Origin: Streptantibioticus rubrisoli
GTDB taxonomy: Bacteria; Actinomycetota; Actinomycetes; Streptomycetales; Streptomycetaceae
Reading direction: 5' to 3'
NCBI RefSeq assembly: GCF_024436055.1
Contig: NZ_JANFNH010000004.1
Span: 124,001-188,000, forward strand
Length of the DNA stretch: 64,000 bases
Positions 1-64,000 of this stretch are shown here, piece after piece. The notes under the pieces were generated by a model. It worked only from the letters and a program-made list of their open reading frames with translations, was not told the DNA's origin and made no database searches. The translations under genes were made by a program, and so were the position numbers. Position 1 is the first letter of the stretch, and the number at the start of each line of letters is the position of its first letter.

Positions 1-2
1 CG

Positions 3-305
3 CTACGGGTACCCAGGGGGCGGGCCCCCAAGCGCGGCCCGGCACGGCGACTGCACGACGAGCCGCCCACCCATGAGCGAACCGTGCACGACCACCTTGG
101 GACGGCCGACGAGGCGTCCCAAGGGCACGGTACAGACAGGACAGTTGGGGTGGACGGGAAAGACGTGACAGTCGGGACGGACAGGGAACGATCGCCAGAG
201 GCGGCCCGTTCCACTTACGCGGCCTACGCACGAGGCCTGGCCCGTGGGCGCTCGGGGCTGGCCGCCGCACAGAAGTCGAGAGAGGAAGACGGGGGATCAC
301 CGTGA
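3..305 (+). CDS. C-terminal tail of conservon sensor kinase (partial)
   Basis: The frame is open from the left edge to a TGA at 303-305, giving about 100 residues with no recognisable domain. It is rich in Arg, Ala and Gly and ends in a disordered tail containing YAAYARGLARGR. Its stop overlaps the GTG of the roadblock gene by four bases, the coupling expected in a conservon. Conservon order is kinase, roadblock, DUF742, GTPase, so this is inferred to be the end of the membrane histidine kinase (CvnA type). The catalytic domain lies outside the window, so the call rests on context. Confidence 0.5.
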   Translation, partial: LRVPRGRAPKRGPARRLHDEPPTHERTVHDHLGTADEASQGHGTDRTVGVDGKDVTVGTDRERSPEAARSTYAAYARGLARGRSGLAAAQKSREEDGGSP

Positions 306-727
306 ACAGTGCCACCACCTCGGGGGACCGGGCCGGACTCGGTTGGCTGCTGGACGACTTGACCGATCGCGTCGAGTCCGTCAAGCACGCCCTGGTCCTG
401 TCTAGCGACGGGCTGGTGACGGGCGCCAGCCGCGACTTGGAGGCAGCGGACGCGGAGCACCTGGCCGCGGTCTCGTCTGGGTTCCACAGCCTGGCCAAGG
501 GCGCCGGGCTGCACTTCGGGGCCGGGGTGGTGCGTCAGACGATGGTCGAGTTCGATGGTGGATTCCTGTTCGTCACCGCCGCGGGCGACGGAAGCTGCCT
601 GTCGGTACTGACCGGTGCCGGGGCCGACGTGGGGCAGATCGCCTACGAGATGACGCTGCTGGTGCACCGCGTCGGCGAGCATCTCGGCGTCGCTCCCCGA
701 GCCACCGACGACCCCGCCGGGACGTGA
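302..727 (+). CDS. Roadblock/LC7-domain protein of a conservon (CvnB-like)
   Basis: This 141-residue protein is a compact roadblock/LC7 alpha-beta domain. It opens with a helix (LGWLLDDLTDRV) and the strand HALVLSSDGLVTGAS, a pattern typical of conservon roadblock proteins. In conservons these proteins act with the sensor kinase and a small Ras-like GTPase in membrane-associated signalling. The GTG start overlaps the preceding stop by four bases, and the DUF742 gene starts six bases after its stop, so the three form one transcription unit. Confidence 0.85.
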   Translation: MNSATTSGDRAGLGWLLDDLTDRVESVKHALVLSSDGLVTGASRDLEAADAEHLAAVSSGFHSLAKGAGLHFGAGVVRQTMVEFDGGFLFVTAAGDGSCLSVLTGAGADVGQIAYEMTLLVHRVGEHLGVAPRATDDPAGT

Positions 728-733
728 CCGCAG

Positions 734-1135
734 GTGGACCGGCTGCCGGGTGAATCGGGCGCGCTCTGGTACGACGACGAGGCCGGGCCGATGGTCCGCC
801 CCTACACCGTCACCCGCGGGCGCACCCGGCCCGACGCCGCCGCGGTCGACATCGAACTGATCACGGTCCTCGCCGCCGAGCCGGGCGCCGATCCCGAGAC
901 GTGTGGCGACGCCCTCGGCGAGGACCATCTCGCCTTGCTGCGGCGCTGCGAGGGCCATCCGCGCTCGGTCGCCGAACTGGCTTCGCAGACGGACCTTCCG
1001 GTGGCCGTGGTCCGCGTCCTGCTCGGCGACCTGCTGGATGCGGGGCGCATCCACGTGGTGTCACCGGCTGTCTCGGGCGAGGCGCCGGACGTCGGCGTGC
1101 TGCGGCATGTCATCGACGGGTTGAAGTCTCTTTAG
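734..1135 (+). CDS. DUF742 protein of a conservon (CvnC-like)
   Basis: This 133-residue protein matches DUF742. It has an N-terminal motif around MVRPYTVTRGRT, a winged-helix-like middle (LRRCEGHPRSVAELASQTDLP, then VVRVLLGDLLDAGRI) and the usual short end HVIDGLKSL. DUF742 proteins are the third conservon member and probably bridge the roadblock protein and the GTPase. No GTPase gene follows: the next gene is an unrelated DUF6397 protein, so this conservon lacks its usual last member here. The start is GTG. Confidence 0.85.
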   Translation: MDRLPGESGALWYDDEAGPMVRPYTVTRGRTRPDAAAVDIELITVLAAEPGADPETCGDALGEDHLALLRRCEGHPRSVAELASQTDLPVAVVRVLLGDLLDAGRIHVVSPAVSGEAPDVGVLRHVIDGLKSL

Positions 1136-1321
1136 GCGCAGGGCGTTCGGCCGTGTCAGCGAAGCTGTCGCCTGCCCGTTCGCAAGCGTCTCCCCCTTCG
1201 GGTCGCGCCGGATCCGAGTTATCCACAGGCTCACTCCACTGTCCGTACGTCGGTCTATCGTGATTACTGACAGTGATCGACGGGTCGGTCGGAAGTGGCC
1301 GGACTAGAAGGGGGAGTCGTC

Positions 1322-2272
1322 ATGGGCGTCATGGGGCGGCAGATCGGGATCACGCAGGAGTGGCCGCAGGTAGCCTGCGGTCTGTCGGCGGCACGGGCCG
1401 AACTCGGGCTAGAGCAGCGGGAGTTCGAGCTGGCGGTGCAGCTTGGAGAGGTGCGTACCGTACCGGGCGAGCTCCGCGGTGCGGTGGGTGAGCATCGAAT
1501 GGTGGCTCGCGCGGAGGTGGAGCGGCTGCGGGCCGAGGACGGTTTTCCCGGTACGTTGCGTGACCGGATCCGTCTGGTGGGCACGGTGGCGGGCGCGGAG
1601 GCGCTAGGCGTCAGCCGGGACCGGTTCGGCACGTTGGCCAGAGCGGGTTGTTTCCGCCCGGCACGCTGGTACGTCAACCGGTACCAGGCCGTGGTGTGGC
1701 TCTATCTCGCCCGCGAGGTACGGGAGTTCGGCGCGCTCAACCCCCATCTGCTGGCGCGGCGACTGCCGAGTGGGCTGCGGGCGCGCATCGAGTCGGGCGG
1801 TGATCTACGGGCGCGCGGTTGGCGGTCCCGGTGCGTTGAGCGGCTGGTCGCCGACGCCACCGACGCCTGGCAGGAGGCGGCGGTGTGGGCGGCCCTGCTC
1901 GGCCCGCGGGAGACGGCGCGGGTGGCACCGGACCGGCGGGAGCGGGATCACCTTCACCAACTGCTACCGGCTCTCTCCCCCGGCAAGCCGGGTATCTACG
2001 CCCCGCGCGCGGTGGTCGAGGCCCACCTGCTGGCCGACGACGCCGACGAGATCATGTTCGCCGCGCTCTGCCTGGGGCATGCGCTGGAAAGGGCGCGCAC
2101 CCTACGCCCGCTGCCCTGGGCGCCGGACCTGCCAGCGCCACCGGAGCCCGCGGCTTCGCCGGGGCGGAACCGGACCCGTCGGCCGTGGCTGCGGCTGTTG
2201 CATGGAACCGGCGACAGACGCGTGCGGACGCGGCGAAGTAAGGAACCGCTGGGGCCTGTTGCGGAACGGTGA
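1322..2272 (+). CDS. DUF6397 family protein
   Basis: The protein resembles the Streptomyces DUF6397 family, of unknown function. The N-terminal half contains two helix-turn-helix-like segments: a LSAARAELGLEQREFELAVQLG stretch followed by RAEVERLRAEDGFP, and GAEALGVSRDRFGTLARAG. The phrase WYVNRYQAVVWLYLAREV is characteristic. The C-terminal 60 residues are basic and low complexity. I chose the ATG at 1322 because GAAGGGGGAG sits six bases upstream; an in-frame GTG at 1295 lacks a comparable site. A nucleic-acid-binding role is inferred only from the helix-turn-helix-like pattern. Confidence 0.75.
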   Translation: MGVMGRQIGITQEWPQVACGLSAARAELGLEQREFELAVQLGEVRTVPGELRGAVGEHRMVARAEVERLRAEDGFPGTLRDRIRLVGTVAGAEALGVSRDRFGTLARAGCFRPARWYVNRYQAVVWLYLAREVREFGALNPHLLARRLPSGLRARIESGGDLRARGWRSRCVERLVADATDAWQEAAVWAALLGPRETARVAPDRRERDHLHQLLPALSPGKPGIYAPRAVVEAHLLADDADEIMFAALCLGHALERARTLRPLPWAPDLPAPPEPAASPGRNRTRRPWLRLLHGTGDRRVRTRRSKEPLGPVAER

Positions 2273-2419
2273 CAGAAGGAAGCGCAACGGAGGCTGTGAT
2301 TCCGCTGTCTGTGTAGCTACACGGACTAGACCACACGGGTGCGGGCCTTGGCCAACGGGGATGACGCCTTGGCCGTTACCCAGTCCGTTTGACCACCTGT
2401 TTCAGCGAAGGGAAAGCTG

Positions 2420-2830
2420 ATGTTCAACCGTAACCGCGGCACCATGCGTGCCGCTGTCATCGCCGCCGTTGGCGTCTCCGCGATCGGTCTGGCCAGCACC
2501 TCGGCCTGGGCGAAGTCCGACATATACTTCGCGGCGGGCCCGCACGACGTACGCATGGGCAGGCTGATCCACCTCACCGGCAACGGCGACGACGACAACT
2601 CGACGTTCAACAGGTTCTGCATACAGGAGCGTTCCGGCCACGGTGGCTGGCGGACGCTGAAGTGTTCACACGGCGACTACAACGGCGGGGGAGGGCTGAA
2701 CATGACCGTACGGGCCCAGCACAGGGGCGTCGTGCAGTTCCGCGGCGCGCTGGTCGAGGGATCGTCCCCGAAGGACAAGCACCCCAAGGTGCACACGGTC
2801 TCGCGGACCTTCTCCATCGCCGTGCGCTGA
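2420..2830 (+). CDS. Small secreted protein of unknown function
   Basis: This 136-residue protein has a clear Sec signal peptide: basic MFNRNRGTMR, a hydrophobic core of about 18 residues, and a likely cleavage site after STSAWA near residue 31. The mature part of about 105 residues is probably a beta-rich single domain. It carries two Cys residues (in RFCIQE and LKCSHG) that could form one disulfide. GAAGGGAAAG precedes the ATG. I recognise no enzyme motif. The gene stands alone, convergent with the thioesterase gene. Confidence 0.75.
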   Translation: MFNRNRGTMRAAVIAAVGVSAIGLASTSAWAKSDIYFAAGPHDVRMGRLIHLTGNGDDDNSTFNRFCIQERSGHGGWRTLKCSHGDYNGGGGLNMTVRAQHRGVVQFRGALVEGSSPKDKHPKVHTVSRTFSIAVR

Positions 2831-2863
2831 GTCAGCGCGTCGGGCTGCGCCAGGCAGGGCGGT

Positions 2864-3730
2864 TCAGTTGCCCACCTTGCGGAACAGTCCCTCCTGCATG
2901 ACGGAGACCAGGAGCCTGCCCTCGCGGTCGTAGATCTGGCCCCTGGCCAGGCCCCTGGCGCCGGTGGCGATCGGCGACTCCTGCTGGTACAGGAACCACT
3001 CGTCGGCGCGGAACGGGCGGTGGAACCACATCGCGTGGTCCAAGGAGGCCATGTCGAAGCCGCGAGGACCCCACAACGGCTCCACCGGGACCCGTACGGC
3101 GTCGAGCAGCATCATGTCGCTCGCGTAGGTCACGGCGCAGGTGTGTACCAGCGGATCGTCGCCGAGCGGGCCAACGGCCCGCATCCACACCGCACTGCGC
3201 GGTTCGGCGCCCTCGATCTCCTCCGCCGTCCAGCGCAGCCGGTCGACGTACCGGATGTCGAAGGCCATTCGCCGGGCCATCCTCTCCAGCGGTTCGGGGA
3301 GGGTGCCCAGGTGGGAGCGCAACTCGTCCGGGAGCTTTGGCAGTTGATCGGGATCCGGCACCGAGGGCATCGGTAGCTGGTGTTCGAAGCCGGGTTCGGG
3401 AAGGTGGAAGGAGGCGGTCAAATTGAAGATGGTGCGCCCCTCCTGGACGGCCACCACCCGCCGGGTGGTGAAGGACCGTCCGTCCCGCACCCGTTCCACC
3501 TGGTACACGATCGGCACACCGGGCCGCCCCGGCCGCAGGAAGTACGCGTGCAGCGAGTGCACAGGACGCTGCCCGTCCGTGGTGCGTCCCGCGGCCACCA
3601 GCGCCTGCCCCGCCACCTGGCCGCCGAACACCCGCTGCAACCGCTCCTGCGGGCTGCGGCCGCGGAAGATGTTCTCCTCGATCTTCTCCAGATCGAGCAG
3701 GTCGACCAGCCGTTCTGCGGGATTGGTCAT
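2864..3730 (-). CDS. tesB: Acyl-CoA thioesterase II
   Basis: This 288-residue protein hydrolyses medium- and long-chain acyl-CoA to free acid and CoA in the cytoplasm. It has the double-hotdog TesB layout. The N-terminal hotdog contains GGQVAGQALVAAGRT and HSLHAYFLRPG, followed by RDGRSFTTRRVVAVQ. The C-terminal hotdog contains FDMASLDHAMWFHRPFR and ATGARGLARGQIYDREG. The length equals that of the E. coli family member. It is read towards the small secreted protein gene and begins 52 bases beyond the helicase stop, so the two may be co-transcribed. Confidence 0.92.
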   Translation of the reverse strand: MTNPAERLVDLLDLEKIEENIFRGRSPQERLQRVFGGQVAGQALVAAGRTTDGQRPVHSLHAYFLRPGRPGVPIVYQVERVRDGRSFTTRRVVAVQEGRTIFNLTASFHLPEPGFEHQLPMPSVPDPDQLPKLPDELRSHLGTLPEPLERMARRMAFDIRYVDRLRWTAEEIEGAEPRSAVWMRAVGPLGDDPLVHTCAVTYASDMMLLDAVRVPVEPLWGPRGFDMASLDHAMWFHRPFRADEWFLYQQESPIATGARGLARGQIYDREGRLLVSVMQEGLFRKVGN

Positions 3731-3782
3731 CGGGTCTCCCTCGGGGCGAACTCGGGCGGCGTCAGCGTACCTTCACCGCTTC

Positions 3783-6296
3783 TTACCACTGGCCCACATC
3801 CGTGAGCCGCACCACGGCACGGCCCTCCTCGTCGGACGCGGCAAGGTCGACCTCGGCGCTGATACCCCAGTCGTGGTCGCCCTCGGGATCGGCGAAGACC
3901 TGGCGGACCTTCCACAGTCCGTGCTGCGGCTGCTCCTCGATCTGCAGCAGCTTCGGCCCGCGCGCGTCGGGGCCGGTGCCCAGCTCCTCGTACTCGTCCC
4001 AGTACGCGTCCATCGCGTCCGCCCAGGCGTCGGCGTCCCAGCCGGATTCGGCGTCCAGCTCGCCCAGTTCCTCGTACTTCTCCAGCGCCGCGAGCTCCAC
4101 CCGGCGGAACATCGCGTTGCGGACCAGCACCCGGAAGGCGCGGGCGTTGGAGGTCACCGGCTTGACCTGGTCGGCGCGCTCGGCCGCCTCGTCCGCCGTT
4201 TCCTCCTGCGGGTTGGCCAGCTGCTCCCACTCGTCAAGCAGGCTGGAGTCCACCTGGCGCACCATCTCGCCCAGCCATGCGATCAGATCCTGGAGGTCCT
4301 CGGACTTGAGGTCCTCCGGCACGGTGTGCTCAAGCGCCTTGTACGCGCTCGCCAGGTAGCGCAGCACGATGCCTTCGGCACGGGCGAGCTCGTAGTGGGA
4401 GGTGAACTCGGTGAAGGCCATCGCCCGCTCGTACATGTCCCGCACCACGGACTTCGGCGACAGCGGGTGGTCACCGACCCAGGGGTGGCTCTTGCGGTAG
4501 ACGCCGTAGGCGTGGAAGAGCAGGTCCTCAAGCGGCTTGGGGTAGCTCACGTCCTGGAGCAGCTCCATGCGCTCCTCGTACTCCACCCCGTCGGCCTTCA
4601 TCTGGGCGACCGCCTCGGCACGTGCCTTGTTCTGCTGCGCGGCGAGGATCTGGCGCGGGTCGTCCAGCGTGGACTCGACCACCGAGAGCATGTCGAGCGC
4701 GTACGAGGGGGACTCCGGGTCCAGCAGGTCGAAGGCGGCCAACGCGAAGGTGGACAACGGCTGGTTGAGCGCGAAGTCCGACTGCAGGTCCACGGTGAGC
4801 CGGACGATACGGCCCTCGGCGTCCGGCTCCGGCAGGCGCTCGACGACTCCGCCGTCCAGCAGCGAGCGGTAGATCGCGATGGCGCGGCGGATGTGCCGCA
4901 ACTGGGCCGCGCGCGGTTCGTGGTTGTCCTCCAGCAGGCGGCGCAGTGCCTCGAAGGCGTTGCCAGGCCGGGCGATCACCGACAGCAGCATCGCGTGCGT
5001 GACCCGGAAACGGGAGGTCAGCGGCTCGGGTTCGGCGGCGATCAGCTTCTCGTAGGTCTGCTGGGACCAGTTGACGAAGCCCTCCGGCGCCTTCTTGCGC
5101 ACCACCTTGCGGCGCTTCTTCGGGTCGTCACCGGCCTTCGCCAGCGCCTTCTCGTTCTCGATGACGTGCTCGGGCGCCTGCGCCACCACCAGGCCCGAGG
5201 TGTCGAACCCGGCCCGCCCGGCGCGGCCCGCGATCTGGTGGAACTCCCGGGCCCGCAGCACCCGCACCCGCGAGCCGTCGTACTTGGTGAGCGCGGTGAA
5301 CAGCACCGTGCGGATGGGCACGTTGACGCCCACGCCGAGGGTGTCGGTGCCGCAGATGACCTTCAGCAGCCCGGCCTGCGCCAACCGCTCCACCAGCCGC
5401 CGGTACTTGGGGAGCATCCCGGCGTGGTGCACCCCGATCCCGTGCCGCACGAACCGGGACAGGTTCCGGCCGAACTTGGTGGTGAAGCGGAAGTTGCCGA
5501 TGAGTTCGGCGATCGCGTCCTTCTCGGCCCGGGTGCACATGTTGATGCTCATCAGCGCCTGGGCCCGCTCCACCGCCGCCGCCTGCGTGAAGTGCACGAT
5601 GTAGACAGGGGCTTGGTGGGTCTCCAGCAGTTCGGTGAGCGTCTCGGTCATCGGCGTCGACCGGTACTCGTAGCTCAGCGGCACCGGTCGGGTCGCCGAG
5701 CGGACCACGGCCGTCGGCCGCCCGGTGCGCCGGGTCAGGTCCTGCTCGAACCTCGACACATCGCCGAGCGTCGCCGACATCAGCAGGAACTGCGCCTGCG
5801 GCAGCTCCAGCAGCGGGATCTGCCAGGCCCAACCGCGGTCCGGCTCCGCGTAGAAGTGGAACTCATCCATCACCACCTGGCCGACGTCGGCGTCCCGGCC
5901 GTCCCGCAGCGCGATGGACGCCAGCACTTCGGCGGTGCAGCAGATCACCGGGGCGTCCGGGTTGACGGACGCGTCGCCGGTGAGCATGCCGACGTTCTCG
6001 GTGCCGAAGATCTTGCACAGGTCGAAGAACTTCTCCGAGACCAGCGCCTTGATCGGCGCGGTGTAGAAGGTGACCTGGTCGTTGGCGAGAGCGGTGAAGT
6101 GCGCTCCGGCCGCGACCAGGCTCTTACCGGAGCCGGTCGGGGTGGAAAGGATCACGTTCGCCCCGGAGACCACTTCGATCAGCGCCTCTTCCTGAGCCGG
6201 GTACAAGGCGATGCCCCGCTCCTGGGTCCACGACGAGAACGCCTCGAAGAGGTTGTCGGGATCGGGGGACGCGGGGAGCTGATCGATGAGGGTCAC
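3783..6296 (-). CDS. Ski2-like DEAD/DEAH-box helicase with DUF3516-type C-terminus
   Basis: This is an 837-residue ATP-dependent RNA/DNA helicase. It shows Walker A STPTGSGKS, a DEFH box (VMDEFHFY), the SAT motif (LLMSATLG), and helicase motifs V and VI in GTDTLGVGVNVPIRTVLF and QIAGRAGRAG. The long C-terminal part matches the actinobacterial DUF3516 extension. Superfamily 2 Ski2-like enzymes act in RNA turnover or repair; the exact role here is unknown. I start it at the GTG giving MTLIDQLPASPDPDN, as in Streptomyces relatives, rather than at an in-frame ATG 60 bases upstream. Confidence 0.9.
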   Translation of the reverse strand: MTLIDQLPASPDPDNLFEAFSSWTQERGIALYPAQEEALIEVVSGANVILSTPTGSGKSLVAAGAHFTALANDQVTFYTAPIKALVSEKFFDLCKIFGTENVGMLTGDASVNPDAPVICCTAEVLASIALRDGRDADVGQVVMDEFHFYAEPDRGWAWQIPLLELPQAQFLLMSATLGDVSRFEQDLTRRTGRPTAVVRSATRPVPLSYEYRSTPMTETLTELLETHQAPVYIVHFTQAAAVERAQALMSINMCTRAEKDAIAELIGNFRFTTKFGRNLSRFVRHGIGVHHAGMLPKYRRLVERLAQAGLLKVICGTDTLGVGVNVPIRTVLFTALTKYDGSRVRVLRAREFHQIAGRAGRAGFDTSGLVVAQAPEHVIENEKALAKAGDDPKKRRKVVRKKAPEGFVNWSQQTYEKLIAAEPEPLTSRFRVTHAMLLSVIARPGNAFEALRRLLEDNHEPRAAQLRHIRRAIAIYRSLLDGGVVERLPEPDAEGRIVRLTVDLQSDFALNQPLSTFALAAFDLLDPESPSYALDMLSVVESTLDDPRQILAAQQNKARAEAVAQMKADGVEYEERMELLQDVSYPKPLEDLLFHAYGVYRKSHPWVGDHPLSPKSVVRDMYERAMAFTEFTSHYELARAEGIVLRYLASAYKALEHTVPEDLKSEDLQDLIAWLGEMVRQVDSSLLDEWEQLANPQEETADEAAERADQVKPVTSNARAFRVLVRNAMFRRVELAALEKYEELGELDAESGWDADAWADAMDAYWDEYEELGTGPDARGPKLLQIEEQPQHGLWKVRQVFADPEGDHDWGISAEVDLAASDEEGRAVVRLTDVGQW

Positions 6297-6431
6297 CCAC
6301 CCATCTTGCCTGCCTTTGCCGCCCAACCGGGAACCGGTCGTCAGAACGAAGATCACGTACCGATAGGCTGTGCGGCCGCAGAAGCATCAACTCCCGTCCG
6401 TGGGCGGGCCGAAGGGGGCGGGGCAGCAACC

Positions 6432-7229
6432 ATGATGGGACCGGCGCATTCACTGTCCGGAGCGGCGGCATGGCTGGCGGTGGGCGCCGTGGCCGCCGGT
6501 GTGCACCATCCGATGCCCTGGCCGACCCTGGTCGCCGGTGCCCTGATCTGTGCGGGCGCCGCGCTCGCGCCGGACCTGGACCACAAGCCCGCGACGATAT
6601 CCCGCGCCTTCGGGCCGCTCTCCCGCGGCCTGTGCGAGATCGTCGAGAAGCTGTCCCTCGGCGTCTACAACGCCACCCGCGGGAAGGGCGACCCGCACCG
6701 CAACGGGGGGCACCGCACGCTGACCCACACCCTCGTGTGGGCGGTGGGCTGCGGCGCGGGCGCGTCGGCGATCGCCACCTACGGCGGCCGCTGGGGGGTG
6801 CTCGCGGTGCTCTTCGTCCATCTGGTGCTGGCCGTGGACGGGTTGCTGTGGAAGGAGGTCAAGGGCGGCCACCATCTGCTGGTCTGGCTGCTCGGGGCCG
6901 CCGGGTCGTGGCTGCTCGCCGGGATCCTGGACGATCCGGGGATGGGCAAGGCCTGGCTGTTCACCCAGCCCGACCAGCACTACCTGTGGATCGGGGTGCC
7001 GGTGGCCCTCGGTGCTCTGGTGCACTGCCTCGGCGACGCGCTGACCGTCTCCGGCTGCCCGATCCTGTGGCCGCTGCCCATCGCCCGCAAGCGCTGGTAC
7101 CCGATCGGCACGCCGCACTTCATGCGCTTCAAGGCCGGTGGCTGGGTGGAGATGAAGGTGCTGATGCCGCTGTTCATGGGCATCGGCGGAGTGAGCTGCG
7201 TCGCCGCGCTGGGCCTGGTCGGCGGCTGA
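6432..7229 (+). CDS. Membrane-bound metal-dependent hydrolase, YdjM/DUF457 family
   Basis: This is a 265-residue integral membrane protein. It begins with HSLSGAAAWLAVGAVAAGV and carries the family signature ALAPDLDHK (residues about 46-54) and HRTLTHTLVWA (about 94-104), which place Asp and His residues for metal binding next to membrane helices. Several more hydrophobic segments follow, with HCLGDALTVSG and PIARKRWYPIG. The family, which includes E. coli YdjM and LexA-regulated members, is annotated as inner-membrane hydrolases of unknown substrate. The same frame is open far upstream on the opposite strand of the helicase, but only from this ATG does it read as a protein. Confidence 0.85.
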   Translation: MMGPAHSLSGAAAWLAVGAVAAGVHHPMPWPTLVAGALICAGAALAPDLDHKPATISRAFGPLSRGLCEIVEKLSLGVYNATRGKGDPHRNGGHRTLTHTLVWAVGCGAGASAIATYGGRWGVLAVLFVHLVLAVDGLLWKEVKGGHHLLVWLLGAAGSWLLAGILDDPGMGKAWLFTQPDQHYLWIGVPVALGALVHCLGDALTVSGCPILWPLPIARKRWYPIGTPHFMRFKAGGWVEMKVLMPLFMGIGGVSCVAALGLVGG

Positions 7230-7240
7230 CGCGCCCACGG

Positions 7241-7699
7241 TCACGCGCAGTTCGCGCGGCCGCTGCCCGGGTCGGCGACCAGGGCGGTGAGCAGATCGCC
7301 GAGCTGCCGGCGTTGCTCCGGGCCGAGCGGGGCGAGGAGTTCCTCGGCGGCGGCACGGCGGGCGGCGCGCAGTTGTTCCAGCGCGGCCCGGCCGTCGTCG
7401 GTGAGCTCCACGCGTACCACCCGCCGGTTCGCCGGGTCGGGCACCCGGCGCACCATCCCGTACGCCTCCAGCCCGTCGACCAGTGAGGTGACCGCGCGCG
7501 GCACCACGTCGAGGCGCTGGGCGAGGTCCACCATGCGCAGCGGCTCGGGGCTGTGCGCTGCCGTACGCAGCAGCCGTGCCATGGCGGGGGTGATGCCCAG
7601 TGGCCGCAGATGCTCCTTCTGCGTGCGGTGCAGCCGCCGGGTCAGCCGTAGCAACTGGTCGGCGAGGTTTCCGGTGGCTTCCCCGGTCTCGGTGGTCAT
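7241..7699 (-). CDS. MarR family transcriptional regulator
   Basis: This 152-residue winged-helix protein has the MarR layout: a dimerisation helix (LADQLLRLTRRLHR), recognition region PLRMVDLAQRLDVVPRAVTSLVDGLEAYGMV, and wing RRVPDPANRRVVRVELTDDG. It is divergent from an ABC exporter gene, with a 7-bp inverted repeat in the shared spacer. The arrangement suggests a local repressor released by a compound the exporter moves, or by a related signal. The ATG is at 7699. Confidence 0.9.
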   Translation of the reverse strand: MTTETGEATGNLADQLLRLTRRLHRTQKEHLRPLGITPAMARLLRTAAHSPEPLRMVDLAQRLDVVPRAVTSLVDGLEAYGMVRRVPDPANRRVVRVELTDDGRAALEQLRAARRAAAEELLAPLGPEQRRQLGDLLTALVADPGSGRANCA

Positions 7700-7724
7700 G
7701 GGTCACAGGCTATCAGGACTAAAC

Positions 7725-7749
7725 TCATTGTGAATATAGGTAACAATGA
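7725..7749. promoter_or_regulatory. Inverted repeat, candidate MarR operator
   Basis: Arms TCATTGT (7725-7731) and ACAATGA (7743-7749) form a perfect 7-bp inverted repeat with an 11-base spacer. It lies between the MarR start (7699) and the ABC transporter start (7841) in an unusually AT-rich patch. Its size and position fit a MarR dimer site that could control both genes. Binding is inferred. Confidence 0.55.
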
Positions 7750-7840
7750 ACTACCCTCGCATACGACGGCACCGTGCCGAGGTGTGGCGCGGTGTGCCCT
7801 CAGCCCGGGCACCCGTCTCCGAACTACTCCGTAGGAGCAC

Positions 7841-9700
7841 ATGAATCCGCACTCACGTGACATCGACTGGACCCCGCCGCCGAAGGACCCCGAACGGCCC
7901 GCCGACGTGCGGCGCATCCTCCGGCTGTTCCGCCCCTACCGCTGGCGGCTGACCGTCGTCCTGCTGCTGGTCGCGGCGTCCTCGCTGGTTTCCATCGCCT
8001 CGCCGTTCCTGCTGCGGGCGATCTTGGACACGGCCATTCCGCACGGCCGCACCGGATTGCTCAGCCTGCTCGCCCTCGGCATGATCGCCACCGCTGTGAT
8101 CACCAGCGTCTTCGGGGTGCTCCAGACGCTGATCTCCACCACCGTCGGCCAGCGCGTCATGCACGATCTGCGGGCCGCCGTCTACGCGCAGTTGCAGCGC
8201 ATGTCGCTGTCGTTCTTCACCCGCACCCGCACCGGCGAGGTGCAGTCCCGCATCGCCAACGACATCGGCGGGATGCAGGCCACCGTCACCAACACGGCCA
8301 CCTCGATCGTCTCCAACACCACCAGCGTGATCGCCTCCATCGTGGCGATGCTCGCCCTCGACTGGCGCCTGACCGTCGCTTCCCTCCTGCTGCTGCCGGT
8401 CTTCGTCTCGATCAGCCGCCGAGTGGGCCGCGAACGCCGGAAGATTACCGCCCAGCGGCAGAAGCAGATGGCCGCGATGTCCGCGATAGTGACCGAGTCG
8501 CTGTCGGTCAGCGGCATCCTGCTGGGCCGCACCATGGGCCGCGCCGACTCGCTCACCCGCGCCTTCGAGGCCGAGTCGGAGCAGCTCGTCAGCCTTGAGG
8601 TGCGCTCCGACATGGCCGGACGCTGGCGGATGTCGACCATCAGCATCGTGATGGCGGCCATGCCCGCCCTGATCTACTGGGCGGCCGGGATCGCGCTGCA
8701 CTTCGGCGGACCCACCATCTCCATAGGCACGCTGGTGGCGTTCGTCTCGCTGCAGCAGGGCCTGTTCCGGCCCACGGTCAGCCTGTTGCAGACGGGGGTG
8801 CAGGTGCAGACGTCCATAGCGCTGTTCCAGCGGATCTTCGAGTACCTGGACCTGCCGGTGGAGATCACCGAACGCCCCGACCCGATACGGCTGGAGGAGG
8901 TGCGCGGCGATGTGCGCTTCGAGAACGTCGACTTCCGCTACGACGCCGACGCGTCCGAGCCCAACCTGTCCAGCGTCGACGTGACGGTACCGGCGGGCGG
9001 CAGTCTCGCGATCGTCGGCGCCACCGGATCCGGTAAGAGCACGCTGAGCTATCTGGTGCCGCGGCTGTACGACGTGACCGCGGGCCGGGTCACCATCGAC
9101 GGCGTAGACGTACGGGACCTGTCCTTCGACACGCTCTCCCGCGCCGTCGGGGTGGTTTCCCAGGAGACCTACCTCTTCCACGCCTCGGTCGCGGAGAACC
9201 TGCGGTTCGCCAAACCGGACGCGACGGACGAGGAGTTGGCCGCCGCTGCCCGGGCCGCGCAGATCCACGACCACATCGCCGCACTGCCGGACGGCTACGA
9301 CACGGTGGTCGGCGAGCGCGGCTACCGCTTCTCCGGAGGTGAGAAGCAGCGGCTGGCCATCGCCCGCACCATCCTGCGCGATCCGCCGGTGCTCATCCTG
9401 GACGAGGCGACCAGCGCCCTGGACACCCGCACCGAACACGCCGTGCAGGACGCCATCGACGCGCTCGCCGCCGGGCGTACCACGATCACCATCGCGCACC
9501 GGTTGTCCACGGTCCGCGACGCCGACCAGATCGTGGTGCTGGACCACGGCCGGATCGTGGAACGCGGCAAGCACGACGAACTGCTGGCCATGGGGGGCCG
9601 GTACGCCGAACTGGTCCGGCGCGACGCGCGGTTGGCACCCCAGGATGCCGAACCGGCCGCGCCGAAGCAGGAGTTGGCGGCGCTGGACGCCGCGGGCTGA
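7841..9700 (+). CDS. ABC transporter, fused permease and ATPase
   Basis: This 619-residue half-transporter has an N-terminal six-helix membrane domain (about residues 30-320) and a C-terminal ATPase (about 350-590). The ATPase shows Walker A GATGSGKST, signature FSGGEKQRLAIAR, Walker B VLILDEATSALD and the switch His in TITIAHRLSTV. It should work as a dimer exporting lipids, drugs or peptides; the substrate cannot be read from sequence. AGGAG sits upstream of the ATG. It is divergent from the MarR gene and stops two bases before the convergent citrate synthase gene ends. Confidence 0.92.
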   Translation: MNPHSRDIDWTPPPKDPERPADVRRILRLFRPYRWRLTVVLLLVAASSLVSIASPFLLRAILDTAIPHGRTGLLSLLALGMIATAVITSVFGVLQTLISTTVGQRVMHDLRAAVYAQLQRMSLSFFTRTRTGEVQSRIANDIGGMQATVTNTATSIVSNTTSVIASIVAMLALDWRLTVASLLLLPVFVSISRRVGRERRKITAQRQKQMAAMSAIVTESLSVSGILLGRTMGRADSLTRAFEAESEQLVSLEVRSDMAGRWRMSTISIVMAAMPALIYWAAGIALHFGGPTISIGTLVAFVSLQQGLFRPTVSLLQTGVQVQTSIALFQRIFEYLDLPVEITERPDPIRLEEVRGDVRFENVDFRYDADASEPNLSSVDVTVPAGGSLAIVGATGSGKSTLSYLVPRLYDVTAGRVTIDGVDVRDLSFDTLSRAVGVVSQETYLFHASVAENLRFAKPDATDEELAAAARAAQIHDHIAALPDGYDTVVGERGYRFSGGEKQRLAIARTILRDPPVLILDEATSALDTRTEHAVQDAIDALAAGRTTITIAHRLSTVRDADQIVVLDHGRIVERGKHDELLAMGGRYAELVRRDARLAPQDAEPAAPKQELAALDAAG

Positions 9701-9702
9701 CT

Positions 9703-10959
9703 TCAGGGCAGTGGCTGGGGCGGACGCGGGCCGGTGTACTGGCCGCGCGGGCGCATCCGCAACGGCCGCTCGCCGTACTCCTCCAGCGCGTGCGCGATCC
9801 ACCCCGCCGTCCTGGCCACCGCGAACACCGCCTCGCCCGCCTCGCTCGGCATCCCGGCGGACACCGACAGGACCCCGAGCGCCAGGTCGACGTTGGCATG
9901 CACCGGTGCGTCCCGGGCGGCGGCTCGCACCACGGCCCGCGCGGCGTCCAACGTCCGCTCGGCCGACGGCACTTGGGCCAGCAGCTCGAACAGTGCCCGG
10001 GCCCGTGGGTCCTCGCCCCGGTAGAGCCGGTGGCCAAGTCCGGGCACGGTGCGTCCGGTGCGCAGATGGTCGGAGACGACGGCTGCCGCGCTGCCGCGCT
10101 CCAGCACCTCGGTCAGCATCCGGTGCGCCAGCCCGCTGGCGGCGCCGTGCAGGGGGCCGTCGAGGGCGCCGAGCCCTGCCGAGACCACCGCGTACGGGTG
10201 TGCGCGAGACGATGCGGCGACCCGGGCGGCGACCGTGGAGGCGGCCAGATCATGGTCGATCAGCAGCACAAGTGCCGCTTGCAGGACGTTAATTGACGCC
10301 GCGTCGGCCTCGCTGGGGGTCAGGCGGGACCACAGACGGTGGGCGATCGAGCCGCCTGGCCGGTGGAACCGGTCGCCTGCCAGGGGGAGCGAGTCGACCA
10401 GGGTGGCGATCAGGCCGCGGGCCGCGGCGATCACCGTCTTCGGTGTGAGGTCGAAGCGCAGCGGATCCGCGACGGCAGCGGCCACGGTCGCGGCGCGCAG
10501 CCGGTCGGTGAGGCCACTGTGCGCGGGCAGGGCGGCGACCGCGCGCTCGGCGGCGGCCAGCGCCTCCCCGGGCGCGCTGAAACGGGTGCCCGGCCGCAGG
10601 GTCCCGGTCCACAGCCACTGGGCTACCTCCTCGTAGCCGAACCGGGTGGCCAACTCGACCGCGTCGACACCGCGGAAGTAGTAGCGGTCGTCCTCGATGA
10701 GGGTGATGCCGGTGGTCACCGGCATGGTGTGTGCGGTGGCCTGCGGCTCCTCCGGCGCTGTGGGGCGTACACGACGGCCGCGTCGCGCCAGGTCGTCCAC
10801 CTCGGCCGCGTCGAAGGTGCTGCCCCGGCCGCCGGAGACGCGCTCACTGCTCAGCAGTCCGCGGCTGACATAGGAGTAGAGCGTCTCGGGTTTGACGCCG
10901 AGGCGTTGCGCCGCCTCCTTGGTGGTCAGTCTCCGCCGCTGTGCCGCCCGTTCCGTCAT
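9703..10959 (-). CDS. Citrate synthase-like protein with N-terminal MerR-type DNA-binding domain
   Basis: The first 60 residues form a helix-turn-helix (LTTKEAAQRLGVKPETLYSYVSRGLL, then SERVSGGRGSTFDAAEVD) like MerR/excisionase folds. The remaining 350 residues are a citrate synthase fold. Catalytic-type segments are LDGPLHGAAS and GLGHRLYRGEDPRA, and LLIDHDLAAST aligns with the usual NxHxxAST region. It may condense oxaloacetate or a related 2-oxoacid with acyl-CoA, or it may mainly sense metabolites and bind DNA. It is divergent from a plain citrate synthase gene across a palindromic spacer. An upstream ATG at 10998 would add 13 residues; 10959 gives MTERAAQRRR directly before the domain. 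Confidence 0.85.
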   Translation of the reverse strand: MTERAAQRRRLTTKEAAQRLGVKPETLYSYVSRGLLSSERVSGGRGSTFDAAEVDDLARRGRRVRPTAPEEPQATAHTMPVTTGITLIEDDRYYFRGVDAVELATRFGYEEVAQWLWTGTLRPGTRFSAPGEALAAAERAVAALPAHSGLTDRLRAATVAAAVADPLRFDLTPKTVIAAARGLIATLVDSLPLAGDRFHRPGGSIAHRLWSRLTPSEADAASINVLQAALVLLIDHDLAASTVAARVAASSRAHPYAVVSAGLGALDGPLHGAASGLAHRMLTEVLERGSAAAVVSDHLRTGRTVPGLGHRLYRGEDPRARALFELLAQVPSAERTLDAARAVVRAAARDAPVHANVDLALGVLSVSAGMPSEAGEAVFAVARTAGWIAHALEEYGERPLRMRPRGQYTGPRPPQPLP

Positions 10960-11000
10960 GCGGCCCATCCCATCGCATCGTGGCGTCCCGTTTTTCATTC

Positions 11001-11058
11001 ACATTGATTCAATCAACATTGACATCAACTAGTCAACCATAGACATTGAAATCAATGT
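11001..11058. promoter_or_regulatory. Cluster of ACATTGA palindromes between two citrate synthase genes
   Basis: The heptamer ACATTGA occurs on the plus strand at 11001-11007, 11016-11022 and 11043-11049, and inverted (TCAATGT) at 11052-11058. The last pair forms a perfect 7-bp inverted repeat with a two-base spacer. A second palindrome, TTGATT-C-AATCAA, spans 11004-11016. This AT-rich patch within very GC-rich DNA lies between divergent genes, one of which encodes a DNA-binding domain. It is a strong candidate operator and promoter region, probably autoregulatory. Confidence 0.6.
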
Positions 11059-11080
11059 TGCGTACGACGCGATGTTGAGC

Positions 11081-11130
11081 GGCGCCAAAAGCTGAGTGGC
11101 GCCAACGCTGAGCGACGCCAAGCGCTGAGA
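11081..11130 (+). repeat. Three imperfect tandem repeats of 16-17 bp
   Basis: Units at 11081-11097, 11098-11113 and 11114-11130 each read approximately GRCGCCAA-NN-GCTGAGN. They end 26 bases before the ATG of the second citrate synthase gene, so they lie in its leader or promoter. They could be regulatory binding sites or slipped-strand duplications. Confidence 0.6.
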
Positions 11131-11156
11131 GACGGCCGACGGAGGACGACGACACC

Positions 11157-12344
11157 ATGCCGACCAGCACCGCCCACCACGACACATCCGCTTCCGCCCC
11201 GGCCGACACCCTGGTCGACGTGCCCCGCGGTCTCAAGGGAGTCGTGGTCACCGACACCGCCCTGGGCGCGGTCCGTGGCCGTGAGGGCTTCTACCACTAC
11301 CGGCAGTACCCAGCCGTGGAGTTGGCCCGCACCCGCGCCTTCGAGGACGGGTGGTACCTGATGCTCCACGGCGAGCTGCCGACCGCCGACCAGCGCGCCG
11401 CCTTCACCGCCCGCACCGCCGCCCTGCGCCCGCTGCCCGACGCCGTGCGCGCCGCCCTGCCCGCCATCGCCAGCGGGTGCGCCGACGCCGGACCGCTCAC
11501 CGCACTGCGCACCGCCCTCTCGCTGGCCGGGGCGGCCGCCGGGTTCCGGCCGCTGTACGACCTCACCCCCGCCCAGCGTGCCGAGGACGCGCTCGCCGCC
11601 TGCGCCTGGGTGCCGACCCTCGTCACCGCGCTGCACCGGCTCGGTCGTGGCCTTGCGCCCCTTGAACCGCGCGCCGATCTGCCGTACGCGGCGAACTACC
11701 TGTACATGCTCACCGGCCAGGAGCCGGACGCCGCCAAGTCCCGCGCCATTGAGCAGTACCTGATCTCCACCATTGACCACGGCTTCAACGCGTCAACGTT
11801 CACCGCCCGGGTCATCGCCTCCACCGGCGCCGACCTCGCCGGCTGCCTGACCGGGGCGATCGGAGCGCTGTCCGGCCCGCTGCACGGCGGCGCGCCCAGT
11901 CGCGCCCTGGACACCCTTGACGCCATCGGCAGCCCGGACCGCATCACCCCGTGGATCCGCGAACGGGTCCTGGCGGGTGAGCGCATCATGGGCTTCGGGC
12001 ACGCCGTCTACCGCACCGAGGATCCGCGCTCGCGGCTGCTCAAGGGGATCGCGCGGCAGTTCGGCGGATCCCGCGTAAAGTTCGCCATCGAGGTCGAGCG
12101 GCGCGTCGAGGAGATACTCGCCGAGTTGAAGCCCGGCCGCGAACTCCACATCAACGTCGAGTTCTACGCCGGTGTGGTCATGGAACTGTGCGGTCTGCCA
12201 CGAGAGATGTTCACCCCGACCTTCGCCTGCGCCCGTGTGGTGGGCTGGAGCGCCAACATCCTGGAACAGGCGGAGGACGGCAAGATCATCCGCCCGGACG
12301 CCCGCTATGTCGGCCCTGAGCCACGGCCGGTACCCGAAGCCTGA
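11157..12344 (+). CDS. Citrate synthase
   Basis: This 395-residue citrate synthase condenses oxaloacetate and acetyl-CoA to citrate (a 2-methylcitrate synthase role is also possible). It has the short bacterial type II-like layout: GLKGVVVTDTALGAVRGREGFYHYR near the N-terminus, DHGFNASTFTARV with the first catalytic His, SGPLHGGAPS, MGFGHAVYRTEDPR with the second His, and NVEFYAGVVMELCGLP with the catalytic Asp/Glu region. The ATG lies just after the triple repeat. Its divergent neighbour is a citrate synthase with a DNA-binding domain, and the two may be regulated together. Confidence 0.92.
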   Translation: MPTSTAHHDTSASAPADTLVDVPRGLKGVVVTDTALGAVRGREGFYHYRQYPAVELARTRAFEDGWYLMLHGELPTADQRAAFTARTAALRPLPDAVRAALPAIASGCADAGPLTALRTALSLAGAAAGFRPLYDLTPAQRAEDALAACAWVPTLVTALHRLGRGLAPLEPRADLPYAANYLYMLTGQEPDAAKSRAIEQYLISTIDHGFNASTFTARVIASTGADLAGCLTGAIGALSGPLHGGAPSRALDTLDAIGSPDRITPWIRERVLAGERIMGFGHAVYRTEDPRSRLLKGIARQFGGSRVKFAIEVERRVEEILAELKPGRELHINVEFYAGVVMELCGLPREMFTPTFACARVVGWSANILEQAEDGKIIRPDARYVGPEPRPVPEA

Positions 12345-12490
12345 ACAGGAGCATCAACAAAGCCGCGACATCAACGCCCCGCCAAGATGGCCCTTTCGGA
12401 CGCCAGAGGCCAGTCAATACGGGCGCGACATGCCCAAGATGCCCTTTCACGCCGCATAGGTTGACATACGCGGCGGTCCACAGCGGACCG

Positions 12491-12524
12491 CATCGCGCAC
12501 CAAGCGACAACATCGCGCACCAAG
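12491..12524 (+). repeat. 14-bp direct repeats upstream of the ketosynthase-III-like gene
   Basis: CATCGCGCACCAAG occurs at 12491-12504 and again at 12511-12524, so the copies start 20 bases apart. They lie 28-61 bases upstream of the ATG at 12552 and could be an activator site spaced by about two helical turns. Confidence 0.45.
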
Positions 12525-12551
12525 TGAACAAGGCGGAAAGGAGCGGGCGGC

Positions 12552-13240
12552 GTGAAGGCAGCGGCGATAGGCATCCGTTCGGTGGGCAGCTCCAGCGGAC
12601 TGGGCGCGGCAACCGAAGACGCACTGGCACGGGCCTCTATGGCGGCGGCGGAACTGGTGCTGCCCTACTACCTGGTCTGTGGCACGCGGTACGACGGCGG
12701 AGCGCAGGCCCAACTCGCCGCGCGCCAGGGCCTGGACGCACTGGGTGTCGGCCGCGCCTGCTCGTACCGGGTGGCGGAGGGCGGCGCCAGTGCGCTGGCC
12801 CTGCTGGCCAGGGTGGCCGGTCACCTGATCACCGACGCCACCCTGCGGCAGGGCCTGGTGATGGCGCCCACCACCGGCGGCACCGCCGCCGTGCTCCTCG
12901 CCGAACAGAACTGGCCGCACAACCGCGTCCGCTCCGTGGTCACCGGCCGCGACACCGACGACCGGGAGCTGGACCGGCTGATCGGCCGCGCCCTGCGGGA
13001 GGCTGGCACCGCCTGGTCGCGCATCGACCGCGTCGCCCTGCACACCGAAACCCCGGCCCTGGAGCGCCGCTTCCGTGAACGCTTCGGCTGCCACGGCACC
13101 CGCATCATCGAATGCGGCCGCCCCACAGGGGTGCTCATGACCCTGCAGCGCGTCATCGAGGACCAACACCCCCTGGGAACCCGGGTGTTGGCGGTCTCCC
13201 TGGAGCCGGGGCGACCAGCGCGGCCATGGTGGAGTGCTAG
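12552..13240 (+). pseudogene. Short ketosynthase-III-like (thiolase-fold) gene with an apparent -1 frameshift
   Basis: The reading frame resembles the C-terminal two thirds of a KAS III protein. It has RACSYRVAEGGASALALLA at the active-site Cys region, a His in VALHTETP, and EPG near the end. The usual glycine-rich NTS region is altered (ECGRPTGV). The open frame continues past the expected end for 80 odd residues. If one G is added to the G run near 13208-13211, the end becomes EPGATSAAMVEC with a stop at 13238-13240, a typical KAS III ending of about 229 residues. Either the gene is frameshifted or the sequence has a homopolymer error. The N-terminus is short for a functional KAS III (about 330 residues). 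Confidence 0.55.
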
Positions 13241-13334
13241 GCGCTCCGCTGGGGGGTTCGGCGATGTGCCGTCGTCGATCGTCTGCGGCCCCACTGCGGC
13301 TGGTCGCGCAGTTCTTCGCGCCCCTTCGGGGCGC
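13241..13334. repeat. Dispersed Streptomyces-type intergenic repeat with hairpin
   Basis: This block follows the likely ketosynthase stop directly. It contains a phrase I recall from many Streptomyces intergenic regions (GGCTGGTCGCGCAGTTC), then the stem GCGCCCC-TTC-GGGGCGC at 13318-13334. Such elements commonly lie at gene 3' ends and may act as terminators or mRNA 3' stabilisers. Recognition is from memory of the pattern and would be settled by counting copies in the genome. Confidence 0.5.
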
Positions 13335-13423
13335 TACCGAACCGCAGCGGACTTCACGCCGACCGGTGGAGTGTCCAGCCCCAACCCCCGGATATGCGGC
13401 GGCATGGGGCAAGATCATCGCCC

Positions 13424-14044
13424 ATGGGACCGATACACGGGGTGGACCTGCCGGACTTCCGGCAGCTGGACGCGTGCACATGGGTGAACGACCAGGGGGA
13501 CGCGGTCACCGTCTCCTACTTCGGCCTGCCCCCTGACCTTCCCGCACCGCTTGAGGACCTTCCCCGGCTGCGTTGGGAGATGGCGCATGGCACGGCCCGC
13601 GCCGGTGGCACGTTGGTGGAGGCCAACGTCCAGTGGTTCGGTGGGCTTCCCGCGCTCGTGCAGATCAACAAGTTCCGCAATCCCGACCAGCAGACCGGGT
13701 TGATCTTCCTCGGCAGTTTCACGGTCCCTCGTGCGACGTGCAGTGTGGTGGTCAAGGTGCAGTCCGTCGAACTCGGCACCACCGGGATCCGTGAGTCCAC
13801 CGTGGCCCTTGAAGTGGGCTTCGAGCAGGCCTTCCTGCCGCACCCGTTCGCCCCCGAGCTGCGTGGCCCGCTGCCGTTCAACCGGGCCGATGACCCCTGC
13901 TACGACGCCCGCTTCCCGCAGCATCCGCTGTCCAGGGCCAGGCGGCTGCTGGGACGCCTGGCCAGCACGGTGCGGACCGATCCAGCCTTCGCCGCCCTGC
14001 CGCCGTTCGTCGGACCGCCTCCGGAACCCCGGACCACCCGCTAG
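13424..14044 (+). CDS. Conserved hypothetical protein
   Basis: This 206-residue cytoplasmic protein begins MGPIHGVDLPDFRQLDACTW. It has no signal peptide or membrane segment and looks like an alpha/beta domain, with segments VQWFGGLPALVQINKFRNPD, SFTVPRATCSVVVKVQ and GIRESTVALEVGFEQ. I do not recognise a function. An in-frame ATG ten codons upstream (13394) is an alternative start. The stop overlaps the convergent lutC stop by four bases. Confidence 0.7.
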   Translation: MGPIHGVDLPDFRQLDACTWVNDQGDAVTVSYFGLPPDLPAPLEDLPRLRWEMAHGTARAGGTLVEANVQWFGGLPALVQINKFRNPDQQTGLIFLGSFTVPRATCSVVVKVQSVELGTTGIRESTVALEVGFEQAFLPHPFAPELRGPLPFNRADDPCYDARFPQHPLSRARRLLGRLASTVRTDPAFAALPPFVGPPPEPRTTR

Positions 14045-14682
14045 GACGTGACCAGCACCACCTCGAGCTCCCTCGGTCCATGGACCCCCTCCACCCGGTC
14101 CAGTTCGATGTCGCTGGTGGCCGAAGGCCCGGATATCCAGGTCAACGGCCGCTGTGGGGAGAGGCGTTCCAGGGCTTCGGGGACGGAGTCGACGACCTGT
14201 TCAGGGACGCGGACCACACAGATGTGGTGGTCGGGGACCAGGGTGATGCGGCGACGGCCCTGGTCCGGGGAGGCGTCCAGGACGACGGTGCCTGTTTCGG
14301 CGATCGCGACCGCGCAACCTGTCAGTACGCTGTCCACCGTGTCGAGTTGGTGAGCGGTCACGTCCTCCGGAACGCGTTCGACGCCCGTGCTCTCGGACAG
14401 CCAGCGCGCCGGTGCGCCCGCTGGCGCGACCACCGTGCGGGATCCGTGTGCGGCGAGCAACGAGGCGATCCGGGACGGCAGTTCCGCATCGGTGCAGCGG
14501 TGTACCACCGCTCGGTAGTCGGCCAGGTTCTCGGCGAGCAGTTCGGCGCTCTGTTCATCAGTGCGTTCGCCGTGGCGGCGCAGATAGCAGCGGTCGACGG
14601 GCACGTCACGGGGGACTTCGGTGACCGGTACGTCGGCCAGCGCGCGCCGGATGCGGTTCAAGACGGTCTCCCGGCTGCTCAC
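14041..14682 (-). CDS. lutC: LUD-domain lactate utilisation protein C
   Basis: This 213-residue LUD (DUF162) domain protein is the third subunit of the LutABC iron-sulfur complex that oxidises L-lactate to pyruvate. Features include the N-terminal helix SSRETVLNRIRRAL, AVAIAETGTVVLD, and HICVVRVPEQVV near the C-terminal half. The GTG at 14682 overlaps the lutB stop by four bases, which decides the start over longer in-frame options. It is the last gene of a minus-strand lutA-lutB-lutC operon. Confidence 0.9.
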   Translation of the reverse strand: MSSRETVLNRIRRALADVPVTEVPRDVPVDRCYLRRHGERTDEQSAELLAENLADYRAVVHRCTDAELPSRIASLLAAHGSRTVVAPAGAPARWLSESTGVERVPEDVTAHQLDTVDSVLTGCAVAIAETGTVVLDASPDQGRRRITLVPDHHICVVRVPEQVVDSVPEALERLSPQRPLTWISGPSATSDIELDRVEGVHGPRELEVVLVTS

Positions 14683-16136
14683 TTGGCCTCCTTGCCGCCG
14701 TGGGTGCGTTGCCACCAGTCCCGGAACGGCTCGGGCGGCACCACCGGAAGATCGCGGCTCGCGCTCCATGGCTCTCCCGGCAGCCGTGCCGGATGCGCCC
14801 GACGGGTGCGCGCCGCCAGCCGCTCGCCCGCGCGCAGCGCCCGGGGATGCTCGAACGCCCAGCGAGCGGCTCGCATCGCGACCCGCTCGGCGGCATGGCC
14901 CTTCGCCGGTCTGATGGTGACCCGGGCGCCGTTACGGGTCACGGAACCGCCCTCCGCGACCCGCTCCCGTAGGTGTACCAGCACCTCGGGGATGTCGATG
15001 GCCACCGGGCACACCTCGTAGCACGCCCCGCACAGCGAGGACGCGTACGGCAGTGAGGCGTCCAACGCGCTTGCCGTTCCGCGCAGTTGCGGGGTGAGGA
15101 TGGCGCCGATCGGCCCGGGGTACGCCGAGCCGTACGCATGGCCGCCCGCCCGCTCGTAGACCGGGCAGACGTTCAGACACGCCGAGCAGCGGATGCAGCG
15201 CAGCGCCTGGCGGCCCACCTGGTCGGCCAGTGTGTCGGTGCGCCCGTTGTCCAGCAGCACCAGGTGGAACTCGCTGGGGCCGTCGCCGTCCGTGGTGCCG
15301 GTCCAGGTGGAGGTGTACGGGTTCATCCGCTCGGCGGTCGAGGAGCGCGGCAGGAGCTGCAGGAAGACCTCCAGGTCCCGCCAGGTGGGGACGGTCTTCT
15401 CGATGCCGACCACCGAGATGAGGGTCTGCGGCAGGGTCAGGCACATACGGCCGTTGCCCTCCGACTCGACGACCACCAGGGTGCCGGTTTCGGCGACCAT
15501 GAAGTTCGCCCCGGAGATCGCCACCTTGGCGCGCAGGAACTTCTCCCGCAGGTGCAGCCGGGCCGCCTCGGCCAGTTCGGCGGGGGAGTCGGACAGGTCC
15601 TCGGGCGCCGGTCGGCCCCAAGCTCCCATCTGGCGGCGGAAGATATCGCGGATCTCGGTACGGTTGCGGTGGATGGCCGGTACCAGGATGTGCGACGGGC
15701 GGTCCGCGCCGAGCTGCACGATCAGTTCCGCCAAGTCGGTCTCGTAGGCACGGATACCGGCCGCCGCCAGCGCCTCGTTGAGACCGATCTCCTGGGTGGC
15801 CATGGACTTGACCTTGACCACCTCCTTCTCGCCGGTGGCCTTCACCAGTCGGGTGACGATGCGGTTGGCCTCGTCGGCGTCGACCGCCCAGTGCACCGTG
15901 CCGCCCGCCGCGGTGACCGCGGCCTCCAACTGCTCCAGGTACTGGTCGAGATGGCGCAGGGTGCGGTCCTTGATGGCGGCACCAGCGGCGCGCAGCCGGT
16001 CCCAGTCGGCGAGTTCGGCCACTGCCCTGGCTCGCTTGGACCGGATGGTGCGGGTGGCGTGCCGTAGGTTGCCGCGCAGTTGGGCGTTCCGGACGGAGAT
16101 CCGGGCCGCCTGGGGAAACGATGCGGCGTCGCTCAT
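14679..16136 (-). CDS. lutB: Lactate utilisation iron-sulfur protein B
   Basis: This 485-residue LutB has an N-terminal LUD domain, with KEVVKVKSMATQEIGLNEAL near residues 90-110 and ANFMVAETGTLVVVESEGN near 210. Its C-terminus carries a double 4Fe-4S ferredoxin domain with CIRCSACLNVCPVY and CGACYEVCPVAIDIP. It passes electrons within the LutABC lactate oxidation complex. The ATG at 16136 overlaps the lutA stop by four bases; the frame is open further upstream, but those codons lie inside lutA. Confidence 0.93.
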   Translation of the reverse strand: MSDAASFPQAARISVRNAQLRGNLRHATRTIRSKRARAVAELADWDRLRAAGAAIKDRTLRHLDQYLEQLEAAVTAAGGTVHWAVDADEANRIVTRLVKATGEKEVVKVKSMATQEIGLNEALAAAGIRAYETDLAELIVQLGADRPSHILVPAIHRNRTEIRDIFRRQMGAWGRPAPEDLSDSPAELAEAARLHLREKFLRAKVAISGANFMVAETGTLVVVESEGNGRMCLTLPQTLISVVGIEKTVPTWRDLEVFLQLLPRSSTAERMNPYTSTWTGTTDGDGPSEFHLVLLDNGRTDTLADQVGRQALRCIRCSACLNVCPVYERAGGHAYGSAYPGPIGAILTPQLRGTASALDASLPYASSLCGACYEVCPVAIDIPEVLVHLRERVAEGGSVTRNGARVTIRPAKGHAAERVAMRAARWAFEHPRALRAGERLAARTRRAHPARLPGEPWSASRDLPVVPPEPFRDWWQRTHGGKEAK

Positions 16137-16885
16137 GAGACGTTCTCCTCCGTGCTGGCCAGGATCTCCGCCAGGTGCAGCACCCGGGGACCGCCGCCGC
16201 GCCGCGACAGTGTGCCGCCGATGTGCATCAGACACGAGTTGTCGGCGGCGCACAGCACCTGCGCACCGCTGTCCACGGCGGCCCGCGCCTTGTCGGCGCC
16301 CATGGCGGCGGAAACGTCGGGATTCTTGACGCTGAACGTGCCGCCGAACCCGCAGCATTCCTCGGCGCCCGGCAACTCCACGAGGTCAAGTCCCTTGACC
16401 GCGCGCAGCAGTCGGGTCGGCCGGTCGCCGACTCCCAGCAGGCGCAGCGAATGACAGGTCGGGTGGTAGGCGACGGTGTACGGGAAGTACCCGCCCACGT
16501 CCTCGACGCGCAGCACATCCAGCAGGAACTCGGACAGTTCATAAACCTTGGGCACGATCCGGCCGGTCAGCTCGGCCAGTTCGCCGTCCCGGTCCTCGTC
16601 CGCGGCGCGCCGCGCGATCCGCGGATAGTGTTCGCGCACCATGGCGGCGCAGGATCCGGACGGGGTCACCACGGCGTCGTACTCGGTGAAGACGGTTGCG
16701 AACCGTCTCACCAGCGGCTCGGTCTGACGGCGGTAACCGGTGTTGTACTGCACCTGGCCGCAGCAGGTCTGCTCGGCGGGGAAGTCGACCTCGACACCCA
16801 GTCGCCGCAGGAGCGTCACCACCGCTCGGCCGGTTCCCGGGTACAACGCGTCATTGACGCACGTGATGAACAGGGCTACCCGCAC
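16133..16885 (-). CDS. lutA: Lactate utilisation protein A (CCG-domain iron-sulfur protein)
   Basis: This 250-residue protein is made of two cysteine-rich (CCG) domains. The first has TCCGQVQYNTG and SGSCAAMV. The second has HPTCHSLRLLG, ECCGFGGTF and the Cys in CLMHIGG. LutA is the glycolate-oxidase-F-like subunit of the L-lactate dehydrogenase complex. I use the GTG at 16885 because GGAGGC lies seven bases upstream and the protein then starts at MRVALFITCVND. It is the first gene of the operon and divergent from an MFS gene. No LutR-type GntR regulator is seen nearby. Confidence 0.92.
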   Translation of the reverse strand: MRVALFITCVNDALYPGTGRAVVTLLRRLGVEVDFPAEQTCCGQVQYNTGYRRQTEPLVRRFATVFTEYDAVVTPSGSCAAMVREHYPRIARRAADEDRDGELAELTGRIVPKVYELSEFLLDVLRVEDVGGYFPYTVAYHPTCHSLRLLGVGDRPTRLLRAVKGLDLVELPGAEECCGFGGTFSVKNPDVSAAMGADKARAAVDSGAQVLCAADNSCLMHIGGTLSRRGGGPRVLHLAEILASTEENVS

Positions 16886-17089
16886 GTGCCGCCTCCGGTG
16901 CGCTCGCCTGCCGGTTGATCGTGCCCATAGTGCCCTAACGGGCAACCCGAGTGAAGCAGACATCCGATGAATGCCGGATCATGAATTCCATGTTTCAACG
17001 CGTGTGACGGGCATAGGTCAAGGGCAGAGTCGGTTGATCAACCTTGCCAGGCCCTGGCCGACGAGCCCGCACGAAGGAACGCGTACGAC

Positions 17090-18388
17090 ATGACCGATCC
17101 AGGCACCATCGCGGCGGCGCGCATCCCGCTGCCGCGCCGCGCGCCCGTACGGCAGCTCGTCGCCGCCTGCATCGGCAACGCGGCCGAGTGGTACGACTGG
17201 TACGCCTACTCCTTCCTCGCCGTCTACTTCGCCGACCAGGTCTTCCCCAAGGGCTCGGGCAACTCCCTTGTGCCGCTGCTGTCCACCTTCGCGGTGTTCG
17301 CGGTCGGCTTCTTCATGCGGCCGGTCGGCGGGCTGTTGATGGGCGCGGTCGCCGACCGGCGCGGTCGGCGCGCCGCGCTGACCGTCACCATCCTGCTGAT
17401 GGGCGGCGGCAGCCTGCTGGTCGCGCTGACGCCCACTTACCCGGCCAGCGGACTGCTGGCCCCCACCGTGCTGGTGGTCGCCCGGCTGGTGCAGGGGCTC
17501 TCGGTGGGCGGGGAGTTCGCGGCCTCCAGCACGTTCCTGGTGGAGTCGGCCGGGCCGGGCAGCCGGGGGCTGTTCTCCAGCTTCCAGTATGTGTCCACCA
17601 CCATCGGGCAGTTGGTGGCCTCCGGAATCGCCGCGCTCCTGGCCCACCTGCTCAATGACGGCCAGATGGCGCACTGGGGCTGGCGGGTGCCGTTCCTGTT
17701 CGGTGCCGTGATCAGCCTGGTGGGCTTTTGGATCCGGCGCGGCGCGGTCGAGACCAGGAGCGAGGAGCAGCGCGCGGCTCCGCGCCCAGCGCTGTTCGAG
17801 GCGCTTCGCCGGTATCCGCGCCCCTCACTGCTGATCTGCGGCATCACCGTGGGCGGCACGATCGCCTACTACACCTGGACCACATATCTGCCCACCTACG
17901 CGACGGTGAACGCGGGTTTCAACAAGGGCGACGCGCTGACGGTGGGCACGATCTCGCTGGCGTTCTTCGCCGTTCTCCAGCCGCTCGGCGGCGCACTCTC
18001 CGACCGGATCGGCCGCAAACCCCTGCTGATCGGGTTCTCGGTGGGCTTCGCGCTGCTCGCCGTGCCGCTGCTGCACTGCGTCACGTCCGCCTTCCTCTCG
18101 CTGCTGCTGGTGCAGTGCGCGGGCATGGTGCTGCTCACCGGATACACGGCGATCGCGGCGGCGGTGAACGCCGAGGTCTTCCCGGCCAGGGTGCGGGCGG
18201 CCGGGATCGGCTTCCCGTACTCGCTGACCGTGGCGCTGTTCGGCGGCACGGCGCCCTATGTCGGCACCTGGTTCAAGCAGGCCGGGCACGCGAGTTGGTT
18301 CCCGTGGTACGTGTCCGTGCTGTGCCTGGTCTCGGCGGTCTGCTACCTGGTGCTTCCGGAGACCGCGCGGCGCCCGATGGACCGCTGA
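17090..18388 (+). CDS. MFS transporter, metabolite:H+ symporter (MHS) family
   Basis: This is a 432-residue, 12-helix transporter of the MHS branch, whose members import organic acids such as shikimate, citrate, alpha-ketoglutarate or proline-like compounds with protons. Signature segments are GNAAEWYDWYAYSFLAVYFA near residue 30, GAVADRRGRRAAL in the loop after helix 2, and VGGEFAASSTFLVE. Divergent placement opposite lutABC suggests it could import lactate or a related acid; that link is positional only. A GAAGGAA site precedes the ATG. Confidence 0.9.
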   Translation: MTDPGTIAAARIPLPRRAPVRQLVAACIGNAAEWYDWYAYSFLAVYFADQVFPKGSGNSLVPLLSTFAVFAVGFFMRPVGGLLMGAVADRRGRRAALTVTILLMGGGSLLVALTPTYPASGLLAPTVLVVARLVQGLSVGGEFAASSTFLVESAGPGSRGLFSSFQYVSTTIGQLVASGIAALLAHLLNDGQMAHWGWRVPFLFGAVISLVGFWIRRGAVETRSEEQRAAPRPALFEALRRYPRPSLLICGITVGGTIAYYTWTTYLPTYATVNAGFNKGDALTVGTISLAFFAVLQPLGGALSDRIGRKPLLIGFSVGFALLAVPLLHCVTSAFLSLLLVQCAGMVLLTGYTAIAAAVNAEVFPARVRAAGIGFPYSLTVALFGGTAPYVGTWFKQAGHASWFPWYVSVLCLVSAVCYLVLPETARRPMDR

Positions 18389-18692
18389 GGGCCGAGCCTA
18401 CGGTGCCGAGGAGTTCGGACTCGCTCAGCCGCGTGCCGTCCTCGTCGCGGACCGCGATCAGGGCACTGGTCGGATCGTCACCGGAGGCGCGGCGGCGCAA
18501 CTCGGTTGATTCTCCCTGCAGTTGATGGAGGGGCTGGATCCGGATCGCCGCCTGTTCAGGAGGGTCGACCACGCGCAGCAGCACATCGGTGAGCGAGTGC
18601 AGTTCGTCCCGCCGCTCCGCCGACAGCAGGCTGGTCAGCGGCCAGTCAAGGGGATGGTCTGAAGGCCGTGGGGTCGTGCGCAGGCGGTTCAT
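18389..18692 (-). pseudogene. Cytochrome P450 remnant
   Basis: Reading leftward from 18692, about 100 residues resemble the middle of an actinobacterial P450. Segments are HPLDWPLTSLLSAERRDELH, DVLLRVVDPPEQAAIRIQ and DDPTSALIAVRDEDGTRLSE, which in P450s leads into the I helix. Similarity stops about where the MFS gene ends, and no oxygen-binding or heme-Cys motif (FGxGxHxCxG) follows. The rest of the gene has been lost, leaving a decayed fragment. The assignment rests on motif memory. Confidence 0.6.
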
Positions 18693-18752
18693 CGCGTAGC
18701 AGCGCTAAGTCATCGATCGTCGCTCAGCGTAGTGATGAGACGGTGACTCGGC

Positions 18753-19901
18753 GTGCACCGCCTGTCGGTCTCCGGCAGGCTGGAGGCGATGGGGTCCACC
18801 GGCGGGATGAAGAGAGCGGCGGACGCGACGGCTGGGCCGTGTGGAGTCCGCCAGCTGCGATGGCTCCCGGCGGCGCTGATCGTCATCAGCGTGATCTTCG
18901 ACGTGGCCACACCGCCCCAGTACTCCTCCTCGCCGCTGCTCGCGGCGGCCCCGGCGGTGGCGGCGGCACTGCTGACCCAACGCGGAACGGTGCTTGTCGG
19001 CTGTGTGGCCGTGGTGGTGGACGTGATCCTGGGGATGACGCCCGTCGGCCACCCACTGGCCAACCATCCGATCGACATCGCCAACGTAGTGATCATCGCC
19101 GTCGTCGCGGTGTACCTCAACCACGTACTGCGCAGCCAGGGACGGCTGTTGGTGACGATGAGCGACATGGCCGTCGCCGCACAGCGCGCAGTGCTCCCGC
19201 ACCCGCCCACTCGGCTGGGGCCGCTACGGTTGGCGGCGCGCTATGCGGCGGCCCAGTTGAAGGCGCAGATCGGCGGCGATGTTTACGCGGTGCAGGAGAC
19301 GCCGTACGGGGTCCGGCTGGTCGTCGCCGACGTACGCGGCAAGGGCATGGGCGCGGTCAGCGCGGTCGCCGTCGTCGTGGGGGCGTTCCGCGAACTGGCC
19401 GACACCGAACCGGTGCTGGAGCGGATGGTGGCGCGCCTTGAGGGCTCCGCGATGCGCGAGGCCCGCCGCCGGTCCGGGGAGCTGCCGCTGGAAGATTTCG
19501 TCACGGCCGTCGTCGCGGAGATCCACCCCGGCGACGGCCTGGTACGGATCATGAACCGCGGCCACCCCGCACCGCTCCTGCTGCGGGACGGCACCGTACG
19601 GGCACTGGAGCCCGCGGAACCGGATGTGCCGTTCGGCCTCGGCAACCTGCGGGAAAGCGGCTTCCCGGCGGAAGCGGTCAAGATGGCGCCCGGTAGCACG
19701 CTCCTGTTCATGACCGACGGGATCACCGAGGCCCGGGACCGTACCGGCGACTTCTACGACCCCGTCGAGCGGCTCACCGGAGTGCGGTTCGGTTCGCCGG
19801 ACGAGTTGGTGGACACCCTGCTGGGCGATGTGGCCCGGCATGCCGAGGGCAAACGGCAGGACGACATCGCGGTGCTGGCGGTGAGCCTGGCTGAACCGTG
19901 A
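18753..19901 (+). CDS. Membrane-anchored PP2C/SpoIIE-type protein phosphatase
   Basis: The N-terminal 140 residues hold about four hydrophobic helices (around LPAALIVISVIFDVA, LLAAAPAVAAALL, VGCVAVVVDVILG and VVIIAVVAVYL). The rest is a SpoIIE phosphatase domain with GGDVYAV, VVADVRGKGMGA, IMNRGHPAPLLL, FMTDGITEARD and a final DDIAVLAV, which supply the acidic metal ligands. Such enzymes remove phosphate from Ser/Thr of anti-anti-sigma factors in stress signalling. The start is uncertain: GTG 18753 is used, and in-frame ATGs at 18789 and 18807 are possible. Confidence 0.88.
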   Translation: MHRLSVSGRLEAMGSTGGMKRAADATAGPCGVRQLRWLPAALIVISVIFDVATPPQYSSSPLLAAAPAVAAALLTQRGTVLVGCVAVVVDVILGMTPVGHPLANHPIDIANVVIIAVVAVYLNHVLRSQGRLLVTMSDMAVAAQRAVLPHPPTRLGPLRLAARYAAAQLKAQIGGDVYAVQETPYGVRLVVADVRGKGMGAVSAVAVVVGAFRELADTEPVLERMVARLEGSAMREARRRSGELPLEDFVTAVVAEIHPGDGLVRIMNRGHPAPLLLRDGTVRALEPAEPDVPFGLGNLRESGFPAEAVKMAPGSTLLFMTDGITEARDRTGDFYDPVERLTGVRFGSPDELVDTLLGDVARHAEGKRQDDIAVLAVSLAEP

Positions 19902-19914
19902 GTGACGGGCGGTG

Positions 19915-20148
19915 TCAGTGGTGCGGGGTGGGCGGTTGGGCGCCGAACCCGGAGTCCCAGGACCACACGTGGGTGCAGTTCGGGCACTGCAGGTGCAGCA
20001 GACGGCCCTGGTTGGACAGCAGGTAGCGCCAGTGGTCGGCGCAGTCGCGTCCGGCCGCGCAAGCGTCGCACTCCTGGTGGTCCTGGCAGTGCGGGCACGG
20101 AACCCACGCCCTGCGGCCTATGTCGGCGCTGGGATCAATCGGCAGCAT
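19915..20148 (-). CDS. Small zinc-ribbon-like protein
   Basis: This 77-residue protein has three cysteine pairs or clusters: CPHC, CDACAAGRDC and CPNC, with nearby His residues (HCQDH, DHWR). That pattern suggests one or two zinc-binding knuckles. It has no signal peptide. Its ATG lies inside the end of the upstream DUF6400 gene (14-base overlap), implying translational coupling. Function is unknown; nucleic-acid or protein binding is plausible from the zinc ribbon alone. Confidence 0.7.
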   Translation of the reverse strand: MLPIDPSADIGRRAWVPCPHCQDHQECDACAAGRDCADHWRYLLSNQGRLLHLQCPNCTHVWSWDSGFGAQPPTPHH

Positions 20149-20389
20149 TCCCGTCCCCCTCCTGGGGAGGCAGCACACCGGCCTCCTGGAGCTGGCGGTA
20201 TATCGCCTGCTGCTCCTCGTCCAGGCCGGAGTAGAGGAGGCGGTGCGCCTCGTCCTCGCCCTCCATCGCCGCGATCGGGTCCCAGCTGTCGCCCAGCGCG
20301 GCGAGGACCGCGGCCCGGCGCCGTGCCTCATCGTGGGTGAGGTCTATTTCCAGCACGTGCAGGTCTTCGTTGGGGGCGCGGTCATGCAT
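20135..20389 (-). CDS. DUF6400 family protein
   Basis: This 84-residue acidic helical protein has the family phrase IDLTHDEARRRAAVLAALGDSWDP, followed by LLYSGLDEEQQAIYRQLQEAGVLP. DUF6400 proteins are common in Streptomyces and uncharacterised. It is the first of a two-gene unit with the zinc-ribbon-like protein, whose start it overlaps. No partner is evident upstream. Confidence 0.75.
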   Translation of the reverse strand: MHDRAPNEDLHVLEIDLTHDEARRRAAVLAALGDSWDPIAAMEGEDEAHRLLYSGLDEEQQAIYRQLQEAGVLPPQEGDGNAAD

Positions 20390-20528
20390 GGTGAGATTCC
20401 CGATCGCGTGGGCGGATCAATCTGACGTGTGTAACAAATCACCGCGGAGCGGTGGAAGAGTTCGCCAGAAAATGCGACGTAAGTCGCATTCGCCTTCGAT
20501 CGGGATCTTGGACGTGACGGGGTGGGGT

Positions 20529-20783
20529 CTAGTTGAATTCCCCGGCTTTGATCCCGGCGACGAAGGCGGCCCACGCGTCGGCGCCGAAGGTCAGGGTTGG
20601 GCCGTGGGGGTCCTTGCTGTCCCGGACGGGGATCAGGTTGGGTATGCCGTCCGCTATTTCTATGCAGTTGCCGCCCTCGCCGCCGCTGTAGGTTGACTTG
20701 CGCCAACCTCCATAGACCTCGACGCAGTTGCCGCCGTCACCGCTGCTGTGGCTGCTTTTGCGCGCAGCGCGGGTGTCGCTCAT
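20529..20783 (-). CDS. DUF397 domain protein
   Basis: This 84-residue protein has two DUF397-like units. An N-terminal partial copy, KSSHSSGDGGNCVEVYG, is followed by a full one, WRKSTYSGGEGGNCIEIADG, then VRDSKDPHGPTLTFGADAW and AFVAGIKAGEF. DUF397 proteins usually pair with an upstream XRE-DUF5753 regulator and may act as its antagonist or effector (BldB/WhiJ-like systems). Here the start overlaps the regulator's stop by four bases, the standard arrangement. The duplicated front half is slightly unusual. Confidence 0.92.
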   Translation of the reverse strand: MSDTRAARKSSHSSGDGGNCVEVYGGWRKSTYSGGEGGNCIEIADGIPNLIPVRDSKDPHGPTLTFGADAWAAFVAGIKAGEFN

Positions 20784-21604
20784 GTGCCGTATTCCTCCAA
20801 GGTCGACTCGATCAGTTCCAGGGACGCCGGAGGCGGCAGCGCGGCGGCCCGTACGAGATCGTAAGACAGTCGGCAGGCATGTACCTGCTCTGCGCTGTCG
20901 AGGAGTTGGCCCGTGTGCGGGGCCTCTACGTATGCCACGGGCGTGCTGTCCTGAAGGGTCAGGATCGTGAGCGGGCCGCTGCGCAGCGCATGCATGCCCG
21001 CAGAGCGTGACAGGACCTGCACGATGGCGCGATGATCTTTGATCAGGGCGACGATGTGCTGCACCTGCTCCCGCATGACACTAGGTGGCAGCCCTGGCTC
21101 TTTGAGCACCATCTCATCCAGTACCGCCCAGTACTCAACGTCCTTGTCTAGCAAGGCTGCTCGGTCGAGGCGAGCCTTGACTTTCTGGTTGACCTGTTCA
21201 TCTGGCAGGTACGGCCAGAAGGCACGGAAGATCTCACGCGCGTAGCCCTCGGTCTGGATCAATCCGGGCACCAAATACGGGGAGAACTCCTCGATCCTCT
21301 GAGCCGTACGCTCCAACTCGGCGTGAAGCGCGAAGAACTGCGGATGCTTGCTGCTCTTCTCCGCAAGCCTGAACAGGCGATCAAAATGCCCATCCGTCCC
21401 CAGCGCGGCGTCCAACCGCTGGGCCAGTTCCTCCGTAGGAACCCGCACCGCCTTCTCCACCTTGGCGATCGTGTCGCCCGACAGGTACACCAGCGAGCCC
21501 AGCCGTTCCTGTGTCAGTTCCGCCGCGGTCCGTAGCCGCCGCAGCTCCGCTCCGAAGAAGGCACGGGGGTTCGCTGAACCGTCCAACGACTTGGGCTGGG
21601 TCAC
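20780..21604 (-). CDS. XRE family regulator with DUF5753 domain
   Basis: This 274-residue regulator has an N-terminal helix-turn-helix (LRRLRTAAELTQERLGSLVYLS) and a C-terminal DUF5753 domain starting near the phrase EFSPYLVPGLIQTEGYAREIF. It is of the WhiJ-like type that pairs with DUF397 proteins in streptomycete development and antibiotic control. I place the start at GTG 21604 (TQPKSLDGSANPR), which has GAGGGAG seven bases upstream, rather than GTG 21619. It forms a two-gene operon with the DUF397 gene. Confidence 0.92.
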   Translation of the reverse strand: MTQPKSLDGSANPRAFFGAELRRLRTAAELTQERLGSLVYLSGDTIAKVEKAVRVPTEELAQRLDAALGTDGHFDRLFRLAEKSSKHPQFFALHAELERTAQRIEEFSPYLVPGLIQTEGYAREIFRAFWPYLPDEQVNQKVKARLDRAALLDKDVEYWAVLDEMVLKEPGLPPSVMREQVQHIVALIKDHRAIVQVLSRSAGMHALRSGPLTILTLQDSTPVAYVEAPHTGQLLDSAEQVHACRLSYDLVRAAALPPPASLELIESTLEEYGT

Positions 21605-21712
21605 GTACAACTCCCTCACTGGACACGGAGCTTGTCCGGCGGCTCCCCCTGCCCACCGTACCGCCAGGTCGCAACGCTAGGAACACGAAACGTCACGGAA
21701 GGCGACTGGCGA

Positions 21713-21937
21713 ATGGCGACCGAGGACTGGCCGCAGATGGGTGCGGTGGTGCTGGACACGGGGACGGACCGGGTGGGCGTCGTACTGGGCAGCAACGCCC
21801 GGACCGTAAGCCTGCGGCCCGCAGGCGGCGGGGAGCCGTGGAACGTGCGGCGGGACGCGGTGCGTCCCGCCAGCCCGCTGGACGAACTGCGGGCCCGGGT
21901 GGCGGAGGTCAATGCCCGGCGCGGGTGGGGCCGTTGA
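21713..21937 (+). CDS. Small hypothetical protein
   Basis: This 74-residue protein starts MATEDWPQMGAVVLDTGTD. The segment RVGVVLGSNARTVSLRPAGGG reads like a small beta-barrel of SH3/KOW type, and a short helix follows at the end. GGAAGG precedes the ATG at 21713. The frame is open upstream to 21632, but those codons look non-coding. It stands between divergent and convergent regulators and resembles small conserved streptomycete proteins of unknown function. Confidence 0.65.
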   Translation: MATEDWPQMGAVVLDTGTDRVGVVLGSNARTVSLRPAGGGEPWNVRRDAVRPASPLDELRARVAEVNARRGWGR

Positions 21938-21949
21938 AGCGGATGGCTG

Positions 21950-22432
21950 TCATGGGGTGCCGCTGGCGCCTCGGCCGACGGACTCCACCAGGGGCAGCGT
22001 TCGTTGCGGAACACGTTCGCGCAGTACCACCTCGGTGCGCGTACGGACCACTCCCGGCATGCGGATCACCTGCTGGATCACGTCTTCCAGATGCGCGTTG
22101 TCGCGGGCCGCGACCCGGGTCAGCAGATCACCGCCGCCGGTGATCGAGAACACCTCGATGATCTCCGGGATGTCCGCCAGTCGCGTGCCGACATCTTCGA
22201 GATGGCCCTGGGTGACCTCGATGTGCACGAACGCCAGCACCGGGTGGCCGAGCGCGGCCAGTGAGAGCCGGGGGCCGTACCCGGTGATCACCCCGTCCCG
22301 CTCCAGCCGGTCGAGACGAGCCTGGAGCGTCCCACGGGCGATACCCAGGATCCGGGCGTACTCGCGCACGCTGGTGCGCGGCTGCTCCAGCAGCAACCGC
22401 AGGATCCGGGCGTCCAACGCGTCCACGGGCAT
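21950..22432 (-). CDS. Lrp/AsnC family transcriptional regulator
   Basis: This 160-residue regulator has an N-terminal winged helix (LDARILRLLLEQPRTSVREYA, ILGIARGTLQARLDRLERDGVI) and a C-terminal ligand-binding RAM domain (LAFVHIEVTQGHLEDVG, EVFSITGGGDLLTRVAA, VIRMPGVVRTRTEVVL). It should form dimers or octamers and respond to an amino acid or related metabolite. The first HTH half is variant relative to Lrp. No target is obvious; the divergent FUSC exporter gene 290 bases away is one candidate. Confidence 0.92.
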   Translation of the reverse strand: MPVDALDARILRLLLEQPRTSVREYARILGIARGTLQARLDRLERDGVITGYGPRLSLAALGHPVLAFVHIEVTQGHLEDVGTRLADIPEIIEVFSITGGGDLLTRVAARDNAHLEDVIQQVIRMPGVVRTRTEVVLRERVPQRTLPLVESVGRGASGTP

Positions 22433-22721
22433 GGGCCAGCGGCCTCCTCACGGTCGGCAAAACAGTGCCTCGACTGTACCAATGGCACAGTCCCGAAGGG
22501 ATCACTTGAGCCGTCAGGGCACGGGATGCTTTCCTGGCCGCATCGATGGCGTTGCGCTGGGCAGCGACAGTACGGCGACGAGGCCGCTGTCTCCCCCGCA
22601 CCGCCCTGATTCATGCCTTCTGCCCTCGCCGTGAGGTCCGCGCACCGGCGCGCGGATCCGGCCGCCGTCGTGCGGCCGAACCTGTTCGGCGGTGCACTGA
22701 CGACCTTGGGGGAAGCCACCG

Positions 22722-24209
22722 GTGAAGAGGATGTTCGTCGCACCCGACCCGGGCCTGGCGCGGCTGCGTTTCGCCGCGCGGGCGGTCGTGGGGGTCGGGG
22801 TCGCCGTCACAGCGATCGGGTTCGCGGGGCTGCCGCTGCTCCCGATGATCGCGGGCGGGCTGGCCGCGATGCTGGCACTGTTCACCGTCGCCGATCCCCG
22901 CGTTCCGCAGCAGGCCGTGACCACCGCGCTGCTTCCGGTGGTCGGCTACCCCGTACTGGCCCTGGCGGCCTGGCTGCATCCGTACGTGGTCGCACGGGAC
23001 GTGGCCTTCCTCGCCGTGGTCTTCGCCGGGGTCTACGCGCGCCGCTGGGGAGCGCGCGGGCACGCGCTCGGTGTGTTCGCGTTCATGATGTTCTTCACCG
23101 CCCAGTTCCTGCGCGCCGGGCCGGGGCTGCTACCCGAGCTGTACGCGGCGCTCACCATCGGGCTCGGCTGCGCGGCGCTCGTCCGGTTCGGTCTGTGGTG
23201 CTACGAGCGGCGTGCGCCGCTGCCGCACGCCGTCACGCCGCCCGAGCAGCCCGGCGGGCTGCGCAGGCCCACCACGCGGCAGGCGTTCCAGGCGTTGGCC
23301 GCGGCCTCGTTCGCGGTGGTCGGCGGCGAACTGCTGTCTCAGGCCCGCTGGTACTGGGCGGTCGCCGCGGCCTGGTGGATCTTCGTCAACACCGCGTCGC
23401 GCGGTGAGACGCTGGTGCGCGGCTTCCGGCGGGTGCTGGGCACCGTCATCGGCATCGTGGCCGGGCTCGGCATCGCGGTGCCGGTCAACGGCGCGCCGGT
23501 GCCCACGGCGGTGCTGGTCGGCGCGTGCGTCTTCGGGATCTTCTACACGGCGGCCGTCTCGTACAGCTGGATGATGTTCTTCGTGACGGTCCTGGCCGGA
23601 CTGCTCTACGGGCTGCTGGGGGTGCTGAACCCCGCGCTGCTGGTACTGCGGCTTGAGGAGACGGCGATCGGGGCGGCGGGCGCGCTGCTCGCGGTGCTGC
23701 TGGTGCTGCCGGTGACCACGCACGCGACCACCGACGCGTGGATCCAGCGCGCGCTGCTCGCGGTGCGGAACGCCACCGGGGCGGCGGCGCGGCACATCGG
23801 AGGTGCGGAGCAGTCCCTGGAGCGGCACGTCGAGGAACTCGACGCGCTCCTCGGGCGGGTGCGGGTGTCCGTGGCGCCGCTGGTCCACCCGCTCAATCCG
23901 TTGCGGGCGCGCAAGGCGCGGGCCCGGCAGGTGCTGGCGCTGCTGGATGACTGCGTACGGCAGGTACGGGGGCTGGCGGAGGTGGTGGCGCATCCGCACG
24001 CCTCGCACGACGAGCGGCTGCTCGCGGCGTGCGCGCGCGTCGAAGCGGCGGTACGGCGGTTGACGCTTCGCGGTGCGGAACCGCTGGCGGTGCCGGAGAC
24101 GGTCCCGTCCGGTGACGGCTCCGTGGCGGAGCAGGCGCTGGCCCATCTGCACGGGCTGGAGCGGTCGTTGGCGCAGCTTGAGGCTCCGCTGCGGGGGGTT
24201 GCGGCGTAA
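22722..24209 (+). CDS. FUSC family aromatic-acid-exporter-like membrane protein
   Basis: This 495-residue membrane protein has the duplicated FUSC layout. Helices span about residues 20-160, a short linker contains a conserved RRPTTRQAFQAL-type segment, and a second helical block (about 190-350) includes WYWAVAAAWWIFVNTASRGE and FRRVLGTVIGIVAGLGIAV. A coiled cytoplasmic C-terminus of about 150 residues follows. Relatives include AaeB and YccS-type exporters. The start is GTG at 22722, with ATG 22731 as an alternative. Confidence 0.85.
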   Translation: MKRMFVAPDPGLARLRFAARAVVGVGVAVTAIGFAGLPLLPMIAGGLAAMLALFTVADPRVPQQAVTTALLPVVGYPVLALAAWLHPYVVARDVAFLAVVFAGVYARRWGARGHALGVFAFMMFFTAQFLRAGPGLLPELYAALTIGLGCAALVRFGLWCYERRAPLPHAVTPPEQPGGLRRPTTRQAFQALAAASFAVVGGELLSQARWYWAVAAAWWIFVNTASRGETLVRGFRRVLGTVIGIVAGLGIAVPVNGAPVPTAVLVGACVFGIFYTAAVSYSWMMFFVTVLAGLLYGLLGVLNPALLVLRLEETAIGAAGALLAVLLVLPVTTHATTDAWIQRALLAVRNATGAAARHIGGAEQSLERHVEELDALLGRVRVSVAPLVHPLNPLRARKARARQVLALLDDCVRQVRGLAEVVAHPHASHDERLLAACARVEAAVRRLTLRGAEPLAVPETVPSGDGSVAEQALAHLHGLERSLAQLEAPLRGVAA

Positions 24210-24314
24210 GGGGCCGCGGCTGGTTCGGCGCCGCCGGACTCACCGTAACCCCCGTTCGCCGTGACGCCGCTATAGCGTTGTCCGCGTTGTGACGTGGCGG
24301 CGGACGGAGTGGTG

Positions 24315-25349
24315 ATGCAGCGGGCGTACATCGGGTCGTTCACCTCGGCGGGCGGGCACGGCGTCATCACCGCCGCCGTGGACCCCGACACCGGAAAGCT
24401 CACCGAACTCGGCCGTACGGACGCCGTGGCGGACCCGTCGTTCCTGGCGGTGGCGGCGGACGGCGCCGTGCTCTACGCGGTCAGCGAGCGTCCCGAGGGC
24501 GGCGCCGCCGCGCTGTCGCTGCGGGAGCCGAACGCCCCCGCGCCGCTGGGCGCGACCGTACCGGTGGGCGGCGGCGCCCCGACGCACCTGTGCCTGGCCG
24601 CAGGCCACCTCCTCACCGCCAACTACGCCTCCGGCAGCGTCAGCGTGCTCCCCGTAGCCCCGGACGGCACGCTCGGCGCACCGCGCCACGTACTCCAGCA
24701 CACCGGCAGCGGGCCGAACCCGGAGCGCCAGGAAGCGCCGCACGCCCATGCGGTGCTGCCCGATCCCAGTGGGCGCTGGGTGCTCTCCGTCGACCTCGGG
24801 ACGGACGCGGTACGGGTCTGCGCGCTCGACGGCGACAGCGGCCAACTGGGCATACACCACGAGACGGTGCTGCGCGCGGGCAGCGGGCCGCGTCATCTCG
24901 CCTTCCATCCGCGCGGCCACCGGGCCTACGTGGTCAACGAGTTGGAGTCCTCGGTCACGGTCCTGGCCTGGGACGCGGCGGCGGGCGTGCTGACGCCGCT
25001 CGGCTCGGCGGCGACGCTGCCCAAGGAGGCGGCGGATCAGTCCAACTATCCCTCCGAGGTGGTCATCTCGCCGGACGCGCGGTTCGCCTGGGTCGCCAAC
25101 CGGGGCCACGACAGCATCGCCGTACTGTCCCTTGACGCGGACGGCGACCGACTGGAACTGCTCGGCACCCACTCCTGCGGCGGCCACTGGCCCCGCCATC
25201 TCACCCTTGACCCCGCGGGGCGCCGCCTCTACGCGGCCAACGAGCGCTCGGGCGACGTCACTTGGTTCGAGCTGGACCCGACCACCGGCCACCCGCGGCG
25301 CACCGGCTCGCTCCCGGTTCCCGCCGCTTCCTGTGTCGTGTTCGGCTGA
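24315..25349 (+). CDS. Lactonase family beta-propeller protein
   Basis: This 344-residue seven-bladed beta-propeller belongs to the family of 6-phosphogluconolactonase-like proteins (E. coli Pgl/YbhE type). It has blade repeats such as HLCLAAGHLLTANYASGSVS, HAHAVLPDPSGRWVLSVDLG and PRHLAFHPRGHRAYVVNELE, plus RFAWVANRGHDSIAV. Family members hydrolyse sugar lactones or act on unknown lactones. The ATG at 24315 follows GGACGGAG at the right distance; an in-frame GTG at 24294 lacks this. Confidence 0.88.
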   Translation: MQRAYIGSFTSAGGHGVITAAVDPDTGKLTELGRTDAVADPSFLAVAADGAVLYAVSERPEGGAAALSLREPNAPAPLGATVPVGGGAPTHLCLAAGHLLTANYASGSVSVLPVAPDGTLGAPRHVLQHTGSGPNPERQEAPHAHAVLPDPSGRWVLSVDLGTDAVRVCALDGDSGQLGIHHETVLRAGSGPRHLAFHPRGHRAYVVNELESSVTVLAWDAAAGVLTPLGSAATLPKEAADQSNYPSEVVISPDARFAWVANRGHDSIAVLSLDADGDRLELLGTHSCGGHWPRHLTLDPAGRRLYAANERSGDVTWFELDPTTGHPRRTGSLPVPAASCVVFG

Positions 25350-25406
25350 GACGCCGGTGGGGGCCGACGGGCTCAAACCCCGCGACCCCACCCAGCGGAC
25401 GACGCG

Positions 25407-26294
25407 TCAGCGCAGCGGTGCGCCCTGGGGCTGCTGCGGGGCGATGCCAATGGCGGTCGTGTACTTGGCGAGCACGAGCTTGCCGACCGCCGGGTACGGC
25501 CCGAGCGCCTCGGCGGCCGAGCAGTCCGCGGCCTCGGTCGCCTTGTCCAGCAGGCCGGAGGGCAGTTCGGGGCCGACCAGACAGGGCGCGATGGCCAGTC
25601 GGGACGAGCCGGAGGCGCGCAGCTGCTCAGCGGTGCGCGCGATCGCGTCGTCCATGTCAAGGCCCGCCGCCATCACCGGCACCGCGAGCCGGGCGGCCAG
25701 CAGCAGTCCCGTGACGCCCGCGGCCTGAACCGCCTCCTCGCCGCCCACGGTGGCCAGGATAATGCCGTCGGCCGCGGTGGCCACGGTGAACAGCCGGGCG
25801 CGGTCGGCGCGCGCCAGACCGGCCTCCGACAGCCGTACGTGCAGGGCTTCGGCGAGCAGCGGGTGCGGGCCCAGGGCGTCGGTGAGGTCAACGCGGACAC
25901 CGCTGTCCGCGACGGCCTGGCGTATGCGCCCCAGCACGGCCTCGTCAGGACCGGCCAGCAGCGGTACCACCACGGCGGCGACCTGGTCCTCGGCCGCCCC
26001 CTCGCCGCGGAACTTCGCCAGTACCTCGGCCAGCGACGGGAAGTCGGCGTCCTCCGCGCCGCTTTCTATGTAGCCGACCAGCGGGTTGAGCCCCGAAAGC
26101 TCCCAACGGGCGATGCTGACGATCTCGTCCACGATGGCGCGAACGGCGGCGGTGGGCGCGCCGGGGACGGCCAGGACCAGCGGCGGCGCGTCCTGCGGGA
26201 CGGACAGGGTCTCGGGCCTGCGGTGCCGACCGGGCTGACGTGGACGCGGCATTCGTACGGGCAGACCGGGTGCGGGGCCAGTGGCTGAGCTCAT
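25407..26294 (-). CDS. CbiX/sirohydrochlorin-chelatase-like protein
   Basis: This 295-residue protein has two CbiX-like halves. Residues about 45-150 include PPLVLAVPGAPTAAVRAIVD and AVVVPLLAGPD. Residues about 160-290 include LGPHPLLAEALHVRLSEAGLARADR and DGIILATVGGEEAVQAAG. In functional chelatases the first strand is followed by an HGS-type His for metal; here it reads VPGAPT, so that ligand is missing, though HP and HVR residues remain. It may be a non-catalytic or differently specific streptomycete paralogue. The start MSSATGPAPG at 26294 is chosen. Confidence 0.75.
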   Translation of the reverse strand: MSSATGPAPGLPVRMPRPRQPGRHRRPETLSVPQDAPPLVLAVPGAPTAAVRAIVDEIVSIARWELSGLNPLVGYIESGAEDADFPSLAEVLAKFRGEGAAEDQVAAVVVPLLAGPDEAVLGRIRQAVADSGVRVDLTDALGPHPLLAEALHVRLSEAGLARADRARLFTVATAADGIILATVGGEEAVQAAGVTGLLLAARLAVPVMAAGLDMDDAIARTAEQLRASGSSRLAIAPCLVGPELPSGLLDKATEAADCSAAEALGPYPAVGKLVLAKYTTAIGIAPQQPQGAPLR

Positions 26295-26477
26295 GGCGTC
26301 GCATGCTAACGGTTCACCGGGCAGCGCCGCTCGGCCGGGTGACCTCATCGACCCTCCCGTCACGGTATGTCTGTTTGGCGGAGTTGCCTCGTCGATCTGG
26401 GGAAATGCCGTTAACCGGAAGAGAGGTTTGAGGCGCTTCACAGCGGTTAATGGGGACGCGGCACTTAATGAGCCGGT

Positions 26478-27434
26478 TCAGTCGATGGCGAGCAGTGTCC
26501 CGTCGACGGGCAGTGGCAGTTCGCCGCGCGACAGGGCCGCCGCGATCCGTAGCGCCCCGTGCAGCGGGTCGACCTCGGCCGCCAACAGCCGGGCGCCGGG
26601 CAGGAGTTGGGGTGCCTGGGCCCGCAACGGTCCCAGCAGCGGCTCGCCGACCTTGAACAGGCCGCCGGTCAGGGCCACTTCACCGCCGTGCGGGTCGGGC
26701 AGTACGGCGGCGGCCGCCTCCAGGATGTGCCGGGCGGCCGCCCGCAGGATGCCCGCCGCCACCACGTCGTCCTGTGCGCACAGGGCCACCTGCGGTGCGA
26801 ACGAGGCCAGTACCGCTGCCCGGTCGTCGCGCGGATACAGCCGTCCCGCAAGCCCCGCCACGGGGCCGAACACCGCCTCCGCCCGGGCCAGCAGCGCGGC
26901 CGAACCACCCGTGCGGCCGTCGTACGCGCGCAGCGCCGCCTCAAGTCCGGCCCGGCCGATCCACGCACCGCCACCGCAGTCACCGAGCAGGTGCCCCCAG
27001 CCGTCAGCGCGCCGCCAACCGGAGTCGCCGAGCGCGGTGCCCAGTGCGATCAGTCCGGTGCCCGCGGCGACCACCGCGCCCGCCCGCATGCCCAGCGCGC
27101 CCGCGTAGGCCGTGACCGCGTCCGCGGCCAGCGCCAGCCGTGGCACCCCGAACGCGGCGCGCAGTGCGCCAGGCAGCCGGTCGCGCAGATTCCCGCCGAG
27201 CGACACCATCCCGGCCGCACCCACGCAGGCGGCCACGACCTCGCCGCGTCCCGCGAAGTCCCCCATGAAGGGCGTCAGTTGGGCGAGCAGGTGGTCCGCG
27301 TCGATCCCGTCAGAGCCGGTGCGCACCGGCTCCTTGGCCGAGTGGCTGAACTCCGGCGGGCACGGCCGACCGTCGTCGGCGACGCGCGTCAGCGCGAAGC
27401 GCACACCTGAGCCGCCGGAGTCGACGCCCAGCAC
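26478..27434 (-). CDS. BadF/BadG/BcrA/BcrD-type ATPase, N-acetylglucosamine-kinase-like
   Basis: This 318-residue sugar-kinase-fold (ASKHA) protein has the phosphate-1 motif GVDSGGSGVRFAL at its start, a mid-protein acidic segment (LALAADAVTAYAGALG), adenosine-contacting GTGLIALGTALG and the glycine-rich LLGDCGGGAWIGRAGLEAAL. Family members phosphorylate N-acetylglucosamine or similar amino sugars, or activate reductases; the kinase role is more likely here. It lies 35 bases downstream of the scramblase-like gene and could share its transcript. Confidence 0.82.
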   Translation of the reverse strand: MLGVDSGGSGVRFALTRVADDGRPCPPEFSHSAKEPVRTGSDGIDADHLLAQLTPFMGDFAGRGEVVAACVGAAGMVSLGGNLRDRLPGALRAAFGVPRLALAADAVTAYAGALGMRAGAVVAAGTGLIALGTALGDSGWRRADGWGHLLGDCGGGAWIGRAGLEAALRAYDGRTGGSAALLARAEAVFGPVAGLAGRLYPRDDRAAVLASFAPQVALCAQDDVVAAGILRAAARHILEAAAAVLPDPHGGEVALTGGLFKVGEPLLGPLRAQAPQLLPGARLLAAEVDPLHGALRIAAALSRGELPLPVDGTLLAID

Positions 27435-27469
27435 CCACTGTTCCGCGGCCGACGGCCGCCGCCGCGCGG

Positions 27470-28393
27470 TCAGTTGGTGCCCTGCTTCAGTGCGACGTCC
27501 ACGGTGAGCGCCGAACCGACGACCATGCTCAGCAACGGGTCGGGCAACGGCTGGTGGATCTGCAGGACGTAGTTGTCGGCATGGGTGAACATGGCCTTGG
27601 TCAGCCCCTGCCAGGTCTTGGTGATCCGGGCGACCTCGGTGTCGGTGTGGTCGACGATCGCGAAGTTCCAGGCGCGGAAGTTCTCAGCCTTGATCGCGCC
27701 GATCTTCTGGTCGCCCACCATGAAGGCGAAGTGGATCCGTCCGATGGCGTTCTGCTGGACGATCTCGCCGATCTGGGCGCCGTCGGGCCGCTGCACGATC
27801 ATCTTCGACTTGAGGAGCTTCGCGGGCCGGGTCAGATACAGCAAGGGTTGACCGTGTGCGTCGCGCACCTCCAACCGGTGCGTCATGAACTGGCCGTACT
27901 TGGTCAGGGCGCGCACTGCCTTCTTCGCGGCGCTCTGGCCGATCTCGGCCACCGAGCCGATCTGGGTGCCCGCCTGGTCGTAGACGCTGTACTCGTCGAC
28001 CATCTCGATCAGCTTGGCCTTCTGGTTGACCACCAGGATCGGCTCGGTGAACAGCGTGCCACCGCCGCCCGCGGTCGGGCCGACGCCCGCCTGGTGCTGG
28101 ACCTGGCGCTGGATCTTGGATGGATCGTGGAACCCGTTGGCGCCCTGCGAGCCGTTCGGCGGCTGGGGCGGCACGGTGTGCTGGGGCGGCATGGCGTGCT
28201 GCGGCTGCGGTGCCGGGTGGGCCTGCTGCGGGGGCAGATGGGGTTGCGGCTGCGGGGCCTGTTGCTGCTGGGCGGCGCGGGGATCGGCGTGGGTGTGCTC
28301 CGTCCACCGCGAACCATCCCACCATCGCAGCACGTTCGGGGTGCCCTGGGGATCCGCGTACCAGCCCGCGGGGACATTCGATTGCGTGGTCAC
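27470..28393 (-). CDS. DUF2510 plus phospholipid scramblase/LURP-like protein
   Basis: Residues 6-35 form a DUF2510 motif (AGWYADPQGTPNVLRWWDG, WTEHTH), followed by about 65 residues rich in Pro, Gln, His and Ala, then a C-terminal tubby/scramblase-like (LURP-one-related) domain of about 190 residues. The domain includes FTEPILVVNQKAKLIEMVDE, EYSVYDQAGTQIGSVAEIG and RAWNFAIVDHTDTEVARI. Such proteins associate with membranes; function is unknown. GTG at 28393 (MTTQSNVPAGW) is preferred over TTG at 28402. Confidence 0.82.
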   Translation of the reverse strand: MTTQSNVPAGWYADPQGTPNVLRWWDGSRWTEHTHADPRAAQQQQAPQPQPHLPPQQAHPAPQPQHAMPPQHTVPPQPPNGSQGANGFHDPSKIQRQVQHQAGVGPTAGGGGTLFTEPILVVNQKAKLIEMVDEYSVYDQAGTQIGSVAEIGQSAAKKAVRALTKYGQFMTHRLEVRDAHGQPLLYLTRPAKLLKSKMIVQRPDGAQIGEIVQQNAIGRIHFAFMVGDQKIGAIKAENFRAWNFAIVDHTDTEVARITKTWQGLTKAMFTHADNYVLQIHQPLPDPLLSMVVGSALTVDVALKQGTN

Positions 28394-28421
28394 GGCGGGC
28401 AAGACTATCGCGGAGGACCCG

Positions 28422-29096
28422 TCAGGGCAGTTGCCAGTTCACCGGTTCCGCACCCTGCCTCGCCAGCAGCTCGTTGGCCCGGCTGAACGGGCGCGAGCCG
28501 AAGAAGCCACGGTCGGCCGACATGGGGGAGGGGTGCGCCGACTCGATCGCGGGCAAACTGCCCAGCAGCGGACGGAGGTTGCGGGCGTCGCGCCCCCAAA
28601 GGATCGACACCAGGGGCTTGCCGCGGGCCGCCAGCGCCCGGATGGCCTGCTCGGTGACCTCCTCCCAGCCCTTGCCGCGGTGCGCGGCCGGTTTGCGCGG
28701 GGCCGTGGTGAGCGCCCTGTTCAGCAGCAGTACGCCGTTGCGGGTCCACGGCGTCAGGTCGCCGTTGGAGGGATGCGGGAGGCCGAGGTCGGTGCCGTAC
28801 TCGCGGTAGATGTTCAGCAGGCTGCCCGGCAGCGGGCGCACCTCAGGGGCGACCGAGAAGCTCAGACCCACCGCGTGCCCCGGTGTGGGGTACGGGTCCT
28901 GCCCGACGATCAGTACCTTGACGTCGTCGAACGGCTGCTGGAAGGCGCGCAGCACGTTCTGCCCCGACGGCAGGTAGGTGCGTCCCGCGGCGATCTCGGC
29001 GCGCAGGAAGTCGCCCATCGCGGCGATCCGTCCGGCCACCGGTTCAAGGGCCTTCGCCCAGCCCGCCTCAACGATCTCGTGCAAAGGTCGTGCCAC
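28422..29096 (-). CDS. ung: Uracil-DNA glycosylase
   Basis: This 224-residue family 1 uracil-DNA glycosylase removes uracil from DNA. It has the water-activating motif [38 protein letters not shown], and the DNA-intercalating loop [13 protein letters not shown]. In E. coli the first motif reads GQDPYH; here the His is Pro, as in many actinobacterial forms. The start is GTG. It is on the same strand as the scramblase-like gene downstream. Confidence 0.95.
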
Positions 29097-29141
29097 GGGC
29101 AGTCACTCTAGTGGCTCAAAGCGTGACGACCCCAATCGGGC

Positions 29142-30239
29142 TCAGGCGACCACCGCCGCCCGGACACACAGCACGTCCGGAAGGTGCGAGGCGACCAGCC
29201 GCCAACTGTCGCCCTCGTCGGCGCTCGCGTACACCTCGCCGTTGCGGGTGCCGAAGTAGACCCCGGCCGGGTCGTTGTCATCGGTGCGCAGGGCGTCGCG
29301 GAGCACGATCCCGTAGTGGCGCTCGGTGGGCAGCCCGCCGCTGAGGGGGGTCCAGCTCGCTCCGGCGTCTTCGGTGCGGTAGACGCGGCAGAGGTACTCG
29401 GGTGCGTAGCGGTCGGAGCCGTCGTTGACCGGGAAGACGTAGGCGACGGAGCCGCGGCGCGGATGCGTGGCGATCGGGAAGCCGAAGTCGGCGGGCAGGC
29501 CCTTGCCGATCTCGGACCACTGGGCTCCGCCGTCGTCGCTGCGGTAGACGCCGCCGTGGTTCTGCAGGTAGAGCCGGTCGGGGGCGGTCGGGTCCTGAGC
29601 GATCTTGTGTACGCACTGGCCGAACTCCGGATAGGGGTCCGGCATGAACTCGACCTTGATACCGGAGTTGCACGGCTGCCAGCTCGCTCCGCCGTCCGAC
29701 GAGCGGTACGCGCCGCCGGAGGACACCGCGACCATCAGCGTGTCCGCGCTGCGCGGGTCGGTGACGACGGTGTGTACCGCCTGGCCGCCGTAACCGGCGC
29801 CCCAGTGCGGGCGTTGCGGGTGATCCCACAGGCTGCGGACCAGGTCGAAGGTCTCACCGCCGTCGTCGGAGCGGAACAGTGCGCCGGGTTCGGTCCCGGC
29901 GTACACCACGGCGGGCGCGGCGGGTCCGGCCGGGTGCAGCTGCCAGACCCGCACCAGTGAGGTGTCGGTGTACTCGGGGAACTTCACCGCCGGGCGGCTG
30001 GCTTCGTGCCAGGTCGCTCCGAGGTCGTCGGAGCGGAAGACCGACGGACCCCAGTGCGGGCTGTCCGCCCCCGCCAGGAGGCGCGGGCGGGGGCCTCTGG
30101 TGTCGATGCAGAGGGAGTAGACGGCCTGCATGGGGAAGTGGGGGCCGGTCAGGTCCCACTCGGCGGTTGGCCGCGAGCGGCGGCGGTGTGCGAGGAAGAG
30201 GCCCTTTTTGGTGCCGACTGCCAGGAGGACGGTTTCCAT
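29142..30239 (-). CDS. BNR/sialidase-like beta-propeller protein
   Basis: This 365-residue protein is built of repeated BNR/Asp-box blades (SxDxGxxW): FRSDDLGATWHEA, FRSDDGGETFDLV, YRSSDGGASWQPC, YRSDDGGAQWSEI, YRTEDAGASWTPL and a final ASADEGDSWRLV. It has no signal peptide, so it is probably cytoplasmic and resembles the exo-alpha-sialidase/VPS10-like propellers annotated as glycosyl hydrolases. No sialidase Arg triad is evident, so enzymatic activity is unproven. GGGAACCACCC precedes the ATG. Confidence 0.85.
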   Translation of the reverse strand: METVLLAVGTKKGLFLAHRRRSRPTAEWDLTGPHFPMQAVYSLCIDTRGPRPRLLAGADSPHWGPSVFRSDDLGATWHEASRPAVKFPEYTDTSLVRVWQLHPAGPAAPAVVYAGTEPGALFRSDDGGETFDLVRSLWDHPQRPHWGAGYGGQAVHTVVTDPRSADTLMVAVSSGGAYRSSDGGASWQPCNSGIKVEFMPDPYPEFGQCVHKIAQDPTAPDRLYLQNHGGVYRSDDGGAQWSEIGKGLPADFGFPIATHPRRGSVAYVFPVNDGSDRYAPEYLCRVYRTEDAGASWTPLSGGLPTERHYGIVLRDALRTDDNDPAGVYFGTRNGEVYASADEGDSWRLVASHLPDVLCVRAAVVA

Positions 30240-30355
30240 GGGTGGTTCCCTCTGCGGTGCGGGATGTGTTCTGTATCACAGAGGGTAGGGAATTTTGGGG
30301 CTGGCCACTCGTTTGCGGGGGCGCTCGCGCTGCTGGGTGGGGCTTTTGCCTGCCC

Positions 30356-30468
30356 GCCCACTCGCTGGCCGCCCACTCGCTGGCCGCCCGTCTTCGGGCG
30401 CCGTTGCGCGGGGCCGGTCCGGGGGGCGAGGATTTCGGCGCCGCGGCTCGGTGCCCGAAGACGGGCGG
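30356..30468. repeat. Tandem duplication followed by a 16-bp inverted repeat
   Basis: A 15-bp unit GCCCACTCGCTGGCC is repeated head to tail at 30356-30370 and 30371-30385. It runs into the left arm of an inverted repeat: 30384-30399 (CCGCCCGTCTTCGGGC) pairs with 30453-30468 over 16 bp. Each arm can also fold on itself. The block lies between the Old Yellow Enzyme stop and the BNR gene start, so it is likely a terminator or a dispersed intergenic element. Confidence 0.55.
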
Positions 30469-30483
30469 GGGTGCGATGGGCTG

Positions 30484-31572
30484 CTACGCGCGGGCGTACT
30501 GGTTGGGGATTCGGGGCTCCGCGCCGAGTGTGCGGGCCGCGTGGCGCGCCCAGTGCGGGTTGCGCAGGAGCTCACGGCCGAGGAGTACCGCGTCGGCCTG
30601 GCCGTCCGACACGATCCGCTCGGCCTGCTCCGGCTCGGTGATCAGGCCGACCGCCGCGACCGGCAGACCGGTCTGCTGCCGCACACGGGTGGCGAAGGGA
30701 ACCTGGAAGCCCGGCGCGGCCGGAATGTGGACCTTGGCCACGTTGCCGCCCGTGGAGACGTCCAGCAGGTCCACCCCGTGCGCCTGCAGTTCCTTCGCCA
30801 GCCGTACCGTCTCCTCGGCGGTCCAGCCCTGGCCCTGGCCGTTCTCCTCCAGCCAGTCGGTGGCCGACACCCGGAAGAAGACCGGGAGTTCGTCCGGCCA
30901 GACCGCGCGCACCGCGTCAACCACCTCAAGGGCGAAGCGGATCCGGTTCTCGAAGCTGCCGCCGTACGCGTCCGTGCGGCGGTTGCTGTACGGCGAGAGG
31001 AACTCGTGGATCAGGTACCCGTGGGCGCCGTGGATCTCGGCCACTTCGAAGCCCGCCTTCAGCGCGCGTCGTGCGGCGGCCGCGAACTGTTCGACAATGC
31101 CAGTGATCTGAGCGTTGGTCAGCTCGGTGGGGGTCGGGTGGTCGTCGGCGAACCGCACCGCGCTGGGCCCGTACGGTTGCCAGCCGCCCCGCTGCGGCGG
31201 GATCGGTGCGCCGCCGAGCCATGGCGCATCGGTGGAGGCCTTGCGGCCGCTGTGCGCGAGCTGGATGCCCGGAACCGAACCGTGCTCCTTGAGGAAGCGG
31301 GTGATCCGGCCGAAAGCCTCCTGCTGCCGGTCGTCCCACAGGCCGAGGTCGGCCGGGCTGATCCGGCCCTCGGGGCTGACGGCGGTGGCCTCGGTGATGA
31401 TCAGCCCCGTACCGCCGACCGCGCGCGCCGCCAGGTGCGCGAAGTGCCAGTCGTTGGGGGCGCCGGTGTCCGGCCCGTCCGTCGCCGCGCTGTACTGGCA
31501 CATCGGCGCCATCCAGACCCGGTTGGGGATGGTCAGCGATCGCAGGGTGTAGGGCTCGAACAGGGCGCTCAC
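30484..31572 (-). CDS. NADH:flavin oxidoreductase, Old Yellow Enzyme family (YqjM type)
   Basis: This 362-residue FMN-dependent ene-reductase reduces activated C=C bonds with NAD(P)H. Motifs are NRVWMAPMCQYSA (with the Cys typical of YqjM-like enzymes), GLIITEATAVSPEGRIS, IQLAHSGRKAS, the substrate-binding pair in HGAHGYLIHEFLSP, and the FMN phosphate region ADAVLLGRELL. It is divergent from an ArsR-type regulator that probably senses an oxidant or electrophile and controls it. The start is GTG. Confidence 0.92.
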   Translation of the reverse strand: MSALFEPYTLRSLTIPNRVWMAPMCQYSAATDGPDTGAPNDWHFAHLAARAVGGTGLIITEATAVSPEGRISPADLGLWDDRQQEAFGRITRFLKEHGSVPGIQLAHSGRKASTDAPWLGGAPIPPQRGGWQPYGPSAVRFADDHPTPTELTNAQITGIVEQFAAAARRALKAGFEVAEIHGAHGYLIHEFLSPYSNRRTDAYGGSFENRIRFALEVVDAVRAVWPDELPVFFRVSATDWLEENGQGQGWTAEETVRLAKELQAHGVDLLDVSTGGNVAKVHIPAAPGFQVPFATRVRQQTGLPVAAVGLITEPEQAERIVSDGQADAVLLGRELLRNPHWARHAARTLGAEPRIPNQYARA

Positions 31573-31690
31573 GGCACACTCCTCGTCGTCGGGCTCAGCC
31601 GGTGCGCGGGGCTTCCCCCGGCATGGTTACGACGATAATCGTCGTAGTACGGTAACTGTCAAACTACGAGGCCGCTCGTATTATGGAGGC

Positions 31691-32068
31691 ATGTCGTCAC
31701 AGCCCAGTGCCAGCGCCAGCGTGGCCTCCTCCAGCCGCGTCCTGGAGCACCCGGACCGTTCGGCGATCCGGCTCGAAGCGGTGCTGCACGCGCTCTCCGA
31801 CCCCATGCGGCTGCGCGTGGTGCGGACGCTGGCCGCCCATGGGTCCGAAATGGCCTGCTCGGACGTGGAGTTGGACGTCAGCAAGTCCACCTGCACCCAT
31901 CACTTCCGGGTGCTGCGCGAGGCCGGGGTCATCAGCCAGACCTACCGTGGCACATCGAAGATGAACGGATTGCGGCGCGCCGACCTCGACGCGGTCTTCC
32001 CGGGGCTGCTGGACAGCGTCCTCGCCGCCGCGGAAGGCGAGGAACGGCGGCTCGCCGCCGCCCACTGA
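31691..32068 (+). CDS. ArsR-family winged-helix regulator
   Basis: This 125-residue winged-helix repressor has LEAVLHALSDPMRLRVVRTLA at the front and the recognition region DVELDVSKSTCTHHFRVLREAGVI, with a wing QTYRGTSKMNGLRR. The Cys in STCTHHF and one in MACSDVEL could sense thiol-reactive compounds, as in some ArsR-type regulators of ene-reductases. GGAGG lies upstream of the ATG. It is divergent from the Old Yellow Enzyme gene across 118 bases. Confidence 0.9.
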   Translation: MSSQPSASASVASSSRVLEHPDRSAIRLEAVLHALSDPMRLRVVRTLAAHGSEMACSDVELDVSKSTCTHHFRVLREAGVISQTYRGTSKMNGLRRADLDAVFPGLLDSVLAAAEGEERRLAAAH

Positions 32069-32081
32069 CGCCCGGACCGGC

Positions 32082-33425
32082 TCAGTGCGCCCCCCGAGCG
32101 GCGGCCAGCAGCCCGGCCCAGTCCGGGATCTTCACCGGGCCGCGGTCCAGCGTCCGGCCCAGCGCCGCCTCGGCCGCCTCGATGCCCAGCCAGCCCGACC
32201 ACGGCACCGGGTCGATCCCCGACTCCCGCAGCCCGTCCAGCGGTTCGCGTGGCAGCGAGCGGGCCGCCAGCCGGTCGCCGTCCTCCAGCAGCGAGTTGAC
32301 GGTCTCCTTGGCGCAGGGGCGGTTGGTGCCGATCACCCCGGTCGGACCGCGCTTGATCCACCCGGCCACATACTCACCCGGCGACGGCTCGCCGTCCCGT
32401 AGCACCCGTCCCGCGGCGTTGGGCACGACGCCGCGTTCCGCGTCGAACGGCAGCCCCGGCAGCGGTACGCCCCGGTAGCCCACCGAGCGCAGCACCAACT
32501 GGGCCTCGATCTCCTCGAACCGGCCGGTGCCCAGCACACCGCCGCGACCGTCCGGAACCGTTCGCTCCAGCCGCACCGCCGCCACCCGGTCGGTGCCGAG
32601 CAGTGCCACCGGCCTGAGGAAGAAGCGCAGTTGGATGCGGCGCGGCAGATCCCCCGTTGTGTGCTCCGACCAGCCGCGCAGCACCTCCAGATTGCGCCGC
32701 GCGACCGCGGGCAGTGCGGCGGGGTCGGCCGCACCCGGGTCCATCGCCAGCTCGTCCGGGCGTACCAGGACATCGGCACCGGGCAGTTGGCCCAGCTCGC
32801 GCAGCTCCTTGGTGGTGAACTTCGCCTGTGTCGGACCGCGTCGCCCCACCATGTGCACCTCGCGCACCCGGCTCGCGTCCAGCGCGCGCAACGCCGTCTG
32901 AGGTACGTCGGTGTGCCGCAACTCGCCCGCGCCGCGCGCCAGTACGCGAGTGACGTCCACCGCGACATTGCCCACGCCGATCACCACGGCGGACCGGGCG
33001 TCCAGGGCGAAGCCGTCCGGCGGGATGTCCGGGTGGGCGCTGTACCAGGACACGAAGCGGGTGGCGGAGACGCTGCCGGGCAACTCCTCACCGGGGATGC
33101 CCAGGTGCCGGTCGGTGGAGGTGCCGACGCAGTAGACGACGGCGTGGTAGAGCGACAGCAACCGGGCGGGGGACACCCCGGGGTCGCCCACCGGCACATT
33201 GCCCAGGAACCGCACACCGGGCTGTTCGAGCACCCTGCGCAGCGCACCCTGCAGGGACTTGATCTTCTCGTGGTCCGGCGCCACCCCGTAGCGCACCAGG
33301 CCGTACGGGCACGGCAGCCGGTCGAGCACGTCCACCGCCACATCGGGCAGCGCGGTCTGGCGGGTCAGCGATTCCGCGGTGTAGACCCCGCTGGGACCCG
33401 ACCCCACGACTGCCACTCGAAGCAC
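32082..33425 (-). CDS. fprA: Ferredoxin/adrenodoxin-NADP+ reductase (FprA type)
   Basis: This protein of about 447 residues is FAD-dependent and transfers electrons between NADP(H) and ferredoxin. It shows the FAD Rossmann motif VAVVGSGPSGVYTAESL, PCPYGLVRYGVAPDHEKIK, the NADP motif VVIGVGNVAVDVTRVL, and the C-terminal FAD segment GWIKRGPTGVIGTNRPCAKETV. It matches mycobacterial FprA. GTG at 33425 has AAGGAG six bases upstream; GTG at 33449 is an upstream alternative. It is convergent with the ArsR gene. Confidence 0.93.
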   Translation of the reverse strand: MLRVAVVGSGPSGVYTAESLTRQTALPDVAVDVLDRLPCPYGLVRYGVAPDHEKIKSLQGALRRVLEQPGVRFLGNVPVGDPGVSPARLLSLYHAVVYCVGTSTDRHLGIPGEELPGSVSATRFVSWYSAHPDIPPDGFALDARSAVVIGVGNVAVDVTRVLARGAGELRHTDVPQTALRALDASRVREVHMVGRRGPTQAKFTTKELRELGQLPGADVLVRPDELAMDPGAADPAALPAVARRNLEVLRGWSEHTTGDLPRRIQLRFFLRPVALLGTDRVAAVRLERTVPDGRGGVLGTGRFEEIEAQLVLRSVGYRGVPLPGLPFDAERGVVPNAAGRVLRDGEPSPGEYVAGWIKRGPTGVIGTNRPCAKETVNSLLEDGDRLAARSLPREPLDGLRESGIDPVPWSGWLGIEAAEAALGRTLDRGPVKIPDWAGLLAAARGAH

Positions 33426-33593
33426 CTGCGGCTCCTTCCCGTCAGCCACCGCAAGGCCCGCCGGTCGCGCACCGGCCCGGTCGCGTACCCGTGGGTCACT
33501 TGCCGGTCACTTAAAGGATCGCACTGTCAAGCCGTAGGTGGGACGGTGCGTCGTCGCTGGTGTGTCAGATCGTCGTCGCCGCTGTGTCGGACC

Positions 33594-34208
33594 TCAGATG
33601 TGCGGCGGCGGAGGGTTCTCCGGGGGGTCGCCGAGCTTCCAGTCCAGCCCGTAGCGCTGGAACAACTCCGCGCGCAGGCTCTCCAACGGCATCGGCGCAC
33701 CCGGGAGCAGCAGCGCGACGACGGCGCCCATGAGGAGCGCGCGCAGCATGCGGTAGTCCTCCGGCGGATTCTCGGCGCCCCAGCGGGTCACCGTGTCCTC
33801 CAGCAAAGCGGCTAATCTCTGCTGCTCCGGGCACTGGATGAACCCCTCGTTCTGCAGGATCGAGGCCATGTGTGTGCGCATCAGTGTGGTGTGGGTGCGG
33901 GTGAGACCCAAGATCGCGTCGATCGCCCTGGCCATGCGCTCCTGGCCGTCCTCGGTGCGCGGTTCGCGCTCCAGTGCCTCGGCCAGCGTCAGGTGCATCA
34001 GCCGGTGCACCGCCGACTGCACCAGGGGGCGCTTTCCGGGGAAGTAGTAGGAGACCAGTCCGCGTGCCGCACCAGCCCGGTCCGCGATGTCCGCCAAGGT
34101 AGTGGCCTCGTAGCCGCGCTCGTCGACCAGCTCGATGGTCGCCTGCAGCAGCCGCTCGCGGGAACGGCGCCGCAATTCTTCATTGACCGATGCGCTTCGC
34201 GGGGACAT
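33594..34208 (-). CDS. TetR family regulator
   Basis: This 204-residue protein has an N-terminal helix-turn-helix of TetR type (RERLLQATIELVDERGYEATTLADIADRAG, GLVSYYFPGKRPLV). Its alpha-helical C-terminal ligand domain contains RTHTTLMRTHMASILQNEGF. The ligand and targets are unknown; no gene is divergent within 200 bases. The ATG at 34208 is clear. The tail PPENPPPPHI is low complexity. Confidence 0.9.
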   Translation of the reverse strand: MSPRSASVNEELRRRSRERLLQATIELVDERGYEATTLADIADRAGAARGLVSYYFPGKRPLVQSAVHRLMHLTLAEALEREPRTEDGQERMARAIDAILGLTRTHTTLMRTHMASILQNEGFIQCPEQQRLAALLEDTVTRWGAENPPEDYRMLRALLMGAVVALLLPGAPMPLESLRAELFQRYGLDWKLGDPPENPPPPHI

Positions 34209-34305
34209 GCTGTAACTCCTGCGTTGACTGGCTCCGAGCCAATATACTCAGCGCAGTACCTCCTGCACCCGGGCGGTAGCGGGTTGGAGGTGGCGGGCGC
34301 GCCTT

Positions 34306-34338
34306 GGTACTGGGCGACGCGGGGGATCGTCCAGTACC
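34306..34338. repeat. 8-bp inverted repeat in intergenic DNA
   Basis: GGTACTGG at 34306-34313 and CCAGTACC at 34331-34338 form a perfect inverted repeat with a 17-base loop. It lies between the TetR start and a small hypothetical gene on the same strand. It could be a terminator for the small gene or a TetR-type operator; neither is shown. Confidence 0.4.
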
Positions 34339-34428
34339 GGGGCCGCGGTCCGGAAGCCAGGTGGCCTCCTCCTTCCTTTCCTTCACGTGGCGTTCCTCGT
34401 TCGCGTGCCGCTTCGCGCGGCCGTGGTC

Positions 34429-34617
34429 TCAAGCGGTGATGACGTATCGGTTCTCGCCCCAGGCGGCGAGCCACTCCCGCTGCCAGTGGGCCAACTCCAG
34501 CCGCTCCTCGGGCGTCAGGGCACCGCGCGTCGTCAGCGCGCGAATGGCGGCCTGAGCCTGTGCCAGACGCACGGAAGCGGGCACAGGCGTCGCCTGCGGC
34601 GGGGACGTCGGGGACAT
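34429..34617 (-). CDS. Small hypothetical protein
   Basis: This 62-residue protein starts MSPTSPPQATPVPASVRLAQ. It contains a helical core (AQAAIRALTTRGALTPEERL, ELAHWQREWLAAW) and ends GENRYVITA. The regular amphipathic heptads suggest a small helical bundle or coiled coil. The ATG at 34617 is chosen over an upstream in-frame start at 34665. I do not recognise a family. It stands alone, divergent from the lipoprotein gene. Confidence 0.5.
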   Translation of the reverse strand: MSPTSPPQATPVPASVRLAQAQAAIRALTTRGALTPEERLELAHWQREWLAAWGENRYVITA

Positions 34618-34815
34618 GTGAACCAAGGTAGCCGCGAGCACTGACAACCAGCCCCGTCGCCGCATGACGACATGCCAGGTCCGTCAACTGGCGCCCGCGC
34701 CGGGGTGCTTGCGGGCGCGCCGTGGATACCCACCGCGCGGAACCCGTGTCACCGCGCGCCGGTGCCCGGTCCGGGGCACACTGGACGGGCACCGTCCCGG
34801 CTCACGGAGCTCATG

Positions 34816-35790
34816 ATGGCCCCTCACCAACCCTCCGACCGCACCGGCCGCCGCACCGTCCTGCTCGGTGCCGCCGCTGCCGTGCTGGCCGCCGGATGCT
34901 CCGGGACGGCGACGCACCGGCCGACGCCGAGAACCACCGCCTCACCGCCCGGCGCCGGGCTGCCGCGCACCACGCCGTGGCGGCCGAGTCCCGCCGACAT
35001 CGACCCCGACGTCAAGCTGCGCGCCGCCCAGCTCATCGAGGCGCTGGGCGCCTGGCCACCCGGCGGCAACGGGGCGGCCCGGGCTCGGGACCGTGTCTCA
35101 GCGCTCGGGCTGCCGCCCGCGCTGGCCGACCAGGCCGGATCGCTGCTGCCCGACGCCGACGAGGCGGCACTGCAGGTGATCGAGGCGCAGTACGGCGGGA
35201 TCCTGCCGGACTCCGGCAGTGTGCTGGTCGTCTGCCGACAGTGGACCCGCAGCGGCGGCGGCGTCACCGCGGGCGGTACGACCGTTGACGTACGGCTGAG
35301 CCGGGCGCGGCCACGGTGGGACGTCACGGCACTGCATCCCGCTCAGCCGGGCGCGGCGGCGACCACGCTGCCGCAGGAGGCCCGCCGGGTGCTGGCCGAC
35401 TCCCGCATCACCCTGCCGCCCGCCGGGGCCGCGGACATCCGCAGCGGCGCCATCCACCAAAGCGCGCTGCGGGCCATGCTCGACCTCGCGGGCAGCTATC
35501 GGATGGACATCAGCGTGGTGCGCTCCGGCCATCCGCTGTACGTGTTCGGCACCAACCGGCCGAGCGACCATCCGCTCAGCCGGGCCTTCGACGTGTGGCG
35601 GATCAACGGGCGTAGGGTGGTTGACCCGGCCACCCCACGCGGACTGATCGAATCCTTCATGCGCGATGCCGCGGCGGCCGGTTCGTACAACGTCGGTGGG
35701 CCCGTACAGCTGTCGGGTGGAGCCACCGCCAACCAGTTCTTCAGCGATGACACGCACCACGACCATGTTCATGTGGGCTTCAACGCGTAG
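34816..35790 (+). CDS. Lipoprotein with M15-like (D-Ala-D-Ala carboxypeptidase) C-terminus
   Basis: This 324-residue exported protein starts with a twin-arginine-like RTGRRTVLLGAAAAVLAAGC, where the final Cys is the lipobox Cys. The C-terminal third has SDHPLSRAFDVW and THHDHVHVGF, spaced like the metal-binding His-Asp-His set of M15 peptidases, so a cell-wall peptidase-like fold is likely. The middle part, of about 150 residues, is unassigned. GGAG lies just before two adjacent ATGs (34813, 34816); the second gives better spacing. A strong hairpin follows the stop. Confidence 0.75.
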   Translation: MAPHQPSDRTGRRTVLLGAAAAVLAAGCSGTATHRPTPRTTASPPGAGLPRTTPWRPSPADIDPDVKLRAAQLIEALGAWPPGGNGAARARDRVSALGLPPALADQAGSLLPDADEAALQVIEAQYGGILPDSGSVLVVCRQWTRSGGGVTAGGTTVDVRLSRARPRWDVTALHPAQPGAAATTLPQEARRVLADSRITLPPAGAADIRSGAIHQSALRAMLDLAGSYRMDISVVRSGHPLYVFGTNRPSDHPLSRAFDVWRINGRRVVDPATPRGLIESFMRDAAAAGSYNVGGPVQLSGGATANQFFSDDTHHDHVHVGFNA

Positions 35791-35803
35791 GGCGCACTGG
35801 TCC

Positions 35804-35846
35804 TGCCGGGGCAAGTCCCTGAGCATCTGGGGGACTTGCCCCGGCA
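35804..35846. terminator. Bidirectional terminator hairpin
   Basis: A perfect 16-bp stem (35804-35819 with 35831-35846; TGCCGGGGCAAGTCCC and its complement) with an 11-base loop lies between the convergent lipoprotein and aldehyde oxidoreductase genes. It is 13 and 10 bases from the two stops, placed to end transcription from both sides. Confidence 0.85.
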
Positions 35847-35856
35847 CAAGGGCCGC

Positions 35857-37989
35857 TCAGGCGGTCGCGGCCCCCGCCAGCAGGACCCGGTCGGGGCGTA
35901 TCGGCAGATGGCGGTGGCGTACACCGGTCGCGTGCCAGACCGCGTTGGCGATCGCCGCCGCCGCTCCCACGATGCTGACCTCGCCTATGCCCTTGATGCC
36001 GCCCACCGGATCCTCCTCGTCCGGGTCGTCCACCCAGTCCGCCTCGACCAGCGGTACGTCGGCGTTCGCGGCGAAGTGGTAGCCGGCCAGGTCGGCCCCG
36101 ACCAGGGCACCCGACGCCTGGTCCCGCACCGCCTCCTCGTGCAGCGCCATGGAAAGCCCCCAGATCATGCCGCCGACGAGCTGGCTGCGAGCGGTGAGCG
36201 GGTTGACGATCCGGCCCGCGGCGAAGATGCCGAGCATCCGCCGTACCCGTACCTCGCCGGTGGTTTCGTCCACGGCGACCTCGGCGAACTGCGCCCCGAA
36301 GCTATGCCGTTCGAGCATCGGCAGCGCGCCGACGGCCTCGGTGGTGTTCGACCGTGCCGTGATGCCCTCCGGCGGAATGCCGCCGCCCGGGACCAGCCGC
36401 TCGCGCAGCTCGCGCACCGCGCTGGTGACCGCCCAGGCCCAGGAGCGGGTGCCCATGGAGCCGCCCGCGACCATCGCCGGGCCGAAGTCGCTGTCCGCGA
36501 TCCGCACCCGCACGCGCTCCGGCTCAACTTCCAGTGCCTCGGCGGCGATCAGGGTCAACGCGGTGCGCGCCCCGGTGCCGATGTCCGCCGCGGTGATCCG
36601 TACGGTGAAGGTGCCGTCGCACTCCGCCGTGACGGACGCCGTGGACGGGGCGACGCCCGAGGGGTGCGTCGCCGCCGCGGTACCGGTGCCGAGCAGCCAG
36701 CGCCCCTCCCGGCGCAGACCCGGGCGCGGATCACGGTCGGCCCAGCCGAACCTGCGGGCGCCCTCCTGGAAGCAGGCGAGCACATTGCGGCTGCTGAACG
36801 GCGCTCCGGAGACCGGACCGGCATTGGGCTCGTTCCTGGCGCGCAACGCGATCGGATCCATGCCGCACTTCTCCGCGAGTTCGTCCAGCGCACACTCCAG
36901 CGCGAACGAGCCGGGCGCCGCACCCGGGGCGCGCATCCAGGTCGGGGTCGGCACATCGAGAGCCACGACCCGGTTGACCGTGTGGTGCGCGTCGGCGTCG
37001 TACATCACCCGCCCCACCGCGGCACTGGGCTCGAGGAATTCGTACACCTTCGACGTGAGGCTCAGCGCCTCGTGGTCCAGTGCGCGCAGCCGCCCGTCCG
37101 CATCGGCGCCCAGCCTCACCCGCTGCGCTGTGGGACTGCGGTAGCCGACCAGCGAGAACAATTGACGCCGAGTCAGCACCACCCGGACGGGGCGGTGCAG
37201 AACCGTCGTCGCCATCACGGCGAGCACCTGGTGCGGCCGTACCCCCTTGGAGCCGAAGGCACCGCCCACGTGCTCGGAGCGCACCCGCACCGAGGACGGG
37301 TCGAGGGAGAACAGCTTGGCGAGCTCCTCCGCTACCCAGGTGCTGCCCTGGTTGGAGTCGACCACCTCAAGCCGACCGCTGTCCCAGCGCGCCATCGCCG
37401 CATGCGGCTCCAACGCACTGTGGTGCTCTTGCGGTGTGGTGTACTCCGCGTCCACCACCACGGCGGACGCGGCGAGTTCGGCTTCGATGTCGCCCTTGCT
37501 GGTCTCCGGCTGCGCCCTGCCGTTCTCCGGTGTGTAGCTACCGGGGTGCCCGGCGAAGAACGCCACGTCGTGCGGTTCCTCGTCGTACCTGACCACCAGC
37601 GCGTCGGCGGCCTCCCTGGCCTGCTCGGAGGTCTCGGCCACGACCAGCGCCACCGGCCAGCCCGCGAAGGGCACGCGGTCGTGCTGGAAGACGGCGACGG
37701 TCGGGTCGGGCCGACCCAGCAGGCCGGTGTAGTCGGCGTTGACACGTGGGGCGTTGCCATGGTGCAGGACGGCGAGCACGCCCGGCATCGCCAGTACGGG
37801 GTCGGCCTCCACCGAACGGATCCGGCCGCGGGCGATGGTCGACAACACCAGCCAGCCATGGGCGAGTTCGGCGTACGGGATGTCGCCCGCATAGCGCGCC
37901 GCCCCGGTGACCTTCTCCCGGCCCTCCACACGGGTGTGCGCGGTGCCGACGGACCCCGTGACCGGGGTGGGTCCCGTCATCGTGGTCAT
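35857..37989 (-). CDS. Molybdopterin-binding subunit of PaoC/XDH-family aldehyde oxidoreductase
   Basis: This 710-residue large subunit of a molybdenum hydroxylase has an aldehyde oxidase/xanthine dehydrogenase a/b hammerhead at the N-terminus (RVEGREKVTGAARYAGDIP). Molybdopterin-binding segments include EHVGGAFGSKG and TPTWMRAPGAAPGSFALECA. The catalytic Glu lies in GIKGIGEVSIVGAAAAIANA near the C-terminus. With its two partners it should oxidise aldehydes or N-heterocycles, most like the PaoABC group. The ATG overlaps the FAD subunit stop by four bases. No XdhC/PaoD-type maturation factor is present in the window. Confidence 0.9.
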   Translation of the reverse strand: MTTMTGPTPVTGSVGTAHTRVEGREKVTGAARYAGDIPYAELAHGWLVLSTIARGRIRSVEADPVLAMPGVLAVLHHGNAPRVNADYTGLLGRPDPTVAVFQHDRVPFAGWPVALVVAETSEQAREAADALVVRYDEEPHDVAFFAGHPGSYTPENGRAQPETSKGDIEAELAASAVVVDAEYTTPQEHHSALEPHAAMARWDSGRLEVVDSNQGSTWVAEELAKLFSLDPSSVRVRSEHVGGAFGSKGVRPHQVLAVMATTVLHRPVRVVLTRRQLFSLVGYRSPTAQRVRLGADADGRLRALDHEALSLTSKVYEFLEPSAAVGRVMYDADAHHTVNRVVALDVPTPTWMRAPGAAPGSFALECALDELAEKCGMDPIALRARNEPNAGPVSGAPFSSRNVLACFQEGARRFGWADRDPRPGLRREGRWLLGTGTAAATHPSGVAPSTASVTAECDGTFTVRITAADIGTGARTALTLIAAEALEVEPERVRVRIADSDFGPAMVAGGSMGTRSWAWAVTSAVRELRERLVPGGGIPPEGITARSNTTEAVGALPMLERHSFGAQFAEVAVDETTGEVRVRRMLGIFAAGRIVNPLTARSQLVGGMIWGLSMALHEEAVRDQASGALVGADLAGYHFAANADVPLVEADWVDDPDEEDPVGGIKGIGEVSIVGAAAAIANAVWHATGVRHRHLPIRPDRVLLAGAATA

Positions 37990-38975
37990 CGGGCGGCCTC
38001 CTCGGTGAGCTCGGTCAGGACGGCGACGACGAGGTTGCGGATCAGCGTCACCTTGTATCCGTTGTGCGGCAGCGCCTTGGCGGCGGCCAGTTCGGCGTCC
38101 GCGGCGGCCGCGAACGCTTCGGCCGTCGCGGGCGCGCCGGTCAGCGCCCGCTCGGCCGCTCGGGCGCGCCACGGCCGGGACGCGACCGCCCCGAAGGCCA
38201 GGCGGACTTCGCGGACGGCTCCCTCCTGGACGTCGAGTGCGGCGGCGACGGAACCGATGGCGAACGCGTAGGAGGCACGCTCGCGGACCTTTCGGTAGCG
38301 GGAGGTGGCGGCCACCGGAGCGGGTGGCAGGGTAATGCCGGTGATCAGCGCGCCGGGCGGTAGCGCGGTCTCCAGGTGCGGGGTGTCGCCCACCGGCAGA
38401 TAGAACTCCGTGAGCGGCAACTCGCCCGGCCCGGTGGCCGTTTCATAGGTGACGCGGGCGTCGAAGGCGGCGAGCGCCACTGACATGTCCGAGGGATGGA
38501 CGGCCACACAGTGTTCGGTGGCGCCGAGGATCGCGTGGTTGCGGTGCTCGCCCTTGACGGCCGCGCAGCCACTTCCTGGATTGCGCTTGTTGCACGGCCG
38601 TGCCGGGTCGGTGAAGTAGGCGCAGCGCGTGCGCTGGAGCAGGTTCCCGCCCACCGTGGCCATGTTGCGCAACTGGCCGGAGGCTCCGGCCAGTACGGCC
38701 TGCGCCAACGCCGGGTAGCGGCGGCGCACTTCCGGATGGGCCGCCAGATCGCTGTTGGTGACGGTCGCGCCGATGTGGAGCCCGCCGTCGTCCGTGGACT
38801 CGATCCGGTCGAGGGGGAGTTCGCGTACGTCGATCAGTAACGCGGGCCGCTCCACGCTGGCCTTCATCAGGTCCACCAGATTGGTGCCGCCGCCGAGATA
38901 GCGCGCCTCGGGATCGGCGCCCAAGGCGACCGCGCCGGGTACGTCGAAGACGCGCTGATAGCCGAACTCCCTCAT
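37986..38975 (-). CDS. FAD-binding subunit of PaoB-type aldehyde oxidoreductase
   Basis: This 329-residue medium subunit binds FAD through YLGGGTNLVDLMK and ATVGGNLLQRTRC. The stretch RCAYF, then PCNKRNPGSGCAA, holds the extra cysteines that bind a 4Fe-4S cluster in E. coli PaoB (YagS), which separates this system from ordinary xanthine dehydrogenase. It carries electrons from the 2Fe-2S subunit to FAD. Starts and stops overlap by four bases on both sides. Confidence 0.9.
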   Translation of the reverse strand: MREFGYQRVFDVPGAVALGADPEARYLGGGTNLVDLMKASVERPALLIDVRELPLDRIESTDDGGLHIGATVTNSDLAAHPEVRRRYPALAQAVLAGASGQLRNMATVGGNLLQRTRCAYFTDPARPCNKRNPGSGCAAVKGEHRNHAILGATEHCVAVHPSDMSVALAAFDARVTYETATGPGELPLTEFYLPVGDTPHLETALPPGALITGITLPPAPVAATSRYRKVRERASYAFAIGSVAAALDVQEGAVREVRLAFGAVASRPWRARAAERALTGAPATAEAFAAAADAELAAAKALPHNGYKVTLIRNLVVAVLTELTEEAAR

Positions 38976-39574
38976 GCCACGCCCTCCTTCTGCTCGGAGC
39001 CCGCGAGGCGGGCCAACTCATCGGAAACAGGGGGTTGTTGGGCGTCATCGGCCTGCGCCGCCCGGGCGACCGCTCGCACGATCGACACATAGGCGCCGCA
39101 ACGGCACAGGTTGCCGCTCATCCGCTCCCGGATCTCCTCGGCGGTCAGCGGTGCCGCCTCCGCCTCCGGGCGCACGTCGGCGGTGACGGCGCTGGGCCAG
39201 CCCGCCGCGTGCTCCTCGATCATGGCTATGGCCGAGCAGATCTGCCCCGGGGTGCAGAAGCCGCACTGGTAGCCGTCGAGATCGAGGAACGCCTGCTGCA
39301 CCGGGTGGAGTTGCTCGCCGTCCGCCACGCCCTCGATGGTGGTGATCTCCCGCCCTTCGGCGGCCACGGCGAGCTGTAGACAGGAGACGGCACGGCGGCC
39401 GTCGAGCAGCACCGTGCAAGCACCGCACTGGCCTTGGTCGCAGCCCTTCTTGGTGCCGGTCAGGTCCAGGCGCTCGCGTAGCGCGTCGAGCAGGGTGGTG
39501 CGATGGTCGACGGGCAGCGTGTGCTTCTCGCCGTTGATGTTCAGGGTGATGACGCTGGCCGTCGATTGGGACAT
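38972..39574 (-). CDS. 2Fe-2S subunit of PaoA-type aldehyde oxidoreductase
   Basis: This 200-residue small subunit has an N-terminal plant-type 2Fe-2S domain (GCDQGQCGACTVLLDG, the last Cys in AVSCLQLAV) and a C-terminal helical 2Fe-2S domain (YQCGFCTPGQICSA, GNLCRCGAY). It relays electrons from molybdenum to FAD. No twin-arginine signal is seen at its start (MSQSTASVITLNINGEKH), so unlike E. coli PaoA the complex is probably cytoplasmic. It is first in the operon, downstream of the twin palindromes. Confidence 0.9.
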   Translation of the reverse strand: MSQSTASVITLNINGEKHTLPVDHRTTLLDALRERLDLTGTKKGCDQGQCGACTVLLDGRRAVSCLQLAVAAEGREITTIEGVADGEQLHPVQQAFLDLDGYQCGFCTPGQICSAIAMIEEHAAGWPSAVTADVRPEAEAAPLTAEEIRERMSGNLCRCGAYVSIVRAVARAAQADDAQQPPVSDELARLAGSEQKEGVA

Positions 39575-39635
39575 GATCAGCCTTCCTTCGCGTAGGTGTT
39601 GCGCGGCGGGCGTCTGTCGCTATGGTGGGGCCTAT

Positions 39636-39681
39636 CCGGACAACTGTCCGGTAGTCGCGAAGCTACCGGACAGTTGTCCGG
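39636..39681. promoter_or_regulatory. Paired palindromic operators forming a 19-bp inverted repeat
   Basis: Two 16-bp near-palindromes, CCGGACAACTGTCCGG (39636-39651) and CCGGACAGTTGTCCGG (39666-39681), are exact complements of each other. With flanking bases they give a perfect 19-bp inverted repeat (39636-39654 and 39663-39681) around eight bases. They sit between the divergent oxidoreductase operon and tetR gene, 45 bases before the TTG start of the latter. This is the form expected for two TetR dimers, probably repressing both directions. Confidence 0.75.
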
Positions 39682-39725
39682 TTAGCAAGACCCGCCCGGC
39701 CGGGATTCCCGGAAGGAGTGACGAG

Positions 39726-40304
39726 TTGCGGCAGAGGAACGACGCGCCACTGCGCTCGGACGCACAACGCAATCGCGAGCGGATCCTGGAAGTCGCGCTG
39801 GAGGAGCTGACCCGCTGCGCCGACGCGCCGCTCAGCTCGATCGCGAAGAAGGCGGGCGTCGGGCAGGGCACGTTCTACCGCAACTTCCCCAACCGTGAGT
39901 CACTCGTGCTGGAGGTCTACCGCTACGAGGTCCAGCAGGTCTCCGACGCCGCCGCACAACTGCTCGCCACCCGCGCCCCCGACCAGGCGCTACGGGAGTG
40001 GATGGACCGGCTCGCCCAGTACGCCATGGCCAAGGCCGGACTGGCCGACGCGATGCGTAAGGCCACCAGCGCGCACGGCACTCTCGCCCGACTGGGACAC
40101 GGCCCAGTCACCCAGGCCGTGGCGCTGCTGCTCAACGCGAACGAGGAGGCGGGCACCATCCGCCCGGGCGTGACCCCCGATGACTTCGTACTCGCCATCG
40201 CCGGGCTCTGGCAGATAGATCCGCAGGGCGACTGGCACACCCGCGCCGGGCGGCTGCTGGACATCGTCATGGACGGGCTACGCGCCGGTGCGCCCGGGGC
40301 GTGA
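39726..40304 (+). CDS. TetR family regulator of the aldehyde oxidoreductase operon
   Basis: This 192-residue protein has an N-terminal helix-turn-helix (SDAQRNRERILEVALEELTR, SSIAKKAGVGQGTFYRNFPNRESLV) and a helical ligand domain. The start is TTG at 39726, set by GGAAGGAG seven bases upstream; the frame is open for 390 bases upstream, but that region is the 2Fe-2S gene on the other strand and the operators. It probably binds the twin palindromes and responds to an aldehyde or heterocycle. Confidence 0.88.
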   Translation: MRQRNDAPLRSDAQRNRERILEVALEELTRCADAPLSSIAKKAGVGQGTFYRNFPNRESLVLEVYRYEVQQVSDAAAQLLATRAPDQALREWMDRLAQYAMAKAGLADAMRKATSAHGTLARLGHGPVTQAVALLLNANEEAGTIRPGVTPDDFVLAIAGLWQIDPQGDWHTRAGRLLDIVMDGLRAGAPGA

Positions 40305-40840
40305 GCGGGAGGAAGATGCTCGCGCGGTCTTGCAGTCGCTGCCGTCTCGGTGCTGGCCGCAAGTCGTGGCCGCGGCACCGGTCTCGCCGTCAATCGCGGT
40401 GCGGAGCAAAGGCGCTCTGGCCAGCGGCATCGCGCAGAGCCGAGCCGCCACGGCATATGTTCAAGAGTCGATGACCTCCTGACCACTTTGGGAACGGTCG
40501 ACTCCGCTTGCCCGCGACTCCGGGGCAGTCAAGACGGTGCGCTGGCCTCAGCGTTCGCGGAATGATCCTCAACTCGCCGCTGTGTCACGCCCCTTGACCC
40601 TCGATTGGCATAGACCACATACTGCCGAAGCGGAGCCGGAAGCTCGGTTCGCCGGGCTTCACTTCGTGTACTCAACGCGCTGCACTACCGGGCTCCGCCC
40701 GCCCGGCTGCCGGTGAACCCCACTACCCCGACGACGATGCCTGGCGCGGGCGTCGTGCTGCCCGAATGCGGCGAAACTCCGCCCTAGGCGGCGGTCACCG
40801 GTGACCAGGTGTGGCGGTCGAGGATCTTTGGGAGCCGCAG
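40305..40840. other. 536-base intergenic region
   Basis: No convincing gene is present. Short open frames on both strands lack codon bias and recognisable motifs. The right half should hold the promoter of the GH16 gene, where a weak candidate is marked separately. I see no repeat or RNA gene. Confidence 0.6.
40594..40623 (+). promoter_or_regulatory. Candidate promoter of the GH16 glucanase gene
   Basis: TTGACC (40594-40599) and CATACT (40618-40623) are 18 bases apart. Between them, TGGCATAGACCA (40606-40617) loosely resembles the 12-bp direct repeats seen in streptomycete chitinase promoters. The ATG is 218 bases downstream, so the leader would be long. The evidence is weak. Confidence 0.3.
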
Positions 40841-42178
40841 ATGACATCGAACACCGCCGTACCGCGCGCCCGTTGGCGCGTACGTTCACTGCTTAGACAC
40901 TGCTGCCGGGAGGCGGCGCTGCTGGGGGTGGGCCTGCTCGCCGTGTTCGCGGCCTTTCCGACCGCGGCGGACGCCGTGCCGGTGCCCGGGGCGCCCCCCG
41001 GGTGGACCACCGTGTTCAGCGACGACTTCTCGGGCGCGGCGGGCAGCGGCCCGTCGGCGAACTGGAAGTACGACACCGGCCCGGGCTCAAACTTCGGCAC
41101 CGGCGAGATCGAGACCATGACCAACTCGCCCGACAACGTCCACCTCGACGGCAACGGGCATCTGGACATCACCGCGCTGAACAACGGCGGCAACTGGACC
41201 TCCGGACGAATACAGACCACGAGCCCCAACGTCGGCGCCCCCGCCGGAGGCAAGCTGGAGGTCACCGCGTCGATCCAGCAGCCGTCCCCGGCCAACGGCT
41301 CCGGCTACTGGCCCGCGTTCTGGATGCTGGGCCCCGGTCAGTGGCCGGAGAACGGCGAGATCGACATCATGGAGGACGTCAACGCGCTCTCCGACGTCGC
41401 CGGGACCATCCACTGCGGTACCGACCCGGGCGGCCCGTGCAACGAGGGCAACGGCATCGGCAGCGGCCTGCGCGCCTGCCCGGGTTGCCAGACCGGCTAC
41501 CACACGTACTCGATGATCCTGGACCGGACGAATACCGCCAACGAGTCCATCACCTTCTACCTCGACGGCTCCCAGTACTTCAGCGTCAGCGAGAGCCAGG
41601 TCGGCACCGCCACCTGGCAGCAGGCGTTCGACCACAACATGTCGATCATCTTCGACCTCGCCATGGGCGGTGGATTCCCCAACGGCCAGTGCGGCTGCAC
41701 CACACCGAGCGGTTCCACCAGCCCCGGCGGGACGATGAGCGTCGGCTACGTCGCGGCCTACACGACGAACGGCAGCTCCAGTGGCGGGAGTTCGGGCGGC
41801 CAGATCACCGGCTATGGCGGGCTGTGCCTTGACGACCGCTCCGCCAGTACCGCCAACTACAACCCTGTTCAGGTCTACACGTGCAACGGCAGCAGCGCCC
41901 AGCAGTGGACCTTCGTGCAGGCGGGCACCACGCTGCACGTACTGGGCAAGTGCCTGGACGTCCGCGCGGCAGGCACCGCCAACGGCACACCGGTGGACCT
42001 GTACGACTGCAACAACACCGGATCCCAGGTGTGGATACCGCAGGCCAACGGGGCGTTGTACAACCCGCAGTCCAACAAGTGCCTGGACGACACCAACTGG
42101 TCCACCACCCCGGGCACACAGGTGCAGATCTGGGACTGCACCGGAGGCGCCAACCAGTCCTGGAAACTGCCCTCTTGA
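40841..42178 (+). CDS. Secreted GH16 beta-glucanase with ricin-type (CBM13) domain
   Basis: This 445-residue secreted enzyme has a signal peptide with a long basic front (about residues 1-45; AALLGVGLLAVFAAFPTAADA). A GH16 catalytic domain (about 50-310) carries GEIDIMED, with E173 and E178 as nucleophile and acid/base. A Gly/Ser linker (SSSGGSSGG) leads to a C-terminal ricin-B domain with repeated QW motifs (AQQWTF, SQVWIP, NQSWKL). It likely cleaves beta-1,3-glucan (laminarinase). GGGAG precedes the ATG. A 24-bp hairpin follows the stop. Confidence 0.92.
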   Translation: MTSNTAVPRARWRVRSLLRHCCREAALLGVGLLAVFAAFPTAADAVPVPGAPPGWTTVFSDDFSGAAGSGPSANWKYDTGPGSNFGTGEIETMTNSPDNVHLDGNGHLDITALNNGGNWTSGRIQTTSPNVGAPAGGKLEVTASIQQPSPANGSGYWPAFWMLGPGQWPENGEIDIMEDVNALSDVAGTIHCGTDPGGPCNEGNGIGSGLRACPGCQTGYHTYSMILDRTNTANESITFYLDGSQYFSVSESQVGTATWQQAFDHNMSIIFDLAMGGGFPNGQCGCTTPSGSTSPGGTMSVGYVAAYTTNGSSSGGSSGGQITGYGGLCLDDRSASTANYNPVQVYTCNGSSAQQWTFVQAGTTLHVLGKCLDVRAAGTANGTPVDLYDCNNTGSQVWIPQANGALYNPQSNKCLDDTNWSTTPGTQVQIWDCTGGANQSWKLPS

Positions 42179-42192
42179 GGTGAGTGTTCGAC

Positions 42193-42243
42193 CACGCGGA
42201 CCGCGGGACCGCCCGGAGACCGGGCGGTCCCGCGGTCCGCGTG
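42193..42243. terminator. 24-bp perfect-stem terminator
   Basis: Arms 42193-42216 and 42220-42243 are perfectly complementary over 24 bp with a three-base AGA loop. The hairpin starts 15 bases after the GH16 stop. There is no T-tract, as is common in Streptomyces terminators. It separates the glucanase gene from the biosynthetic operon that follows. Confidence 0.9.
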
Positions 42244-42411
42244 CTGTCGCCTGTCGCGGAGCAGGGCGGTCCGCCAGGCCAATTCCGGCCAACTCTATCG
42301 GCGTTCGATCATTGGGCAGACCTGCTGCTCGGAACGGAATGATCTTGCCGACCCCCGGGTGCGCACGCGGTGTGGTGCGGAGGCCGCCATGCCAAAAGCA
42401 GGGCAAGTGGG

Positions 42412-42441
42412 TTGACACAAAAGATGAGCCACTCATAGATT
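42412..42441 (+). promoter_or_regulatory. Candidate promoter of the radical SAM operon
   Basis: TTGACA at 42412-42417 and TAGATT at 42436-42441 are 18 bases apart, a good match to vegetative (HrdB-type) promoters. They lie in a relatively AT-rich stretch 91 bases before the first radical SAM gene. No other strong candidate is seen in the 288-base spacer. Confidence 0.5.
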
Positions 42442-42531
42442 CGAACAGGCCCTTACCAACATGATCGACGCGCGACTTTGTGGGTTGCTTGTTCGCAGAG
42501 GGCGACTCCGCCGAAGCTGAGGGGGACGGCG

Positions 42532-43857
42532 ATGAAGAAAGTGCTCTTGACAACGGCGCCAAAAGAGGCGTTAGTCGAGCCGAACGGCGTCGGCGGAAAC
42601 TGGTACGACCGGACCGATACGTACATGGCGTGGACGTGCGCGGTCGATATCGAGGACCGGTTGTCCGTGACCTGCCCACCGACTGGTCTCCGCTTCCTCA
42701 AGCACAATGTGCCGGACATTGAGATTCTTGAGTACCCGACCTGGCAGGAATATCTGACGGCACTGCGGGCCGAAGCATGGGACATGGTGGGCATCAGCTT
42801 CTACACCTGGTCCACGCCGGTCGCGGTCGAGATGGCAAAAGCCGCACGAGAGGCTGGCGTAAAGGAGATCTGGGGCGGCAACTACGGTGTCCTCACACCC
42901 GGCATCGATCGTCACTTCACCAGACTGGTGAAAGGCGCCGGGGAGTCCCCGCTCCACCAGTACGTCTACGGCAAGCCGCTGCCACGGGTACGGCACCCGG
43001 CGATGATGGGGGTGAGCGGCTTCCGTGGTGTCAGCTCTCCGGTCGGATACCTGTACTCCAAACGCGGCTGCAACATCGGTTGCACTTTTTGCTCGACGCC
43101 GATCTTCAACCCCAAAGAAGAAGCCATCTTCATGGAGGACACGTACGCGGCACTCGACGCGTACCGGGATGCGAAGGTCGCACACGTCATCATCTACGAC
43201 GAGAGCTTCTTCCTCACCAACCACTTGGCCGAGCAGGTCGTGGACGCCCTGGCGGAGCGCGAACTGCCGTGGATCTGCCTGACCCGCGCGGATCTGATCC
43301 GCGGCCGGATCCCCGAGCTCACTGACCGCTATATGGACGGTGCGATCGTCGGCATCGAGTCCTACCGTGACAAGAACGTCGCCGATGTGAAGAAGCGCGA
43401 TGATGTCTACAACGTCAGGCAGACGGTCCGCGAGCTCATCGACAACGGACGCCGGGCGCTCGGCACGTTCATGGTCGGGTTCGCTGAGGACAGCATCGAG
43501 GACATGCAGTTCGACATCGAGCAGCTCAACCAGGAAGGGCTGTTCGCCTGCCAGTTGACACTACTGACGCCATTTCACCGCACCCGTCTCTACCGGCAGA
43601 TGGAGCATCTGATCGACGAGCCGGATCTCAGCAAGCATGATCTCTACAATCTGGTGTGGAAGCACCCGAAGATGAACCGCAGTGAAGCGCGGGATCTGCT
43701 CGCCTGGGGGCAGCGCCGGGTCAACGATCCGACCCGCATTGCCGCCAAACTCAAGCAGGAGATGAAGGAGAAGGTGCGCAAGCAGCTCGCGCACCGGCGC
43801 AATGCGGCGCAGTTCCACCCGTCCGGATCGTCGGCGCAGGCCGACGCGACCGTATGA
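42532..43857 (+). CDS. Radical SAM protein with B12-binding-like N-terminus (first)
   Basis: This 441-residue protein has an N-terminal Rossmann-like region (about 1-150; AWDMVGISFYTWSTPVAVEM, EIWGGNYGVLTP) like cobalamin-binding domains of class B radical SAM enzymes. The 4Fe-4S/SAM motif CNIGCTFC follows at C180, C184 and C187. VIIYDESFFLTN and GAIVGIESYRDKNV fit the barrel. A class B enzyme would typically methylate or rearrange an unactivated carbon. GAGGGGGACGG precedes the ATG. It is first in the cluster operon; the substrate is unknown. Confidence 0.82.
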   Translation: MKKVLLTTAPKEALVEPNGVGGNWYDRTDTYMAWTCAVDIEDRLSVTCPPTGLRFLKHNVPDIEILEYPTWQEYLTALRAEAWDMVGISFYTWSTPVAVEMAKAAREAGVKEIWGGNYGVLTPGIDRHFTRLVKGAGESPLHQYVYGKPLPRVRHPAMMGVSGFRGVSSPVGYLYSKRGCNIGCTFCSTPIFNPKEEAIFMEDTYAALDAYRDAKVAHVIIYDESFFLTNHLAEQVVDALAERELPWICLTRADLIRGRIPELTDRYMDGAIVGIESYRDKNVADVKKRDDVYNVRQTVRELIDNGRRALGTFMVGFAEDSIEDMQFDIEQLNQEGLFACQLTLLTPFHRTRLYRQMEHLIDEPDLSKHDLYNLVWKHPKMNRSEARDLLAWGQRRVNDPTRIAAKLKQEMKEKVRKQLAHRRNAAQFHPSGSSAQADATV

Positions 43858-43900
43858 TCACCGGGCCGAAAGGGGGAGTTGGTCGAGGGGGAGTCCGATC

Positions 43901-45427
43901 GTGAAGAGTCTCAACATTCTCTGCGTTCAGCTCGGGTTCCACGAGGCCTACCCCGACGCATCGACGTTGGCGACCACCTACAACGACGGCATCTACTACG
44001 TCGCCTCGTTCGTCCAGCAGGAGTATCCGGACGCGAGAGTCGAGATGTGCCAGATGCTCTGGGGCGAGAAGCCCGAGGACTTTCCCCTGGCAAGCTACGA
44101 CTACATCCTGATCTCGGCACTCGCCACACACTTCTGGTCGAACATCGAGACGCTGGAGCTGATCCAACGCAACAAGCGTCCCGGCTGTGTGGTGATCACG
44201 GGCGGCCCGCATGCCGCGTTCGCGCCCTACGAGGCGCTACGCTACGCCGACTACGCGGTGATCGCCGAAGGAGAGATCCCGTCCGTCCAACTGATCAGGG
44301 CACTGGAGGCTGGGGAGCCCGTCACCGATGTCGACAACCTGGCCTACATCGGCGCCAACGGCGAGCTGAGGCTGAACAACGTCGCCCGCTATGGCAATAT
44401 CGCCAACGCGATCAACCCGAAGTTCTTGGCGCGGGCGCCGCAGCTCCATTGGGCAACGGTCTCGATGTCGCGTGGCTGCCCGTTCGACTGCTCGTTCTGT
44501 TACGCGGTCCGGCTGCTCGGGCGGCGGTTCCGGACCAAGACCGCACAGGACGTGCGCGACGAGTTGGACGCCATCTACCAGCAGACCGGCTGCAACCGGT
44601 TCTATGTCACGGATCTGAACTTCACCACGCGCAAGAGCTATTGCCGTGAGATCGCCGAGACGTTCCGTGACCGCGACTACAAGTTCATCGCGATGAGTCG
44701 GATCAACCATGCCGATGACATGGAGTTGGTCCTCGACCTCAAGCGGTCCGGGTTCGAGGAGTACTGCCTGGGCGTGGAGTCGGAGGATCCCAGTGTCCTT
44801 CGGGCGTTCAACAAGCGCGTCGATCCCTCAGAGCAGACCCGGCGCCTGCTGCGCTTCGCGGAGAACGACATAGCCATCCACTCGGCGATCATCTTCGGGC
44901 TGGAAGTCCAGGACCGCCGGGCGATCGAGGCCACCGCGTACTGGTGCGCCGAGGCACGGATCATGCACCCGGTTTTCGTGTGCCTCGCGGAATACCCGTT
45001 CCAGGATCTGCTGTACGGGGCCCGCCAGGATGTCGAAGACCACCGCATCATCATGGAAGTGCCCACTTATCAGCACTACTCGTTCGTCGGTATCTTCCCG
45101 CGCCACATGCGGCCCAGCGAACTGCAACGCGGCATCCTCGACAGCTACGGGATCTTCTTCAAGCGGGCGTTCGAGATCGAGCAGCGACCGCAGCGGCGGG
45201 CCCGCCTCAAGGCGTACTCACGCAGTGTCGAACGCGGCCGAGCCGGCATGGAGCGGCACATCCGCTTCCTGGAGGAGTTGGAGAGGCCCTATTACACGGC
45301 GTCCGGGACGCTGAAGGAGGACTTGTTGAAGGCCGACTTCGACTCGCGCTACGGCGAGCTCCGTACCTGGCTCTCGCGGTCCTCCAGGCGCACCGACCTG
45401 CAGTTCACGAAAGTGTACGCTCGATGA
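43901..45427 (+). CDS. Radical SAM protein with B12-binding domain (second)
   Basis: This 508-residue protein has a cobalamin-binding-like domain (about 1-150; YDYILISALATHFWSNIETLE, VITGGPHAAFAPYEALR) and the radical SAM motif CPFDCSFC at C193, C197 and C200. Barrel segments are FYVTDLNFTT, FEEYCLGVESEDPSVLRAFN and SAIIFGLEVQDR. A helical C-terminus of about 130 residues is less conserved. The GTG at 43901 has GAGGGGGAG upstream. Its stop overlaps the ligase ATG. It probably acts with the first radical SAM protein on a common substrate. Confidence 0.87.
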   Translation: MKSLNILCVQLGFHEAYPDASTLATTYNDGIYYVASFVQQEYPDARVEMCQMLWGEKPEDFPLASYDYILISALATHFWSNIETLELIQRNKRPGCVVITGGPHAAFAPYEALRYADYAVIAEGEIPSVQLIRALEAGEPVTDVDNLAYIGANGELRLNNVARYGNIANAINPKFLARAPQLHWATVSMSRGCPFDCSFCYAVRLLGRRFRTKTAQDVRDELDAIYQQTGCNRFYVTDLNFTTRKSYCREIAETFRDRDYKFIAMSRINHADDMELVLDLKRSGFEEYCLGVESEDPSVLRAFNKRVDPSEQTRRLLRFAENDIAIHSAIIFGLEVQDRRAIEATAYWCAEARIMHPVFVCLAEYPFQDLLYGARQDVEDHRIIMEVPTYQHYSFVGIFPRHMRPSELQRGILDSYGIFFKRAFEIEQRPQRRARLKAYSRSVERGRAGMERHIRFLEELERPYYTASGTLKEDLLKADFDSRYGELRTWLSRSSRRTDLQFTKVYAR

Positions 45428-47133
45428 CGGAGGCCCATCGATCGCAGACCATCATCGATGCGTTGCTCGACAGCGTGAGCCGTGCTCCGGACCGGTTGGC
45501 GTTCCGTGTGATCGAGCGGTCCGGGGAGGAGTTCGCACTCAGTTACGCGGACGTGTGCCACCTCGTCGGGCAGACCGTGGCCGGACTCAAGACGTGCGGG
45601 ATCGAGGAATCGGACCGCGTCGTCATCGTTCTGCCCACTTCGCGCGACTTCCTCTCCGTCTATCTTGGCTGCCTGTACGCCGGGATCGTGCCGATCGTCG
45701 TGGCGGAACCGATGGACGGACGTACCGCGCACTACGCGGCAAACCTGCGAAGACTCGCCGAACACGCCAAGGCCAGGCGGATCATCGTCCCCGCGGAACT
45801 GGCGGACTCGCTCACGCCGTTGCTGCCGATCCCGGTCACAACGCCGAGCGTCCTGCGCGGCGTACCACCGCGACTGAACTCGCCGCTCCCGACGCCGGAT
45901 TCGCTCGCCCATCTCCAGGCGACCTCCGGCTCGACCGGCGCACCGAAGCTGGCCGTGGTCCGGCACCGCAACATCACCGCCAACGTTCACGCGATCCGCG
46001 AAGCCATTCAGGGAAAGCCCGACGACGTGCTGGTGAGCTGGCTGCCCCTCTTTCACGACATGGGACTCATCGGCATCTCCTACGCGCTCCACGCCCGTAT
46101 TCCGATGGTGTTGTCGGATCCGGTGAACTTCCTGCGCAACCCGGTCTCGTGGCTGCAGTGGATCAGCCGCTACCGGGGCACCTTGTCGCCCGCACCGAGT
46201 TCGGCCTTCCACATGTGCGTGCGAGTCGCGCAGCGGCGCCCGCCTGGCGATCTCGACCTGTCGGCCTGGCGCGTCGCACTGTGTGGTGCGGAGCCGGTGC
46301 ACGAGAGCACCATGCGGGCCTTCCAGACGATGTTCGGCCGCTTCGGCCTGCCCGAGACAACTCTCCGGCCCGTGTACGGGCTGGCGGAGGCCACGCTCGC
46401 GGCCACCATCTCCGATGTCGGGCGGCCCTACTCGGTCGACCGGGTCGACGCGGAAGCCGCGGCGAGGGGACGAGCCGAGCCCCGCTCGGCCGCGGACCCG
46501 CGCACCACCAGCGTGATGTGCGTGGGACGGGTGCTGCCCGGCCACAGTCTGCGGGTGGTCGACGTTGACGGGGCGCCACTACCCGATCGCACGATCGGTG
46601 AGATAGAGGTGTCCGGCCCCAGCGTGATCGACGGCTATCTCCCAGAGCCTGACGAGGAGTTGGCCAGCACAGCCGATGACCAGCTCAAGCGTGCGGACGG
46701 GTATCTGCGCACGGGCGACCTCGGTTATCAGGTCGACGGCGAGCTGTATGTCACCGGACGGCGCAAGGACATCGTGATCGTCGCGGGCCGCAACTACGTG
46801 CCCAACCAACTTGAGTCGTTCGTGGAGGCCGTTACCGACAGTCCGCGGACACCAGCGGTCGTCGCGGTCGGTGTTCCCGATCCAACGCTGCGGACCGAGC
46901 AGCTCCATCTCCTGCTCGACACGCGGCTCGCGGACGGCCGTGACCGACGGGTCATCACCAACCAGGTGCGCGACGCACTCGCGGAGGTGTTCGGCATCGG
47001 CGGTGTCACCTTCCACTGGGTCAGCCGAGCCGAGCTTCCGCGAACCACAAGCGGCAAGATCCAGCGCCATCTGTGCCGGAAGATGATCGAAGAACGCCGC
47101 CGGACAACCGAGCTGGCGACTACGGGTGACTGA
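45424..47133 (+). CDS. Adenylate-forming acyl ligase (acyl-AMP/CoA ligase family)
   Basis: This 569-residue ANL enzyme activates a carboxylic acid as acyl-AMP, probably for transfer to the adjacent acyl carrier protein. Motifs are LQATSGSTGAPKLAVV (P-loop), VYGLAEATLAATI, RTGDLGYQVDGELYVTGRRKD and the catalytic Lys near TTSGKIQRHLCRK. Layout and motif spelling are closest to fatty-acyl-AMP ligases. The ATG overlaps the preceding stop by four bases and the carrier protein gene starts five bases after its stop, so the units are tightly coupled. Confidence 0.88.
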   Translation: MTEAHRSQTIIDALLDSVSRAPDRLAFRVIERSGEEFALSYADVCHLVGQTVAGLKTCGIEESDRVVIVLPTSRDFLSVYLGCLYAGIVPIVVAEPMDGRTAHYAANLRRLAEHAKARRIIVPAELADSLTPLLPIPVTTPSVLRGVPPRLNSPLPTPDSLAHLQATSGSTGAPKLAVVRHRNITANVHAIREAIQGKPDDVLVSWLPLFHDMGLIGISYALHARIPMVLSDPVNFLRNPVSWLQWISRYRGTLSPAPSSAFHMCVRVAQRRPPGDLDLSAWRVALCGAEPVHESTMRAFQTMFGRFGLPETTLRPVYGLAEATLAATISDVGRPYSVDRVDAEAAARGRAEPRSAADPRTTSVMCVGRVLPGHSLRVVDVDGAPLPDRTIGEIEVSGPSVIDGYLPEPDEELASTADDQLKRADGYLRTGDLGYQVDGELYVTGRRKDIVIVAGRNYVPNQLESFVEAVTDSPRTPAVVAVGVPDPTLRTEQLHLLLDTRLADGRDRRVITNQVRDALAEVFGIGGVTFHWVSRAELPRTTSGKIQRHLCRKMIEERRRTTELATTGD

Positions 47134-47138
47134 GAGGC

Positions 47139-47423
47139 ATGCACATGATCCAGGATCAGGACCGCGATCAGGAGCTGTTCGACAAGCTGGTGAAGCATAT
47201 CGGTGAGTTCATGGAAGCCGACGTTTCCTATCTCACTCCGGATGCGCATCTCGGCACGTCCATCGAGGGGATGAGTTCGCTCAAGATGGTCGAACTGCTT
47301 CTTTACCTGGAGGACTGCTTCGGGTTGGAGTTCGAGGAATCCGTTGTGGGAGGGCTTGAGAGGGTCCAGGATCTCGTGGACTACATACGAGACCTGCAGA
47401 ACGCGGGGCAACAACTGGCGTGA
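47139..47423 (+). CDS. Acyl carrier protein
   Basis: This 94-residue four-helix carrier has the phosphopantetheine site in EGMSSLKMVELLLYLED, where S47 precedes Leu as in the usual DSL motif (Asp is Ser here). The rest reads LVKHIGEFMEADVSYLTPDA and GGLERVQDLVDYIRDL. It likely tethers the acyl chain made by the ligase and ketosynthase. A GAGAGG site suits the third-codon ATG at 47145 better than the first ATG, so two residues may be absent. Confidence 0.9.
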   Translation: MHMIQDQDRDQELFDKLVKHIGEFMEADVSYLTPDAHLGTSIEGMSSLKMVELLLYLEDCFGLEFEESVVGGLERVQDLVDYIRDLQNAGQQLA

Positions 47424-47436
47424 CGCGGTCCGCACA

Positions 47437-48705
47437 GTGCGTCGACGCGGTGTGGTGGTCACCGGTATGGGTGTGGTCTGCTCTCTCGGTGCGACCGCCA
47501 ATGATCTGTGGCAGGGCCTCCTCGCCGGACGTTCGGGGATCGGTCCACTGACGCGCTTCGACACTTGCCGTTTCCGTAGCCGGTATGCCGCTCAGATCGA
47601 CGACACCCTTGTGACGTTCCCGCCAGGGCCTTTCCAGTTCGAGATCAAGCGAATGAGCGCGTTCGTGCGCTACGCGCTGTTCGCCGCCGATCGAGCACTG
47701 GAGGACAGCGGCCTGCCCTTGGCCACGGAGGACGACCGGCGCGCCGAAGAGTTGCCGCCGGATCACCCGTCGAGCGGGGCTGTCTTCCTTGGCGTGGCGA
47801 TGGGCGGCTTGCCCAGCATTGAGGCTGGTGTGCTCAGGCAGGAGCGGAAGGGGCCACGGAAGACCAGCCCGTTCCTGATTCCCTCCCTCATCCCCAACAT
47901 GGCGGCCAGTACGATCGCGTTGCGTCACAGGATCGACGGAGAACAGATGACGATCGCGGGCGCCTGCGCCAGCGGCTGCCAGGCATTGGGCCACGCCATG
48001 CGCGCGATCCAGTCCGGCGCCCGCTCATGGGCCCTCGCCGGAGGAGCCGAGGCGGTGACCACCCCGATCACCTACTCCGGCTTCGAGGCGATGAACGCGC
48101 TGAGCCGATGCGACGATCCGTCGACCACCCCCCGCCCGTTCGATCGTGCGCGAGACGGCATGATCGTCGGCGAGGCGGCAGCGGTGTTCGTGCTGGAGGA
48201 CCGCGCCCACGCCGAAGCACGCGGCGCGGTGGTGCACGGCGAACTGACCGGCTTCGCAACGAACAGCGGTTGCGATGACCTCACCGGTATCTCACCCCGC
48301 CATGCCGCCCGTTGCATGTCCAGCGCACTCGCCGACGCCGAGGTGGAACCGGACGCGACTGACTGCGTGTTCGCGCAGGCCTCTGGCATGGTCCAGGGTG
48401 ACGCCGCCGAAATCGAGGCAGTGCGGTACGTGTCGGCCGGTGGCCGCCGAAAGCCTGTCGTCACCTCGATCAAGGGGCACACGGGGTACGCGTTCGCCGC
48501 GAACGGGCCGATGAACCTCGCCAGCGCGCTCATGGCGCTTCGTCACCAAGTCGTGCCGCCGACCTCGAAACTCGAAGAAGCGGACCCGTCGTTCGCCGAC
48601 GTGGACATCGCCCGCGAAGCTCGGGTGACCGAGGTGCGCCATTGCCTGATCAACGCGTTCGGCTTCGGCGGTATCAACGCCAGCCTGGTCGTGTCGCGTG
48701 CGTAG
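47437..48705 (+). CDS. Beta-ketoacyl synthase (KAS II fold) with altered catalytic triad
   Basis: This 422-residue FabF-like ketosynthase starts MRRRGVVVTGMGVVCSLG. The nucleophile Cys is present (GACASGCQA, C177). The first catalytic His, normally in NAHGTSTPLGD, is Q314 (FAQASGMVQGD). The second, normally five residues after the conserved Lys in KSMTGH, is Y351 (K346 in KGHTGY). NAFGFGGINA is normal. The protein may transfer or decarboxylate acyl groups without normal Claisen chemistry, or serve as a partner subunit. The GTG at 47437 is 13 bases after the ACP stop. Confidence 0.88.
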   Translation: MRRRGVVVTGMGVVCSLGATANDLWQGLLAGRSGIGPLTRFDTCRFRSRYAAQIDDTLVTFPPGPFQFEIKRMSAFVRYALFAADRALEDSGLPLATEDDRRAEELPPDHPSSGAVFLGVAMGGLPSIEAGVLRQERKGPRKTSPFLIPSLIPNMAASTIALRHRIDGEQMTIAGACASGCQALGHAMRAIQSGARSWALAGGAEAVTTPITYSGFEAMNALSRCDDPSTTPRPFDRARDGMIVGEAAAVFVLEDRAHAEARGAVVHGELTGFATNSGCDDLTGISPRHAARCMSSALADAEVEPDATDCVFAQASGMVQGDAAEIEAVRYVSAGGRRKPVVTSIKGHTGYAFAANGPMNLASALMALRHQVVPPTSKLEEADPSFADVDIAREARVTEVRHCLINAFGFGGINASLVVSRA

Positions 48706-48736
48706 CCATGCCACCGCATTCAGAAGGAGCACTGCC

Positions 48737-49180
48737 ATGGGGACTTCGTCGACGCACATCGAGAGGCTCACCCGCTGTTGCATGAAATGCAAGATCTCCC
48801 GGTTCCTCGACAAGACGATCACGATCGAGAAGGCCGGAGTCGCGCGGGTGGCCATTCCGTTCCATCCTGATCTCACCCAGAACTCGGACTTCCTGCACGC
48901 TGCCATGCTGTTCGAGGTCGCGGACACCGCCGGATTCATGGCGGCCAACTCGATGGAGGAAACCTACAGTGTGCTGACGGTCGACTATCACATCAACCTG
49001 ATCCGACCGGTGCAGAAAGAGGGGATCTACGCGACCGGTGAGGTGGTGACCGCGGGGAAGACCCTTTACGTCGCGCGGAGCGATGTGTACACCGACAGCG
49101 GCAGACTTGTGGCGGCCGGTCAGGGCACGTACACCGTGTCCAGGATTCCGCTCGCCGAACTCGACGGATACAACGACTGA
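48737..49180 (+). CDS. Hotdog-fold thioesterase-like protein
   Basis: This 147-residue single-hotdog protein of the PaaI/YiiD type has the helix segment LTQNSDFLHAAMLFEVADTA, with Asp as the likely active residue, followed by LTVDYHINLIRPVQKEG and YATGEVVTAGKTLYVARSDV. An N-terminal CCMKCK may be a metal or redox site and is unusual for the family. AAGGAG lies seven bases before the ATG. It may release the acyl chain from the carrier protein, or act as a dehydratase. Confidence 0.82.
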   Translation: MGTSSTHIERLTRCCMKCKISRFLDKTITIEKAGVARVAIPFHPDLTQNSDFLHAAMLFEVADTAGFMAANSMEETYSVLTVDYHINLIRPVQKEGIYATGEVVTAGKTLYVARSDVYTDSGRLVAAGQGTYTVSRIPLAELDGYND

Positions 49181-49333
49181 CCGGTCACGACGGAAGCGGT
49201 CGAGGACGGCGAGCCATGGCGGCGGCGCCAACCCGCCTGTTGCCAGCGCGAATACGGGACGCGTCCCGCCTGGGGATTCCACGTGGCCGGATTCCCCCTG
49301 GCGGCTCGCCCGAGCACCGGCAAACATTGCTGG

Positions 49334-50116
49334 ATGATCGAGACAGCCGACCAGGACGGCGTCGCCATCCTGACTGTGCACCACGGACCGGTGAACGCGC
49401 TGGACCTTGAGCTGCTCACCGCCATTCCCGAGACCCTGGCCGCCGTCGCCGACGCCCGCGCCGTCGTGCTGACCGGCAGTGGGCGGTCCTTCTCGGCAGG
49501 TGTGGATCTGAAGCGGATAGTCGACGGCGGCCCGCGGTATGTCGAGAAGTTCCTGCCAGCGCTGAGCCTCGCCATGCTCACCTTGTTCGAGCATCCGAAG
49601 CCGGTCGTCGCCGCGGTGAACGGTCACGCCCTGGCCGGTGGATGCGTGCTGGCGGCGGCCTGTGACGTTCGGCTGATGTCGAGCGGCACCATTGGGCTTA
49701 CCGAGCTGGCAGCGGGTGTGCCGTTTCCGACGGTGCCCCTGGAGATCATGCGCCATGCCGTCGGCCCCGCGCTGGACGCGATGGTACTTCAGGCCAGCAG
49801 ACTGGCTCCCGGCCAGGCCGCCTCAATCGGCTTGGTGCACGAGCTGGTTGAGCCTGACCAACTGCTCGACGCGGCGCTGCGACGAGCGGAGGGACTGTGT
49901 GCCGCGGCACCGGAGGTGTACGCCCTCGCCAAGCGCCAGCTCCATCGGCCCGCGTGCGAGCGCATCGGTGTCGCCCGTCCCCTGGATGACGGCCAGGTAC
50001 TGGAGCTCTGGAGCTCCGAACGCACCAGCCACACCCTGCGTGACTACCTCGCGTCCCTGCGCCGGGGTCAGAGCCCGAACGAAGGGTCCTCGGTTGTGAG
50101 TCGCGGCGGTGCGTGA
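49334..50116 (+). CDS. Enoyl-CoA hydratase/isomerase family protein
   Basis: This 260-residue crotonase-fold protein has GRSFSAGVDLKRIVDGG (first oxyanion strand) and NGHALAGGCVLAAACDVRLM (second). TELAAGVPFPTVPLEIMRHA carries one Glu but lacks the usual PGxGGTQRL Glu segment, so chemistry other than simple hydration is possible (isomerisation, decarboxylation or a C-C cleavage). The start at 49334 (MIETADQDGV) lacks a strong ribosome site; GTG 49283 is an alternative. It ends the first cluster operon. Confidence 0.85.
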   Translation: MIETADQDGVAILTVHHGPVNALDLELLTAIPETLAAVADARAVVLTGSGRSFSAGVDLKRIVDGGPRYVEKFLPALSLAMLTLFEHPKPVVAAVNGHALAGGCVLAAACDVRLMSSGTIGLTELAAGVPFPTVPLEIMRHAVGPALDAMVLQASRLAPGQAASIGLVHELVEPDQLLDAALRRAEGLCAAAPEVYALAKRQLHRPACERIGVARPLDDGQVLELWSSERTSHTLRDYLASLRRGQSPNEGSSVVSRGGA

Positions 50117-50267
50117 CCGCCGTCCGCTTCACCGGGGTTGCTCGCCATCGCGGCGGGATACGGGCGCGTGCGTCACTGTGCAACGCGGGTGCGGTGAAAC
50201 ACATCACAAGTGGCGTCCGGGGATCGTTTCGGGCCTGTCGGCGGTATGATTCAGTGAAAACGTCAAC

Positions 50268-50394
50268 GCGTGCTCCGGGGTCGGTGAAAGTCCGAACCGG
50301 CGGTGACAGTCCGCGACCCAGTCGAAGCCATCGACTGGTTGACCTGGTGGAATTCCAGGACCGACGGTGAAAGTCCGGATGGGAGGCAGCACGT
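50268..50394 (+). ncRNA. FMN riboswitch (RFN element)
   Basis: The conserved core is present in order: GGGGTCGGTGAAAGTCCGAA, CCGGCGGTGACAGTCCGCGA, a variable arm, GACGGTGAAAGTCCGGATGG and GAGGCAGCACG, closed by the CGTGCTCC/GGCAGCACG pairing. FMN binding represses downstream riboflavin synthesis genes. It lies on the ribB strand, with a 311-base leader to the ribB ATG. Confidence 0.95.
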
Positions 50395-50705
50395 CGCGCC
50401 GTTCGCACATCTGAAGTGCGAACGGGAGGTACGCATTTCTCTCTGCGTGTGCCTCGTCCCGCCCGGAGCCGCGAATGTACGCGCGAGGAGGCGGGTTGAT
50501 GCCCGAGCTGGGCAGCGGGATTCCGGTGCTTTGGTCACCCTTTCCGGCCGGTCGGTTTCCTCGGTGATGCGGTGTGCGGAGTCTCTGGACAGCGGCGTTA
50601 GGACAGCGGCGCCCTCCTTTGGCACAGCCAATTCGGACCGTCATTCGGTGACGCTTCGAGGAGTTCTCCGCCGACTACTCAGGCCAAGGCAGTGGAGGTT
50701 ACGGC
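50395..50705 (+). promoter_or_regulatory. Long leader/expression platform between riboswitch and ribB
   Basis: The 311 bases hold no convincing gene. A hairpin at 50399-50408/50416-50425 (10-bp arms) lies five bases after the aptamer and is followed by GGGAGG, so it could be a terminator stem or a ribosome-site sequestering stem. The rest is unstructured to the eye, and GAGG lies just before the ribB ATG. Confidence 0.5.
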
Positions 50706-51377
50706 ATGACGGTCGTAAGGACCGACACGCAGGACATTGAGCTCGACCCCATCGAGGAGGCCGTCGCTGACATCGCGGCAGGCCGCCCGGTCATCGTGGT
50801 GGACGACGAGGACCGGGAGAACGAGGGGGACCTTGTTTTCGCGGCCAGCAAGGCGACATCGGAACTGTTGGCGTTCATGATCCGCCACACCAGTGGCGTC
50901 ATCTGCGTGCCCATGCTGGGCGATGACCTGGACCGGCTCAAACTGCCTCCGATGACGGAGGTCAACGAGTGCCGACTCGGCACGGCGTTCGCCGTCTCGG
51001 TCGACGCGCGGACCGGGGTCTCCACCGGAATCTCGGCGGCGGACCGGACACGCACCATTCAGCTGCTGGCCGATCCCGCCACCGGGCCGCAGGATCTCGC
51101 GCGCCCAGGCCATCTGTTCCCGCTGCGGGCGGTCGAGGGCGGCGTGCTGGACCGCCGGGGACACACCGAGGCGGCGGTCGACCTCGCGCGGCTCGCCGGT
51201 CTGCCGCCGGTCGGGGTGCTGTGCGAACTCACCAACGACGACGGGACGATGATGCGGCTGCCGCACTGCCGCGCCTTCGCCCGCGAGCACGGGCTCAAGC
51301 TCATCAGCATCGACGACCTGAGCAACCATCTGGAGGCCCGTGGCCTCGCACTGGCATCCTCGGGGGCCGTGCACTGA
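50706..51377 (+). CDS. ribB: 3,4-Dihydroxy-2-butanone-4-phosphate synthase
   Basis: This 223-residue stand-alone RibB converts ribulose 5-phosphate to 3,4-dihydroxy-2-butanone 4-phosphate plus formate, the four-carbon branch of riboflavin synthesis. Motifs are [15 protein letters not shown] (Mg-binding acids), [20 protein letters not shown] and [20 protein letters not shown], followed by [14 protein letters not shown] riboswitch controls it. It is not fused to a GTP cyclohydrolase II domain; a separate ribA lies 10 kb away in the same cluster. Confidence 0.94.
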
Positions 51378-51443
51378 CGCCACGCGCCGTTGTGGCCGTC
51401 GTCCCCGCGCGGACGGCGGCCACAAAGCGCTGGTCGGTCAGGC

Positions 51444-52481
51444 TCAGGGCAGGTAGCTGTCGCTGAAGGCCTGGTCAGTCGAGACCGGGTGGCTCAGCAG
51501 TCCCTGCTGCTTCATGAACTCGGCCATCCGGGCCCATGTCGCGGGATCGTTGTATCCGAGCTTCCCACTCCCGGTGCGTACCAGCGGAATGGTCGCCTTC
51601 AACACGCTCAAGGCCGCAGCCTGTTGCTCGGGATCCTGTAGGTCCGGCACGTACTTCTCGCTGAGTTGAACGGCTTCCTGCGGGTTGTCGATGGTCTCCT
51701 GGACACCGCGCATGGTGGCTGCCAGGAACTTCTTGATCTGTGCGCCGCGGTTCTGCAACGTGGTTCGCGTCGCACCGAGCCCGGAGCCGACGAGCGGCGG
51801 CTGTTGGCCGCCGTCGGTCGCCGTGACAGCACGGACCGGGATGTGCGCCTGGTCGAACTGGACCGCGTCGTTGTTGACGAAGCCCATCACGCCGTCCACC
51901 TTCTTGCCCGCCAGAGCGGCCTGTTGGGTGAACCCGATGTACTTCACCTTGACGTCCTTGGTGCTCAGATTGGCCGACCGCAGCAGCGCGAGCAGCCCGA
52001 AGTACGTCTCACCGTAGGGACCCGGGGTGCCCAGGACGTGGCCGCGCAGGTCATTGGCGGAGTGGATGGCGGAGTCCGTGGGAACGAGGAGGGCGACGGG
52101 GTACTTCTGGTAGAGGGTGGCGACATCCACGATCGGCTTGGACTGCGCCTGGGCCTGCATCATCTCGTCGCCGCCCGCGTAGACCACGTCCTCACGGCCG
52201 GAGTTGAGCGCGCCGAAGAGGTCCTCCGAGGCACTGTGGTGGCGCAGGTCCACCTTCAGCCCGGCTTGCTGGTAGTAGCCCTTCTCCTCCGCCACGTAGA
52301 ACGGGGCGAACTGGATGTTGGGGATGTAGGTGAGCCCGACCGTCAACTGCTGGCTGTTCTTGCCGCCCGAACCGCCTGCGGTCGGGTCCTTGGCGCATCC
52401 GGTCAGTGCTGAACCGGCGAGCAGCGCGGCAACCGCCAGTCCCGTGATGGCGCGCAGTCTTCGCGAACCGTTGCGTAGCAT
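51444..52481 (-). CDS. NMT1/THI5-like substrate-binding lipoprotein
   Basis: This 345-residue lipoprotein has a signal with lipobox AGSALTGC and an NMT1-type periplasmic-binding fold (LTVGLTYIPNIQFAPFYVAEEK, EDLFGALNSGREDVVYAGGDEMMQA, LRGHVLGTPGPYGETYFGLL). Relatives bind HMP thiamine precursors, taurine or riboflavin. Its position next to ribB and a permease suggests a RibXY-like riboflavin or precursor importer; this is inferred. ATG 52481 is used; GTG 52520 is upstream. Confidence 0.82.
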   Translation of the reverse strand: MLRNGSRRLRAITGLAVAALLAGSALTGCAKDPTAGGSGGKNSQQLTVGLTYIPNIQFAPFYVAEEKGYYQQAGLKVDLRHHSASEDLFGALNSGREDVVYAGGDEMMQAQAQSKPIVDVATLYQKYPVALLVPTDSAIHSANDLRGHVLGTPGPYGETYFGLLALLRSANLSTKDVKVKYIGFTQQAALAGKKVDGVMGFVNNDAVQFDQAHIPVRAVTATDGGQQPPLVGSGLGATRTTLQNRGAQIKKFLAATMRGVQETIDNPQEAVQLSEKYVPDLQDPEQQAAALSVLKATIPLVRTGSGKLGYNDPATWARMAEFMKQQGLLSHPVSTDQAFSDSYLP

Positions 52482-52543
52482 CTTCGTAATCCGTTTCGTT
52501 GACTTCTTCGGCTTCGGCACGCCGGGTGTCCGACGGGCATCGG

Positions 52544-53347
52544 CTAACGCTGTGCGCGCTCCTCCATCAGGCGCATCAGCCCGTACGCGCAGACGGCCAG
52601 CAGGGCGAGCGTGAACAGCGTGACGAACAGCCCGACGGAATCCGCCTCGTTGCGCTGCACGGCGAGCAACTGCCCCAACCCGTCCCCGCCCATGACGAAT
52701 TCACCGACGACGGCACCGGTGATCGACAGGGTGAATCCGGCTCGGACACCGGTCAGGATGCTGGGCAGGGCGAGCGGGATCTCGATGTAGCGGATCATGC
52801 CCCACCGGGTGACACCGTCGACCCGCGCGGCGTTCAGCACGTCCACGTCCAGCGACCGCAACCCCAGAACGGTGTTGACCAGCATCGGGAAGAAGACCAG
52901 CAGGGCGCACAGGACGGCGATGGGCAGCAGGCCGTAGCCGAGCCACAGGGCCAGCAGCGGCGCGAGCGCCACGGCGGGCACCGCCTGGGAGGCGGCGATG
53001 TAGGGCTGGAGGGCTCTGGCCGCCCATTCGCCGCGGGCCACGAAGTACCCGACGGGCAGTGCGACCGCGATGCCGAGGCCGCTGCCCGCCGCACTCTCCA
53101 GCACCGTCTGCCAGGTGTAGTCGAGCAGCGAACCGTGCCACAGCGCGTTGCCGAAGGCCTTCACCACGGAGCCGGGGGGCGGCAGGAAGAAGGCCGAGAC
53201 GGCACCGGTGCTGGACGCGACCTCCCAGGCCAACAGGAGGAACGCGCCCAACACGGTGGGCGGTAGCAGTGCCTTGAGCCGCCGGGTCAGCCCACCCGCC
53301 GGTGCGGCTCGCGGGGACGTTGCGCGGGGCAGGGGCTCGGCGGTCAT
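52544..53347 (-). CDS. ABC transporter permease (SsuC/RibX type)
   Basis: This 267-residue permease has about six membrane helices and the BPD-transport EAA loop near LRSLDVDVLNAARVDGVTRW. ILTGVRAGFTLSITGAVVGEFVMG is typical of nitrate/taurine/thiamine-precursor uptake systems. It lies 62 bases upstream of the binding-protein gene on the same strand. No ATPase is encoded nearby, so it must borrow one or be non-functional. The ATG at 53347 overlaps the oxidoreductase stop by four bases. Confidence 0.86.
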   Translation of the reverse strand: MTAEPLPRATSPRAAPAGGLTRRLKALLPPTVLGAFLLLAWEVASSTGAVSAFFLPPPGSVVKAFGNALWHGSLLDYTWQTVLESAAGSGLGIAVALPVGYFVARGEWAARALQPYIAASQAVPAVALAPLLALWLGYGLLPIAVLCALLVFFPMLVNTVLGLRSLDVDVLNAARVDGVTRWGMIRYIEIPLALPSILTGVRAGFTLSITGAVVGEFVMGGDGLGQLLAVQRNEADSVGLFVTLFTLALLAVCAYGLMRLMEERAQR

Positions 53348-54150
53348 CCGGAGCCCAGCGACTCTCGCAGGTCCACCAGTCGGCGCACCGGCGCCAGCTC
53401 ATAGGGCGCTGGCAGGGACAGGATGATGTGCGTGGCGCCAGCCGCGGCGAATGACGGCAACTGGTCGAGTTGCGGAACGTCGATCATCACGGTCCGCTCC
53501 ACCGCGCCGGGGTCACGCCCCACGCGCTCGCACCAGTCGTCCAGCAGGCCGCTGCGGTGGCGGAACTCGGCCACCGGGTCCGGGGAGTTCCAGCCGTACC
53601 AGTTCCAGATGTCGGCGTGCCGGGCCACCACACTCAGCGTGCGCTTCTCACCACCGCCGCCGATCAGCAGCGGCAGCGGGCCGCGCGGTGGCGGGTTGAG
53701 TCGTGCCAGCCGGTCGCGTACCGCGGTGACCGCCTCTTCGAACGCGTCGAGGCGGCCTGTGGCGGACGGGAACGGGAAGCCGTACTCACGGTGCTCCGCC
53801 TCGAACCAGCCGGCCCCGAGGCCGAGCACCAGCCGACCGCCGCTGAGCCGGTCGACGGTACGGGCCATGTCGGCGAGCAGATGGGGATTGCGGAAGGCGG
53901 TGCAGGATACGAGCGGCCCGATCAGGGCGTGCTCGGTCTCCACCGCCATGGCGGCCAGCAGCGACCAGCATTCGAAGTGCGGCCCCTGCGGGTCGCCGTG
54001 GTGGGGGAGGAAGTGGTCCCAGGTCCATAGCGAATCGACGCCGACGGTATCGACCGCGCGCCAGGCGTCGCGCAGCTCGTCGAGTTCGCAGTGCTGGGGA
54101 TGGAGTTGGACGCCGACGCGCAGACGGCGACGGGAGTGCGGTACGGGCAT
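53344..54150 (-). CDS. Luciferase-like (LLM) flavin/F420-dependent oxidoreductase
   Basis: This 268-residue TIM-barrel protein has segments SLWTWDHFLPHHGDPQGPHFE, GPLVSCTAFRNPHLLADMARTVDRLSGGR (reported in two parts) and LVLGLGAGWFEAEHREYGFPF, plus LPLLIGGGGEKRTL. These fit the LLM family, whose members use F420 or FMN. The reaction is unknown. It overlaps the permease start and is the first gene of a unit with the transporter genes. Flavin use would fit the riboflavin genes nearby. Confidence 0.87.
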   Translation of the reverse strand: MPVPHSRRRLRVGVQLHPQHCELDELRDAWRAVDTVGVDSLWTWDHFLPHHGDPQGPHFECWSLLAAMAVETEHALIGPLVSCTAFRNPHLLADMARTVDRLSGGRLVLGLGAGWFEAEHREYGFPFPSATGRLDAFEEAVTAVRDRLARLNPPPRGPLPLLIGGGGEKRTLSVVARHADIWNWYGWNSPDPVAEFRHRSGLLDDWCERVGRDPGAVERTVMIDVPQLDQLPSFAAAGATHIILSLPAPYELAPVRRLVDLRESLGSG

Positions 54151-54210
54151 GGACGCGAATCTCCTGAATGAGCAGCCGGGGCGGGGCGGAGGGAGGAGCG
54201 GGGTGCGAAC

Positions 54211-55230
54211 TCAGTGAGCGCCCACGTATACCCGGAAGGCCTGGCCGCCGCACACCTCTTCCAGTGCCTGGTGGGCGTCCGCCAGCGGGTAGCGTCCGCT
54301 GACCAGTTGGTCGAGCTGGTTCGCCAGCGCTTTGCCGCGCAGGAGTTGGGCCGCGACGCGCCAGTCCTCGGGTTCCTGGCTGTAGGAGCCGGTGATGGTG
54401 AGCTGACGGCGGTGGATCTCGTATCCGGGAAGCGTCGCGGGCAGCGCGTCGGGTGAACCACCGAAGAGCACGATCCGGCCGCCGTCCGCGACGGCGCTCA
54501 GCGCAGTGGTGATGGCGGCGCTTGAGGCGATGGTGACGAAAACCGTGTCGGCACGCGGTAGTTCCTTCACCGCCTCGGGGGCGACGGCCCCGCTGGCGCC
54601 CGCTGCCCGGGCCAGCTCCCGGCGGCGCTCGTCGGTTTCCACCACGGCCACCGAACGCGCCTGGAGGTGGAGTGCCAGGGCGAGGTGGAGCCGCCCCATG
54701 TATCCGGCACCGATGATGGTGACCCGGTCGCCGGTGCGGAACGCCGCACGGCGCAGTGAGTGGACGACGCACGCCAGCGGCTCCGCCATCGCGGCGTGCA
54801 CCGGGGAGGCGTCCCCGACCGGCCATACCTGCGAGGCTGGCACGCGTACGTACTCGGCCAGTCCGGCCCCCATGGTGATGGTCCCGTCCGGGAGGCTGCC
54901 GCCCTGCGGAGACTCGCAGACGGCGCTGTCACCACGGCGGCAGCTGCGACAGGCGCCACAGCGGGTGAGCAGGTCGGCGGTGACCAAGTCCCCGACCTCG
55001 GGGGCGTCTTCGAGTGCGGCGGCGTGCTCACCGACGCGTTCGACCCGGCCGGAGACCTCGTGTCCGGCCGCTACCGGATAGACCGGCATGGCACCGGCGA
55101 AGAGCTTGGCCTCCATCGTGCACAGCCCACAGGCCTCGACGCGGATGAGCACGTCGTCGTCTCCGCACGGGGGAACAGGGGTGTCTCGCAACTCGACCTC
55201 TCCGGGAGAGGTGACAACCGCTATTCGCAT
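54211..55230 (-). CDS. Zinc-binding alcohol dehydrogenase family protein
   Basis: This 339-residue medium-chain dehydrogenase has catalytic zinc ligands in CGLCTMEAK (Cys), GHEVSG (His) and the structural zinc set CGACRSCRRGDSAVC. The NAD(P) Rossmann motif reads VTIIGAGYMGRLHLALALHL, followed by RSVAVVETDERRREL. It likely oxidises or reduces an alcohol or polyol intermediate. ATG 55230 follows GAAGGAATC; five codons of an upstream ATG are possible. It lies 60 bases before the LLM gene on the same strand. Confidence 0.9.
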   Translation of the reverse strand: MRIAVVTSPGEVELRDTPVPPCGDDDVLIRVEACGLCTMEAKLFAGAMPVYPVAAGHEVSGRVERVGEHAAALEDAPEVGDLVTADLLTRCGACRSCRRGDSAVCESPQGGSLPDGTITMGAGLAEYVRVPASQVWPVGDASPVHAAMAEPLACVVHSLRRAAFRTGDRVTIIGAGYMGRLHLALALHLQARSVAVVETDERRRELARAAGASGAVAPEAVKELPRADTVFVTIASSAAITTALSAVADGGRIVLFGGSPDALPATLPGYEIHRRQLTITGSYSQEPEDWRVAAQLLRGKALANQLDQLVSGRYPLADAHQALEEVCGGQAFRVYVGAH

Positions 55231-55491
55231 TGACGATTCCTTCACAGCTTCGGCAGTCGGACAGCGGTCGCAGCAACCGGCGGCGTTAACAGAAGGGCCG
55301 TGCGCACTGAAGTTCCCCCTTGTTGTCGTATCAGCTCAACTCCACTGGCCACCAGCGGAGTTGGTATTCGGTGCGGCTGGTGAATCGGCGTTGCGCGAAG
55401 TACGTCCTGCAACGTAAACCACTGCTCGTAGCCGCGCAATGAGGAAAAGTGGTGACGCCAGGTAAGTGGAATTCTTAATTCCGGAATCGGT

Positions 55492-56787
55492 TCAGCGGGG
55501 CCCTTCCGGGCTTTGGAAGTCGGGGACCGACCGGGCCACGGCGGGCGCCTCGGCCGACTCCAGCCGAGCTGAACGTACCATCAGGCACGCGGCGGCCGTG
55601 GCCGTCGCGGAGGCAGCCAGCAGCGACCAGGTCCAGCCGGGCGAGGTGTGGGTGAGCAAGGCGACACCGACAGCGGGTCCCGCCGTCGAGCCCACGTTGG
55701 AGGCCAGCGAGGTGATCGCGGAGGCGCGGCCGAGCAGATGGCGGGGTACGGCCTTCATCAGCAGTGGGTAGAACGAACAGGCGTAGGCGGTCTCCCCCGC
55801 CGCGAAGAGCGCCGCGAAGACGGCCAGTGCCGCCGCCAGGGCCGTCCCGCTCAGCAGCACCGAGAGCGCCCCGCAGCAGTAGGCCGCCACCCAGCACGAC
55901 GGGGCGAGCAGCAGCGCTGTGGCCTGTGGCCACCGCCTCAGCCGGGGCACCAGCAGGCGTTGCAGCACCACCACCGCCACCGTGTTGACCACCACGATCC
56001 CGCTGAGGAGGTACAGGCTTCCGGGAGCGGACCGGCGCACCAGCAACGGCACCGAACTCTCGAACTGGGCGTAGCCGAAGAGCATGGCTCCGCACTGCAC
56101 GGCCGCCATGCCGAGCACCGCCCGCGAACCCAGGACGGCAAGGTAGCCGGAGGCTGCCGGGGCGGGCGCCGCGGGTGCCCCGGGCGTCGCAGGCACCCTG
56201 GACGCTGGGGGCGCGTTGGGTGGCAAGTCGCCTTCCGCCGCGCGCCGTTGGCCCGTGCGCAGCAGCGTCAGCGCCAACGGGACGAACGTCAGGGCGTCCA
56301 GCACGTACAGCAGCCGGTATCCGTGGACGCCGTGTCCCCCGGCGACGAAGAGGGCACCCGCGCCAGCTCCGAGTCCGGCCCCGACGTTCATCGCCGTGTA
56401 GCGCAGTGAGAACGCCCTCTGCCGCTCGCTCTCCACTGTCACGGCCCCGATGGTCGGCGCCAACGCGGGGTAGAAGAGGGCGTTCCCGGCCCCCACCAGG
56501 GCGGCGCAGACCAGCACCACGGCCCAACCGTCCGCAGCGGCCAGCAACAGGTAGCCGCTCGCCGTGAGCAGCACGCCCGTCGCCGCAGCCGCTCCGGGGC
56601 GCCGCAGATCCGCCAACCGGCCCCCGAGCGGGGTGAGGACGAAGCTGGTCAGGGCGATGGCGCCGAAGTACCGCCCGGCCCAGGGGAGTCCCAGCCCGAG
56701 CTGTTCGGAGACGTACACCGCGGTGAGGGGGAGCACGGCTCCGTTGCCGAAGCTGGATAATCCGAAAGACACGAGCAGGACGCGCAC
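55492..56787 (-). CDS. MFS exporter
   Basis: This 431-residue, 12-helix major facilitator protein starts with the GTG at 56787 (AGGAGGAG upstream). The first-loop motif is GGRLADLRRPGAAAATG, with RYTAMNVGAGLGAGAGA in helix 5. A long polar loop (about residues 180-220) separates the halves. It resembles drug exporters and probably exports or gives resistance to the cluster product. A short hairpin (GGAATT-CTT-AATTCC, 55468-55482) lies just past the stop. Confidence 0.88.
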   Translation of the reverse strand: MRVLLVSFGLSSFGNGAVLPLTAVYVSEQLGLGLPWAGRYFGAIALTSFVLTPLGGRLADLRRPGAAAATGVLLTASGYLLLAAADGWAVVLVCAALVGAGNALFYPALAPTIGAVTVESERQRAFSLRYTAMNVGAGLGAGAGALFVAGGHGVHGYRLLYVLDALTFVPLALTLLRTGQRRAAEGDLPPNAPPASRVPATPGAPAAPAPAASGYLAVLGSRAVLGMAAVQCGAMLFGYAQFESSVPLLVRRSAPGSLYLLSGIVVVNTVAVVVLQRLLVPRLRRWPQATALLLAPSCWVAAYCCGALSVLLSGTALAAALAVFAALFAAGETAYACSFYPLLMKAVPRHLLGRASAITSLASNVGSTAGPAVGVALLTHTSPGWTWSLLAASATATAAACLMVRSARLESAEAPAVARSVPDFQSPEGPR

Positions 56788-56970
56788 ACGCTCCTCCTGA
56801 GCAGACGACGGCCAGCGGCGTGACTGGACGTCTGAACACGTCGTACCGGGCTAGGCTTGGGGCCAAGCTTCGCACACCCGTCTGCCGGCCAGTCGGCGCC
56901 CGGCCGACCAGCACGGTGCCGACGGTGCCGACCAACACAGTGATGTCGGCCAGCGAGGAGGGGGAGGGCC

Positions 56971-58119
56971 ATGGGTGTCTCGGCGACCCCGGACCTGGCG
57001 ATCCGCCGGGTTTCCGGTGTGAGATCACTGGATGACGCGCAATGGCGCCGGTTGGCGTTAGCCGACAGGGACTTCTACGCCAGCCCGAAGTGGCTGGCCG
57101 CGCAGGAGGAGTTCAGCGGCCGACCGCAGCACATGCTGGTCGCCGTCGAGAACGACGAAGTGGTGGCCGTGATGCCGTACTCGGCTCCTGACCACGAGTT
57201 CAACCAGTACTACGAGCCCCGCGCGCTGTGGGGTGACGGCGCCCCGGCGGCGAGCGGCCTGCTCCACCTCGGTGTCGGCCGGGGCTACTACAACCGCGTG
57301 CTGATGACCGGCGCCCAGGGCGGGGAGCGTACCGCCGTGACGGTCGCGCTCGCGGCCGAGTCGGACCGGCTGGCGCGGGAGACCGGCCGGTCAGTGGTGG
57401 CCCAGTACCTCCGCGAGGAGGAGGTCGACGAGGTCGTCACGCTGCTCGGTGGCGGGGCGGTGACCGTGGTGCCGGTAGCGCTCAACGCGGTGATCAGGTT
57501 GACCGGTGGGAACTTCGACGACTACCTCAACGGATTCGGGGCCCGTAAGTCCCGGCGCGGGCAGATAAGACATGAGCGCCGCGTGTTCGCCGAGGCCGGA
57601 TACCAGCTGGGGCAGGAGTCGTTATGGGACTGCCATCGCGAACTGGCGCCGCTGGCGGTGCAGTTGCAGCACCGACACGGGCAGAGCGCCTCGGTGGAGG
57701 CGACCGAGCGGCTGCTGGCGTCCCAGGCGAACCACCTTGACGGCGTGGTCTTCACCTGTCGGCTCGGCCGGAATCTGGTGGCCTTCGCGCTGGCCTACCC
57801 ATGGCATGACGCGCTCTACGTGCGCATGGCGGGGTTCGACTACCCGCGGCTGGTGGGCGCCTTCGAATACTTCAACCTCACCACGTATCTGCCGATCGAC
57901 TACGCCTACCGCAACGGACTGCGCGAGATCCACCTCGGCATGGAGAGCTACCGTGGCAAGCTGCTGCGGCGCGCCGAACTCGAACCGCTGGTGACCGTCT
58001 TCGCGGCGGGGTCGGTCCCGGACCCGGACCGGTTGCGCGCCATGGCGTGGCAGCGCGTGCGTACGTGGGAGGACCAAGTCCCGGACCCGGCGGGCCTGTT
58101 CCGGCCGCGAGGAGGCTGA
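56971..58119 (+). CDS. FemAB/GNAT-like acyltransferase (Acetyltransf_6 type)
   Basis: This 382-residue protein has the two-domain GNAT layout of peptidoglycan-bridge FemAB-like and BioF2-like transferases: SGRPQHMLVAVENDEVVAVM in the first half, NGFGARKSRRGQIRHERRVF around residue 190, GVVFTCRLGRNLVAFALAYP, and LTTYLPIDYAYRNGLREIHLG near the end. Such proteins often form amide bonds using acyl donors or aminoacyl-tRNA. The stop is six bases before the ATP-grasp TTG start, so the two enzymes probably act on one substrate. Confidence 0.82.
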   Translation: MGVSATPDLAIRRVSGVRSLDDAQWRRLALADRDFYASPKWLAAQEEFSGRPQHMLVAVENDEVVAVMPYSAPDHEFNQYYEPRALWGDGAPAASGLLHLGVGRGYYNRVLMTGAQGGERTAVTVALAAESDRLARETGRSVVAQYLREEEVDEVVTLLGGGAVTVVPVALNAVIRLTGGNFDDYLNGFGARKSRRGQIRHERRVFAEAGYQLGQESLWDCHRELAPLAVQLQHRHGQSASVEATERLLASQANHLDGVVFTCRLGRNLVAFALAYPWHDALYVRMAGFDYPRLVGAFEYFNLTTYLPIDYAYRNGLREIHLGMESYRGKLLRRAELEPLVTVFAAGSVPDPDRLRAMAWQRVRTWEDQVPDPAGLFRPRGG

Positions 58120-58124
58120 TCACC

Positions 58125-59345
58125 TTGGCGAACGGCGCCAGACTGCTGGTGCTCGGGGCGGGGAACCAGCGCGAGCGGTCCTTCCACCGCTGGGCCGCCG
58201 ACGGGCTACGGGTGACCCTCGTGGACGGCTTCTCCCACTCGCGCTACGACCACGTGGTGGAGCGCGCGGTTCCGTGGGACGTCCGCGACAGCGCGGTACC
58301 GGACCTGGACGCTCTGGCCGCGCTCGCCGCTGAACACCAGGGGGTCACCACACTCTCCGACGACTGCCAGATCACCACCGCGCTCGTCGCGGAACGGCTG
58401 GGGTGGCCGTCCGCCGGGGTGCCAGCCGCACGGCTGGCCCGGGACAAGAGCAGGCAACGCCTGGTCGCGGCCGAGCACGGACTGCCGACCGTGGCACACC
58501 ACGCGGCCGGCGACCCGCGCGCGGTGGCCGAATTCGTCGAGGGGCGCGGGGGCCCCTGCGTGGTCAAGCCAGTGGGCGCGGGCGGCTCCGCGTCGGTGGC
58601 CAAAGTGGTGGGCGGCGAGCAGGCGCTCGTCGCGTGCGAGGTGATGCTCCAGCGCGGCCACCGGCTCTTCCTGGCCGAGGACTTCCTCATCGGGCCCGAG
58701 ATCAGCTACGAGGGCGTGGTACGTGCCGGACGTCTGGTGCGGGCCTCGGTCACGGAGAAGGAAGTGGTGTCGGACGGCTGCTTCCTGGAGCGCCAGCACC
58801 TGGTCACCGCCCCCGGACCGCTGGACGAGCCGGAAGCACATCGCGGCGTCCACGCCCTGGCCGGTGGCCTGGTCCGTGCCTTCGGTGTTGCCGACGCCGT
58901 CATCCACCTGGAAGCCAAACTCACCGGCCAGGGACCCGTTCCGGTGGAGATGGCGGTGCGCCCGGCCGGGGACTGCATCCCCGAACTGGTCGAACGCACC
59001 CACGGCCGGGACCTCTACGGCCACTTGGCCGCGTTGGCGCTGGGCCGACCGGCGCCGCCCGACCTGCCGACCGACGCGGACGCCTCGGTCGCGGGGGTGC
59101 GCTTCTGCGTCGGCCGGGGCCGGGTCACCGGTTACGCCCGGCCCGCCGATGTCCTGCGAGGTCTGGAGACGGTACGCATCGCGGTGCAGTCCGGCCAGGT
59201 GGGGCGGTGGTACGGCGAGCCAGCGGGCAACTGGGACAGGGTCGGCTATGTGCTGGGGTGGGGTGCGGACCGTTCGATTGTGGAGAAGGAGTTGGCGATC
59301 GCCTGCGACCGCCAACTCTCCCTTGCCGGGCTGTCAGATGGATGA
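58125..59345 (+). CDS. ATP-grasp ligase (first)
   Basis: This 406-residue ATP-grasp enzyme has an N-terminal Rossmann-like domain (ARLLVLGAGNQRERSFHRWA), a central ATP-binding region (CVVKPVGAGGSASVAKV, RLFLAEDFLIGPEISYEGVV) and the metal-ligand region PVPVEMAVRPAGDCIPELV. Such enzymes join a carboxylate to an amine or thiol via an acyl phosphate. The start is TTG at 58125, chosen because GGAGG lies nine bases upstream; no ATG or GTG fits as well. It is translationally linked to the FemAB-like gene. Confidence 0.88.
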   Translation: MANGARLLVLGAGNQRERSFHRWAADGLRVTLVDGFSHSRYDHVVERAVPWDVRDSAVPDLDALAALAAEHQGVTTLSDDCQITTALVAERLGWPSAGVPAARLARDKSRQRLVAAEHGLPTVAHHAAGDPRAVAEFVEGRGGPCVVKPVGAGGSASVAKVVGGEQALVACEVMLQRGHRLFLAEDFLIGPEISYEGVVRAGRLVRASVTEKEVVSDGCFLERQHLVTAPGPLDEPEAHRGVHALAGGLVRAFGVADAVIHLEAKLTGQGPVPVEMAVRPAGDCIPELVERTHGRDLYGHLAALALGRPAPPDLPTDADASVAGVRFCVGRGRVTGYARPADVLRGLETVRIAVQSGQVGRWYGEPAGNWDRVGYVLGWGADRSIVEKELAIACDRQLSLAGLSDG

Positions 59346-59377
59346 ACGACCCGGCCCGGACCTTCCGTTGCCTGCCC

Positions 59378-60193
59378 CTACGCGCGCAGCACCATGAACG
59401 TGCTCGCATGCACCAACTCGACTTCCGCGCCGACACCGCCGAGCGCCTCGGTGAGCGTCGCGACCGCCTCGTGTTCTTCCGGCCGGTCCGTCGACCAGGG
59501 CCCGCCGCTCGCCACCCACCATGTCGCATAGGCGGGTGCGGACATGGTGTGGTGGCGTTCCACGAGGAAGACGTCCTCCACGCTGAAGCCGCTGGCACCG
59601 GCCAGTTCGGCCACCTGCGCGTCGGTCGTCCGCCGCCGGTTGAAGTCAGCGCGGTCACCAGGGGGCAGCACCGCGCGCGTCGCCTCCTCGATCCTGCGGT
59701 CGAACGCGTCAGCCGCGGCCGTCCGTCCGGCCATGGCGGCGCAGAGCACGCCCCCGGGCGCCAGGAGACGGCGGATGCGGGTGAAGCAGCGGGAGTACTC
59801 GGGGTAGAGCCAGTGCAGGGCGGCGTTGCTGAACACCGCGTCGTAGCGGCCTTCTACCGCACCGGCCGGGGACCCCGCGTCGCGGTCGTGGCCGTCGGCG
59901 CCGCCTTCGTCAAGGAAGGAGCCGAGTCTGAACTCCACCCGGTCCTGCGGCAGGCCCCGGTCGCGGGCGCGTCGCAACATCTCCGCGGAGACGTCCAGGG
60001 CGGTGATCCGGGCCTGCGGAAGGACGCCTAGCAGTTCCTCGGTCAACGCGCCGGTCCCACAGCCGAGTTCGTAGGCGCGGCGTACCGTGTCAGGGCGCGG
60101 GTGGAGCCGTGCCACCATGCTCGCGTTGCGCTGCTGCAGCCGCGTGGTGGCCTTGTCGTACGCCTCCGGGGTGTGCCAGCGGTGGTCGGTCAT
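59378..60193 (-). CDS. Class I SAM-dependent methyltransferase
   Basis: This 271-residue methyltransferase resembles trans-aconitate methyltransferase. It has the SAM motif I AYELGCGTGALTEELLG, motif II-like ITALDVSAEMLRRARD and the catalytic-region phrase AVFSNAALHWLYPEYSRCF. The substrate is unknown; O- or N-methylation of a cluster intermediate is likely. It is last of a four-gene minus-strand unit headed by ribA, 22 bases after the DUF849 gene. Confidence 0.9.
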   Translation of the reverse strand: MTDHRWHTPEAYDKATTRLQQRNASMVARLHPRPDTVRRAYELGCGTGALTEELLGVLPQARITALDVSAEMLRRARDRGLPQDRVEFRLGSFLDEGGADGHDRDAGSPAGAVEGRYDAVFSNAALHWLYPEYSRCFTRIRRLLAPGGVLCAAMAGRTAAADAFDRRIEEATRAVLPPGDRADFNRRRTTDAQVAELAGASGFSVEDVFLVERHHTMSAPAYATWWVASGGPWSTDRPEEHEAVATLTEALGGVGAEVELVHASTFMVLRA

Positions 60194-60215
60194 GGCGGGC
60201 GTCCAGCCTGACCCG

Positions 60216-61145
60216 TCAGGCCCGGTCCACGGGTTTCAAACCGATGATCGCGCGTGTCTGGGCGGGCGTGCTGGGTTCGCGGCCCATTTCGCGCGCTATG
60301 CGCACCGCCCGCTCCACCAGACGCGGATTGGTGGCGTCCGACTTGTCCCGCCAGTCGTAGTACGGGTTGTCCTCCAAGCCCACCCTGATGTGGCCGCCCA
60401 ACGCGGCGGCCAGGGTGTTGGCGCGGGTCTGGAAGCGGCCGATGCCAGCCAGCGACCACGTCGTACCCTCCGGCAGTCCGGCCAGCACAGCGGCCACGTT
60501 GGCCGCACTGAGGTCGGCGGTGCCGCGCGAGCCGAGCAGGACGTTGGCGTAGAAGGGGGGACGCAGAATGCCCTTGTCGGCCAGGAAACAAGCGTAGTTG
60601 GCCATGCCCACGTCGAAGACCTCCAGTTCGGGGACGATCTCCCGCTCCCGCATCGCCTCAGCGAGTCCCTCGATGGTCTGGGGTGAGTTGATGGACGGCC
60701 CGGTCGGAAAGTTCATCGAGCCCAGGGTGAGCGAGGCCATCTCCGGCCTGCCGGGGCCGCTCACGGTCAGCGACGCCGCGCGCTTGTCCAGTTCTGACCA
60801 GTTCCGCCCGCTCGTGGTGACCACCACCACGATGTCCGGTACCTCGGCGACGACCGCCTGGCAGATCTGCTGGAACCGCTCCGGACGCCAGGTGGGCTCC
60901 TCGTCGTCGTCGCGGGCGTGCAGATGCACCATGGAGGCTCCCGCCTCACGGCAGCGGCGTACGTCGGCCGCTATCTCCTCGGGCGTGAGCGGCACGGCCG
61001 GTACCTTGGAGCGGCGTGGGACCATGCCGGTCGGACAGAGGTTGACGATGAGCTTGTCGGCGGGGTTCACGGGCGTAACACCTGCTTCCGGACTAGGAGT
61101 TGGCGTTGGTGCCGCAGTGGGCTCGCGTCGGCTCACAGTGCGCAC
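60216..61145 (-). CDS. BKACE/DUF849 beta-keto acid cleavage enzyme
   Basis: This 309-residue TIM-barrel belongs to the 3-keto-5-aminohexanoate cleavage family, which converts a beta-keto acid and acetyl-CoA to acetoacetate and a new CoA ester using zinc. Motifs are LIVNLCPTGMVP, GASMVHLHARDDD (zinc His pair), EVFDVGMANYACFLADKG and GGHIRVGLEDNPYY. The GTG at 61145 overlaps the upstream gene by 13 bases; GTG 61070 would remove the low-complexity start. Its role in the cluster is not known. Confidence 0.87.
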   Translation of the reverse strand: MRTVSRREPTAAPTPTPSPEAGVTPVNPADKLIVNLCPTGMVPRRSKVPAVPLTPEEIAADVRRCREAGASMVHLHARDDDEEPTWRPERFQQICQAVVAEVPDIVVVVTTSGRNWSELDKRAASLTVSGPGRPEMASLTLGSMNFPTGPSINSPQTIEGLAEAMREREIVPELEVFDVGMANYACFLADKGILRPPFYANVLLGSRGTADLSAANVAAVLAGLPEGTTWSLAGIGRFQTRANTLAAALGGHIRVGLEDNPYYDWRDKSDATNPRLVERAVRIAREMGREPSTPAQTRAIIGLKPVDRA

Positions 61146-61603
61146 CAGGCGTCGGCCCCGTCACCGGGGCGCACTGTGCCGACCTGCACGGACCAGCGGA
61201 AACGTCGTTCCCCGTGCTGTTCCACCAGGACGTTGCCAGGGCCGTCCCCCGGTGACAGCAAGACCACGTCTCCTCGCTGGCAGGCACTGCGCGGTGGGCG
61301 GCCGCGCCAGGTGTAGCGGCCGACATCGGGGTCGTGCGCCCACAGGCCACGGGCCTCGTCGGCGAACCGCCGCAAGCTCGGCGGAGGATCGGCGAACAGG
61401 CGCTCGCGCCACGACCAGTCGCGCCACAGCCAGTACGCGCAGAACCGCTCCGGTGCCGCACGGCTGCGCAGGACCCGGTAGTCGAGGAGTCCGGCAGGCG
61501 GCCGCAGCGAAATCGCCCGCGCCAGCCGGGAGTTGAGCCGGGCGAGCTGATCACCGCTGCGCGCGTCAAGGGCCCGTTGGAACCCCAGAACAGCGGTGGC
61601 CAC
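61133..61603 (-). CDS. Small protein, possibly ABM-like
   Basis: This 156-residue protein has no signal peptide. The segment GLLDYRVLRSRAAPERFCAY, then WLWRDWSWRERLF, resembles the strand-helix pattern of antibiotic biosynthesis monooxygenase (ABM) dimers, but the fit is loose. The C-terminus reads like a small beta domain (GNVLVEQHGERRFRWSVQVG). The GTG starts two bases after the ribA stop, so it is co-translated with ribA. Function is unknown. Confidence 0.65.
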   Translation of the reverse strand: MATAVLGFQRALDARSGDQLARLNSRLARAISLRPPAGLLDYRVLRSRAAPERFCAYWLWRDWSWRERLFADPPPSLRRFADEARGLWAHDPDVGRYTWRGRPPRSACQRGDVVLLSPGDGPGNVLVEQHGERRFRWSVQVGTVRPGDGADAWCAL

Positions 61604-61604
61604 C

Positions 61605-62234
61605 TCAGCCCGCCTTGTGGGCGGAGTCGGTGAGGGGACCCAGGCTCCCCAGGTGCCCGAGGACGTTGTCCTTGGTCTTCAGATAGTCGATGTTGCTCGG
61701 CGTGACGAAGCCGCCGTGCGGCACCCGTTCCACCGCGAAACCGGCCTGCTCCAACGCGGCGATCTTCAAAGGGTTGTTGGTGGCCAGCCGAAGCCGGGAG
61801 ACGCCGAGCGCGCGCAGAGTCTCGGCGGCGCTGGTGTAGTCGCGGCTGTCCACCGGGAGTCCGAGGGCGCGATTGGCCTGCACGGTATCGAGCCCTTGCT
61901 CCTGCAGGGCGTAGGCACGGATCTTGTTCGCCAGGCCGATTCCCCTGCCCTCGTGGTCCAGCAGATACAGCAGGATTCCATGGTCGCTGGCGAGCACCGC
62001 GTCCAACGCGGCGGACAGTTGCGCCCCGCAGTCGCAGCGCAGCGAGCCGAGAATGTCCCCGGTGGCGCAGGCGCTGTGCAGGCGCACCAACGGGTCGGCC
62101 TCGTCGGCGACGGCGGTCCGGTGCACCGCCGCCATGACCCGCTCAGGTCCTGACGCCCCGTCGCCGAACACGTGCAGTCCTACTTCACCGCCTCTCACGG
62201 GCAGGGTGCAGTGAGCCTGAAGCGTGATCGGCAC
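61605..62234 (-). CDS. ribA: GTP cyclohydrolase II
   Basis: This 209-residue stand-alone GTP cyclohydrolase II opens GTP to the diaminopyrimidinone ribosylphosphate that begins riboflavin synthesis. Zinc ligands C56, C67 and C69 lie in HSACATGDILGSLRCDCG. The active-site region DHEGRGIGLANKIRAYALQ is followed by LATNNPLKIAALEQAGF. Length and order equal E. coli RibA. The start is GTG with GGGGGAA upstream. It heads a ribA-orf-DUF849-methyltransferase unit. Confidence 0.94.
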   Translation of the reverse strand: MPITLQAHCTLPVRGGEVGLHVFGDGASGPERVMAAVHRTAVADEADPLVRLHSACATGDILGSLRCDCGAQLSAALDAVLASDHGILLYLLDHEGRGIGLANKIRAYALQEQGLDTVQANRALGLPVDSRDYTSAAETLRALGVSRLRLATNNPLKIAALEQAGFAVERVPHGGFVTPSNIDYLKTKDNVLGHLGSLGPLTDSAHKAG

Positions 62235-62640
62235 GGTTCCCCCATGGGTGTGAAGAGGTCGCGGCCAGGCAAGGGCTGTTGCGTCTGTTGGCGGGGCCTG
62301 ACTCCCGGATCGTCAGCCGACATCGGCTCGTGGCCGCGTGAAAACTCGTCGTACGGACAACACCGTTGATTCACGCTACAAAAGACACGCGCTCCGCTGA
62401 ACACCGATGAGAAGCATGACCCGAACATGTCGTTGGCATATGGATCCTTATGCTTAGGATCTGGTGCAATTCGCTTGACAGTGGCATTTACCAGGCCCCG
62501 CTGGGGAGTTGCTTCGGCCATTGTCGACTGAGCCCGATGGGCCCCTCGCCGTTGGCGCGGTGGACGTCCTCACGGTCGTGGCACCGTCATGTCAGCGTCG
62601 TTACTACACCGTCGTTACCTACACCCAGGAGGCAGAGGCA
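62235..62640. other. 406-base divergent intergenic region
   Basis: This spacer between ribA (left, minus) and the second ATP-grasp gene (right, plus) is more AT-rich than its surroundings. It includes TTGACA at 62475-62480 on the plus strand, but I see no good -10 at the right distance. No FMN riboswitch core is present, so ribA is not under the same control as ribB. No gene is evident. Confidence 0.5.
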
Positions 62641-63939
62641 GTGGTGACCGAGGTACTTCTGCTGCGCAGCGGCAATCCGCGACGCCTGACCGAGCCCGTG
62701 TGGCGCGACACCTTGCGACTGTGTGCGGACGCGGGTGTTCCGGTGCTCAGCACGCCGCCTGATCCGCCCGGCGGCCCGGAGGAGGACCTGCCCCCAGGGC
62801 TGCTCACCCTGGTTCCGGAGGCGGCCGAACCGGACGAGGTCGCCGCCCTGCTGGCCGAACACGATCCGGCCCGGATCGTGCACTGCGCCGACCCGGACGC
62901 GCTGGTACGGCGGGACGTCGAGGCGGCCCGCCGCCATCGGCACCTGCGCGGCGAGGGAGCCGACGCCGACCGGGACGCCGCCGGGTTCGACACCCTTCTG
63001 CACAAGGGCCGCTCCCGGGATCTGTGCGAGCGGATCGGTATCGGCATCCCGGAGGGCGGGTGGGGCCCGGCTGGTGAGCCGCTGCTGCGGCGCCGCGCGG
63101 CGACGCTGCTGGAGAACAGCGGGCGGATCGTCCTCAAGGACCCCGTGGGCTGGGCGGGCCGGGGGCAGAGCGTGGTCCGCCGTCCGCAGGAGTTGGCCCG
63201 CGCCCTGGACGCCATGGGCGACAGGCCCGTGGTGGCGGAGGCGTTCGTCTCGGGGGAGGAGGTCAGCGTCGAGGTCCTCTGCCTGGGCGGCGGTGCGGGA
63301 ATGGTGCTGGGCTGGGCGCTCAAGGGCGGCACTGACGAAGGCGGGCACCCCTTGCACCGGTTGCGTCTGGCCCCCGCCGGGCCGGTGCCCGCCGTGCTGG
63401 GCACCGAGGCCATGCGCCTGTGCGCGGCGGCGGGTTACCAGGGAATGGCGGAGGTCGAGTTCGTCGTCGGGGACGACGGCGAAGCCCGGGTGCTGGAGTG
63501 CAATCCGCGGGTCAGCGCCATCTCCCGCACGTTCGCCGCGGCCAACGGCACGTCGTCGACCGAACTGGCGGTGCGATCGGCGTTGTACGGCGCCGACGGC
63601 CTGCCGGAACCGGCACGGCTGGAGACGGCGGAACGGGTCCTCCCCGCCAGCCTGCCCCCGGACGTGCTGGCCGGGCTCGCCGCCGCCCCCGGGGTGGCAT
63701 GGGTGCATCCGGTCACCGACGCCTTCCAGCCGCGCGTCCTGCTGGGCGGTGTCGCGGGAGAGGGGCAAGTCGACCGCGGGGTACGGCAGTTGGCCCGACT
63801 CACCGGTATCGACCTGGCCGAGCCGCTGGAGGGACGGCGGGCCACCGCGCGGCGGCTGACCGCCGCGCTCGACGGGTTCCAGCGATCGCTTGCCGCCGGG
63901 AATGCCTCCGCCTATTCTCCGGATCACGGAGATCACTGA
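62641..63939 (+). CDS. ATP-grasp ligase (second)
   Basis: This 432-residue enzyme has a carbamoyl-phosphate-synthase-like ATP-grasp domain: GRIVLKDPVGWAGRGQSVV, VVAEAFVSGEEVSVEVLCLG, and the Glu-Asn-Arg metal/ATP set in EARVLECNPRVSAISRTFAA. An N-terminal domain of about 140 residues and a C-terminal domain flank it. It probably forms an amide with a carboxylate, alongside the first ATP-grasp enzyme. GTG 62641 lies eight bases after GGAGG. Confidence 0.87.
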   Translation: MVTEVLLLRSGNPRRLTEPVWRDTLRLCADAGVPVLSTPPDPPGGPEEDLPPGLLTLVPEAAEPDEVAALLAEHDPARIVHCADPDALVRRDVEAARRHRHLRGEGADADRDAAGFDTLLHKGRSRDLCERIGIGIPEGGWGPAGEPLLRRRAATLLENSGRIVLKDPVGWAGRGQSVVRRPQELARALDAMGDRPVVAEAFVSGEEVSVEVLCLGGGAGMVLGWALKGGTDEGGHPLHRLRLAPAGPVPAVLGTEAMRLCAAAGYQGMAEVEFVVGDDGEARVLECNPRVSAISRTFAAANGTSSTELAVRSALYGADGLPEPARLETAERVLPASLPPDVLAGLAAAPGVAWVHPVTDAFQPRVLLGGVAGEGQVDRGVRQLARLTGIDLAEPLEGRRATARRLTAALDGFQRSLAAGNASAYSPDHGDH

Positions 63940-63963
63940 GGCTTGATCACCAAGGGGGGCGCT

Positions 63964-64000
63964 GTGAACCAGCGGTTGACGCGACGGCCCGGCACAGCGG
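63964..64000 (+). CDS. Start of a further gene (partial)
   Basis: A GTG at 63964, preceded by AAGGGGGG, opens a frame MNQRLTRRPGTA that runs off the right edge. It lies 24 bases after the ATP-grasp stop on the same strand, so it probably continues the cluster operon. Nothing can be said of its function from twelve residues. Confidence 0.5.
   Translation, partial: MNQRLTRRPGTA

Follow-up and report, generated by a model that had tools for sequence, protein, structure and literature searches.

What does a FabF-like ketosynthase do once both of its catalytic histidines have been exchanged and its nucleophilic cysteine has been kept? The question is raised by a gene, denoted KSqy, in a 64,000-nt stretch of the Streptantibioticus rubrisoli genome, the whole of which we refer to as the window. 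KSqy encodes 422 amino acids from a GTG start codon, 13 nt past the stop codon of an ACP gene (Table 1). The protein matches the Pfam families PF00109 (1.3e-46) and PF02801 (1.6e-21), and it scores 345.6 bits, below the cut-off of 493.75, against the NCBIfam fabF equivalog TIGR03150.

Table 1. Genes of the KSqy locus, in window coordinates
Gene	Position	Strand	Description	Basis
rSAM1	42532..43857	+	Radical SAM protein, CxxxCxxC in sequence	PF04055 7.3e-12
rSAM2	43901..45427	+	B12-binding radical SAM protein	PF02310 + PF04055
FAAL	45424..47133	+	Fatty acyl-AMP ligase-like adenylating enzyme	PF00501 5.3e-61
ACP	47139..47423	+	ACP with GMSSLK motif	PF00550 1.4e-5
KSqy	47437..48705	+	Predicted FabF-fold ketosynthase with Cys177, Gln314, Lys346, Tyr351, Asn360	Pfam, NCBIfam, alignments, predicted fold
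TE	48737..49180	+	PaaI-type hotdog thioesterase, 8/8 loci	TIGR00369 63.0 bits, above cut-off 36.6
ECH	49334..50116	+	Crotonase-family protein, start codon inferred, 4/8 cassettes	PF00378 2.8e-35
RibB	50706-51377		Downstream of the cassette	

Active-site positions were assigned from alignments of a profile of five orthologs with solved FabF chains. These place C177 at the nucleophilic Cys, Q314 at the first catalytic His, K346 at the Lys and Y351 at the second catalytic His, and the stretch from Q314 to Y351 is gapless in both alignments shown (Thermus thermophilus 1j3n and Escherichia coli 6okg). The original prediction, that the nucleophile is kept and both histidines are replaced, is therefore borne out, and it holds in all eight KSqy orthologs that we collected. 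H348, which that prediction had named as a histidine that might take a catalytic position after all, aligns with a Met of E. coli FabF and is Asn in one of the eight orthologs (L012, Actinocrinis puniceicyclus), and we rejected it as a stand-in; His is found at this position in just three of 35 FabF-like rows from IMG/VR. Two further replacements had gone unnoticed in the earlier reading: the positions of FabB Thr302 and Glu342, which we took as active-site positions from PMC2649909, are Met318 and Asn360 in every ortholog (8/8). The residues C177, Q314, S316, M318, K346, Y351 and N360 are all invariant across the eight sequences, which also retain F410, D236, R239 and E246 along with K346 and C177; the GFGG loop is kept in KSqy.

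We compared this residue set with 83 distinct other ketosynthases (35 rows from IMG/VR and 56 rows from the tree set described below, with eight IMG/VR rows common to both) and found it in none of them. In all 35 IMG/VR FabF-like rows, both catalytic positions are His and the third is Glu. Of the 56 tree-set rows other than KSqy, 54 are C-H-K-H and two are chain-length factors, with C-Q-K-Y-N in 0/56. Loss of the Glu is by itself a weak criterion and not diagnostic, because five of the 54 C-H-K-H rows also have no Glu there. On these alignments we regard the His replacements in KSqy as confirmed, that is, as real and fixed rather than a chance oddity. Because both His, the Glu and the Thr are all gone, we strongly infer that KSqy would not carry out malonyl-ACP decarboxylation of any known type, and the loss of decarboxylative condensation put forward in the original prediction appears well supported by the same four replacements. 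Assignment as a KSQ-type decarboxylase was rejected since KSqy keeps Cys177; in KSQ-type enzymes Gln replaces the Cys.

The overall fold appears to be intact. An AlphaFold2 model built from a 40-row alignment, which adds 35 IMG/VR FabF-like sequences to the orthologs, reached a pLDDT of 91.6 and a pTM of 0.94; a model from the five-ortholog alignment alone (pLDDT 54.4) was not used. In a Foldseek search, the 50 matches listed out of 1,164 were all of KAS II type and nearly all FabF, with TM scores to the query of 0.89–0.93 and identities of 30%–38% among the matches listed. The best VIA-align match was Streptococcus pneumoniae FabF (Z 61.9, rmsd 1.5, 403 residues aligned). KSqy is thus predicted to have the FabF fold. 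Among the 50 VIA-align matches listed was also 2byz, by its title an E. coli KAS I H298Q mutant with a C12 fatty acid. We count this structure in favor of acyl transfer, because its His-to-Gln change is the change seen at Q314 and, going by the title, an acyl chain is bound.

The IMG/VR sequences come from putative viral contigs (L055-L105) that carry FabF-like proteins ∼24%–28% identical to KSqy, and these are possible viral fatty-acid genes. The 13 viral-contig proteins that we aligned are all Cys-His-Lys-His, and a scan of the viral contigs with the FabF of the window's own genome (L015) gave no match.

The original prediction had offered several roles for the altered protein, among them that of a chain-length partner, and had proposed a phylogeny as one check. 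We built a maximum-likelihood tree of 64 rows (eight KSqy and 56 others), with the root drawn at the midpoint only. The eight KSqy sequences group in a single clade (100/100) with a stem length of 1.19 changes per column and fall outside both the 14-row clade taken as KS-alpha (100/99) and the 40-row clade of the remaining C-H-K-H rows (95/88); the placement is unsure because the stem is long and the root is a midpoint. The two chain-length factors form a clade of their own (100/100), apart from KSqy, and are the only two that the tree held. A chain-length-factor-like subunit, which would pair with the host FabF as a heterodimer, is to our mind very improbable. The VFAxA and TGx wording at the two His sites does resemble that of chain-length factors from the same genome (L017, L019), but the Cys is kept in all eight KSqy proteins rather than replaced by Gln or Glu, tblastn against the seven other loci gave no second ketosynthase match, the contig of the window had no other match either, and the two groups separate in the tree. 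Of the roles first suggested, the chain-length partner is not supported and acyl transfer is the one that we favor.

The main clue to KSqy lies in its neighbors, a conserved radical SAM/FAAL/ACP/TE cassette that the earlier reading had not seen. Six genes in the order rSAM1, rSAM2, FAAL-like, ACP, KSqy and hotdog TE are contiguous in eight out of eight loci, namely, the window and seven others that remained after same-genome duplicates were dropped (L002 of L012; L024 and L147 of L011). Four of the seven, from Streptomyces orinoci (L009), S. cupreus (L010), S. macrolidinus (L011) and A. puniceicyclus (L012), hold KSqy orthologs detected by an exact short-pattern scan, which provides a lower bound; three further genomes (L028, L029 and L030) were reached through rSAM2, with L028 coming from a plasmid of S. 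camelliae. Cassette genes are tightly packed, the start of the FAAL gene overlapping the stop of rSAM2. None of the six contiguous genes is FabD-, KR-, DH- or ER-like in any of the eight loci. Mean pairwise identity across the loci is 0.89 for rSAM1, 0.88 for rSAM2, 0.82 for TE, 0.74 for KSqy, 0.73 for FAAL and 0.67 for ACP, and the lowest pairwise values of the two radical SAM proteins are 0.84 (rSAM1) and 0.85 (rSAM2).

Family assignments within the cassette are of uneven precision. Pfam reported no B12 domain in rSAM1. The best NCBIfam matches of rSAM2 are BchE, rSAM_ladder_B12 and HpnJ, all sub-threshold, and that of the FAAL-like protein is the fatty acyl-AMP ligase model PRK09192 (367.6 bits, short of the 600 cut-off). 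All eight ACPs carry GMSSLK, and the phosphopantetheine Ser is presumed kept. The crotonase-family gene follows the cassette in half of the loci (the window, L009, L010 and L029); the other four (L011, L012, L028 and L030) had no match to it in the stretch read and have a second, different hotdog thioesterase nearby (∼5 kb further in L028). Two local observations stand apart from this pattern. In S. orinoci the FAAL-like gene (L009:8010-9689) has an in-frame stop, owing to an assembly error or decay, and the other five core genes are open. In S. macrolidinus a protein with a bacterial protein-arginine deiminase (PAD) domain is encoded directly downstream of the cassette (L011:12561-14564).

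The KSqy gene itself is under purifying selection, with dN/dS values of 0.13, 0.34, 0.26 and 0.23 in four pairs. We give almost no credence to the idea of a decaying pseudo-enzyme without function. It would fit the lost catalytic residues and the interrupted FAAL-like gene in one of the eight cassettes, but it sits poorly with these dN/dS values and with a KSqy reading frame that is open, and substitutions that are invariant, in eight of eight loci.

The cassette is rare. At E<=1e-60, rSAM2 was found in two of 394 genomes of the family (the window and G287, which is S. macrolidinus) and in four of 392 in the Streptomyces genus group to which G287 belongs; at 1e-40 it was found in one of 396 genomes of the phylum, the window itself; and KSqy at 1e-70 was found in three of 391 genomes of the order, each of the three carrying the cassette, these genome samples being overlapping draws from larger groups. 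A plasmid search returned one of 72,556 records. The S. camelliae cassette is located on a 273,284-bp linear plasmid, NZ_CP115301.1 (L155: 121454-128066), of the non-mobilizable type in PLSDB, and genes annotated as phenazine-type lie ∼15 kb downstream of the cassette on this plasmid. In the literature searched, which had partial coverage and few subscription papers, we found no description of the six-gene cassette.

We also read the flanks, ∼5 to 9 kb per side in the seven other loci, running Pfam on selected flanking genes. The flanks are mutually unrelated, except for a LysR/MFS pair common to L009 and L011 and for genes common to the window and L028; we disregarded two weak ABC-transporter similarities (∼30%). 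Downstream of the cassette, the window carries, besides RibB, a pair of transporter proteins sharing 57% and 72% identity with the substrate-binding protein and RibX of S. camelliae, a FemAB-like GNAT, two ATP-grasp proteins, a methyltransferase, BKACE and RibA, with a gamma-glutamyltransferase (GGT) and RibC just beyond the window end. This flavin-type set (RibA, RibB, RibC and a RibX/RibY-like transporter, together with the GNAT, ATP-grasps, GGT, BKACE and methyltransferase) extends over positions 50706-63939 and on into L158:115-2230, and is possibly an undescribed flavin-related cluster. The same set surrounds the cassette in S. camelliae NZ_CP115301.1, where RosB and RosC are annotated. 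Another genome, G172, has the GNAT, both ATP-grasps, the methyltransferase, BKACE, RibA and GGT. Searches run without a positive control found rSAM1 in 0/1 (G172) and RosB in 0/1 (the window's genome). The flanks of the other six loci (∼5 to 9 kb a side) lack the flavin/ATP-grasp set, save for a weak ATP-grasp match in L010 (26%, 2.3e-7), and we accordingly rejected these genes as part of the cassette. Because they adjoin it in only two of eight loci (the window and S. camelliae), we treat them as a separate set and make no use of them for the mechanism.

KSqy is conserved and functional-looking, and it probably belongs to an uncharacterized radical SAM lipid cassette. We lean toward its being a stand-alone, non-elongating, acyl-transferring ketosynthase, similar to the KS0 type, whose substrate would be a fatty acyl chain carried by the ACP and modified by radical chemistry. 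Going by its family, the FAAL-like enzyme would adenylate a free fatty acid and load it onto the ACP, and the two radical SAM proteins would then alter the ACP-bound chain. KSqy, in which the Cys, gate, Lys and docking residues are kept, would dock the acyl-ACP and take the chain onto Cys177, and might then hand it over to an acceptor with a thiol, amine or alcohol group, or return it to the ACP; the hotdog thioesterase would release or proof-read. In favor of acyl transfer, KSqy retains the Cys, the Lys, the GFGG gate and some of the ACP-docking patch, purifying selection acts on its gene, and HtmA1 KS3 offers a transacylase precedent.

The docking patch gives a mixed picture. FabF–AcpP contacts include Lys65, Arg68, Lys69, Arg127, Lys128, Arg206 and Thr270 (PMC7138838). 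The equivalents of Arg68/Lys69 and of Lys128 are basic in eight of eight KSqy proteins, that of Arg127 is Arg in seven and His in one, that of Thr270 is Thr in 7/8, and that of Arg206 is basic in 5/8 (Asn in the window protein). Against docking of an acyl-ACP, the Lys65 equivalent is Phe in all eight proteins, and the loop-2 Asp265/His268 pattern is not kept. Acyl transfer also has to contend with a conserved cassette that encodes one ACP and no acceptor, and with a FAAL-like enzyme that already supplies loading.

The same single ACP and lack of an acceptor would suit a scaffold or chaperone, in which KSqy would have no turnover, and its dimer and acyl tunnel would bind the acyl-ACP, keeping the chain protected for the two radical SAM enzymes or presenting it to them. 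The replacement of both His, the Glu and the Thr agrees with such a role, as does the fact that no protein of the cassette is better conserved than rSAM1 and rSAM2 (mean identity 0.89 and 0.88 vs. 0.74 for KSqy). However, the invariance of Cys177, Lys346 and the GFGG-loop residue Phe410 in all eight orthologs is unexpected in a pure binding protein, and we consider the scaffold fairly unlikely. A second alternative starts from the replacements themselves, since the fixed Gln, Tyr and Asn could serve other chemistry. Cys177 with Gln314 and Tyr351 might run a different thioester reaction on the radical-modified chain, such as ring closure, release or formation of a C-C bond without decarboxylation. 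Gln, Tyr and Asn are fixed in 8/8 orthologs and not drifting after the long stem (1.19 changes per column), but the set is without precedent among the 83 other ketosynthases compared, and we judge altered chemistry unlikely. Taken as a whole, the original interpretation is partly supported, and transfer of an acyl chain by KSqy is the reading with which we turn to known systems.

Compared with FabF (KAS II), KSqy shares the predicted fold, the Cys, the Lys, the GFGG loop and part of the ACP-docking patch, and differs in that the two His, the Glu and the Thr of the decarboxylation site are all replaced. The cispentacin pathway has a type II PKS-like pair, AmcF-AmcG, in which a ketosynthase-family protein likewise works alongside an adenylating enzyme and an ACP, all encoded in one small cluster (PMC10698177). 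Unlike KSqy, AmcF has a partner, AmcG, and condenses and cyclizes, and none of the seven proteins in the reconstituted pathway is a radical SAM enzyme (PMC10698177). KSqy scores 158.5 bits against the AmcF model NF058662 (cut-off 325), and an AmcF-type assignment was rejected because AmcF is a condensing enzyme with a partner (PMC10698177).

A closer functional parallel is the KS0 of trans-AT polyketide synthases, defined in PMC8456789 and PMC6855096 as keeping the Cys and having lost the catalytic His, and acting as a transacylase without elongation. In hangtaimycin biosynthesis, HtmA1 KS3 has Cys-Asn-His and is described as a transacylase springboard, and its C155A mutation abolishes the product (PMC8456789). 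KSqy also keeps the Cys without a catalytic His. The analogy is weakened by HtmA1 KS3 lacking one His (PMC8456789) and KSqy both, along with the Glu and the Thr. Moreover, KS0s are domains of modular proteins, whereas KSqy is a single 422-aa FabF-like protein in a FAAL/radical SAM cassette. As a putatively non-condensing, single-domain ketosynthase that has retained its Cys while its decarboxylation site was replaced, KSqy would allow the ketosynthase residues needed for acyl transfer to be told cleanly from those needed for condensation. With its six genes, the cassette is compact enough for expression as a whole, and a fatty-acyl product formed by radical chemistry is predicted from it.

A likeness in both residues and neighborhood is seen with the ladderane fatty-acid clusters of anammox bacteria. 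According to PMC2649909, the FabB/F paralogues Kuste3606, Kuste2805 and Kuste3348 have both His and the Glu substituted, and the clusters encode radical SAM enzymes as well, one of which has a B12-binding domain. KSqy is likewise without both His and the Glu and is encoded near radical SAM genes, and its Lys346 is kept, as is the Lys in two of the three paralogues (PMC2649909). In contrast to KSqy, the ladderane-cluster proteins have Val, Phe or Ser in place of the Cys, carry replacements other than Gln, Tyr and Asn, and come from an anammox host (PMC2649909). One speculative and rather improbable extension would see in the cassette an actinobacterial lipid pathway not described before, equivalent to the ladderane clusters except that the Cys is kept. 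Here the radical SAM pair would build a ring or bridge skeleton in the FAAL-loaded acyl chain while KSqy held or relayed it with a dedicated Gln-Tyr-Asn site. The occurrence of His-less FabF paralogues near radical SAM genes, both here and in the anammox clusters, suggests a common role.
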